Of a stretch of 33,248 nucleotides of DNA, positions 1-33,248 are shown one piece after another. Location: positions 1-33,248 of the forward strand of contig JAHDCG010000066.1 in NCBI GenBank assembly GCA_020629965.1, written 5' to 3'. How positions within the stretch are numbered: the first letter of the stretch is position 1; every line of letters starts with the position of its first letter. Origin of the DNA: Saprospiraceae bacterium. GTDB lineage: Bacteria; Bacteroidota; Bacteroidia; Chitinophagales; Saprospiraceae. The notes under the pieces are model-generated. The model was given only the letters and a program-made list of their open reading frames with translations. It ran no database searches and was not told where the DNA came from. The position numbers were made by a program, and so were the translations under genes.

Positions 1-2
1 TG

Positions 3-56
3 AAACTCACCTTCGATTTAGCCCCGAATACCAAAGCCTTTTATCACCAAAATTAG
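3..56 (+). CDS. 3' end of an unidentified gene (partial)
   Basis: An open frame enters from the left edge and stops at TAG 54-56. It encodes 17 residues ending ...NTKAFYHQN. The composition looks like a genuine protein C-terminus, and the stop lies just before the first REP-like element. That is the usual position of such elements, after a gene end. Too little is present to name a family. A second frame stays open to 66, so the frame assignment is tentative. Confidence 0.35.
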   Translation, partial: KLTFDLAPNTKAFYHQN

Positions 57-66
57 TAACTACTTA

Positions 67-243
67 GGTGTCTGACGCTGATATTGACAGAAAGCGAAAA
101 TATCGCAAATAAAATCTAAAATTAAGCAAAAATGAGCGTCTGACACCGATGATGATTAAAATCGGTGTCAGACACTTCTTACTCGCAAACCCTCGGTAAA
201 CATTAGCTTTTCCGCGGTCTGCTCGGGTTAAGTGTCAGACACC
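67..243. repeat. Nested-palindrome REP-like element, copy 1
   Basis: Four 13-bp boxes lie at 67-79 (GGTGTCTGACGCT), 135-147 (AGCGTCTGACACC), 164-176 (GGTGTCAGACACT) and 231-243 (AGTGTCAGACACC). Box 1 is the reverse complement of box 4 with one mismatch, and box 2 of box 3 with one mismatch, so the unit folds into an outer and an inner stem. Spacing is 68, 29 and 67 bp between box starts. Two further copies with the same plan lie at 2014-2199 and 5375-5561. The element ends 27 bp before the next start codon. Confidence 0.8.
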
Positions 244-270
244 TAAACAATTACCAAAATTATAAAAAAC

Positions 271-2004
271 ATGAAAAATTCTTTACAAAATCTCCATACA
301 CTCGCTTTGCTTGCCCTCTTCTTTTGCAGCACACAAACCCTCTCGGCTCAACACTGTCCCGCCGGACAAGTCGAGGTGTTTTTTAACTTGACGGGCAGTA
401 CCGGCGGCGCGGTTCCGCGTCTCGGCATCGACACCGATAAAAACGGTACACCCGATAATTTTGTCAATATGTACGACGGCGCGGACTTAGCCGGTAATGC
501 CGACGGCTGGTATCAATGCTCCGTTTGTTTGCCCGAAAACGAGCAAATCTGGTACATTTATACCTACGCCGACGGCAGTTGGGAAAATCAGGATTTGCTC
601 GCCGACCTTTCTACCAAAACCTGTGCTAACGACAACTCTTGGGAAGGGAATCCCTGCTACGAGTGTCCTGTCAGAGGTCATTACGGTCCGAATTTTAACT
701 TTGCGCAGCGCGTCTTGAACGTTGCCGCCGCCCCGCTCAATGTTCACGAAACCATCGGTCAGTGCCCCTCGCCGAGAACGACAAGCGGAGCTTATACCCA
801 CTACGAACCCCGCCTGATGAATGCTCTGCCCAATTCTTCTAACCTTACGACGGCAACCGACCGCACCCAAAGCGCAGACGGCTGGGTGACGTTTTGGAAC
901 GATGCGGGTACGGCAACGGACTTTAGCGACGACTACATTTTGTTTTCTATCGAAAACCATTTCCTCATGGTCAACGGGACTTATCAGCACTGGAATTTGC
1001 AAGTCAACCGCGCCAAAGTTAATACGCCGACAAATCCGCCGCTGGCACAATGGCACGCAAGCGACCCGGCGACTTTCATCAATAATCCCTCGGGCGGCGC
1101 GGCACGCATGACACGCTACTGGGATTACTTATGGGATAATGATTTGCCCGCCGACGTCGGGGTACGTTTTTACTACACCCAAGCCGAAGTTGACGAAGTG
1201 AACAACATCATCACAGCCAACGGCGGCACCGCTTTGACCGATGAGTCGGAAATGAGTTTGTATAAAGTGACAAGCGGCGAATTTCCGTGGGACATCGCCA
1301 ATTTGGCTCCCGAAGACGTGCAGTTACTCGCTTACGACGGCGGCGCGACTTCCGTATCGCAGTTTGATTATGCAACCGTGGGCGGCGGCAGTTCGACCAA
1401 ATATTTTGAATTTGAGGTAGCCGGCTTTTCGGGTGGCGGGGGCGGCGGTGTCAGCGGCGGCGAGTCATTTTTGCCGATAGAGTTGACAGAATTTAAGGCA
1501 AACCCCGAAGCCAAAGCCGTCAAACTCGCTTGGACGACCGCGACCGAAATCGACAACGATTATTTTGAATTGGAGCACAGTACCGACCGCAGTGATTTCT
1601 CCGTCATCGGCAAAGTCAGCGGCGGCGGTAATACCCACACGGAAACGAATTACGCATTTACGCACGACACGCCGCGCAACGGCGTGAACTACTACCGCCT
1701 GATCAGCACGGCATACGACGGCACGAAAGAATACAGCAGCGTTATCTCGGTTTCTTTTGCCAATGAAGGCAGATTGACGGTTTATCCTTCGCTCGTTGCG
1801 GGTGACTTTTTAAATATCGAGTTTATGGGTAATGAAACGCAAGTCACCGTTTTCAACCAAACGGGACAGGCGGTTTTGACACAGACTTTAGACATGACGG
1901 CGGGCAGCAATCGCTTGCAAATTGCCGAGTTGCCGGCGGGCGTTTACTATCTCACCGCGCAAAACAATAATGTGCGCGAGACGGTGAAATTTGTGAAGCG
2001 GTAA
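271..2004 (+). CDS. Secreted protein with T9SS type A C-terminal sorting domain
   Basis: A 577-residue protein with a Sec signal peptide at about residues 1-26 (hydrophobic core LALLALFFCS, then SAQ). Residues 27 to about 385 form a Cys-containing region that I do not recognise. A glycine-rich linker follows at about 387-397. A fibronectin-III-like segment typical of Bacteroidota secreted proteins runs from about 400 to 495 (starts FLPIELTEF). A T9SS type A sorting domain fills about 500-577 (starts LTVYPS, ends ETVKFVKR). It is therefore predicted to be exported, passed through the type IX system and anchored or released at the surface. Substrate and activity are unknown. The gene is bracketed by REP-like copies 1 and 2. 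A binding or hydrolytic role on algal polysaccharide would suit the neighbours but is only a guess. Confidence 0.85.
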   Translation: MKNSLQNLHTLALLALFFCSTQTLSAQHCPAGQVEVFFNLTGSTGGAVPRLGIDTDKNGTPDNFVNMYDGADLAGNADGWYQCSVCLPENEQIWYIYTYADGSWENQDLLADLSTKTCANDNSWEGNPCYECPVRGHYGPNFNFAQRVLNVAAAPLNVHETIGQCPSPRTTSGAYTHYEPRLMNALPNSSNLTTATDRTQSADGWVTFWNDAGTATDFSDDYILFSIENHFLMVNGTYQHWNLQVNRAKVNTPTNPPLAQWHASDPATFINNPSGGAARMTRYWDYLWDNDLPADVGVRFYYTQAEVDEVNNIITANGGTALTDESEMSLYKVTSGEFPWDIANLAPEDVQLLAYDGGATSVSQFDYATVGGGSSTKYFEFEVAGFSGGGGGGVSGGESFLPIELTEFKANPEAKAVKLAWTTATEIDNDYFELEHSTDRSDFSVIGKVSGGGNTHTETNYAFTHDTPRNGVNYYRLISTAYDGTKEYSSVISVSFANEGRLTVYPSLVAGDFLNIEFMGNETQVTVFNQTGQAVLTQTLDMTAGSNRLQIAELPAGVYYLTAQNNNVRETVKFVKR

Positions 2005-2013
2005 GTTTGCGAA

Positions 2014-2199
2014 GGAGTCTGACACTTTTCTAAGAAATGAAAAACAGACTTTGAATTAAACCGAAAACCAAAGCAAAAGTAAGTGTCTGACTCCTGTTTT
2101 TACAAACAGTCTTAAATTCCGGGAGTCAGACACTACTTTTTCAAACACTACGAAAATAGTTCATTTTTCGACCTTTTGCTAACCGTAGTGTCAGACTCC
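2014..2199. repeat. Nested-palindrome REP-like element, copy 2
   Basis: Boxes lie at 2014-2026 (GGAGTCTGACACT), 2082-2094 (AGTGTCTGACTCC), 2122-2134 (GGAGTCAGACACT) and 2187-2199 (AGTGTCAGACTCC). Box 1 is the exact reverse complement of box 4, and box 2 of box 3. Compared with copy 3, the GGTGTC arm has become GGAGTC and all four boxes have changed together, so base pairing is preserved. Spacing is 68, 40 and 65 bp. It fills the gap between the secreted protein and the glycoside hydrolase. Confidence 0.85.
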
Positions 2200-2233
2200 C
2201 TTATAATTTCCCTCACCGTTCCAAAAAAAAGTT

Positions 2234-3355
2234 ATGCCGGCAAAACTGTTTCTCCTCTCTGTGCTTCTGTTGCTGCTGAGTTGTAATGATTTTTCTTCGT
2301 CAAAATCAACCAAAGCAGAAAACTCCGGAAAAGTAAAATCGGAAAATTCGCTGCAAGACACGGACGATTTGAACTTTGCGGAATTACTGCAAGGCGTTTC
2401 CGCAGAGAACATTTTGTACGACTCGACGGATTATTTTAACTGGGGTTCGTCAATCGTAAAAGGTGAAGACGGAAAATACCATCTCTTTTATGCACAGATG
2501 CCGCGCGAACACGGCTTTACTTCTTGGCTTAACGACGGTGTAATTTCTCGCGCCGTTTCCGATTATTCCGCCGGACCTTATGTGCATCAAGAGGTCGTTT
2601 TGCGCGGGCGCGGTTACGGTCATTGGGATGAAACGACGGCGCACAATCCTTGGATTCAAAAATACGACGGCAAGTATTATTTGTACTACATTTCCACCAA
2701 TCACGGCGGCAGAAAACTGACCGAAGACGAACTGTACCAATCGCGTTACAAGTGGATTGACAATGAATTTCGGGCGTTGGTCAGAGAGAATCAGCGTATC
2801 GGAGTAGCCGTTGCCGAAAGTCCCGCCGGTCCGTGGCAGCGTTTTGACCGCCCGCTCGTCGAACCCGGCGGTCCGATTGCAACCATTACCTGCAACCCCG
2901 CCGTCACGCGCCGACCCAACGGCGGCTATATCATGTTAGTCAGAGGAGATATGCCCGACACTACGGAACTCGTGCGTCACCAAGCGGTCGCCCTCTCCCC
3001 CGCCCCGACCGGTCCGTGGACTATACAACCCAAAGCCGCTGTCAGCTATATGAATGCCGAAGACCCCGCGTTGTGGTACGATGCAAAGCGCGAACGTTAC
3101 TACGGCATTTACCACGGTTTCGGATATATGGGTTTGATAACTTCGCTCGACGGGCTGAATTGGAAGAAGGCGCGGCACTACAAAATCATGGATTTGGCGT
3201 ACAAAAATGCAGCGGGCGAAACGGTCGAAGTTGCCCGCATGGAACGCCCGTTTTTGTACCTCGAAGACGGAAAACCGACGGTGCTGACGGTTTCGATAAA
3301 ATTAGAAAGCGGAGAATCTTATTCGATGTTTATTCCTCTGCGAGTACCGAATTAA
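2234..3355 (+). CDS. Glycoside hydrolase lipoprotein, GH43/GH117-like five-bladed propeller
   Basis: A 373-residue protein starting with a lipoprotein signal (lipobox LLSC, Cys17), so it is expected to be membrane anchored. The remainder has the repeated blade motifs of GH43/GH117-type propeller enzymes: WGSSIVKGEDGKYHLFYA near residue 75, HNPWIQKYDGKYYLYY near 140, RIGVAVAESPAGPW near 185, AEDPALWYD near 275 and ERPFLYLEDGKPTVL near 340. GH117 enzymes remove 3,6-anhydro-L-galactose from neoagaro-oligosaccharides, which is the sugar consumed by the right-hand gene cluster, so that specificity is attractive. However, the exact family cannot be fixed by eye, and other GH43-like specificities remain possible. 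The 3' end overlaps the convergent esterase gene by 26 bp. Confidence 0.75.
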   Translation: MPAKLFLLSVLLLLLSCNDFSSSKSTKAENSGKVKSENSLQDTDDLNFAELLQGVSAENILYDSTDYFNWGSSIVKGEDGKYHLFYAQMPREHGFTSWLNDGVISRAVSDYSAGPYVHQEVVLRGRGYGHWDETTAHNPWIQKYDGKYYLYYISTNHGGRKLTEDELYQSRYKWIDNEFRALVRENQRIGVAVAESPAGPWQRFDRPLVEPGGPIATITCNPAVTRRPNGGYIMLVRGDMPDTTELVRHQAVALSPAPTGPWTIQPKAAVSYMNAEDPALWYDAKRERYYGIYHGFGYMGLITSLDGLNWKKARHYKIMDLAYKNAAGETVEVARMERPFLYLEDGKPTVLTVSIKLESGESYSMFIPLRVPN

Positions 3356-4136
3356 AAAACCTAAACGTCCGCCGCACGTGCCGCTGCCAATATGACCACT
3401 CGTGACCGCCGGCAAATTCTGCGTAGGTGTGTCCGATTTTAGCATCGCTAAGCTGTCGGTGCAACAGGCGATTGCCTTCGATTAAGTCGTCTTCCGTACC
3501 GCAATCAAAGCGCAGGGCGGGCAGGCGGTCGCGGTTCTTTTTCATGGCGTCGATGACCTGCGGAAGGTCGCAATTTTCCGTATAGTCACTCAACGGCTCT
3601 TCGACAAAAAGCGACATTTCTGCTAATTTTGTAATCGAACTGTGTCCCGAAATTGCCTTAAATTTTTCGGAAAAACGCGCCCCCAGCATCAGCGCGCCGT
3701 AGCCGCCCATACTCAGACCACCGATGCAGACTGCCGAACTATCGCTCGCCTGTGGAATATTTTCGCGCACAGCGGTTATCACGTCTTCACAAATCCACGC
3801 CGCAAAATTTTTTTGATGGTGCGCAAAATAGGCCGAGCCGTCACCCCACAGCCCGTCGGAGGGCATGGCAATTACGGCAGGTTCGATGTCCTTGTTTTGC
3901 ATCATTTCAGCGGCGGTTTTAGCGGCACCGCCTTTCATCGCCCATATCCACGCGCTGCCGTACACGCCGTGCAGCAGGATGTAAATCGGCAGGTCAGTTG
4001 TGCCTTCCGCGACCTCGGGGACGTAAAGGCAGATGTCGCCGCGCCCGCGCAGGTTGGGGGTTTTGACGGTGAGGAAGCGGAGTCCGTCGGACTCGTAGGC
4101 GGGGTCGGATAGTTCGATGGTTCGGAAACTGCTCAT
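3330..4136 (-). CDS. Alpha/beta-hydrolase esterase, S-formylglutathione hydrolase/FrmB-like
   Basis: A 268-residue putative esterase (PF00756, esterase D type). The nucleophile elbow GGLSMGGYGA places Ser142. The acid is Asp216 in DCGTEDDL and the base His245 in GGHEWSYW. The oxyanion segment LLHGVYGS is near residue 54. The family includes S-formylglutathione hydrolase, which releases formate in thiol-dependent formaldehyde oxidation. It is the last gene of the minus-strand P450/ferredoxin/reductase/dehydrogenase group, so hydrolysis of an S-formyl thiol made by the upstream dehydrogenase is the most economical role. Deacylation of a carbohydrate is the alternative. No signal peptide is visible, so it is probably cytoplasmic. 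The stop overlaps the convergent glycoside hydrolase gene. Confidence 0.8.
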   Translation of the reverse strand: MSSFRTIELSDPAYESDGLRFLTVKTPNLRGRGDICLYVPEVAEGTTDLPIYILLHGVYGSAWIWAMKGGAAKTAAEMMQNKDIEPAVIAMPSDGLWGDGSAYFAHHQKNFAAWICEDVITAVRENIPQASDSSAVCIGGLSMGGYGALMLGARFSEKFKAISGHSSITKLAEMSLFVEEPLSDYTENCDLPQVIDAMKKNRDRLPALRFDCGTEDDLIEGNRLLHRQLSDAKIGHTYAEFAGGHEWSYWQRHVRRTFRFFNSVLAEE

Positions 4137-4164
4137 GATGTTGTGGGTTTAGAGGTTGGGGAGC

Positions 4165-4203
4165 AGAGTGACTAATCTTTTGAAAGGTTAGTCACTCTTT
4201 TTT
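4165..4203 (+). terminator. Strong hairpin with U-tract (plus-strand sense)
   Basis: Arms at 4165-4180 and 4183-4198 (AGAGTGACTAAT... pairing with ...GGTTAGTCACTCT) are almost perfect. On the plus strand the hairpin runs into seven T residues. It sits between the dehydrogenase and esterase genes, both on the minus strand, so in the sense direction it lacks a U-tract. It could stop rightward read-through from the glycoside hydrolase transcript, or stabilise or process the minus-strand operon mRNA. Confidence 0.55.
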
Positions 4204-4215
4204 CTCGGTTATTTT

Positions 4216-5334
4216 CTAATCAAAAACGATTACCCCTTTTGCATTTTTGCCCGACAGCATATCGTCAAATGCCGTTTGCAAATCCTCCAAGCGGTATTCG
4301 CGGGTTATCATTTCGTCTAATTTCAGGTCGCCTTTTTTGTACAAGCGCATCAATTTCGGAAAATCAATCTGCGGGCGACACTTGCCGTACAGCGGATTGA
4401 TGTAGATTTTGTCCCATTCAAAAAGTCGCATATCAATCGTAATTTCTTCTTCGATGCCGCTGACCTGTACCGCCGTGCCCGCGTTGCGAATCATCGCCAA
4501 AGGTGCCGCGCCCAAAGCGGGTACCGCCGTGCATTCAAAAGCGTAATCCGCTCCCCTGCCGCCGAGCATTTCCTTAATTTTTTCGGCGGTTTGGGTCAAT
4601 CCCGTATCGTTTTTGTCCGCCAAAAGGGTATCCGTTGCGCCGAATTGCGTTGCCAATTCCAACTTGTGCGGATTGATATCGACGGCGATAATGCGCCCCG
4701 CGCCCGAAATCGCACAGGCATTTATCACATTTAAACCGACACCGCCGCACCCCAAAACCACCGCCGAGCTGCCCGCCGCCAATTTTGCCGAATTGACCAC
4801 CGAACCGTAGCCGGTCATCACGCCGCAGCTCACGATTGCCGCCGCCGAGTAGTTGAGATTTGCTTTGTCGGTTTTCACCAAAGCCGAGGTCTTGACCAAA
4901 GCGTATTCGCTCAAAGTGCCCAAATTAAAAGAGCGTTCAATAGGTTTTCCGTCGTATTGCGAACCCGCCAAATGCGCGTGACCCGGCGTGTAGCCGTTGC
5001 CGCCCGCCGTGACGGGGGAGTTGTTTTCGCAAATGTGCTGATTGCCCTCTTCGCACTGAAAACAGGTCATGCAGGGCGTCGCCCAGTTCAAAATGACCGC
5101 ATCGCCGACCGCAAAATCAGTGACGGCACTGCCGACTTGCTCGATGACGCCCGCGCCCTCGTGTCCCATGATGATGGGTTTTCCCCAATGTAAGGAATCG
5201 TAATCGGTGTGACACAGTCCGGCGGCTTTCATCTTGACGATGACTTCGTCCGGTTGCGGGTCGGCGATTGCTGTGTTTGCTATGATGAATTTTCCGTCGC
5301 CGGTGGCGATGGCACTTCTTGCTGTTAAACTCAT
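4216..5334 (-). CDS. Zinc-dependent alcohol dehydrogenase, class III/formaldehyde-dehydrogenase-like
   Basis: A 372-residue medium-chain dehydrogenase. Catalytic zinc ligands are Cys41 (GLCHTDY), His58-Glu59 (MGHEGAG) and Cys170. The structural zinc lobe is complete with Cys88, Cys91, Cys94 and Cys102. The nucleotide-binding motif LGCGGVGLN is at about 195-202, followed by Asp219, which favours NAD+. The architecture matches the class III ADH/thiol-dependent formaldehyde dehydrogenase branch. It lies downstream of a P450 system and upstream of an FrmB-type esterase, which suggests it oxidises formaldehyde released by O-demethylation, as a thiol adduct or directly. The thiol cofactor is unknown. 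A general alcohol dehydrogenase role is possible. A REP-like element and a heptad repeat separate it from the reductase gene, so it may have its own promoter. Confidence 0.85.
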   Translation of the reverse strand: MSLTARSAIATGDGKFIIANTAIADPQPDEVIVKMKAAGLCHTDYDSLHWGKPIIMGHEGAGVIEQVGSAVTDFAVGDAVILNWATPCMTCFQCEEGNQHICENNSPVTAGGNGYTPGHAHLAGSQYDGKPIERSFNLGTLSEYALVKTSALVKTDKANLNYSAAAIVSCGVMTGYGSVVNSAKLAAGSSAVVLGCGGVGLNVINACAISGAGRIIAVDINPHKLELATQFGATDTLLADKNDTGLTQTAEKIKEMLGGRGADYAFECTAVPALGAAPLAMIRNAGTAVQVSGIEEEITIDMRLFEWDKIYINPLYGKCRPQIDFPKLMRLYKKGDLKLDEMITREYRLEDLQTAFDDMLSGKNAKGVIVFD

Positions 5335-5338
5335 GTTT

Positions 5339-5366
5339 GGTTGTCAGTTGTCGGTTGTCAGTTGAC
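5339..5366. repeat. Heptad tandem repeat upstream of the zinc dehydrogenase
   Basis: Four consecutive 7-mers read GGTTGTC, AGTTGTC, GGTTGTC and AGTTGAC on the plus strand. They lie 5 bp from the start codon of the minus-strand dehydrogenase. In the mRNA sense this is a CAACTGACAACC-type A/C-rich leader. Repeats with the same period but different unit sequence precede several other catabolic genes in the window. Confidence 0.75.
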
Positions 5367-5374
5367 CGTGGCGA

Positions 5375-5561
5375 GGTGTCTGACACTTGATTAAATCAAA
5401 AATCGTAAAGCTATGATTATCAGTAAATTATGCTAAAAAGTGTCTGACACCGGTTATCGGTTTTCAAGTAAAAGGGTAAAGGTGTCAGACACTCCCTTTT
5501 GCTTTACTTTTTATTTTATTCGCAATTTCACTGCTGTCGTTTGGGTCAAGTGTCAGACACC
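5375..5561. repeat. Nested-palindrome REP-like element, copy 3
   Basis: Boxes lie at 5375-5387 (GGTGTCTGACACT), 5439-5451 (AGTGTCTGACACC), 5481-5493 (GGTGTCAGACACT) and 5549-5561 (AGTGTCAGACACC). Boxes 1/4 and 2/3 are exact reverse complements, with spacing 64, 42 and 68 bp. The last box lies inside the 3' end of the ferredoxin reductase gene and encodes its final residues. Confidence 0.85.
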
Positions 5562-6781
5562 TTTAGGAGATTCGCGGGCTTAAAAGGTTCGTCGGCGTTT
5601 GCCAATTTCGCTTTGTCGATTCTTTGCCCGCCTTTGATAAATTTCGTTCCTAAAACGAATGCTTTGCCGTTATTGACCGCATCGACTGCCAAGAGTTTTT
5701 CGCCCGAAAAATACCAAACCGAAAAGCAGTTCACTTTGTCGGCTTCCGTTCTGACGATTGCTTCCGTATGTCCTTCCGATAAGCCGACGATTTGTAATTT
5801 GACATCGTACTGATCGGACCAAAACCACGGAATTGCATCGTAAACCCTCTCCTTTTCGCAAATTGAAGCGGCCGCAACTTTGGCTTGGTCAACGGCATTT
5901 TGCACCGACTCCAAGCGCAAAAAGCGGTCGTAATGCACATTGTGATGAAAGGTGCAATCGCCGACGGCGTAAATATCGGGGTCGTTTGTTTGCGCAGCCG
6001 CGTTGACTTTAATGCCGTTTTCTATATTCAGCCCGGCGGCTTGCGCCAATTCGACATTAACACGAATACCGACACCGACGACCACCAAATCTGCGAGGTA
6101 AATCGAGCCGTCCGCGCATTTTATTTGTCCGTTTTCAATGGCGGTGACGTTTTTTTCGGTTAATATATCGACGCCGTTTTCGGAGTGTAATTTTTGAAAA
6201 AAATCGGACATCACCTCGGTCGTCACCCGCGCTAACAGTCTGCTTTCTCTTTCTAAAACGGTGACTTTCGCCCCCGCTTTATGCAAGGAAGCCGCCGTTT
6301 CCAAACCGATGTAACCGCCGCCGATAATGACGACTTGCTTGTTTTCGGAATCTTTTAAAGCCTTACGAATGTCGGAAGCATCCGCCGCCGAGCGCATCGG
6401 AAAAACGTTGTTATGCGCGGACAAACCGGGTAGGGGCGGCAGCAAAGGACGCGCACCGACGGCAAGTACCAATTTGTCGTAAGTGATTTTCTCACCCGTT
6501 TTCAAAGTGACGTCTTTAGCTCTGCGATTGATAGACGCGACGGTCTCGCCGAGGCGCAGGTCGATGTCGGCAATCCCGTAGCTCTCCGCCGTTTGCAGCA
6601 GTTTGCGGTCGGCATCTTCCGGGTCGGTGAGGTAAGTTTTGGACAGCGGCGGGCGATGGTACGGCAACTCCGGGTCTGCGTCGAGCAGGACGATTTTACC
6701 CGTCCAACCTTCTTTACGCAGCGCAAAGGCGCAGGTGACTCCGCCGTGGCTCGCGCCGATGATAAGGACGGTTTTTTGCAT
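5546..6781 (-). CDS. FAD-dependent NAD(P)H:ferredoxin reductase (class I P450 partner)
   Basis: A 411-residue pyridine-nucleotide-disulfide-type oxidoreductase of the putidaredoxin/rubredoxin reductase group. The N-terminal FAD site is IIGASHGGVTCAFALR, an unusual GASHGG in place of the common GxGxxG. The NAD(P)H site is VVIIGGGYIGLETAASL at about residues 150-166. The second FAD motif VGVGI...DIYAVGDC lies near 235-275. It passes electrons from NAD(P)H to the ferredoxin encoded 16 bp upstream, which feeds the P450. The C-terminus ...LLKVSDT and the stop codon overlap the last box of REP-like copy 3. That could mean the original terminus was replaced by repeat sequence. The length is normal for the family. 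Confidence 0.92.
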   Translation of the reverse strand: MQKTVLIIGASHGGVTCAFALRKEGWTGKIVLLDADPELPYHRPPLSKTYLTDPEDADRKLLQTAESYGIADIDLRLGETVASINRRAKDVTLKTGEKITYDKLVLAVGARPLLPPLPGLSAHNNVFPMRSAADASDIRKALKDSENKQVVIIGGGYIGLETAASLHKAGAKVTVLERESRLLARVTTEVMSDFFQKLHSENGVDILTEKNVTAIENGQIKCADGSIYLADLVVVGVGIRVNVELAQAAGLNIENGIKVNAAAQTNDPDIYAVGDCTFHHNVHYDRFLRLESVQNAVDQAKVAAASICEKERVYDAIPWFWSDQYDVKLQIVGLSEGHTEAIVRTEADKVNCFSVWYFSGEKLLAVDAVNNGKAFVLGTKFIKGGQRIDKAKLANADEPFKPANLLKVSDT

Positions 6782-6797
6782 GGCTGTTTTTGTAATT

Positions 6798-7112
6798 TTA
6801 TTCTTCTCCCGCTACTTTTAATACAAGTCCGTCGGGGGCATCGGCTACGTTGATTTGACAGCAAAGGCGGCTGTACTCGTTGACGTTGTCGTCAAATTCG
6901 AGCATGTCGTTTTCGATTTCGCCGGGTTTGCCGACTTGCTTCATAAACTCGGGCGCGACGTGTACGTGGCAGGTAGCGCAGGAGCAAACGCCGCCGCAGT
7001 TACCTTCGATGCCTTTGATATTATTGGCAACGGCGAGTTCCATGACGGAGCCGGAGCTGCCTTCGAGAGTGACGGTTTCGTTGTCGGTGGTGATGAAGGT
7101 TATTTTTTTCAT
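6798..7112 (-). CDS. 2Fe-2S ferredoxin, adrenodoxin/putidaredoxin type
   Basis: A 104-residue vertebrate-type [2Fe-2S] ferredoxin. Cluster ligands are Cys39, Cys45 and Cys48 (C-x5-C-x2-C in GNCGGVCSCATCHVHV) and Cys84 or Cys85 in SRLCCQI. This is the classical single-electron carrier of three-component class I P450 systems. It lies 10 bp after the P450 gene and 16 bp before the reductase gene on the same strand, so co-transcription and a shared function are very likely. It has no signal peptide and is cytoplasmic. Confidence 0.93.
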   Translation of the reverse strand: MKKITFITTDNETVTLEGSSGSVMELAVANNIKGIEGNCGGVCSCATCHVHVAPEFMKQVGKPGEIENDMLEFDDNVNEYSRLCCQINVADAPDGLVLKVAGEE

Positions 7113-7122
7113 TGTTTTGTTT

Positions 7123-8277
7123 TTACTTGTTAAATCTCATTTCCAACTTATCAAACCCGACTTTGCGGTCGAATTTTCCCCACTGTTCGATGTTGTCTTT
7201 GTGGTCTAAAATTTCCATATAGCCGACCTTTTTTGCTAAAGTCGTCAGCAGCACTTTGAGTACCTGTCGGGCGTGTGTGGCGCCGAGGCAGTTGTGGTGA
7301 CTAAAGCCGAATGCGACGTGCGGATTGACTTTACGGTCGAGTACGACTTCGTTAGGATTTTCGAAAACGGCGGCATCCCGATTGGCGGATGCCCAACAAA
7401 GCGAAACGCGGGTGTCGGCTTTTGCGGCGTGTTCGCAGACGTGTGTGTCTTCGGTCACGATGCGCCCCATGTGCGTGAGCGGGGAAAAATAGCGGACGAG
7501 TTCTTCGATGGCGCGGGGGGTGATTTCGGGTTGTTCGCGCAGCAATTGCAAAGAGTCCGGATGTTCGGCAAAGTAGGCAACGGAGTTGGTCACGGCATTG
7601 ATGACCGTGTCCCGACCGCCGGCGAAAGTGAGGATGATGACGCCTTTTACTTCTTCTTTGGTCAGCTTTTTTCCTTGTACTTCGGAGGCGAGCAGCAAGG
7701 AATAAAGGTCGTCGCTCGGTTTGGCGGCAGCGCGTTCGATTTCGCGGTCGATGTAGTCGTACAGTGCCGTTGCCTTGGAGCCGTCGAGCGGGTTATCTTC
7801 GCTGCGGAAGACGTGTGTCCCCCACCCTATCCACGTTTCGGCTTCCGTTTCGGGCACGTTGAGTAACAGCGTCAGAGCGCGGGATTGCAGAGGCAGCGCA
7901 AAATCGCGGATGACTTCTGTCTTATCCTTTTGCAACACCTCCTCGACGGCTGCCTCGATTTGTCGGGTCAGTGCCGCTTCGTATTCCTCGTTTAAGGGGC
8001 GACGAAACCACTCTTCCACAAGTTTGCGGTATTCTGTGTGCAGCGGCGGGTCGGTCTCAAACGGAATTTGGCGCGTATCACGGATATGCACTTCGGAAGG
8101 CACGACGATGCGCCCGGGTGCCGCGCCCGATTGAAAGGTCTGCCAATTGTGTGCAGTGCGGCGCACATCTTTGAGGCGCAACAGCATGGTGACGGGGTCG
8201 TTTTGGTCGTCGATGGTGTGGTGACCGATTTGCTCTCTTGTCTTTTGAAAAGGATCCGGGAAGGTGCTTTTTTTCAT
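7123..8277 (-). CDS. Cytochrome P450, probable sugar O-demethylase (CYP236-like)
   Basis: A 384-residue soluble bacterial P450. The I-helix oxygen-binding motif is AGGRDT (219-224), the K-helix ExxR is Glu259-Arg262, and the heme thiolate is Cys330 in FGFSHHNCLG. The usual second glycine of FGxGxHxCxG is Ser326. It heads an operon with its own ferredoxin and reductase, then a zinc dehydrogenase and an FrmB-like esterase. In marine Flavobacteriia, P450s of the CYP236 family in this arrangement demethylate 6-O-methyl-D-galactose from porphyran, releasing formaldehyde. The length and context, including agar-sugar genes nearby, fit that role. The substrate is inferred; another methoxylated sugar or aromatic cannot be excluded. 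A divergent AraC gene probably controls it. Confidence 0.93.
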   Translation of the reverse strand: MKKSTFPDPFQKTREQIGHHTIDDQNDPVTMLLRLKDVRRTAHNWQTFQSGAAPGRIVVPSEVHIRDTRQIPFETDPPLHTEYRKLVEEWFRRPLNEEYEAALTRQIEAAVEEVLQKDKTEVIRDFALPLQSRALTLLLNVPETEAETWIGWGTHVFRSEDNPLDGSKATALYDYIDREIERAAAKPSDDLYSLLLASEVQGKKLTKEEVKGVIILTFAGGRDTVINAVTNSVAYFAEHPDSLQLLREQPEITPRAIEELVRYFSPLTHMGRIVTEDTHVCEHAAKADTRVSLCWASANRDAAVFENPNEVVLDRKVNPHVAFGFSHHNCLGATHARQVLKVLLTTLAKKVGYMEILDHKDNIEQWGKFDRKVGFDKLEMRFNK

Positions 8278-8591
8278 TGGTTGGATTGAGACTTTGGACG
8301 TTAGATTTTAGACGTTAGACTGTCCCCTCTGAATGTTTGTGGTTGAGGTGACTTAATTAAGAGGTTTGACATTTTCTCTTACTTAACGGGGCAAAATTCC
8401 GTCTTTCTTTTGGTAAATACATTTCCTTTTTTAGCCAAAAAGTAAACTATTCTGTCGCATTTATCTTATTTTTGATTTTCACAAGGCAAAATAAATAACT
8501 AAAATGCAACTCATTACAAATTTCGGCAAAATGCTTGTGCTGATTAACTAATCCTCAATGTCGAAACCGACCATCAACTATCAACTATTTC
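8278..8591. promoter_or_regulatory. Divergent P450-araC intergenic region with heptad repeats
   Basis: This 314-bp AT-rich gap holds both outward promoters by position. Near the P450 start are heptads GACGTTA, GATTTTA, GACGTTA (8297-8317). Directly before the AraC start codon are TCAACTA, TCAACTA (8574-8587). I could not assign a convincing Bacteroidota -33/-7 promoter pair or an AraC operator by eye. No coding capacity was seen. Confidence 0.5.
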
Positions 8592-9428
8592 ATGGATGCA
8601 ATTTTAGAAAAGATAGAATTGAGTCAAGAGCGGTCGATTCACGCTTTTCGTCATACCAAAAAAGACTTTATCACGCCGTGGCATTTTCATCCGCAGCACG
8701 AGTTGACTTTTATTGAAGAGAGTAAAGGCACGAAATTTATCGGGGATTTTGTGGGCAGCTACGAACCGGGCGAGTTGGTTTTACTGCGCTCGAATTTGCC
8801 GCACTGTTGGAAGAATTTTGCGGAGCAAGAGGCAAAAGCGATTTCGACGGTGATACAATGGAATAAAGGAATTTTTGCGCGCGTGCCCGAATTACACGGT
8901 TTTTTCGAGTTGATAAAAACCGCATCCAAAGGCGTAATTTTCGAGAAAAAAGCGGTCGGCCCTCTCCTGCCGCTGTTGTTAAATTTGCCGAATAAAACGG
9001 GCGCGGATTTATACCTCGGTCTGCTGACGGTTTTGACCGGATTGGCGAATTGCCCTTACCGAACACTCTCCGAGGCAAGCTACACCGACGATCTGCCGAC
9101 GGAATACGGGACGCGCATGGCGAAAATTCACGATTTTATTGAAAAGCATTATGCACGCAAAGTCTATTTGAAAGAAGCGGCGGACTTAGTGAATATGTCG
9201 GAGCAGTCCTTTTCGCGCTTTTTCAGTAAGATGTTGCACCGTCCTTTTTTCTCGTTTTTAAACGAATATCGAATAAATATGTCTTGTCGGATGTTGATTG
9301 ACACCGACCGCTCGGTTTCGGAAATCGGGTATGATTGCGGTTATGATTCATTGCCCTTTTTCCACAAACAGTTTAACAAATTTAAGGGAATTTCGCCGGC
9401 GCGGTTTCGGAAGAAATATAAAATCTGA
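8592..9428 (+). CDS. AraC-family transcriptional regulator
   Basis: A 278-residue regulator. The N-terminal cupin-like sensor domain (about 15-110) contains WHFHPQHELTFIEE and GELVLLRSNLPHCW, typical of sugar-sensing AraC proteins. The C-terminal double helix-turn-helix (about 178-278) contains the family signature around residues 250-272 (VSEIGYDCGYDSLPFFHKQFNKFKG split over both helices). It is divergent from the P450 operon and upstream of kdgK, so it is the obvious candidate activator of one or both in response to a galactan-derived sugar. The inducer is unknown. A perfect terminator follows the gene. Confidence 0.92.
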   Translation: MDAILEKIELSQERSIHAFRHTKKDFITPWHFHPQHELTFIEESKGTKFIGDFVGSYEPGELVLLRSNLPHCWKNFAEQEAKAISTVIQWNKGIFARVPELHGFFELIKTASKGVIFEKKAVGPLLPLLLNLPNKTGADLYLGLLTVLTGLANCPYRTLSEASYTDDLPTEYGTRMAKIHDFIEKHYARKVYLKEAADLVNMSEQSFSRFFSKMLHRPFFSFLNEYRINMSCRMLIDTDRSVSEIGYDCGYDSLPFFHKQFNKFKGISPARFRKKYKI

Positions 9429-9557
9429 AAGCGAAATGTCCGGTTACGTCCGCAAATTTCGGACAAAACACATAGACATAAGCTATACAAAAACAAATTC
9501 GGGTCTTGCGGTCGGGTTTTGCCCGTTTGCTGTGTTTATCATTGCCGCTTTATCGGG

Positions 9558-9581
9558 TCTTCCCTGCGGGAAGATTTTTTT
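9558..9581 (+). terminator. Rho-independent terminator after the AraC gene
   Basis: TCTTCCC (9558-9564), loop TGC, GGGAAGA (9568-9574), then seven T residues. The seven-pair perfect stem and U-tract are decisive. It separates the AraC transcript from kdgK, which therefore needs its own promoter in the 80 bp that remain. Confidence 0.85.
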
Positions 9582-9664
9582 ATGTACAGAAATGCGGAAG
9601 GAATTAAGACCAATTTTCGGCTTGTTGTTTCTACGGCATTCGACAATAATAACGAAAAAGCAAA

Positions 9665-10702
9665 ATGAAAAAAGTAGTCACTTTCGGAGAAATTATGCTC
9701 CGTCTTACCCCTCCGGGTTGGCAAAGATTTTCGCAGGCCAATCAATTTGATATTATCTACGGCGGCGGCGAAAGTAACGTCGCGGTTTCTTTAGCTAATT
9801 ACGGCGTACCCGTCGAATTTGTCACCCGTTTGCCCGAAAACGACTTGGGAGAATGCGCGCTGATGGAAATGCGCAAACGCAACGTAGGTACAAGGCATAT
9901 CGCGCGCGGCGGCGAGAGACTGGGTATTTATTTTTTGGAAATCGGGGCGGTCAGTCGCGGTAGTAAGGTGGTGTATGACCGGGCGCATTCGGCAATGTCC
10001 ACCATCGAGGCGGGCATGATTGACTGGAAAACGGTGTTTAAAGATGCGTCTTGGTTTCACTGGACGGGTATTACGCCGGCTATTTCGCAGGGCGCGGCGG
10101 ATGCGTGTCTGGAAGCGATAAAAATTGCGAATGAGATGGGCGTCACCGTTTCGACGGATTTGAATTACCGGAAAAACTTATGGAATTACGGCAAAGAACC
10201 CGGTGAGGTCATGCCGGCTTTGGTAGAAGGCTGCGACATCATTTTGGGCAACGAAGAAGACGCGGAAAAGCACTTCGGGCTGCACCCGGAAGGCGTGGAC
10301 GTGACGGCGGGTCACGAGGTGGACGCCAAATCTTACCTCTCCGTTTTGCAGCAGTTGATGCAGATGTTTCCGCGCGCGAAAAAAGTCATCACTACCTTGC
10401 GCGGCTCGATTAGTGCCTCGCACAATACCTGGTCGGGTGTACTCTATGACGGCGAAACACTTTTTGAAGCGCCGACTTACGACATCACGGACATCGTGGA
10501 CCGGGTAGGCGGCGGCGACAGTTTTATGGGCGGTTTGATTTACGGTTTGCTGGAATACCCGAACGACGACCAACGAGCGTTGAACTTTGCGGTAGCGGCA
10601 TCTTGCCTGAAACATACGATTTACGGCGATGCGAATTTGGCAACGATTGATGAAGTAAAAAAATTGATGTCCGGTGATGCGAGCGGGCGGGTAGCGAGAT
10701 AA
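9665..10702 (+). CDS. kdgK: 2-keto-3-deoxygluconate kinase (PfkB family)
   Basis: A 345-residue ribokinase/PfkB-family sugar kinase. The N-terminal segment VVTFGEIMLRLTPPG and the GGGESNVAVSLANYG motif (about 32-47) are characteristic of KDG kinases. The C-terminal PfkB signature DIVDRVGGGDSFMGG contains the catalytic base Asp285. It phosphorylates 2-keto-3-deoxy-D-gluconate to KDPG with ATP. The next gene is KDPG aldolase, so the pair makes the lower Entner-Doudoroff branch. It would take up the product of the anhydrogalactose pathway encoded at 28-33 kb. 2-keto-3-deoxygalactonate is an alternative substrate. Confidence 0.9.
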   Translation: MKKVVTFGEIMLRLTPPGWQRFSQANQFDIIYGGGESNVAVSLANYGVPVEFVTRLPENDLGECALMEMRKRNVGTRHIARGGERLGIYFLEIGAVSRGSKVVYDRAHSAMSTIEAGMIDWKTVFKDASWFHWTGITPAISQGAADACLEAIKIANEMGVTVSTDLNYRKNLWNYGKEPGEVMPALVEGCDIILGNEEDAEKHFGLHPEGVDVTAGHEVDAKSYLSVLQQLMQMFPRAKKVITTLRGSISASHNTWSGVLYDGETLFEAPTYDITDIVDRVGGGDSFMGGLIYGLLEYPNDDQRALNFAVAASCLKHTIYGDANLATIDEVKKLMSGDASGRVAR

Positions 10703-10710
10703 AAACGGGT

Positions 10711-10800
10711 GTTTATTTGTTGATGTGTTTATTTGTTTATCCGACTTTTAAAGTCAAAGCAGACAAATAAACAGATAAGCGAATAAACGAACAAACAACA
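10711..10800. repeat. Paired octad repeats before the KDPG aldolase gene
   Basis: The left arm has four 8-mers (GTTTATTT, GTTGATGT, GTTTATTT, GTTTATCC; 10711-10742). The right arm has five (AGACAAAT, AAACAGAT, AAGCGAAT, AAACGAAC, AAACAACA; 10761-10800) and ends 5 bp before the start codon. The two arms are imperfectly complementary, so the leader can fold into a long hairpin that hides the translation start region. Confidence 0.7.
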
Positions 10801-10805
10801 ACATA

Positions 10806-11474
10806 ATGGCAAGATTTAACAGAATAGAAGTTGCTCTGAAAATGAAAGAACAGGGCATGGTTCCGCTTTTTTACGAAGGTAATATAGAAACGGCGAAAAG
10901 ATTGGTGCAGGCGTTGTACGACGGCGGTGCGCGGTTATTGGAGTTCACCAATCGGGGCGATTTTGCGCACGAGGTTTTTGCGGATTTGAGTAAATATGCG
11001 GCAAGAGAAATGCCCGATTTGATTTTGGGTGTCGGTTCGGTCACGGACGCGGGCGCGGCGAGTCTTTACATGATGCTTGGTGCGAATTTTATCGTCACAC
11101 CCGTATTGCGCGAGGACATTGCGGCGGTTTGCAATCGGAGAAAAGTGCTGTGGTCACCGGGCTGTGGCAGCTTGACGGAGATTACGCGAGCGGAAGAATT
11201 GGGTTGTGAAGTCGTTAAATTATTTCCGGGCAGCACCTACGGATCGGGCTTTGTGAAAGGCGTCATTGCGCCGCAGCCCTGGACGAATATCATGCCGACG
11301 GGCGGCGTTTCTCCGGACCCGGAAAATCTGCGGGCTTGGTTTGCGAGCGGTGTGTATTGCGTCGGTATGGGTTCTAAACTGATGATTAAGACAGCGGACG
11401 GAGCTTACGATTTTGCGAAAATCGAAAAGTTGACGCGGGATACTTTGGCTTTGATTGGGGAGGTCAGAGCTTGA
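10806..11474 (+). CDS. eda: KDPG/KHG aldolase (Eda-type)
   Basis: A 222-residue class I aldolase. The Schiff-base lysine is Lys138 in VVKLFPGS. Glu46 in LLEFTNRG corresponds to the proton-transfer glutamate. The phosphate-binding glycine motifs are PTGGVSP and GVYCVGMGSKL. It cleaves 2-keto-3-deoxy-6-phosphogluconate to pyruvate and glyceraldehyde-3-phosphate. It follows kdgK after 103 bp, which contain a paired octad repeat. The two genes complete the degradation of deoxy-keto acids made by the dehydratase/cycloisomerase cluster on the other side of the replication region. Confidence 0.92.
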   Translation: MARFNRIEVALKMKEQGMVPLFYEGNIETAKRLVQALYDGGARLLEFTNRGDFAHEVFADLSKYAAREMPDLILGVGSVTDAGAASLYMMLGANFIVTPVLREDIAAVCNRRKVLWSPGCGSLTEITRAEELGCEVVKLFPGSTYGSGFVKGVIAPQPWTNIMPTGGVSPDPENLRAWFASGVYCVGMGSKLMIKTADGAYDFAKIEKLTRDTLALIGEVRA

Positions 11475-11956
11475 TTTTATTCGGAACCACACTTTACAGG
11501 GCTAGTGCTTTTTATAACTAACCGTAATACAAGCATTGCATTTCTAAAAGTGAATTAGGTCAAATGCACTTTTTCGGCAAAAAACAGCAGGACTTTCAAA
11601 AAGAACTGTCACCGTAATTATATTGCTGCTTTCGCTATCGTTTACATTTTCCTTTACATAGTTTGTCGTATCGAATTGTCGATTTTGCCGGGCGTCGGTT
11701 AGGCGATGCTTCTAAGTATCTGAGTTCTGCAGGTTTCGGAAGATTTGTCTCTTATTTATTGCGTGAGAAACTTTACATCGCTTCAAAAATGCGAAACTGC
11801 AATTACTCGCCCGGCAAAATCAAAAGCGGATTGCGGCATTGGATGTAACCGATACGAAGCAACTGCGGAAGTTGCTGAAAGTGCAGATGCGGATTGAGGA
11901 GATGTTGCGGGAGTCAGAGAAAACGCAAAGTTGATAATATACTTATCAGCAAAAAA
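11475..11956. other. Non-coding stretch with possible gene remnant
   Basis: No complete gene is supported. Between 11663 and 11934 two adjacent frames look protein-like. One runs GDASKYLSSAGFGRFVSYLLREKLYIAS, written here in words because the frame then breaks. The other, without a start codon, ends in the helical tail LRKLLKVQMRIEEMLRESEK before TGA near 11934. A single frameshift would join them. This could be a decayed small gene at the boundary between the catabolic arm and the plasmid backbone. I do not recognise the family. Confidence 0.3.
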
Positions 11957-11995
11957 AGGTTATCCTGAAAACCTTTTTTCAGGATAACCTTTTTT
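11957..11995. terminator. Bidirectional terminator downstream of the partition operon
   Basis: A perfect 15-bp inverted repeat (AGGTTATCCTGAAAA at 11957-11971 and its complement at 11976-11990) has a 4-nt loop. T residues follow on the plus strand and an A-tract precedes it, so it works in both directions. It ends the minus-strand parA/RHH operon. It is built from the same CCTGAAAA/TTTTCAGG words as the repeat array upstream of parA, so it may also bind the partition protein. Confidence 0.75.
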
Positions 11996-12005
11996 CAGGA
12001 AAAAT

Positions 12006-12317
12006 TCAAAGAGTAGCACGGATGACCCGCAGGACATATTCGTACAACTTTTCATCTTCTTCCATTGCCCTTATTTTCAATCTTTTGTGTTCGCTCTTCG
12101 GTAAGTCCACCGTCACTCTAATTAACTCTTCTTTTTTCGGTTTGGCCTTAGGTACGGTTTTTCTTTTGGGTGCAGTCTTTTTCTCGGCGGATTTATTAGG
12201 CTCTGTCTGTACTGCTACTTTACCGGCTTCGACATCTACCTTTTTATTAAAATCAACGCTGTCGAGCGATTCGAAGGAAATATTCTTTTTAACGGGCGTT
12301 TTCTTCTTAATTGCCAT
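12006..12317 (-). CDS. Ribbon-helix-helix centromere-binding protein (ParB/ParG-like)
   Basis: A small basic protein of 103 residues when started at the ATG at 12317 (MAIKKKTPVKK). An upstream in-frame Met would overlap parA and is less likely. The N-terminal two thirds are Lys/Pro/Ala-rich and probably disordered. The C-terminal 40 residues (EELIRVTVDLPKSEHKRLKI...) have the strand-helix-helix pattern of CopG/Arc-type proteins. It lies 13 bp after parA on the same strand. In type Ib partition systems such a protein binds centromere repeats and stimulates ParA through its flexible N-terminus. The nearby TTTTCAGG repeats are the likely target. Confidence 0.75.
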   Translation of the reverse strand: MAIKKKTPVKKNISFESLDSVDFNKKVDVEAGKVAVQTEPNKSAEKKTAPKRKTVPKAKPKKEELIRVTVDLPKSEHKRLKIRAMEEDEKLYEYVLRVIRATL

Positions 12318-12330
12318 GATGTAGTCTTTT

Positions 12331-12984
12331 TTAAAGTGATTTGATGATACGGATAATGTCATTAACAAAGTCAATCATTTCCGACTTGGCTTCTCGGGAA
12401 GAATACTCGACCACTCCCCTGCCCTCGAAAGTCGCGTCTTCATATCCGGCTAAGTTCCGGATGACCGTAGAGATAACCCGTTCTCCAAAGTTTTCGCGCA
12501 TCATTTCGATAACTCCTTTTTGTTTCGGTTTTCCTCGGTCGTGCAGGTTGACGGCAAAATAAAGCGGCACTGCTTTATCTTTAGTCACTTCCAAGGCTCT
12601 CACCTTCCGGATAAACTGATTGACCGTATTTATTTCTTGTTGACCTTTCGGAGTAATCGGCGCGATGACGAGATTACTCATGATGATGATACCGTCGGAA
12701 ATCGGGTCGGTGGACGGCGGACTGTCAATAATAACTACATCGTACCTTTCGTTTAAATCTTTTATTTTGAAAGGAATATCGTCTTTGTTCGTTTCCTGAA
12801 ATACTTTGACCTGCGGCAGTTCAGGGTCTTCTTTTCTGATTTTTCCCCAAGCGGCCGAGTTTCCGGTTTCATCCGCGTCGAGAATACAGACCGTTTTACC
12901 GGCGTGCGCGAGGCTGACTGCGATGTTTTCGCTGAGAGTCGTTTTTCCGACACCGCCTTTGTAAGATGTAAGTGCAATTATCAT
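12331..12984 (-). CDS. parA: ParA-family partition ATPase
   Basis: A 217-residue protein from the ATG at 12984 (MIIALTSYKGG); an 11-residue longer start is possible but less typical. It has the deviant Walker A box KGGVGKTT near residues 9-16, the A' motif VCILDADETGN, and Walker B VVIIDSPPS near 83. It is short, without an N-terminal HTH, as in type Ib ParA proteins (ParF/Soj-like). It drives segregation of the replicon on the nucleoid together with the downstream RHH protein. Upstream lies the repeat-rich region 13029-13810, which probably includes both the promoter and the centromere. Confidence 0.92.
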   Translation of the reverse strand: MIIALTSYKGGVGKTTLSENIAVSLAHAGKTVCILDADETGNSAAWGKIRKEDPELPQVKVFQETNKDDIPFKIKDLNERYDVVIIDSPPSTDPISDGIIIMSNLVIAPITPKGQQEINTVNQFIRKVRALEVTKDKAVPLYFAVNLHDRGKPKQKGVIEMMRENFGERVISTVIRNLAGYEDATFEGRGVVEYSSREAKSEMIDFVNDIIRIIKSL

Positions 12985-13028
12985 AAGTATGATGTTTAAA
13001 TTATTTTTAAGCCGCAATAATACGAAAT

Positions 13029-13810
13029 CCTTTTTTCAGGAAAAACGTTTTTCATACTTTCAGTTTTACCTTTTTTCAGGTAAAAAGGTTTTAGGTTACA
13101 AATTTTGCCCATACCCTTTTTTCAGCTTTTCAGGTTTCCAGGAAAAAAGGTTTTCAGGCAATTTAATAAAACATTTTGCTGTTTACCTTTTATCAGATTT
13201 TCAGGAAAAAAGGTTTGCAGTTTGTCAAAAGGAAACGGACTTCGGGATAAGTCATTTTAATAAGTGTCTTTTGCTCTCGGTTTATCATTCAAAAGCAACA
13301 TCAGGTAAACCTCTTTTCAGGAAAAAAGGTTTTCAGGAAAAGGCTCTGTTTTCAATTTTTATTAATCAAAAAGGTTTTCAGGTTTACCTTTTTTCAGGTT
13401 TTTAGTTTAAAAGGCAATATCAAAATCAATTTTTCAGTATTACAGTTTTTCAGTTTTTCAGGTAAAAAGGTTTACCTGAAAAACTGACTGTTTGATTAGA
13501 AGAAAAAATCTATCGGATGATTATTGAGTCGGAGAACGAACCGGTTTTTATCAAAAAAAAAGCGATGGTCGAAAAAAAAGCATGATAAAAAAATTAGGCG
13601 ATTTAAAGCACTAAAAAAATCCGAGTTATGCAGTTATGTGAAATCAGGTAAAAAATGCCTTCAAACAGCTTGAAGCATGAGATAAACGGAAACGGGAATT
13701 ATATTTCTTACTCATAGAACCAACGAGAACAAAAATCATTCTTCAATTTAAACAAAATCGACCTGAATACCTGAAAAAAGGTTTTCAGTATTTCAGGTAT
13801 TCAGGCAAAA
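13029..13810. repeat. CCTTTTTTCAGG repeat array, probable centromere (parS-like)
   Basis: The 780 bp upstream of parA contain more than ten copies, in both orientations, of the word TTTTCAGG. It is often extended to CCTTTTTTCAGG or its complement CCTGAAAAAAGG, as at 13029-13040, 13069-13080, 13115-13125, around 13139-13156, 13200-13213, 13315-13337, 13374-13398 and 13770-13805. A perfect 8-bp palindrome arm pair (CAGGTAAA/TTTACCTG) lies at 13459-13478. An open frame through the first 400 bp only repeats FQEKRF-like words from these units and is not credited as a gene. Centromere function is inferred from position next to parA/RHH. Confidence 0.75.
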
Positions 13811-14126
13811 CTTATCATTATTCGGAAATTTTAAAAGTACAGGCATCAGCGAAGTATTGTATTCAATTTCGGAAAGACAATGAGAGAAAAAGTCCGTTAG
13901 CTTAATTCGAGTTACATCACTGCTGCGGTTGAAAAGAGGGGGGCGGCCGGAACTCGGGGGAGATTTACATATTTCATTGAGAAGAAGTGAGACTGTTGTG
14001 CCTAAAAAAGAAAAAGATTTTTTTAAAATCATCGTAAATTCTTTTAAGACTTTTCTTAAGATTCTTTTTTTTTAAGATTTTAACAACGCCGGAAGTCAAG
14101 CAGGCAAAGGCTTTCGACTCCATAAT
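13811..14126. other. AT-rich segment before the iterons, possible DNA-unwinding element
   Basis: No gene is supported; a minus-strand open frame at 13793-14032 has no recognisable feature. The part at 14036-14090 is extremely AT-rich, with repeated TTTTAAGA/TTAAGATT words directly next to the iteron block. That is the usual place for a melting region in iteron origins. I saw no perfect DnaA box. Confidence 0.4.
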
Positions 14127-14370
14127 GCCTACAATATCAGGGTTAAAAGCCTACAATTTCAGGGTCGGATGCCTACAATATCAGGGTCGCAAATGCCTAC
14201 AATATCAGGGTTAAAAGCCTACAATTTCAGGGTCGGATGCTAAAATATGCTTTTTCGACTCTAAAAGCCTACAATTTCAGGGTTGAATGCCTACAATTTC
14301 AGGGTCAAAGGACTGATTAATCCTTTAAAAGCCTACAATATCAGGGTTAAAAGCCTACAATGTCAGGGTT
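14127..14370. repeat. Iteron array of the plasmid origin (nine copies)
   Basis: Nine direct repeats follow the consensus GCCTACAATWTCAGGGTY. They start at 14127, 14149, 14171, 14195, 14217, 14267, 14289, 14331 and 14353. Most steps are 22 bp (two helical turns), with one of 24 and two longer gaps (50 and 42). This is the classical layout of Rep-bound iterons. The Rep_3-type initiator gene begins about 450 bp downstream in the same orientation, so this is the probable replication origin and copy-number control site. Confidence 0.92.
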
Positions 14371-14526
14371 ACAGCCCGATTGTGCCGTGAGTCCGGTGAA
14401 ATCGTCTTGATTTTACTGCTGTTTCGGGAATTGCGGATAAATTTTCGCCGTAATTTTTTTTGCTTGAATCTTTATATACAAAATTTTTAATTTTATGACC
14501 TCAGAAATGCAGTTTTATGCTTTAAA

Positions 14527-14699
14527 GCCTACAATTTCAGGGTCAAAAACCGCGACATCGGACTCAATGCCTATATATACAGGGCAGAGAAAAAAACGGC
14601 ACGGGAAGAAGAGTCAAGAGAGATTTAAAATCCAAAATTATCACGTAGAATCCTTACGACAGTTGACTTTCTTAGTTTAATACCTACAATTTCAGGGTC
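14527..14699. repeat. Second, sparse iteron group
   Basis: Further copies occur at 14527-14544 (perfect), 14569-14586 (degenerate, GCCTATATATACAGGGCA) and 14682-14699 (first base changed). They lie between the main array and the Rep gene. They may act in incompatibility or copy control. A short open frame through this stretch is a by-product of the repeats. Confidence 0.8.
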
Positions 14700-14760
14700 G
14701 ATATTATCAAATTTTTTCGATAAATTTCAAACGATAACCGACCGCTGAATAAAAAATTAA

Positions 14761-14787
14761 ACCTACATTTGAACTTTGATTGTAGGT
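14761..14787. promoter_or_regulatory. Inverted half-iteron, probable Rep operator
   Basis: ACCTACA (14761-14767) and its complement TGTAGGT (14781-14787) repeat the first half of the iteron in inverted orientation, 29 bp before the Rep start codon. In Rep_3 plasmids, inverted partial iterons at this position bind Rep dimers and repress rep. No other function is evident. Confidence 0.7.
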
Positions 14788-14815
14788 TACGGCAAAACAA
14801 ACCAAAGTCAGCATT

Positions 14816-16063
14816 ATGGAAGATTTATTTAAAAGAAGCGAAATAGCCCGTTTTACCAATGATTTTGCCCGCAATGCCGAAATCGGTTTTACGGAAGCAA
14901 GACAGTTGTTACTGTTCCTGGCTTTAGTCAGCCAAACCAATCCGCAAGACGAAGGGGAGGAAATGACCGGGATATTGAATGTGCGTGAGATAGAAAGGTT
15001 AATCAGAAAAAAGGGGGCAAAGAAATCCGGTAATTTTTATAGTGAGATAAAGATTTTTATCGAGAAAATGTTGATGAATAATTATGTGCGGTTTTCTCCG
15101 AGTGTGGATGACAAAAATGCGAAGAAATATCTGAAGGATTACGGTGTTATTTTCGACCGTTTGCAAGTTATGCAGGGAGGCGAAGGAACCTTTTATCAGT
15201 ATCGTTTTCACGAAGACATGCGTCCGCATATCAAAATGTTGAAGGAAAACTTCGTTAGTTTGGCTATACCGAAGGGTATGAGAAGCGGTCACGGCATTCG
15301 ATTTTTAATGTTGGCAAAATCGCATCACAGCCGGGTCAGAGCGTTTAAAAAAGTGTCTGTATTGGAGATTGCCATCACCGATTTGGTAAGAATTTTAGGC
15401 ATAGAAAACAAATATCCTCGTTTTAACAACTTGAAAGTGAGGGTAATCGAACCGATGATTAAAGAGGTCAATAACTCCGGTTTGTTGCGGGTACAAAAAC
15501 ACGAATACATCAGAACGGGCAGGTCGATTAGTCACATCAAGTTTAATCTGACGGACGGAATTTTGACCGAAGAACGTAACCGACTCGGTGCGCCCGATGT
15601 CAAGCAAACCCCGGCAAAACGAGAAAAAGCCGGCTTCGTACCGACTTCCGAAGATGAACAGCAACTGAAAAGAGGGCAATATTTGGCGTATAAATTTTTG
15701 ACCGAAAAGGGATGTATTCCGGGTATAGTACATCGGCAAATTGTGGTAAAAATGCCTTCGAGTGAGTGTCTCGGTTGGGAGGATGTATATATCGAGAATG
15801 CGTGGGGTCGTTTTGAAAAAGGAACTAAACACAGCGAGAAGAAAGGTAAAGCCGGTGCTTTTGTCAAGTGGTGGATGAACGGCGAATTCAAAGATCGACA
15901 TTTTTCGGAGCTGATAGAGGAATTGGTAGCTTATAAAAAAAAGGTAAGAAACGATGACCCGAAACGTTGGGAAAACAGAATGAAGGTGCAGGATATGACC
16001 AATTCGGAGTTTATGGCTTGGTATGAGGAGGAGAAGAGAAATTTCAAAAAGGAGAGGGAGTAG
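14816..16063 (+). CDS. Replication initiator protein, Rep_3 superfamily
   Basis: A 415-residue initiator of the RepB/Rep_3 class (PF01051). The first winged-helix region covers about residues 1-140 (starts DLFKRSEIARFTNDFARNAEIGF). The second covers about 165-255 and contains the family hallmark YPRFNNLKVRVIEPMIKEVN near residue 200. The charged C-terminal extension (about 265-415, Lys/Glu-rich) is longer than in small plasmids. It binds the upstream iterons, melts the origin and represses its own promoter. Its presence is the main reason to regard this DNA as an independent replicon. The start at 14816 fits the operator position. Confidence 0.92.
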   Translation: MEDLFKRSEIARFTNDFARNAEIGFTEARQLLLFLALVSQTNPQDEGEEMTGILNVREIERLIRKKGAKKSGNFYSEIKIFIEKMLMNNYVRFSPSVDDKNAKKYLKDYGVIFDRLQVMQGGEGTFYQYRFHEDMRPHIKMLKENFVSLAIPKGMRSGHGIRFLMLAKSHHSRVRAFKKVSVLEIAITDLVRILGIENKYPRFNNLKVRVIEPMIKEVNNSGLLRVQKHEYIRTGRSISHIKFNLTDGILTEERNRLGAPDVKQTPAKREKAGFVPTSEDEQQLKRGQYLAYKFLTEKGCIPGIVHRQIVVKMPSSECLGWEDVYIENAWGRFEKGTKHSEKKGKAGAFVKWWMNGEFKDRHFSELIEELVAYKKKVRNDDPKRWENRMKVQDMTNSEFMAWYEEEKRNFKKERE

Positions 16064-16116
16064 ATTGTATTGTAATAACCGCCGGAAAATACTCCGGAAT
16101 GAAGGTTTGTTTTTGT

Positions 16117-16143
16117 CAGTTGTCCGAGTAAATCGGACAACTG
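16117..16143. other. Perfect inverted repeat after the Rep gene
   Basis: CAGTTGTCCGA (16117-16127) and its exact complement (16133-16143) flank a 5-nt spacer. No U-tract follows, so it is not a standard intrinsic terminator. It could be a protein-binding palindrome or an RNA hairpin at the end of the rep mRNA. Confidence 0.5.
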
Positions 16144-16666
16144 AAAACAGAGACCGCAACGGTAAAAAGTGTACGACGGACTGTGCCGGCACAGAGGTAA
16201 TTTTCCGAACTTTTCAAGTCGTTCCGTCTTCCGATTTCCGAAACTAAACATTAGGGCGTACTAATGTTTGAATATTGACGGTTAATCAATAACGGTCGAA
16301 GTTATCGCGGTCGAAAAATTCTAATACTACTATGTGTAGTAATTTTTAAAGCGAAAAGTACAGATAAACAAAGTTTCTAAAGGGGTTTCCCGGATTACTT
16401 CTAATTCGGGGGAATTAGAATTTATAAAAGTTTTTTACAAACTTCGGAGAAGAAGAGTAAAATATCGCTCCCCGGGACATACACCGTCTCTTTTTCGCAA
16501 AAGCTAATATATATCCCTCAAAAAAGGAAGAAGGCAGCCTCCTACAAACGAAACAAAAAAAATCAAAAGAACGTGCGTGAGCTACAAGTACTTTTGAAAG
16601 ATAACGAAGGGCTGATGATGAGACTTTTGAAATCAGTTATGTAAATCTCTTTTCGAGAAAAATGCG
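16144..16666. other. Non-coding region with a possible small peptide frame
   Basis: About 520 AT-rich bases without a standard gene. One plus-strand frame is open from after TAA near 16402 to TAA at 16642-16644, but it has no ATG until its last few codons. From GTG at 16573 it would give a 23-residue peptide (VRELQVLLKDNEGLMMRLLK..., helical). Because a clean terminator follows at 16667, something short is probably transcribed here: a small peptide gene, a regulatory RNA, or the rest of a lost gene. Confidence 0.3.
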
Positions 16667-16692
16667 GGAGCAACTAAGTTGCTCCTTTTTTT
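16667..16692 (+). terminator. Rho-independent terminator
   Basis: GGAGCAACT (16667-16675) and AGTTGCTCC (16677-16685) pair almost end to end, followed by seven T residues. It ends either the rep transcript or a separate short transcript from 16.4-16.65 kb. Confidence 0.8.
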
Positions 16693-16884
16693 ATGCACAA
16701 ACTCTTTTTCTAAAAGGGATAAATTACTTTTTTAATGTTTTCTTTAAAATGTAAGTATTGGAAAAGTAAATTTTTACCGATGTTAAAATACTTCGCATTT
16801 TCAGCAGAAAGAATCAACGAAAAGTAAATCTTACCTTAAATATTATATTTTATTGATTTTCATAATCATCTGAATGTCCACACC

Positions 16885-17064
16885 TTGACAAGCAATCATG
16901 ATTATGATATGACAAATATCGTAAAATTTAACCGTCTTGTCAACATTATTTGTAAATTTATGTCTAATTGATAAAGTAACTTGCTAATTTTTTTTACAGT
17001 CAATACGATGAACCACTATTTTGAATTTCTAAGTTTTATACTAACATAGTTGACAATATCATGA
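16885..17064 (+). promoter_or_regulatory. Candidate operators of the XRE-ImmA gene
   Basis: TTGACAAGCAATCATGA (16885-16901) and TTGACAATATCATGA (17050-17064) share TTGACAA plus ATCATGA. The second copy overlaps the start codon of the XRE gene. A TTGTCAA half-site in inverted orientation lies at 16937-16943. Repeats that straddle the start of an XRE regulator are commonly its own binding sites. The 16693-16884 stretch before them is AT-rich with no gene seen. Confidence 0.45.
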
Positions 17065-18125
17065 ATCCCGAAATTTTCCCCGACCGTCTCAAATCAGCCC
17101 GGCTGATTAAAGGATGGTCACTGCGCGAACTCGCTGCCCGCATCGGCGGCATAGTAAGTATCAACTCTCTTTCCCGCTACGAAAAAGGCATCATGCTGCC
17201 GGGTGAAGATATTTTCACGGCTTTATGCGAAGCTTTGGAAGTGCCTTCCTCTTTTTTCGACCGACCGGTAGTAAATCTAAAAGAAGTAGAATTTCGCAAA
17301 CTCACCAAGCTGTCTTTAAAAAAGCAAAACCAAATTCGCGAAGATGCTGCGGATTTTCTGAGTCGCTACGTCGAGTTGGAAAAAATTATGGGTATCTCGC
17401 AACGATTTGTAAATCCGTTTAGTGAAAAACCCGTCATCAACGGAAGAGATGATATAGAACGCTACATCAAGGAATTACGAAAATTGTGGAAAATCGGTAC
17501 CGACCCGATACACAATGTCACCGAACTTTTGGAGTCCAAAGATTTAAAAGTGCAGGAAATCAGTGTGGATGAAAAATTTGACGGGATGACTGCTATGGCG
17601 GATTACGAAGGAGAAACACACTATATAATCGTCATCAATACCTTCGACCGACCGGCGGTGCGCAAGCGATTTACCTGTCTGCATGAGTTGGCGCATTTGC
17701 TTTTTGACTTTAGTAAAATTTCCACAGAGCGCGATAAGGAAAACTTGTGTCACCATGCAGCGGGGGCGATGTTACTACCTGAACCGGAATTAAAGCGTTT
17801 TTTCGGTGAGAAAAGAAAGTCTATCAATATTCGAGAACTGGTTACAGTAAAAGAACAAGCGGGTATCAGCTTAGGAGCTATTTTGTTTAGAGCACAATAC
17901 TTCGGAATTGTTTCAGAGTCTTATGCCAAAAATCAATTTAAGTTTTTCAGTATAAAAAAGCGGAGAAATTCAACTGAACCCGGCAACTACTGTGTCCCCG
18001 AACAATCGAACCGAATGACTCTGCTGCTGTACCGAGGCATTGAGGAAGGTATCATCAGTGTTTCCAAAGCGGCTCATTTATCGGGTATGACGACCGAAGA
18101 ATTTTTGGAAAGCCCCATCATCTAA
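17061..18125 (+). CDS. XRE-family HTH protein with ImmA/IrrE metallopeptidase domain (COG2856)
   Basis: A 354-residue two-domain protein. The N-terminal XRE helix-turn-helix spans about residues 8-65 (RLKSARLIKGWSLRELAARI...). The C-terminal ImmA/IrrE zinc peptidase domain has HELAH at 208-212, and the surrounding region ends near residue 290. Proteins of this build act as antitoxin-like or stress-responsive repressors that cleave themselves or a partner. They are often paired with a small toxin downstream. Here the following 18136-18413 stretch is the broken remains of a PIN-like partner. It could now serve only as a regulator, or protect against related systems. Confidence 0.9.
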   Translation: MNPEIFPDRLKSARLIKGWSLRELAARIGGIVSINSLSRYEKGIMLPGEDIFTALCEALEVPSSFFDRPVVNLKEVEFRKLTKLSLKKQNQIREDAADFLSRYVELEKIMGISQRFVNPFSEKPVINGRDDIERYIKELRKLWKIGTDPIHNVTELLESKDLKVQEISVDEKFDGMTAMADYEGETHYIIVINTFDRPAVRKRFTCLHELAHLLFDFSKISTERDKENLCHHAAGAMLLPEPELKRFFGEKRKSINIRELVTVKEQAGISLGAILFRAQYFGIVSESYAKNQFKFFSIKKRRNSTEPGNYCVPEQSNRMTLLLYRGIEEGIISVSKAAHLSGMTTEEFLESPII

Positions 18126-18135
18126 TCTAATCATT

Positions 18136-18413
18136 TTGACTCCGAAAATCATTGCGGTAACCGATGCGAGTGTCTTTCTTAGACTCGGAAGCGGTCATAC
18201 TCACCAATGACAAAGCTATCCGCAAAAAATGTAAAAAGCTCGATTATAATTTTCACGGCTTATTATGGGTGTTTGACGAGTTTGTTTGTCAGAGAAGGAC
18301 TTTTCGATAATCTCGGCGTGGCGGATATGGCGGAACAGTGGCTGACCGTTAACCCTTGGGCACCGAAGCGGGAAATTGAGAAGTTTTGTCGAGAGCGAAG
18401 AGGGGAGGGGTGA
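18136..18413 (+). pseudogene. Decayed PIN-domain-like nuclease (toxin partner)
   Basis: Three pieces in different frames read as one protein family. The N-terminus TPKIIAVTDASVFLRL (TTG start 18136) holds the first PIN aspartate. A central piece DSEAVILTNDKAIRKKCKKL follows, then DYNFHGLLWVFDEFV. A C-terminal piece REGLFDNLGVADMAEQWLTV then runs to ...EIEKFCRERRGEG, ending TGA at 18413. Relatives of about 160 residues have some 80 residues between the first and second pieces, so this copy has an internal deletion plus at least one frameshift near 18285. It starts 11 bp after the XRE-ImmA stop, the normal arrangement for a toxin next to its COG2856 partner. It is almost certainly non-functional. 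Confidence 0.7.
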
Positions 18414-18457
18414 ACAATTTCTCCGGAATAATACTTTACATTATTTTCTCACAAACC

Positions 18458-19975
18458 TCACCCCTCCGTCACCTCCACTATCTCCCGAAAACTCTCCAGC
18501 CCCGCTTCCAAATTCTCGATAATCTCCGCCGCCGGTACATCCGGGTCGGGCAGGTTTTCCAAATCCACCAGACTCTTATCTTTCAGCCAAAAGATGTCGA
18601 GGTTGGTCTTATCGCGGGCAATGATTTCTTCATAAGAAAACTTGCGCCAGCGACCGTCGGGGTTTTCCTCCGACCGGGTCTCCGTGCGTTTGTGTCGATT
18701 TTCGGGATTGTAGAGCGTGATAAAATCGCGTAAATCTTCCAAGCGCAGCGGACTCTTTTTGAGCGTGTGGTGGATATTGGTCCGGTAGTCATACACCCAT
18801 ACATCCTGCGTCCAAGCCGTTTTGGAGGCTTTACGGTTGTCGAAAAACAACACGTTTGCCTTGACCCCCTGCGCGTAGAAGATGCCCGTGGGCAGGCGCA
18901 GAATGGTGTGCAGCTCCGTGGTCTTCATCAACTGTTTGCGGACGGACTCGCCCGCGCCGCCCTCGAAGAGGACATTATCGGGCAGGACTACCGCCGCCTC
19001 ACCGTCGATTTTGAGCAGAGTGCGGATGTGCTGCAAAAAGTTCAGTTGCTTGTTGAAGGTCGTCGCCCAAAAGTCCTGCCGGCTGTAGGTCAGTTCCTGT
19101 TTTTGCTGTTCGCCCGCCTCGTTGGTAAAGGTCATGCTGCTCTTTTTGCCGAAGGGCGGATTTGCCAAGACGTAGTCGAAGCGCATCCCGTCGTCGGCAA
19201 TCAGCGCGTCGTTGGGCGAGATGTTGGTTTTGCCGTCAATCTCACCGATGTTATGCAGGAACATATTCATCAGACACATGCGGCGCGTATTCGCCATGAT
19301 TTCGTTGCCGTAGAAAGTCTCGTTTTTGAGAAACTTCTTTTCCTCCGGGTCCAAGCGGTGATTGGCGGCAATGGAGTCGTAAGCCGCCAAAAAGAACCCG
19401 CCGGTGCCGCAACTCGGGTCGTTGACGGTCTTCATCGGCTCGGGGCGCACGCACTCGACCATGGCGCGTATCAGCGCGCGGGGCGTAAAGTACTGACCCG
19501 CGCCGCTCTTGGTATCTTCGGCGTTTTTCTCCAGCAGCCCCTCGTAGATTTTGCCTTTGAGGTCGGTACCCATGACGCTCCATTTCTCTTGGTCTATCAT
19601 GCGAATGATGCGCAGCAACTTCGCCGGGTCTTGAATTTTGTTTTGACTCTTGGTAAATATCTGCCCCAAAATCCCTTTTTCCGTCGCAAGGGTGCGCAGC
19701 ATCTGCCCGTAGAAAGCCTCCAACTCCGCGCCGCGTTTGCCGCTGAGCGTTTCCCAGTCGCAGACGTCGCCGTCGGCTATCTCGTTACCTTCCACGTCTT
19801 TGAGACGCGGAAAACTCAAGTTCTTATTGTGCGGCGGCTTGCTGAACTCGTCCGCCATTTTCAAAAACAACAAATAGGTTATCTGCTCTAAATAGTCGCC
19901 GTAGCCCACGCCGTCGTCGCGCAGGACGGAGGCGAATGACCAAACTTTGGAAATGATGGAGGATTCGTTTTGCAT
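18458..19975 (-). CDS. hsdM: Type I restriction-modification DNA methyltransferase subunit HsdM
   Basis: A 505-residue N6-adenine methyltransferase. The HsdM N-terminal helical domain is followed by AGQYFTPR (159-166), the SAM-binding motif DPSCGTGGF (186-194) and the catalytic NPPF (272-275, in ANPPFGKKSS). All motifs are intact and the length is normal. It forms the M2S methylase with HsdS, encoded 24 bp upstream on the same strand. It is the last gene of the minus-strand operon. With HsdR frameshifted, M and S may still modify the host genome. Confidence 0.96.
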   Translation of the reverse strand: MQNESSIISKVWSFASVLRDDGVGYGDYLEQITYLLFLKMADEFSKPPHNKNLSFPRLKDVEGNEIADGDVCDWETLSGKRGAELEAFYGQMLRTLATEKGILGQIFTKSQNKIQDPAKLLRIIRMIDQEKWSVMGTDLKGKIYEGLLEKNAEDTKSGAGQYFTPRALIRAMVECVRPEPMKTVNDPSCGTGGFFLAAYDSIAANHRLDPEEKKFLKNETFYGNEIMANTRRMCLMNMFLHNIGEIDGKTNISPNDALIADDGMRFDYVLANPPFGKKSSMTFTNEAGEQQKQELTYSRQDFWATTFNKQLNFLQHIRTLLKIDGEAAVVLPDNVLFEGGAGESVRKQLMKTTELHTILRLPTGIFYAQGVKANVLFFDNRKASKTAWTQDVWVYDYRTNIHHTLKKSPLRLEDLRDFITLYNPENRHKRTETRSEENPDGRWRKFSYEEIIARDKTNLDIFWLKDKSLVDLENLPDPDVPAAEIIENLEAGLESFREIVEVTEG

Positions 19976-19999
19976 AATATTTCTAATTTATTCTTTTCG

Positions 20000-21532
20000 T
20001 TATTTCTTTAATCTATCCTTCTCCCCCTTAATCTTCTCCAACAAAACCGCCTCCGCTCGACAGCGCGCTAACTCTGCCGCCGTCAACAACTCCCCCGCAA
20101 ATGCCCGCTTTAAAATACTCTGCCGCAAAGACTCCGCTTTTTGCAGACTGACCTCGACCGTCTCCGCGATGTTGTCGCAGACGGATAGGCGGGATTCAAT
20201 TTCTTGGACTATCTGAGTTTGCTCTTCCGAAGAACAATAGGAAATGATGAAATTTCGTAAAGAACTTAAACCTACAGTTTTTTGTGCAGTTCCTGTTGCA
20301 GTTCTCATTGCTTGAGTAAATACCAGCTGACTCTGAAGAAGCCAAAACAACCATTTTTGATTTACCGATTTCAGCGGTCGAATCAATCCTATGTGCCTTT
20401 GAAAACAAAAACTTTTTTCATAATCAATCAAGACAGGAATACCGTACGAACCCGTTACGGTATAGAGAATATCTCCTTCTTTGGGCTTTCTATAATCAGG
20501 CAAAGAGTTGTAATAAGTCGTACCTACAAAATGAGTTTTGCTGAAATTGACGACATTATCTTTTATATTTGAAATCGTAATAAACGGAATACCTTCTTTT
20601 GCTTTAGGAGGTGCTTGATGGTCTCCGTCAGTTACTTTCAGACAAATATTTGCTAATTTTTCTTTGTAGAAATAGTTTGGAAGTTTCTCTAAAATTTCTA
20701 ATTGCTCTTCCTTAAAAGAATAGTTTAAGCCGACTCTCTTCGGCTTCCGAGGCTTCTTACCAACCCCACCGTCCGCTTCCCACTCCGCAATCTCCTCCGC
20801 CCAAACCTCCATACGCCGCGCAAAATCCGCCTCCCGTTCTTTTTTAGTCGACTCGGCAATCTCCGCCGCCGTCGGCAAGTCCGTTTGTCGTGCCCGCCAC
20901 TCTTTGGTCAGTTCCCCCTCAAATGCCTTTTTCAAAACCGCCTGCCGATAAACTTTCAACTGCGCCCGCACCCTCTCCAACTGCGCAATCCCGTGGTCTA
21001 AGGAACTGAATAATTCCTCGATTTTGGCAACTATGGCGCGTTGCTCGGGGAGGGGAGCTATTCTTAAAGGCAATTTTCTAAACCGAGAGTGTGTTAAGTT
21101 TAATCCGCTTTCACTTCCTCCGGTTTTCATTTTATCAATTGCTCTCCACGCTTCTTGAGATTGTAAAAAGTGGTTCAGAAAAGAAGTAATTACTACTTTT
21201 TCGTTTGGTTGAAAACGATACATCTTACCTGAAAGTAAAAGTTTTGGTCTGACCTTTTTTACGACACAAGCAACTCCGCACCGATTACGCGGACCGGCAC
21301 AAGTCATTAAAATATCTCCTTTTTGAACTTGTAAATGTTCTCGAACCGTTTTATCAGCCGGTAATTCTTTATTTTCGTACTCTCTAAATTCGTTTTGTTG
21401 AATGGCGGTTGTCTTTAAAACTCCCCATTTTTCATTTGAAGGTGAAGGATGTTTCAAACATTGAGGACTCCAACCTTGGGTAATAATCTTACCGTTTATT
21501 TTTGTGAGAATGTTTTCTATTTCAACTTCCAA
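20000..21532 (-). CDS. hsdS: Type I restriction-modification specificity subunit HsdS
   Basis: A 510-residue protein with the two-fold HsdS design. A first target-recognition domain spans about 1-165. A conserved helical spacer with the PLPEQRAIVAKIEELFSSLD motif follows near 160-210. A second recognition domain runs from about 285 to 440, and a second helical repeat (EEQTQIVQEIESRLSVCD...) from 440 to 490. It reads the bipartite DNA site. No ATG gives a full-length start: the frame opens with TTG at 21532 (EVEIENILTKINGK). The codons upstream (REDWL) still look like family sequence, so an earlier non-ATG start or slight 5' truncation is possible. Confidence 0.92.
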   Translation of the reverse strand: MEVEIENILTKINGKIITQGWSPQCLKHPSPSNEKWGVLKTTAIQQNEFREYENKELPADKTVREHLQVQKGDILMTCAGPRNRCGVACVVKKVRPKLLLSGKMYRFQPNEKVVITSFLNHFLQSQEAWRAIDKMKTGGSESGLNLTHSRFRKLPLRIAPLPEQRAIVAKIEELFSSLDHGIAQLERVRAQLKVYRQAVLKKAFEGELTKEWRARQTDLPTAAEIAESTKKEREADFARRMEVWAEEIAEWEADGGVGKKPRKPKRVGLNYSFKEEQLEILEKLPNYFYKEKLANICLKVTDGDHQAPPKAKEGIPFITISNIKDNVVNFSKTHFVGTTYYNSLPDYRKPKEGDILYTVTGSYGIPVLIDYEKSFCFQRHIGLIRPLKSVNQKWLFWLLQSQLVFTQAMRTATGTAQKTVGLSSLRNFIISYCSSEEQTQIVQEIESRLSVCDNIAETVEVSLQKAESLRQSILKRAFAGELLTAAELARCRAEAVLLEKIKGEKDRLKK

Positions 21533-21598
21533 CCAATCTTCTCTTATAAGTAATATTTAAACTAAAAAAGTGATAATGCAGGCGCAAAGAAAGACAAG

Positions 21599-22015
21599 TC
21601 AATCCATACTTTCCGGTTTGGCACTGCGGCTTGTGATTTTATAGGCAAAGGGGCGCGGCTGTCTTGCGGCGGCTTTAGTGATTTCTTCCCAATGTTTGGT
21701 GAGTAACTTGACGAGGTCCCAATATTTGAAGCCGCTTTTGGAGGGAGAGCGCAGGTAAATCATACCCAAGTCAAACTGCTCGCAGAGTTCCCGTTGGTGT
21801 TTGATGCGTTTGATGTTGTAGTCCTGTGTAATGACACATGCGCCTTGACTGCCCGCCTCGGGTATCCAATCTTCGTCTTTAGCTCCGCGCCCGAATACCC
21901 CGGAAACGGATTTGACTTCGAGGCGGGTACGGTTACTGAGGTTCAGCCCTTGCTGCAAGATGTCAAAGGCTTCGGCTAATTGACGGGGCAGATTTTCGTC
22001 AAGATAAATTATCAT
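21599..22015 (-). CDS. DUF5615 PIN-like protein, putative toxin
   Basis: A 138-residue protein with the DUF5615/PIN-like pattern. The acidic start IIYLDENLP holds Asp6-Glu7. KDEDWIPEA follows near residue 46, CVITQDYN near 63, and a region around LGMIYLR then completes the fold. Such proteins are predicted Mg-dependent ribonucleases, partnered with DUF433 proteins in type II toxin-antitoxin pairs. Its ATG overlaps the TGA of the DUF433 gene (ATGA), a sign of translational coupling. The C-terminal tail after residue 110 is basic. Toxicity is inferred from the family. Confidence 0.82.
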   Translation of the reverse strand: MIIYLDENLPRQLAEAFDILQQGLNLSNRTRLEVKSVSGVFGRGAKDEDWIPEAGSQGACVITQDYNIKRIKHQRELCEQFDLGMIYLRSPSKSGFKYWDLVKLLTKHWEEITKAAARQPRPFAYKITSRSAKPESMD

Positions 22016-22680
22016 GCGGCGCGGCAGTATTCGATGGCATCATTGACCTCTTTTTCGGTAAGCTGATAAGAGTAAGCAATGAAAGCAAGGGGTTCTTCGG
22101 CTAAATACATATTGTAAACCGTTTCCGGATAGACATTGGTATCGTTGAGTACGGGATGACCAAACTGCCGGGTCGGGTCAACGACTACGGCGTTTTCTTT
22201 GCCGCGCGGATATAGTTTCGCAGGCATTTTATCCGCTCCGAATTCAATATTACGGATGAAGGCGCGAATGATGTCTAAATTTAACTGTCGGGTGCCGTCG
22301 GCGGAAATAATGCCGTCGTTCGTCTCAATGAAAAGTTTTTTACCGTCACAGTGCAGCGCGTCCAAAATGTCTTGCTGCGCAAACGGGAAAGGTGTCTTGA
22401 AGTGCTTGCTCAGACTTTTGTGCGCTTTAAAAATTTCTCGGTTAGGGATACCCTGTTCGTGCAGTTGTAAAGTGACGTAAAACTCAATCAGCGTAGAAAA
22501 ATTAACGGCTTTCGAGTTGTCCGTTTTCCAAGAGTAACTTCCGAACCGTCCGTCCCAATAGGTATTGAGCCAATGTCTGACCTTGGCAGGCGGCAGATTT
22601 AAAATATCGGCGACATCACGGACGGTAAAAATACCTTCTCCGAGAGCGGGTGCGGGATTGTATGCGGGTACGGCGGACAT
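22012..22680 (-). CDS. DUF433 domain protein with MerR-like HTH, putative antitoxin
   Basis: A 222-residue protein. The N-terminal MerR/winged-helix segment (about 17-48, GIFTVRDVADILNLPPAKVRHWL) should bind DNA. The C-terminal DUF433 domain (about 168-222, DPTRQFGHPVLNDTNVYPETVYNMY and the final EVNDAIEYC helix) is the typical partner of DUF5615/PIN-like toxins. It precedes and overlaps the toxin gene by 4 bp. The 238-bp upstream gap is AT-rich and probably holds the pair's own promoter, which the HTH domain may autoregulate. A restriction-independent maintenance role is likely. Confidence 0.85.
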   Translation of the reverse strand: MSAVPAYNPAPALGEGIFTVRDVADILNLPPAKVRHWLNTYWDGRFGSYSWKTDNSKAVNFSTLIEFYVTLQLHEQGIPNREIFKAHKSLSKHFKTPFPFAQQDILDALHCDGKKLFIETNDGIISADGTRQLNLDIIRAFIRNIEFGADKMPAKLYPRGKENAVVVDPTRQFGHPVLNDTNVYPETVYNMYLAEEPLAFIAYSYQLTEKEVNDAIEYCRAA

Positions 22681-22918
22681 GTTTGGCGTGAAGACGGTTG
22701 AGTTTTCTGAAAAGTGAGTTGTGTTATTGCAAAAGTCGGTGAATTTTTGATAAAACGGGGGAAAAGGAGTAGTTATTTTACTGATGTCGTTTGGCAGAAA
22801 AACTGCCTGTCTTTTTTTAACTAATGTATTTGAACGCCGTGTCAGATATATATGCCTGTCAAATTTATTTTTGACTATACCTGTTGAAGAAACAAGACGC
22901 TCGCATGCAGGGAAACAA

Positions 22919-23761
22919 TCAATGCTCTTCCAACAGCCCCTTCACCCGTTGAGCCACTCTTGCCGCTTCTCCCTCACTGATGACGGTAACGTTGCAGTTT
23001 TTAATATTTTGATTGAGTTTGGATTTTATCATTGCCGACAGTTTGGCATCTTCCGGCAGCACACTGAGCAGGTACAGCTCGACCGGGGTGTCGGTGGTTG
23101 CCAATTCTCTGATTTTTCCGTCCCAACGATAGACCTTTTCCTCAATGCTGTGGTCGTGCTTGAGCGCGAAGGTCAAACTCTGAAAGCAGTGCAAAGAGCC
23201 GTTTTGTACGGTTTTGTCAAACTCTATGGAAGTAAAATCGGTTTTGACGGTTTGCGGGTGCAGTTTTTCCGCAATTCCCTGTGCTTCAAAGTACTTTTTA
23301 TAGACGTGCTTCCAAGCGTAGGCATCGTTTTCTCTGTCCGTTTTTTCTTCCTGATAGCGTTTGATAATGCGCTCGTATATCTCCGCAAAGGCAACCTCGC
23401 GGTCGATGTGCCACCCCTTAAAAGTTTCGGAGAAGAAAAGGGCGTTATCGTCTTTGGGTAATACGGCATCCGTTATTTGCCCGACATCCGCAAAGACCTT
23501 TAAGGGTAATTCTTTGTTTAAACGCGCGCCGATTGTGTTAAATTCGGTTCGCATACTTTTTAAAACCGTCAGTAGGTTTTTACCGCCTATCTCTCCGAAA
23601 AATTTAGACAAGCGACCGTACTTTTTGACAAATTTTGCGCGTAAAAACTTTGCCTCGGCATCATAGAAAACAATACCTAAATTAGCAAACTCTCCCGTTA
23701 CGGCATCGTGGCGATAGCGCAAGATGCGGTACTCGTATTTTATTGCAGTATTTTGTTCCAT
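22919..23761 (-). CDS. DUF3037 domain protein, partner of HipA-like kinase
   Basis: A 280-residue protein with the DUF3037 opening YEYRILRYRHDAVTGEFANLG (quoted split: YEYRILRYRHD, then AVTGEFANLG) and FYDAEAKFLRAKF. No catalytic motif is evident. It overlaps the end of the HipA-like kinase gene by 22 bp on the same strand, a constant association in Bacteroidota. It is probably the kinase's substrate, inhibitor or cognate antitoxin-like partner. No function has been shown that I can cite. Confidence 0.8.
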   Translation of the reverse strand: MEQNTAIKYEYRILRYRHDAVTGEFANLGIVFYDAEAKFLRAKFVKKYGRLSKFFGEIGGKNLLTVLKSMRTEFNTIGARLNKELPLKVFADVGQITDAVLPKDDNALFFSETFKGWHIDREVAFAEIYERIIKRYQEEKTDRENDAYAWKHVYKKYFEAQGIAEKLHPQTVKTDFTSIEFDKTVQNGSLHCFQSLTFALKHDHSIEEKVYRWDGKIRELATTDTPVELYLLSVLPEDAKLSAMIKSKLNQNIKNCNVTVISEGEAARVAQRVKGLLEEH

Positions 23762-24570
23762 GCTTGTGCTTTAAATTCTTCAAAGTTAGACTGAATTGCC
23801 GTGAAGTGTTTCCGTACCGTGTCAAAATCGTGTCGGTTCATCCAAGCGAGCGGTATTAAGTCGCGCGCACGTGTCCAAAAATCGGCGTCGATGTGTAAAA
23901 AAGGGCGACCCGCCGCCGTCCAATTTATGCGGTCATTCCTTTTCAAAGTACGGTAGAAAAAGTGCTTTTGGGCGGCTTGTATTTCTGCCGCACCGATGTC
24001 CCAAGGATTGTCGTTTGTCCTAAGGAACGGCAAAATTGCCGAAAATCCGTAAGGTAATTCATGGTCTATCACATAAATATTTTTTTGTGATAAGAACATG
24101 TTGGGTTTTTCGAAGCGTCTGTCGCCGTTTTCCATGACCAAATCAAAGAGAAATATTCGTGCCGCTTGTTCCTGCTGAAACAATGACAGCTTTTGTCCCG
24201 ACATTAAATTGCTGTTACCGGAAATGTAGGAACTGCCGAAATTCAGACCTTTAGATTTTTTGATATTGCCGTAATCTTTATGGTTAGTCAGCGTTCCTAA
24301 AAACAAATCACCAACCTGAATTAAACAAGGATGCGGTACGTGTATGTTTAATTTTCCGGCTAAAAAAGACGCCAACAACTCTCTGCCGCAGGCGGCTTCA
24401 TCCATGCGTTCCGCGCCCCGGTACTTCAGAACGTAATCTCCCGTCGTTTGGGTATGTGTATTGAGTCCTCGGATGACCAAGGGTCGATTGGCTCCGCTTT
24501 CGGCAGTCCGAACGCTTTGCATCGCTAAGACCGTCGGTAAGGTATAACCTTTGTCAGTGATGTCGTACAT
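23740..24570 (-). CDS. HipA-like serine/threonine kinase (short HipA family)
   Basis: A 276-residue compact HipA-fold kinase. Possible ATP-binding lysine Lys49 lies in YVLKYRG. The catalytic loop is MENGDRRFEKPNMF with Asp150 and Asn157. The metal-binding segment YVIDHE has Asp169. It lacks the N-terminal subdomain of classical 440-residue HipA. It starts 31 bp after the hsdR stop and overlaps the DUF3037 gene. In this context it may be a toxin or signalling kinase linked to restriction, for example acting when the R-M system fails. That role is inference. Confidence 0.8.
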   Translation of the reverse strand: MYDITDKGYTLPTVLAMQSVRTAESGANRPLVIRGLNTHTQTTGDYVLKYRGAERMDEAACGRELLASFLAGKLNIHVPHPCLIQVGDLFLGTLTNHKDYGNIKKSKGLNFGSSYISGNSNLMSGQKLSLFQQEQAARIFLFDLVMENGDRRFEKPNMFLSQKNIYVIDHELPYGFSAILPFLRTNDNPWDIGAAEIQAAQKHFFYRTLKRNDRINWTAAGRPFLHIDADFWTRARDLIPLAWMNRHDFDTVRKHFTAIQSNFEEFKAQAWNKILQ

Positions 24571-24601
24571 AATAGTTTTTCAGTGTGTTGCCTTTCTTTC
24601 G

Positions 24602-27438
24602 TTACGCCACCAACGCCTCATTCAACTCCGCAATAATCGCATTCATTTCCCCGCCGAAGAGTTCGTACATCTTACCGAGACCGCCCTGCGCATTGAAGGG
24701 CGTGTAGTCCAAATCGTCCGTAGTGACGTGAAAACCCGTGGCGATTTGCTCTTTGAGCATGCGCAGCCATTCCATTTGTTCGGCGTTAAATTTGGTCGTA
24801 CCCGCCTGCTTGCCGAACACCCAATCCTGAAAATTTTTGTCCACCGTTTTGGTATAGGAGGTCAGCGGACTGTCCAATTCCGTGACCCGCCGGATGAGCG
24901 AGACGAGGGCGACGAGTTCGTTTTCGGGCTATCGTCTTTGACCTCTTCCAGCTTTTCGTAGGCCTCCCACACGTAATGCGGCGCGAGCTGCGGGCGGTCG
25001 GCTTTCAGTCGTTCCATAACCTCCTTTATCATCTTGAAGGTGACGTCACGGCGTTGGTAGGGCTGATTGTAAAAGATGCGCAGGGCGCGGATTTCGTCTT
25101 TATTTTCCGCCAAATACTCCTTAAAATCTTTGACAACTTTGCGCGTCTTATCTTCGGTAAAAGAGTCGAACTCGGCGCGCAGCAGCTTATCCAAATTGAT
25201 GTGGTCGATGATTTGCTCGTGGGTCTTGCGGGCGTTTTCAATATAAGTGTTCAGCTCACCGGTAAAGGGGCGGGCCGCCTCGACGAGCAGCGCCTCGCGG
25301 GCGGTTTCTTCACAGTCTTCGACGACGGCGGGCGTTTGCTCCGCCTGCGGGATTGCGCCGAGGTGTTCGGCGGTTTTGCCGGCGATTGCGTCGGGGTCGT
25401 AGGCATTGAGCAGGTTTTTGACCAAGTGTTTGAGGTCTTTACCGCCGGTGATTTCGACCACGCGGGTCTTTTCCTTTTCGGTCAGTTGTTTGTCCAGACG
25501 AATCAGGCGATTGGCGAGGGAAGTGAACAAGTCCTCGTCCGTATTGCCGTAGGTGACCGCCTCCAGCAGGGCTTTGAGCGGTACGCTGCGTTTGCGCTCC
25601 GGGGGGCGGCTGTCGGTCTTTTTGGTCTTGGTAGCCCCCACGGCGTCGATGATGATAAAGTGGGTTTTGGTGTGTTTGGCGGTGCTCGATACTTTACGCA
25701 GGTCGTCAAAGTTGATGGTGCGTGTGCCGCGACCTTTCATCTGCTCGAAGTAATTGACGCTGCGCACGTCGCGCATAAAAAGCAGAATTTCGAGCGGTTT
25801 GACATCGGTACCGGTGGCAATCATATCGACCGTCACGGCAATGCGCGGGTTCCAACTGCTGCGAAAACGTTTGAGCACATCTTTGGCTTTTTCGCCTTTT
25901 TCAATGACGTTGCCGTCGGCATCTTCGCGGTCATTTTTGCTGCCGTAAGTCACCTTTTTACAAAACTCGTTGCTTTCGCCGAATTCTTCGCGCACGATTT
26001 TTATGATGTCGTCGGCGTGGCTGTCCGTTTTGGCAAAAATCAGCGTTTTCGGCACTTCAAACACTCCCTGCTCGTTGTAGCGGTCGGGAAAAATGCCGGG
26101 CAGGCAATCTTTAAAGGCTTTGACAATTTGGCGAATTTGGTTGGGATTCACCACCTTTTTATCTAAGGCATTGGGCTGATAGATGTAGTCTTCGTCCAGT
26201 TGTTCCCGGCATTTTTTACGCGACAGTTTTTCCCGAAAATCGACGTACTCCGTCGCCCGCAGGCTGCTGCCGTTTTTGGTGATTTCGGTCTCGATGGTAA
26301 AGATGTCGTAGGGTACGTTCACGCCGTCGGTCACGGACTCTTCAAAGGTGTATTCGCTGACCACATTTTCGTTAAAAAAGCCGTAGGTGCGTTTGTCGGG
26401 CGTGGCGGTCAGCCCGATGAGGAAAGCATCGTAGTAGTCGAGGACTTGCTTCCACAGGTTATAAATCGAGCGGTGGCATTCGTCGATGATGATAAAATCA
26501 AACTGCTCGATGGGATTGGTCGCATTGTAGCCGACGGGCAGCGGGTCTTTGGGTTGCCAACCGCGCTCGTTGGGGTTTTCCTGTTCCGATACTTCATCGA
26601 GTTGCTTTTCCTGCAGTATCGAGTACAGCCGCTGAATGGTACTGATGCAGACCTGACTGTCGGCGGCGATGTAGGAGGAGTTGAGCCGCTGCACGTTGTA
26701 GAGTTCGGTAAACTTGCGGTTATCGTCTCGGGGTTGGTATTTGCGAAATTCCTGCTCGGCCTGCTCGCCGAGGTTTTTGGTATCGACGAGAAACAGGATG
26801 CGTTTGGCATCGGCGTGTTTGAGCAGCCGATAGACAAAGGTGCAGGCGGTAAAGGTCTTGCCGGCACCGGTTGCCATTTGTATCAGGGCTTTGGGGCGGT
26901 TTTCTTTAAACGACCGTTCGAGGTTGCGCACGGCTTTGATTTGGGCGGGGCGCAGCCCTTCCTCGGGCAGGGGCGGGAGGGTGTTGAGGCGGGCACGCAG
27001 GGTCGCTTTTTCTTTCAGAAAACCCTGTAAAGTTTTGGGGCGGTGAAAAGAAAAGACATTGCGGGCGCGGGGTTTAGGGTCGCGGTAGTCCGTAAATTGC
27101 GTGACCGTACCCGTGCTTTCATAGACGAAGGGGAGGGGTTCGTTATCAAAGTGTTTAAGTTTGCCGACGGCGTAGCGCACGGCTTGGTCTTCGACTACGG
27201 TAAGGCGGTGTCCTTCCTCCTCGCGTTTGGCTTCGATGACCCCGACGGGTTTGCGATTGATAAACAGGATGTAGTCCGCCGCGCCGTTACCCGCTTGGTA
27301 CTCGCGCAGCGCGATACCTTTAGCGGCATAGAAGTCCACTTCGTTTTTGGATTGTACGGTCCGGCCGGCGTCGGTCAGCATTTTGTCGATGAGGTCGCGG
27401 GCGACCTGTTCGGGGTTTTGATTGGTGTGATTAAGCAT
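24602..27438 (-). pseudogene. hsdR: Type I restriction endonuclease subunit HsdR, frameshifted near the C-terminus
   Basis: Translated from the ATG at 27438 (MLNHTNQNPEQ); a longer start at 27561 adds residues unlike the family. The PD-(D/E)xK nuclease has Asp55 and Glu69-Ala-Lys71. Walker A MATGAGKT is near 187-195 and the DEAD-type box IIIDECH near 314. Helicase motif VI-like EQMKGRGTRT and an EcoEI-type C-terminal domain follow. Around 24926-24928 one base is missing in a short G run. The read frame then ends at 24862 with junk (...SRNWTVR), while the true frame continues as NELVALVSLIRRVTELDSPL... to 24602. Repairing it gives about 945 residues. It is either a real loss of the C-terminal contact region or a sequencing error. 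Confidence 0.9.
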
Positions 27439-28207
27439 GGAAAAGATGGTGTTAGTCGTAAAAATTATACCCGTAAAAGGTAAATATATTACTTTTTCGG
27501 TAAATTGAGATTTTGAGGGGACGGACTTCGGGGATTTAGACTTTGGAATTAACCCATTCATTTTTCAAAAACCTGACAAAACATGTGCCGACACACACAT
27601 CAAATGAACGGAAAAACGGACGACTGATTTTTTCATATTGATAAGGCTTCTCTGCAACAACTCTATTACTCAACTCTACATCATGCGCACCTGTATTTGC
27701 GGGAAGGTCGAGGTGAAGCAGCCCGTCCGTCAAGTCGTGATAAACTGTCGCAGGGAAACCTTTTATTGCTTGGAAAATAATCAGGGGGTGCCACTTACAG
27801 AGTAGGAGAAATCGTTTTTGAACATTATTTGTATTCGATATTCTCCGTTAGGAAGCAGTACCGTTTAGATATTTTAAGAATTAAAAACAAATTTTACTTA
27901 TAATTACAATTATGTTAAATAGATAAAATTATAAATACCCTTTTCTCCGAAAACCGGACAAAAAAATACCTTTCTTACTCATGTCCGGATTTTGTCTATT
28001 CACCTGCCGCCGCTTGTCTGCTGCCGGTCAAACTTCTTTCCCTACCTTGCCCTTCGTCAAGTATTCCTAATTAAATACACGTTTATTGATAAGTTTCGTG
28101 GTAGAGAAAAATTCGGTAATCATGGCGCAAGTTGCCGTTCGGTGCCGGATTTTTCTGTATCACTTTTGTGAAACCCGTCAACAAACCGAAACACAAATCA
28201 ATATTGC
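27439..28207. other. Intergenic region between hsdR and the anhydrogalactose operon
   Basis: About 770 AT-rich bases holding the divergent promoters of the hsdR operon and the 28-33 kb operon. On the minus strand a frame from about 27825 to 27539 reads plausibly as protein (FPATVYHDLTDGLLHLDL, then PYQYEKISRPFFR). It has an ATG only at 27733, giving 65 residues; I do not recognise it, and it may be a gene remnant. CCGGACA (27954-27960) and TGTCCGG (27982-27988) form an inverted repeat about 220 bp before the zinc dehydrogenase. No RNA gene was seen. Confidence 0.4.
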
Positions 28208-29224
28208 ATGAAGGCAAGTCTGTATCAAGGCAATCACACCTTTACTATAGAAGAAAAAGAAATCGCCGCACCCGCCGCCGGTGAGGTACAAATCAAAGTC
28301 GCTTACTGTGGCGTCTGCGGCACCGATGTCCATATTTATCACGGCATGATGGACAAGCGCGTCCGTATTCCCGAGACCATCGGGCATGAAATGTCCGGTA
28401 CGATTGAAGCCGTCGGTCCGGAGGTAACGGGCTATGCTGTCGGTGAAAAAGTGGTCGTGCGCCCGCTCGACAATCGCGGCGAACAAGCCTCGGATAAAGG
28501 CTTCAGCCACGTCTGCAAAAAACTCAAATTTATCGGCATCGACAGCCCCGGCGCAATGCAGCAATATTGGAACGTACCCGCTTTTACCCTTCATAAATTA
28601 GCAAAAGACACAGATTTAAAACTGGCGGCGCTCACCGAACCGCTCGCGGTAGCCTGCCACGATGTGCGCCTGTCCGAACTGCAAGCGGGTGAAGTCGCCG
28701 TCGTCCTCGGCGGCGGTCCCATCGGGATGCTGGTTGCTATGGTCGCCAAGAGTAAAGGCGCGCGCGTCATTATCTCGGAAGTCAATCCCGTGCGTCTGAA
28801 AATGGCAAACGAACTCGGTTTTGAAACCGTCAATCCGGCAGAAACCGACGTACTCGCCTTCATCGAAAAAGAAACCGACGGCAGACTGGCAGACGTGGTT
28901 TTTGAAGTCGCGGGCGTACAACCGACCGTTGATTTAATGACCGAAATCGCCGGTATTCGCGGGCGCATCGTCATGGTTGCCATTCACGGACAAGCCAAAA
29001 ATGTCAGCCTGTTTCAATTCTTCTGGAAAGAACTCAAACTCATCGGCGCACGCGTTTACGAGCCGCAAGACTACGACGAAGCCATCGACCTCATCACCAA
29101 AAACGAGCTGCCTTTCGAGTCTATGATTACCAAAGTCGAGCCGCTGACCAACATTCAGCAAGTCTTTGAAAACATCGACAAAAACCCTGACGGAATGAAA
29201 GTGCTGATGGATTGTCAGGCATAA
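28208..29224 (+). CDS. Zinc-type medium-chain dehydrogenase, probable 2-keto-3-deoxygalactonate 5-dehydrogenase
   Basis: A 338-residue MDR dehydrogenase of the threonine/sorbitol dehydrogenase type. Catalytic zinc ligands are Cys37 (CGVCGTD) and His60-Glu61 (GHEMSG), and TEPLAVACH follows. The Rossmann motif VLGGGPIGM is near 176. The structural zinc lobe is degenerate: only one Cys (103) is left where four are usual. It is the first gene of a cluster with SDR, aldehyde dehydrogenase and cycloisomerase. In the known L-3,6-anhydrogalactose pathway, 2-keto-3-deoxy-L-galactonate is oxidised at C5 and then reduced to 2-keto-3-deoxy-D-gluconate. This enzyme fits the oxidation and the SDR the reduction. 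The assignment between the two is inference. Confidence 0.82.
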   Translation: MKASLYQGNHTFTIEEKEIAAPAAGEVQIKVAYCGVCGTDVHIYHGMMDKRVRIPETIGHEMSGTIEAVGPEVTGYAVGEKVVVRPLDNRGEQASDKGFSHVCKKLKFIGIDSPGAMQQYWNVPAFTLHKLAKDTDLKLAALTEPLAVACHDVRLSELQAGEVAVVLGGGPIGMLVAMVAKSKGARVIISEVNPVRLKMANELGFETVNPAETDVLAFIEKETDGRLADVVFEVAGVQPTVDLMTEIAGIRGRIVMVAIHGQAKNVSLFQFFWKELKLIGARVYEPQDYDEAIDLITKNELPFESMITKVEPLTNIQQVFENIDKNPDGMKVLMDCQA

Positions 29225-29235
29225 CGAGAAGGCGA

Positions 29236-29270
29236 AAACCACCAACTATCAACCACCAACTATCAACTAA
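29236..29270. repeat. CAACTAT heptad repeat before the SDR gene
   Basis: Five 7-mers (AAACCAC, CAACTAT, CAACCAC, CAACTAT, CAACTAA) end 3 bp before the SDR start codon. The same CAACTAT word precedes the AraC gene at 8574. There is no Shine-Dalgarno-like sequence, so the repeat itself is the leader. Confidence 0.75.
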
Positions 29271-29273
29271 TAC

Positions 29274-30044
29274 ATGAGCATTCTCAATAAATTCAGTTTA
29301 GCCGGCAAAACGGCATTAGTCACCGGCTGCAAACGCGGTATCGGCAAAGCCATGGCCATCGGATTGGCGGAAGCCGGCGCGGACATTATCGGCGTCTCGG
29401 CAACTTTGGCAAACAGCGGCAGCGATGTCGAAAAAGCGGTCAAAGCGACGGGGCGTAATTTCAAAGCCTATCGCTGCGATTTCAGTGACCGCCCCGCTTT
29501 GTACAAATTCATCGAAGCCGTCAAAAGCGACTTCCCCGTCGTCGATATTCTCGTCAATAACGCCGGAACAATCCTACGCGCTCCGGCGGCGGAACACAGC
29601 GATGAACTGTACGATAAAGTCGTCGAAGTCAACCAAAACGCGCAATTCATTTTGACCCGTGAATTCGGTAAAGAAATGGTCGCACGCGGCTCGGGCAAAG
29701 TGGTTTTTACCGCTTCCCTGTTGACTTTTCAAGGCGGTATTACCGTACCGGGTTATGCGGCAAGTAAAGGCGCCATCGGTCAATTAACCATGGCATTCGC
29801 CAACGAATGGGCGGGCAAAGGTGTCAACGTCAACGCCATCGCGCCCGGCTATATCAGCACCGACAACACCGAAGCCCTGCGCAATAATCCCGAGCGCGCC
29901 GAGTCCATTTTGGCAAGAATACCCGCCGGTCGCTGGGGCGAACCCGAAGACTTTGCCGGACCGGTCGTCTTCCTTTGCTCCGATGCGGCAGCGTACATGA
30001 GCGGCAGCATTATGCTCGTGGACGGCGGCTGGATGGGACGTTGA
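29274..30044 (+). CDS. KduD-like short-chain dehydrogenase/reductase
   Basis: A 256-residue classical SDR. Cofactor motif TGCKRGIG (17-24), NNAG (95-98), and catalytic Ser148, Tyr161 and Lys165 (YAASK). The C-terminal SGSIMLVDGGW is typical. It resembles 2-deoxy-D-gluconate 3-dehydrogenase/KduD enzymes, which interconvert 5-keto and 5-hydroxy deoxy-keto acids. Between the zinc dehydrogenase and the aldehyde dehydrogenase genes it probably reduces 2,5-diketo-3-deoxygalactonate to 2-keto-3-deoxygluconate, the substrate of KdgK. It could also act on uronate-derived 5-keto-4-deoxyuronate products. Confidence 0.88.
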   Translation: MSILNKFSLAGKTALVTGCKRGIGKAMAIGLAEAGADIIGVSATLANSGSDVEKAVKATGRNFKAYRCDFSDRPALYKFIEAVKSDFPVVDILVNNAGTILRAPAAEHSDELYDKVVEVNQNAQFILTREFGKEMVARGSGKVVFTASLLTFQGGITVPGYAASKGAIGQLTMAFANEWAGKGVNVNAIAPGYISTDNTEALRNNPERAESILARIPAGRWGEPEDFAGPVVFLCSDAAAYMSGSIMLVDGGWMGR

Positions 30045-30057
30045 GGAGGCTTGGTGA

Positions 30058-30317
30058 GACGTTAGATTTTAGACGTTAGAAATGAGACGTTAGATTTTAG
30101 ACATTAGACGTTAGACTGCCCGCGTCTCAATGAAATAGCCCTCTAATTTCAATACCCGCACCGCCCTTAAGAGGTCGTACATCGTAAATCGTACATCGTA
30201 AATCGTAAATTTTCTAAGTGCTACCCGACATCTCAATGAGAAAGACCACCGACTTCAATAATCACACCGCCCTCAAGAAGTCGTACATTGTAAATCGTAA
30301 TTCGTAAATCGCATATC
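30058..30317. repeat. Heptad repeats with 106-bp tandem duplication before the aldehyde dehydrogenase
   Basis: Nine 7-mers of the GACGTTA/GATTTTA type run from 30058 to 30120; the same family precedes the P450 gene. Then come TCGTACA/TCGTAAA heptads at 30175-30209 and again at 30281-30315, the second ending 2 bp before the start codon. The whole block around them is an imperfect direct duplication with constant offset 106 bp (TCTCAATGA at 30125 and 30231, TCGTACA at 30175 and 30281). No coding potential. Confidence 0.8.
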
Positions 30318-31769
30318 ATGTCACATAAAGAATATCAACTTTTCATCAACGGCGAATGGAAAAAATCGGCTTCCGGTTCTACCTCCGAAGTCTTGAGTCC
30401 TTCTACCGAAGAAGTCGTCGCGCTCATTCAAAACTGTACCGTTGACCAAGCAAATGAAGCCTTGCAAGCCGCCGAAACCGCGCAAAAAAGCTGGCGCAAA
30501 TTGCCGGCTCGCACCCGAGCGGATTATCTCTACAAATTTGCGGATGAAATCGACGCCAACGCCGATTACCTCGCGGAATTATTGGTAAAAGAACAAGGCA
30601 AACTCCTCAAAGTAGCTAAAATGGAAGCCGCAGTCACTGCTTCTTTCATCCGCTACGCCGCCGAAGGTGCCCGCCGTATCGAAGGCGATATCATTCCCTC
30701 GGACAATCCCAACGAGCAAATCTGGATACAAAAAGTGCCGCGCGGCGTTGTCGTAGCGATTACCGCCTGGAACTTTCCTTTGGCACTCGCCGGTCGCAAA
30801 ATCGGTCCCGCTTTGGTCGCCGGTAACACTGTCGTTTGCAAACCGACTTCAGAGACACCTTTGGCTACTTTGGAATTAGGCAATCTGGCAAATAAGGTCG
30901 GCATTCCCGCCGGTGTCATCAATATTATCACCGGTTCGGGTCGCAAAATCGGTACGGCATTGGTCGAAAGCCCGATTACCAAAATGGTCACCATGACCGG
31001 TTCTACGCCCGTCGGTCAGCAAATCGCGCGCACCGCCGCCGAAAATCTGACGCACGTACAATTGGAGTTGGGCGGCAAAGCTCCCTTCATCGCTTTCGCC
31101 GACGCCGACATCGACAAAGCCGTGGATGCCGCTTTGCATTCGCGCTTCGACAACTGCGGTCAGGTCTGCACCTGCAACGAGCGCATGTACATTCAGGAAG
31201 ACATTTACGACGAGTTTATGGATAAATTTCTGAAAAAAGTAAAAGCCATGAAAGTCGGCGACCCGATGTCGGACGATACCGATATGGGGCCGAAGGTCAA
31301 TGCTTCCGAAATCAAAAATATGGAGCATCTGGTGGCGGTCAGTCTGGAAGAGGGTGCGACTCTGGCAACGGGCGGCAAGCGTCCGGCGGGCGCACAATTC
31401 GAAAAAGGACACTGGTTCGAGCCGACCGTGCTGACCGACGTGACGCAAGACATGACCATCGTACACGAAGAGTCTTTCGGTCCGATTTTGCCTGTCCTTA
31501 AATTTAAAACCTTCGAGGAAGTAATCGGCTACGCCAACGACTGCGAGTTCGGTCTGGCGGCCATGGTATTCACCAAAGACATGAAGACTATCATGCGCTG
31601 CAACGAAGAGCTGGAATACGGCGAAATTTACGTCAACCGCGGTCACGGCGAGCAACACCAAGGCTTCCACAACGGCTACAAAAAGTCGGGCAGCGGCGGC
31701 GAAGACGGCAAATACGGCTTTGAGCAGTATTTGGAGAAGAAGACTTTTTATGTGAATTACGGTAATTAA
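30318..31769 (+). CDS. NAD(P)-dependent aldehyde dehydrogenase, probable 3,6-anhydro-L-galactose dehydrogenase
   Basis: A 483-residue ALDH of the lactaldehyde/succinate-semialdehyde dehydrogenase group. Oxyanion Asn152 lies in AWNFP, general base Glu250 in LELGGKAPF, and nucleophile Cys284 in NCGQVCTC. The cofactor site MTGSTPVG is near 226-233. The last residues carry the AldA-like SGSGGEDGKYGFEQYL segment. The next gene encodes the anhydrogalactonate cycloisomerase, so oxidation of 3,6-anhydro-L-galactose to anhydrogalactonate is the natural role. Without that neighbour only a general AldA assignment would be possible. Confidence 0.88.
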   Translation: MSHKEYQLFINGEWKKSASGSTSEVLSPSTEEVVALIQNCTVDQANEALQAAETAQKSWRKLPARTRADYLYKFADEIDANADYLAELLVKEQGKLLKVAKMEAAVTASFIRYAAEGARRIEGDIIPSDNPNEQIWIQKVPRGVVVAITAWNFPLALAGRKIGPALVAGNTVVCKPTSETPLATLELGNLANKVGIPAGVINIITGSGRKIGTALVESPITKMVTMTGSTPVGQQIARTAAENLTHVQLELGGKAPFIAFADADIDKAVDAALHSRFDNCGQVCTCNERMYIQEDIYDEFMDKFLKKVKAMKVGDPMSDDTDMGPKVNASEIKNMEHLVAVSLEEGATLATGGKRPAGAQFEKGHWFEPTVLTDVTQDMTIVHEESFGPILPVLKFKTFEEVIGYANDCEFGLAAMVFTKDMKTIMRCNEELEYGEIYVNRGHGEQHQGFHNGYKKSGSGGEDGKYGFEQYLEKKTFYVNYGN

Positions 31770-31776
31770 GGCTTCC

Positions 31777-31853
31777 GTTGTTGAATCGTTGAATCGTTGA
31801 ATTGTTGAGCGCAGGTGCTCCTTCAACACCTCAACGGTTCAACAATTCAACCA
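31777..31853. repeat. Paired octad repeats before the cycloisomerase gene
   Basis: The left arm has TTGAATCG twice, then TTGAATTG and TTGAGCGC (31781-31812). The right arm has TTCAACAC, CTCAACGG, TTCAACAA and TTCAACCA (31822-31853). The right arm is the complement of the left type, so a long hairpin can form, ending 6 bp before the start codon. It contains no stop in one frame, which artificially extends the following gene to 31815. Confidence 0.75.
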
Positions 31854-31859
31854 TATTTT

Positions 31860-32954
31860 ATGAGTACAAAAATCAAGAAAATACACTGTCAACTCTTCGA
31901 AGTCCCCCTACCCGAAGTCCTCTCCGATGCTAAGCACGGCGACCACTTTCACTTCGAGCTGGTCACGGCGACAATTACTCTGGAAAACGGCGCGGAAGGG
32001 ACGGGCTATACCTACACCGGCGGCAAGGGCGGTCGTGCGATTAAGGCGATGATTGAGCACGACCTCGCCCCTGCCCTGCTCGGTATGGACGGGTCAGACA
32101 TTGCAAAGTTGTACGACTTTATGGAGTGGCACATTCACTACGTGGGGCGCGGCGGCATTGCCTCGTTTGCCATATCTGCGATTGACATTGCGCTGTGGGA
32201 TATACGCTGTAAGTCGCTGAATAAACCGCTGTGGCAAGTCGCCGGCGGCGCAGGTAACACCTGCAAAGCCTACTGCGGCGGCATCGACCTGATGTTTCCC
32301 TTACCAAAGCTGTTGAATAATATCCAAGGCTACCTCGACCGCGGCTTTAACGCCGTAAAAATCAAAATCGGCAGAGAAAATTTACAGGAAGACGTAGAAC
32401 GCATCACAGCGGTGCGCAATCTCATCGGTCCCGACGTTACCTTCATGGTCGATGCCAATTATTCGATGACAGTCGCCGAGGCGATTAAAGCGGCAAAGGC
32501 ATTTGAGCACAACGATATTTACTGGTTTGAAGAACCGACAATACCGGACAATTACCAAGGCTACGCGGAAATTGCGGCGGCGACGGGCATGCCCTTAGCG
32601 ATGGGCGAAAATCTGCATACAATTCACGAATTTGAATATGCCTGCGAGCAATCCGACTTATCATTCATTCAGCCCGATGCTTCCAACTGCGGCGGTATCA
32701 GCGGTTGGCTGGCGGCGGCGACGTTAGCGAAAAAACACAATATTCCCGTCTGCTCGCACGGGATGCAGGAGCTGCACGTGAGTCTGGTTTCTTCGCAGGC
32801 GCACGGCGGTTGGTTGGAAGTACACAGCTTTCCGATTGATGAATACACGACGCGTCCTTTGGTCACGGAAAACTACCGGGCGGTCGCGCCGGATACACCG
32901 GGTACGGGTGTAGAGTTCGATTGGGAAAAGTTAGCTCCGTTTTTGCAGACCTGA
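31860..32954 (+). CDS. 3,6-anhydro-L-galactonate cycloisomerase (enolase superfamily)
   Basis: A 364-residue enolase-superfamily enzyme from the ATG at 31860 ([16 protein letters not shown]). The earlier in-frame Met at 31815 lies inside the octad repeat and is rejected. The KIKIGRE motif has Lys167/Lys169. Metal ligands are Asp198 (VDANYS), Glu224 (WFEEP) and Glu250 (MGENLHT). His300 lies in CSHGMQELH. The stretches [17 protein letters not shown] and [10 protein letters not shown] agree with what I remember of the characterised Vibrio cycloisomerase. It opens the anhydro ring to give 2-keto-3-deoxygalactonate. It closes the operon; a strong terminator follows 60 bp later. Confidence 0.88.
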
Positions 32955-33013
32955 AACTCTCGCAGTCACGACACCGACTTTAAGAATTGAATCCATATTA
33001 AACTCCTGCACAG

Positions 33014-33046
33014 CTCTCGTTCGTTAAGAATGAGGGCTTTTTTTTT
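33014..33046 (+). terminator. Rho-independent terminator of the anhydrogalactose operon
   Basis: CTCTCGTTC (33014-33022) pairs with GAATGAGGG (33028-33036) through nine pairs including two G-T, with a 5-nt loop and nine T residues after one C. It lies 60 bp after the cycloisomerase stop, marking the end of the 28-33 kb unit. Confidence 0.85.
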
Positions 33047-33191
33047 GGAGCAAAAAGTTATGATTATACAGTAAAAACTCCTTCAAAAAAGAAATCATAA
33101 TCATCCTAAACAATCAGGGTCAAAAAATTATAGTCACACGAAAAAGTCAAAACAGAAATCAAAAAAATTCTCAAATTCTGTCCCGAATATT

Positions 33192-33248
33192 TTACAATCG
33201 CGCCACAAATTCCGTCAAACTCACCTCTCGCGTCAGTCCTAATTTTTT
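33192..33248 (-). CDS. C-terminus of a protein running off the right edge (partial)
   Basis: On the minus strand the last 57 bases encode KKLGLTREVSLTEFVARL and a TAA stop at 33192-33194. The KKLGLTREVSLTEFV ending resembles the last helix of LuxR-type response regulators, where KKLGV...R...A is common. The frame is open to the window end. With only 18 residues the family is a suggestion. The intergenic stretch 33047-33191 is AT-rich, with no further gene. Confidence 0.5.
   Translation of the reverse strand, partial: KKLGLTREVSLTEFVARL

Follow-up and report, generated by a model that had tools for sequence, protein, structure and literature searches.

A zinc alcohol dehydrogenase (ADH) and an esterase, found in the window (the whole 33,248-nucleotide stretch analyzed here) within a predicted cluster for O-demethylation of 6-O-methyl-D-galactose (G6Me), are a two-gene module of their own that travels separately from the cytochrome P450 of that cluster. 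The five-gene cluster itself is of a known kind, already in print with its esterase (PMC10033563), and the window locus is one more carrier of this G6Me demethylation set. Our explanation as a whole, a G6Me O-demethylation cluster of agar- and porphyran-using Bacteroidota joined by a one-carbon accessory pair, stands a little short of an even chance of being right.

Five intact open reading frames on the minus strand (window coordinates 3330-8277) follow one another in the order P450, ferredoxin, reductase, ADH, and esterase, and Pfam recognizes each of them (Table 1), confirming the gene order given in an earlier note on this DNA. The successive intergenic gaps are 10, 16, 211, and 79 bp, and the P450 operon, spanning the first two of these, holds its own ferredoxin and reductase. 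This arrangement is not due to chance, because a P450 and an esterase both lie near the ADH in 34 of 69 ADH loci, that of the window among them.

Table 1. Features of the window discussed in the text
Feature	Coordinates	Strand	Evidence and remarks
P450	7123-8277	-	384 aa; Pfam p450 9.7e-19; predicted CYP236-type G6Me O-demethylase by homology
2Fe-2S ferredoxin	6798-7112	-	Pfam Fer2 1.4e-6; position kept in relatives; putative P450 electron donor
FAD-dependent ferredoxin reductase	5546-6781	-	Pfam Pyr_redox_2 2.3e-72, Reductase_C 4.6e-25
Zinc ADH	4216-5334	-	Pfam ADH_N 1e-24; ZoADH/FoADH family
Esterase (alpha/beta-hydrolase, esterase D/CE1-like fold)	3330-4136	-	Pfam Esterase PF00756 1.7e-16; constant ADH partner
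AraC-family regulator, divergent	8592-9428	+	Pfam; probably regulates the cluster
GH43/GH117-like protein	2234-3355	+	Converges on the esterase gene; below Pfam cutoff (26.1 of 32.2 bits)
2-Keto-3-deoxy-sugar kinase (PfkB)	9665-10702	+	Pfam
KDPG-type aldolase	10806-11474	+	PRK07114, 351 bits (cutoff, 275)
Threonine-dehydrogenase-like ADH, KduD-like SDR, aldehyde dehydrogenase, 3,6-anhydro-L-galactonate cycloisomerase	28208-32954	+	Homology

Among PDB entries, the window P450 matches 6g5o and 6g5q with 633.7 bits over residues 1-383, compared with 158 bits for the next hit; we take 6g5o to be the Zobellia P450 structure. Identity to the Zobellia, Microscilla pSD15, and Catenovulum copies is 70-72%. 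Based on this homology, the protein is a predicted CYP236-type G6Me O-demethylase that, together with the ferredoxin and reductase, would oxidize the O-methyl group of G6Me to give galactose and formaldehyde, a reaction shown in print for the orthologous P450 system (PMC10033563). Since G6Me reportedly makes up as much as 28% of porphyran chains (PMC10033563), its use is relevant to marine carbon turnover. The reading of these three genes as a G6Me demethylation set is supported by homology, the remainder of the window is in line with it, and we regard the demethylation step in this organism as near certain.

A locus for G6Me demethylation in Zobellia galactanivorans and Formosa agariphila was reportedly described by Reisky in 2018. 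It contains the same five families (CYP, ferredoxin, reductase, ADH, and esterase; PMC10033563), and in Zobellia uliginosa the order is also the same, with a P450 70% and an ADH 80% identical to those of the window. Unlike these loci, the window appears to come from a different Bacteroidota family and has as neighbors a plasmid-type replication module and the genes of a probable anhydrogalactose route. The comparison with Flavobacteriia made in the earlier note applies to the locus; the genome is probably Saprospiraceae-like. Plasmid pSD15 of Microscilla sp. PRE1 carries a P450, an ADH, and an esterase that are 72%, 76%, and 54% identical to the window proteins, along with AraC and agarase genes; in contrast to the window, its ADH and esterase genes lie across the AraC gene from the P450 operon and are read in the direction leading away from it.

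The independence of the pair is apparent from its distribution. Whereas an esterase lies within 4 kb of the ADH in 63 of the 69 loci, a P450 is near it in 38. Ten P450-less loci instead have a PhyH-type Fe(II)/2-oxoglutarate oxygenase near the ADH (directly upstream in 8), a desaturase-Rieske fusion is found in 1 of the 69, and in 20 of the 69 none of the oxygenases sought lies close by. In addition to these loci, the Emticicia plasmid pEMTOL04 has the order AraC-PhyH-ADH-esterase. Four of five genomes tested that lack an adjacent esterase have one elsewhere, at 44-56% identity. Of 34 P450 loci, 28 have the AraC gene within 4.5 kb of the ADH; among 27 P450-less loci, 8 have it within 3.5 kb. 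Many of the ADH loci are short MAG contigs, and the first ADH scan, based on six exact peptides from the window ADH, favors near relatives. The 69-locus count leaves out L064-L066 (23-27% identity), the duplicates L124, L125, and L137, the short refetched loci L067-L089 and L114-L123, and the three plasmid loci L138, L140, and L141.

Among 395 genomes of the phylum, P450 and ADH co-occur in 7 of the 10 genomes holding each (Fisher p 5e-11, kinship ignored), and 3 of the 10 P450 genomes are without ADH, esterase, and 3-hexulose-6-phosphate synthase (HPS), so some genomes manage without the pair. We also considered that a glutathione-bearing gammaproteobacterium might drop the pair; this was ruled out by Catenovulum, which keeps it on the plasmid of the P450, 208 kb away and adjoining an anhydrogalactose gene set.

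PhyH-like open reading frames are present in 10 of 27 P450-less loci and 1 of 34 P450 loci (Fisher p 0.0014, kinship ignored). They are near 8 of 26 ADHs versus 23 of 341 other genes, a control that is not independent because its genes come from the same loci. The PhyH metal ligands H151, D153, and H240, together with R251, are invariant in 20 relatives. An obligate partnership with the ADH was ruled out, as the ADH is absent from 12 of the 13 genomes of the phylum sample that carry this PhyH; no PhyH was found in the window genome, and our search of the open-access literature found no report of the pairing. A model for formaldehyde release from a methyl ether by such a partner is provided by FJS and PHYHD1, PhyH enzymes that O-demethylate ribose with release of formaldehyde (PMC12709175). 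Their substrates are 2'-O-methyl nucleosides, and the PhyH beside the ADH is distantly similar to PHYHD1 (60 bits). By analogy, the ADH-linked PhyH proteins may be candidate sugar demethylases.

The window ADH matches the PDB entries 8h2b (708 bits, E 2e-212) and 8h2a (640 bits, E 8e-192), the ZoADH and FoADH structures according to the codes in PMC10033563, with the next match at 177 bits. Its zinc ligands (C41, H58, E59, and C170; C88, C91, C94, and C102) are intact and, gaps ignored, invariant in 69 relatives, and to this extent the class III-like architecture described as intact in the earlier note stands. Beyond this the wording is too strong: the window ADH scores 209.3 bits with the class III model TIGR02818 (cutoff, 543.95) and 228.3 bits with the S-(hydroxymethyl)mycothiol dehydrogenase model TIGR03451 (cutoff, 512.9), and its alignment to human class III ADH shows a five-residue acidic loop deleted and Pro107 at the class III arginine position. 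We take that loop and arginine to be the glutathione contacts of class III enzymes. Across all partner types, 88 positions are invariant in the 69 relatives, including T43, W84, R134, F136, and most of 305-317, as expected if the ADH substrate is independent of the sugar; the accompanying ADH tree was built by a quick method and has long branches.

Published biochemistry on this family poses a puzzle. According to PMC10033563, the Formosa and Zobellia ADHs have zero activity on formaldehyde alone, are inactive on formaldehyde with glutathione, mycothiol, bacillithiol, cysteine, coenzyme A, ergothioneine, or two aromatic thiols, and do not carry out dismutation. They are mainly aldehyde reductases with their best activity on aromatic aldehydes, furfural and pyridine-3-carbaldehyde being good substrates, and the authors consider that neither mycothiol nor bacillithiol, nor a sugar, would fit the narrow pocket. 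Yet deletion of the ADH, an enzyme inert on formaldehyde in vitro, impairs growth on G6Me and not on galactose (PMC10033563).

The esterase, called FrmB-type in the earlier note, is a PF00756 hydrolase but falls well below the cutoff of the S-formylglutathione hydrolase model TIGR02821 (30.6 versus 281.7 bits). By eye, no signal peptide is evident. In a predicted structure built with 44/51 sequences (pLDDT 93), the top matches, at Z 27-29, are feruloyl esterases and S-formylthiol hydrolases, which are tied (FphF, 29.0; feruloyl esterase, 29.0; S-formylglutathione hydrolases, 25.8-28.6).

A zinc ADH beside a PF00756 hydrolase is likewise the composition of FrmA/FrmB, the glutathione-dependent formaldehyde oxidation system, and the pair could in a similar way oxidize formaldehyde with the ordinary thiol of the cell, bacillithiol or glutathione. 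The bacillithiol gene bshC is above cutoff in 42 of 49 carrier genomes, that of the window included, and the tie of the modeled esterase with S-formylthiol hydrolases would suit such a role. Against it, the family cutoffs are missed, and the residues that presumably contact glutathione are absent. Two orthologous ADHs are moreover inactive in vitro on formaldehyde with glutathione, bacillithiol, or mycothiol (PMC10033563), and we consider this explanation very unlikely. The proposal that ADH and esterase convert formaldehyde to formate as a thiol adduct, in one unit with demethylation, is consequently unsupported as worded, and with the known thiols it is rejected on the basis of these assays and the cutoffs. 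The earlier note had called the thiol cofactor open; PMC10033563 already contains thiol assays as well as the five-gene set.

Polaribacter MED152 makes N-methyl-bacillithiol (1,151 pmol/mg versus about 200 for bacillithiol; PMC6282198), which is absent from the thiols assayed on the ADHs in the available sections of PMC10033563. However, BshC is missing or below cutoff in 7 of the 49 carriers and the pair is present in a gammaproteobacterium, so a single bacillithiol-derived cofactor cannot serve all carriers, and N-methyl-bacillithiol was reduced from general acceptor to candidate. The ribulose monophosphate (RuMP) route, reported for Z. galactanivorans, was ruled out as a general formaldehyde sink because HPS (TIGR03128) is above cutoff in just 4 of 49 carriers (Z. 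uliginosa, Dyadobacter jejuensis, Z. barbeyronii, and Seonamhaeicola). In the window genome, which is 99.4% complete, the best HPS score is 33.7 bits (cutoff, 200), and neither class III ADH nor FdhA is above cutoff. Genomes of the phylum commonly lack class III ADH and HPS, so this absence is not specific; HPS is above cutoff in 2 of 395 genomes of the phylum sample.

The occurrence of the pair as a two-gene unit beside unrelated oxygenases leaves room for a one-carbon role with another acceptor. As an accessory module that also occurs next to other oxygenases for which O-demethylation is possible in principle, the pair would most likely act on the one-carbon product that every O-demethylation yields, namely a hydroxymethyl adduct X-CH2OH. 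The ADH would oxidize this adduct to the formyl ester X-CHO, which the esterase would hydrolyze to formate. X would not be among the thiols assayed in the available sections of PMC10033563; candidates are another thiol, such as N-methyl-bacillithiol, or a sugar hydroxyl, in which case the adduct would be the hemiacetal that the oxygenase initially produces. We put this one-carbon role forward tentatively, as a proposal that may well prove wrong. Its broader form is more doubtful still: that the pair is a portable, so far unrecognized one-carbon oxidation module serving unrelated O-demethylating oxygenases (P450, two PhyH types, and the desaturase-Rieske fusion) through an adduct other than that of glutathione, mycothiol, or bacillithiol, possibly a sugar hemiacetal. 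Under this form, Bacteroidota would also hold a hitherto undescribed class of PhyH-type demethylases acting on methoxy-sugars.

The aldehyde reductase activity of the published ADHs would suit metabolite repair, in which the oxygenase sometimes misfires at C6 to produce galactose 6-aldehyde, or oxidizes the methyl group twice to produce 6-O-formyl-galactose, and the ADH uses NADH to reduce the aldehyde while the esterase strips the formyl group. Such repair would need both genes, would suit P450 and PhyH partners equally, and would account for a deletion that is harmful only on G6Me (PMC10033563). Three P450 genomes nevertheless do without the pair, the authors' argument about the narrow pocket extends to sugars, and the available sections of PMC10033563 include no sugar aldehyde activity ("dialdose" has 0 occurrences); repair therefore seems improbable to us. 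The activity on furfural and pyridine-3-carbaldehyde could alternatively point to a broad service in galactan use, for example the clearing of furan or other aldehydes from anhydro-sugars, with a loose tie to demethylation. Consistent with this, four loci (L045, L046, L048, and L049) have keto-deoxy-sugar genes within 10 kb of the pair, the anhydrogalactose set adjoins it in Catenovulum, and 20 loci have no recognized oxygenase near. The deletion phenotype, however, appears on G6Me alone with no anhydro-sugar supplied (PMC10033563), and the co-occurrence of P450 and ADH is strong (kinship ignored), which makes a broad galactan role unlikely as well. The partner swaps narrow the puzzle to chemistry shared by different oxygenases, either one-carbon or repair, and point to proteins with which it can be tested.

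Elsewhere in the window, the four genes at the far end (Table 1) probably form an L-anhydrogalactose route, as judged from homology. The cycloisomerase matches PDB entry 5xd7 (E 2e-183), and another gene of the group matches 6j75 (E 2e-218), which we take to be an anhydrogalactose dehydrogenase. The best PDB matches of the GH43/GH117-like protein are anhydro-alpha-L-galactosidases (E 2e-7, a short match). Other window genes likewise fit the use of agar and porphyran sugars.

The cluster contains the five ORFs described in the earlier note, with all families confirmed, separated by 10 bp (P450-ferredoxin), 16 bp (ferredoxin-reductase), 211 bp (reductase-zinc dehydrogenase, or ADH), and 79 bp (ADH-esterase); the divergently oriented gene 314 bp from the P450 is of AraC type. 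The best solved relative of the P450 is 6g5o/6g5q, matched over its whole length (633.7 bits; next match, 158 bits), and identity to the Zobellia uliginosa, Microscilla pSD15, and Catenovulum copies is 70 to 72%. This P450 family releases galactose and formaldehyde from 6-O-methyl-D-galactose (G6Me) (Reisky 2018, as cited in the available text of PMC10033563), and on this homology the demethylation proposed earlier is ordinary and secure. The remaining window genes fit red-algal galactan use: a 3,6-anhydro-L-galactonate cycloisomerase, an aldehyde dehydrogenase with 6j75 as its best solved relative, a KDPG-type aldolase exceeding its family cutoff, and a KduD-like SDR slightly below its own (313.8 bits; cutoff, 338.85).

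The other half of the proposal, formaldehyde detoxification by the ADH and esterase, conflicts with assays reported for orthologs. The ADH matches 8h2b (ZoADH) at 708 bits and 8h2a (FoADH) at 640 bits, with class III ADHs at about 176, and falls below every formaldehyde-family cutoff (class III, 209/544 bits; mycothiol type, 228/513; NDMA-dependent, 268/440). According to the available text of PMC10033563, the same neighborhood of P450, redox partners, esterase, and ADH occurs in several marine genera, and deleting the Zobellia ADH impairs growth on G6Me and leaves growth on galactose unaffected. The purified ADHs neither oxidized nor dismutated formaldehyde alone and were inactive on formaldehyde with glutathione, mycothiol, bacillithiol, cysteine, CoA, ergothioneine, 2-mercaptoimidazole, or 4-mercaptophenol; aromatic aldehyde reduction was preferred. 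That text leaves ADH function open, naming an unidentified thiol as a possibility, and discusses the esterase with no assay of it described. The esterase belongs to PF00756, S142 and H245 are unchanged across 51 sequences, and its structure model (pLDDT 93) matches S-formylglutathione hydrolases, feruloyl esterases, and FphF of Staphylococcus aureus about equally well (Z 27 to 29).

A scan with the window ADH across 84,980 genomes found 64 loci; 3 were discarded as distant, and the window plus 7 loci from a phylum search brought the total to 69. An esterase lies within 4 kb of the ADH in 63 of these. Among the other six, one contig (L039) ends within the ADH, four genomes encode an esterase elsewhere (44 to 56% identity), and one (G006) has none anywhere. 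A P450 is near the ADH in 38/69 loci; the 27 genomes with a P450-less ADH locus carry one elsewhere at ≥64% identity (7 genomes) or 45% (1), a weak 27% match (1), or none (18). Across 395 sampled Bacteroidota genomes, ADH and P450 each occur in 10 and together in 7 (Fisher P = 5e-11, kinship ignored), and the three P450-only genomes (G112, G226, and G125) lack the esterase and any HPS over cutoff. The Arenibacter sp. F26102 genome has no P450 match and looks like a case of P450 operon loss with the pair retained.

Other oxygenases appear in place of the P450. PhyH-like ORFs number 11 among 960 ORFs of 61 loci and are present in 10/27 P450-less loci versus 1/34 P450 loci. L010 (Zobellia barbeyronii) has both P450 and PhyH. 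The PhyH-type genes near the pair in ten P450-less loci are of two types (seven loci, L009, L012, L040, L041, L042, L044, and L049; three loci, L052, L060, and L132), and in eight of the ten the PhyH gene is directly upstream of the ADH. On Emticicia plasmid pEMTOL04, AraC, PhyH, ADH, and esterase genes are consecutive, the PhyH gene sharing 4 bp with the ADH gene, and at L029 a desaturase-Rieske fusion lies upstream. In L009 and L012 the PhyH, ADH, and esterase genes adjoin an AraC gene 63% identical to that of the window, and the P450 operon is located elsewhere, without ADH. The six first-type PhyH genes that precede an ADH group together in a single supported clade (96/93), and the PhyH tree requires a minimum of three changes of the ADH-neighbor label; in a quick ADH tree with long branches, PhyH-partner loci occupy at least three positions. 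First-type PhyH occurs in 12/19 carriers of the ADH without P450 versus 8/30 with it (Fisher P = 0.017, kinship ignored). A DUF1501 family (cluster c6) lies near the ADH in 12 loci, namely, L009, L012, and ten P450 loci, recurring in P450 and PhyH loci alike.

Ignoring gaps, all 69 sequences agree at 88 of the 372 positions of the ADH, including T43, W84, R134, F136, S292-E295, F305-K309, Y311, and N313-G317, which would line the pocket; F136 is a possible contact in the available text of PMC10033563. A substrate independent of the oxygenase's sugar would explain this invariance. The constant pairing of ADH and esterase, the exchange of oxygenases beside them, and the fixed ADH sequence suggest chemistry common to oxidative O-demethylations, concerned either with the carbon that comes from the methyl group or with by-products of the oxidation. 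The reading that we tentatively place first is that the ADH would oxidize a hydroxymethyl adduct to a formyl ester, from which the esterase would free formate. Against it stand the negative ADH assays (available text of PMC10033563), 20/69 ADH loci where no recognized oxygenase was found nearby, 12/13 PhyH genomes without ADH, and 3/10 P450 genomes without the pair.

Metabolite repair and a wider galactan role are each rather unlikely. Oxidation of formaldehyde with a known thiol is more doubtful still, given those assays. BshC is over cutoff in 42/49 carrier genomes, the window genome included; Polaribacter MED152 produces chiefly N-methyl-bacillithiol (available text of PMC6282198), which is not among the thiols listed as tried in that of PMC10033563. 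Among alternative formaldehyde routes, HPS is over cutoff in 4/49 carrier genomes and 2/395 phylum genomes (overlapping sets), FdhA in 2/49 carriers, class III ADH in 0/49, and none of the three in the window genome. With HPS uncommon across the phylum in general, this pattern shows need, not specificity.

The window, which spans an entire contig, may be a plasmid or an integrated plasmid; no terminal repeat was found in its 33,248 bp, and its replication module encodes a ParA-type ATPase and a Rep_3 initiator with repeats just upstream.

Coordinates of features in the window and in comparison loci
Location	Feature	Observation
Window 3330-8277	Five-gene cluster	
Window 12331-16063	Plasmid-type replication module	Separates two halves of the sugar genes
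Window 14113-14699	About 11 direct repeats, 22-bp steps	Immediately 5' of the Rep_3 gene
Window 18458-27561	Type I restriction-modification genes HsdM, HsdS, HsdR	PIN_10/DUF433 and HipA-like kinase/DUF3037 pairs between HsdS and HsdR
L136:9289-11732 (genome G125)	P450 and ferredoxin, then a different PF00756 esterase	No ADH of window type
L019:9791-10001 (Arenibacter sp. F26102)	Only 53 residues matching the reductase, immediately upstream	ADH and esterase kept
L141:1835-10922 (Catenovulum adriaticum, a gammaproteobacterium)	AraC, ADH, and esterase adjoining an anhydrogalactose gene set	Carried by a 647-kb plasmid; P450 operon on the same plasmid, 208 kb off
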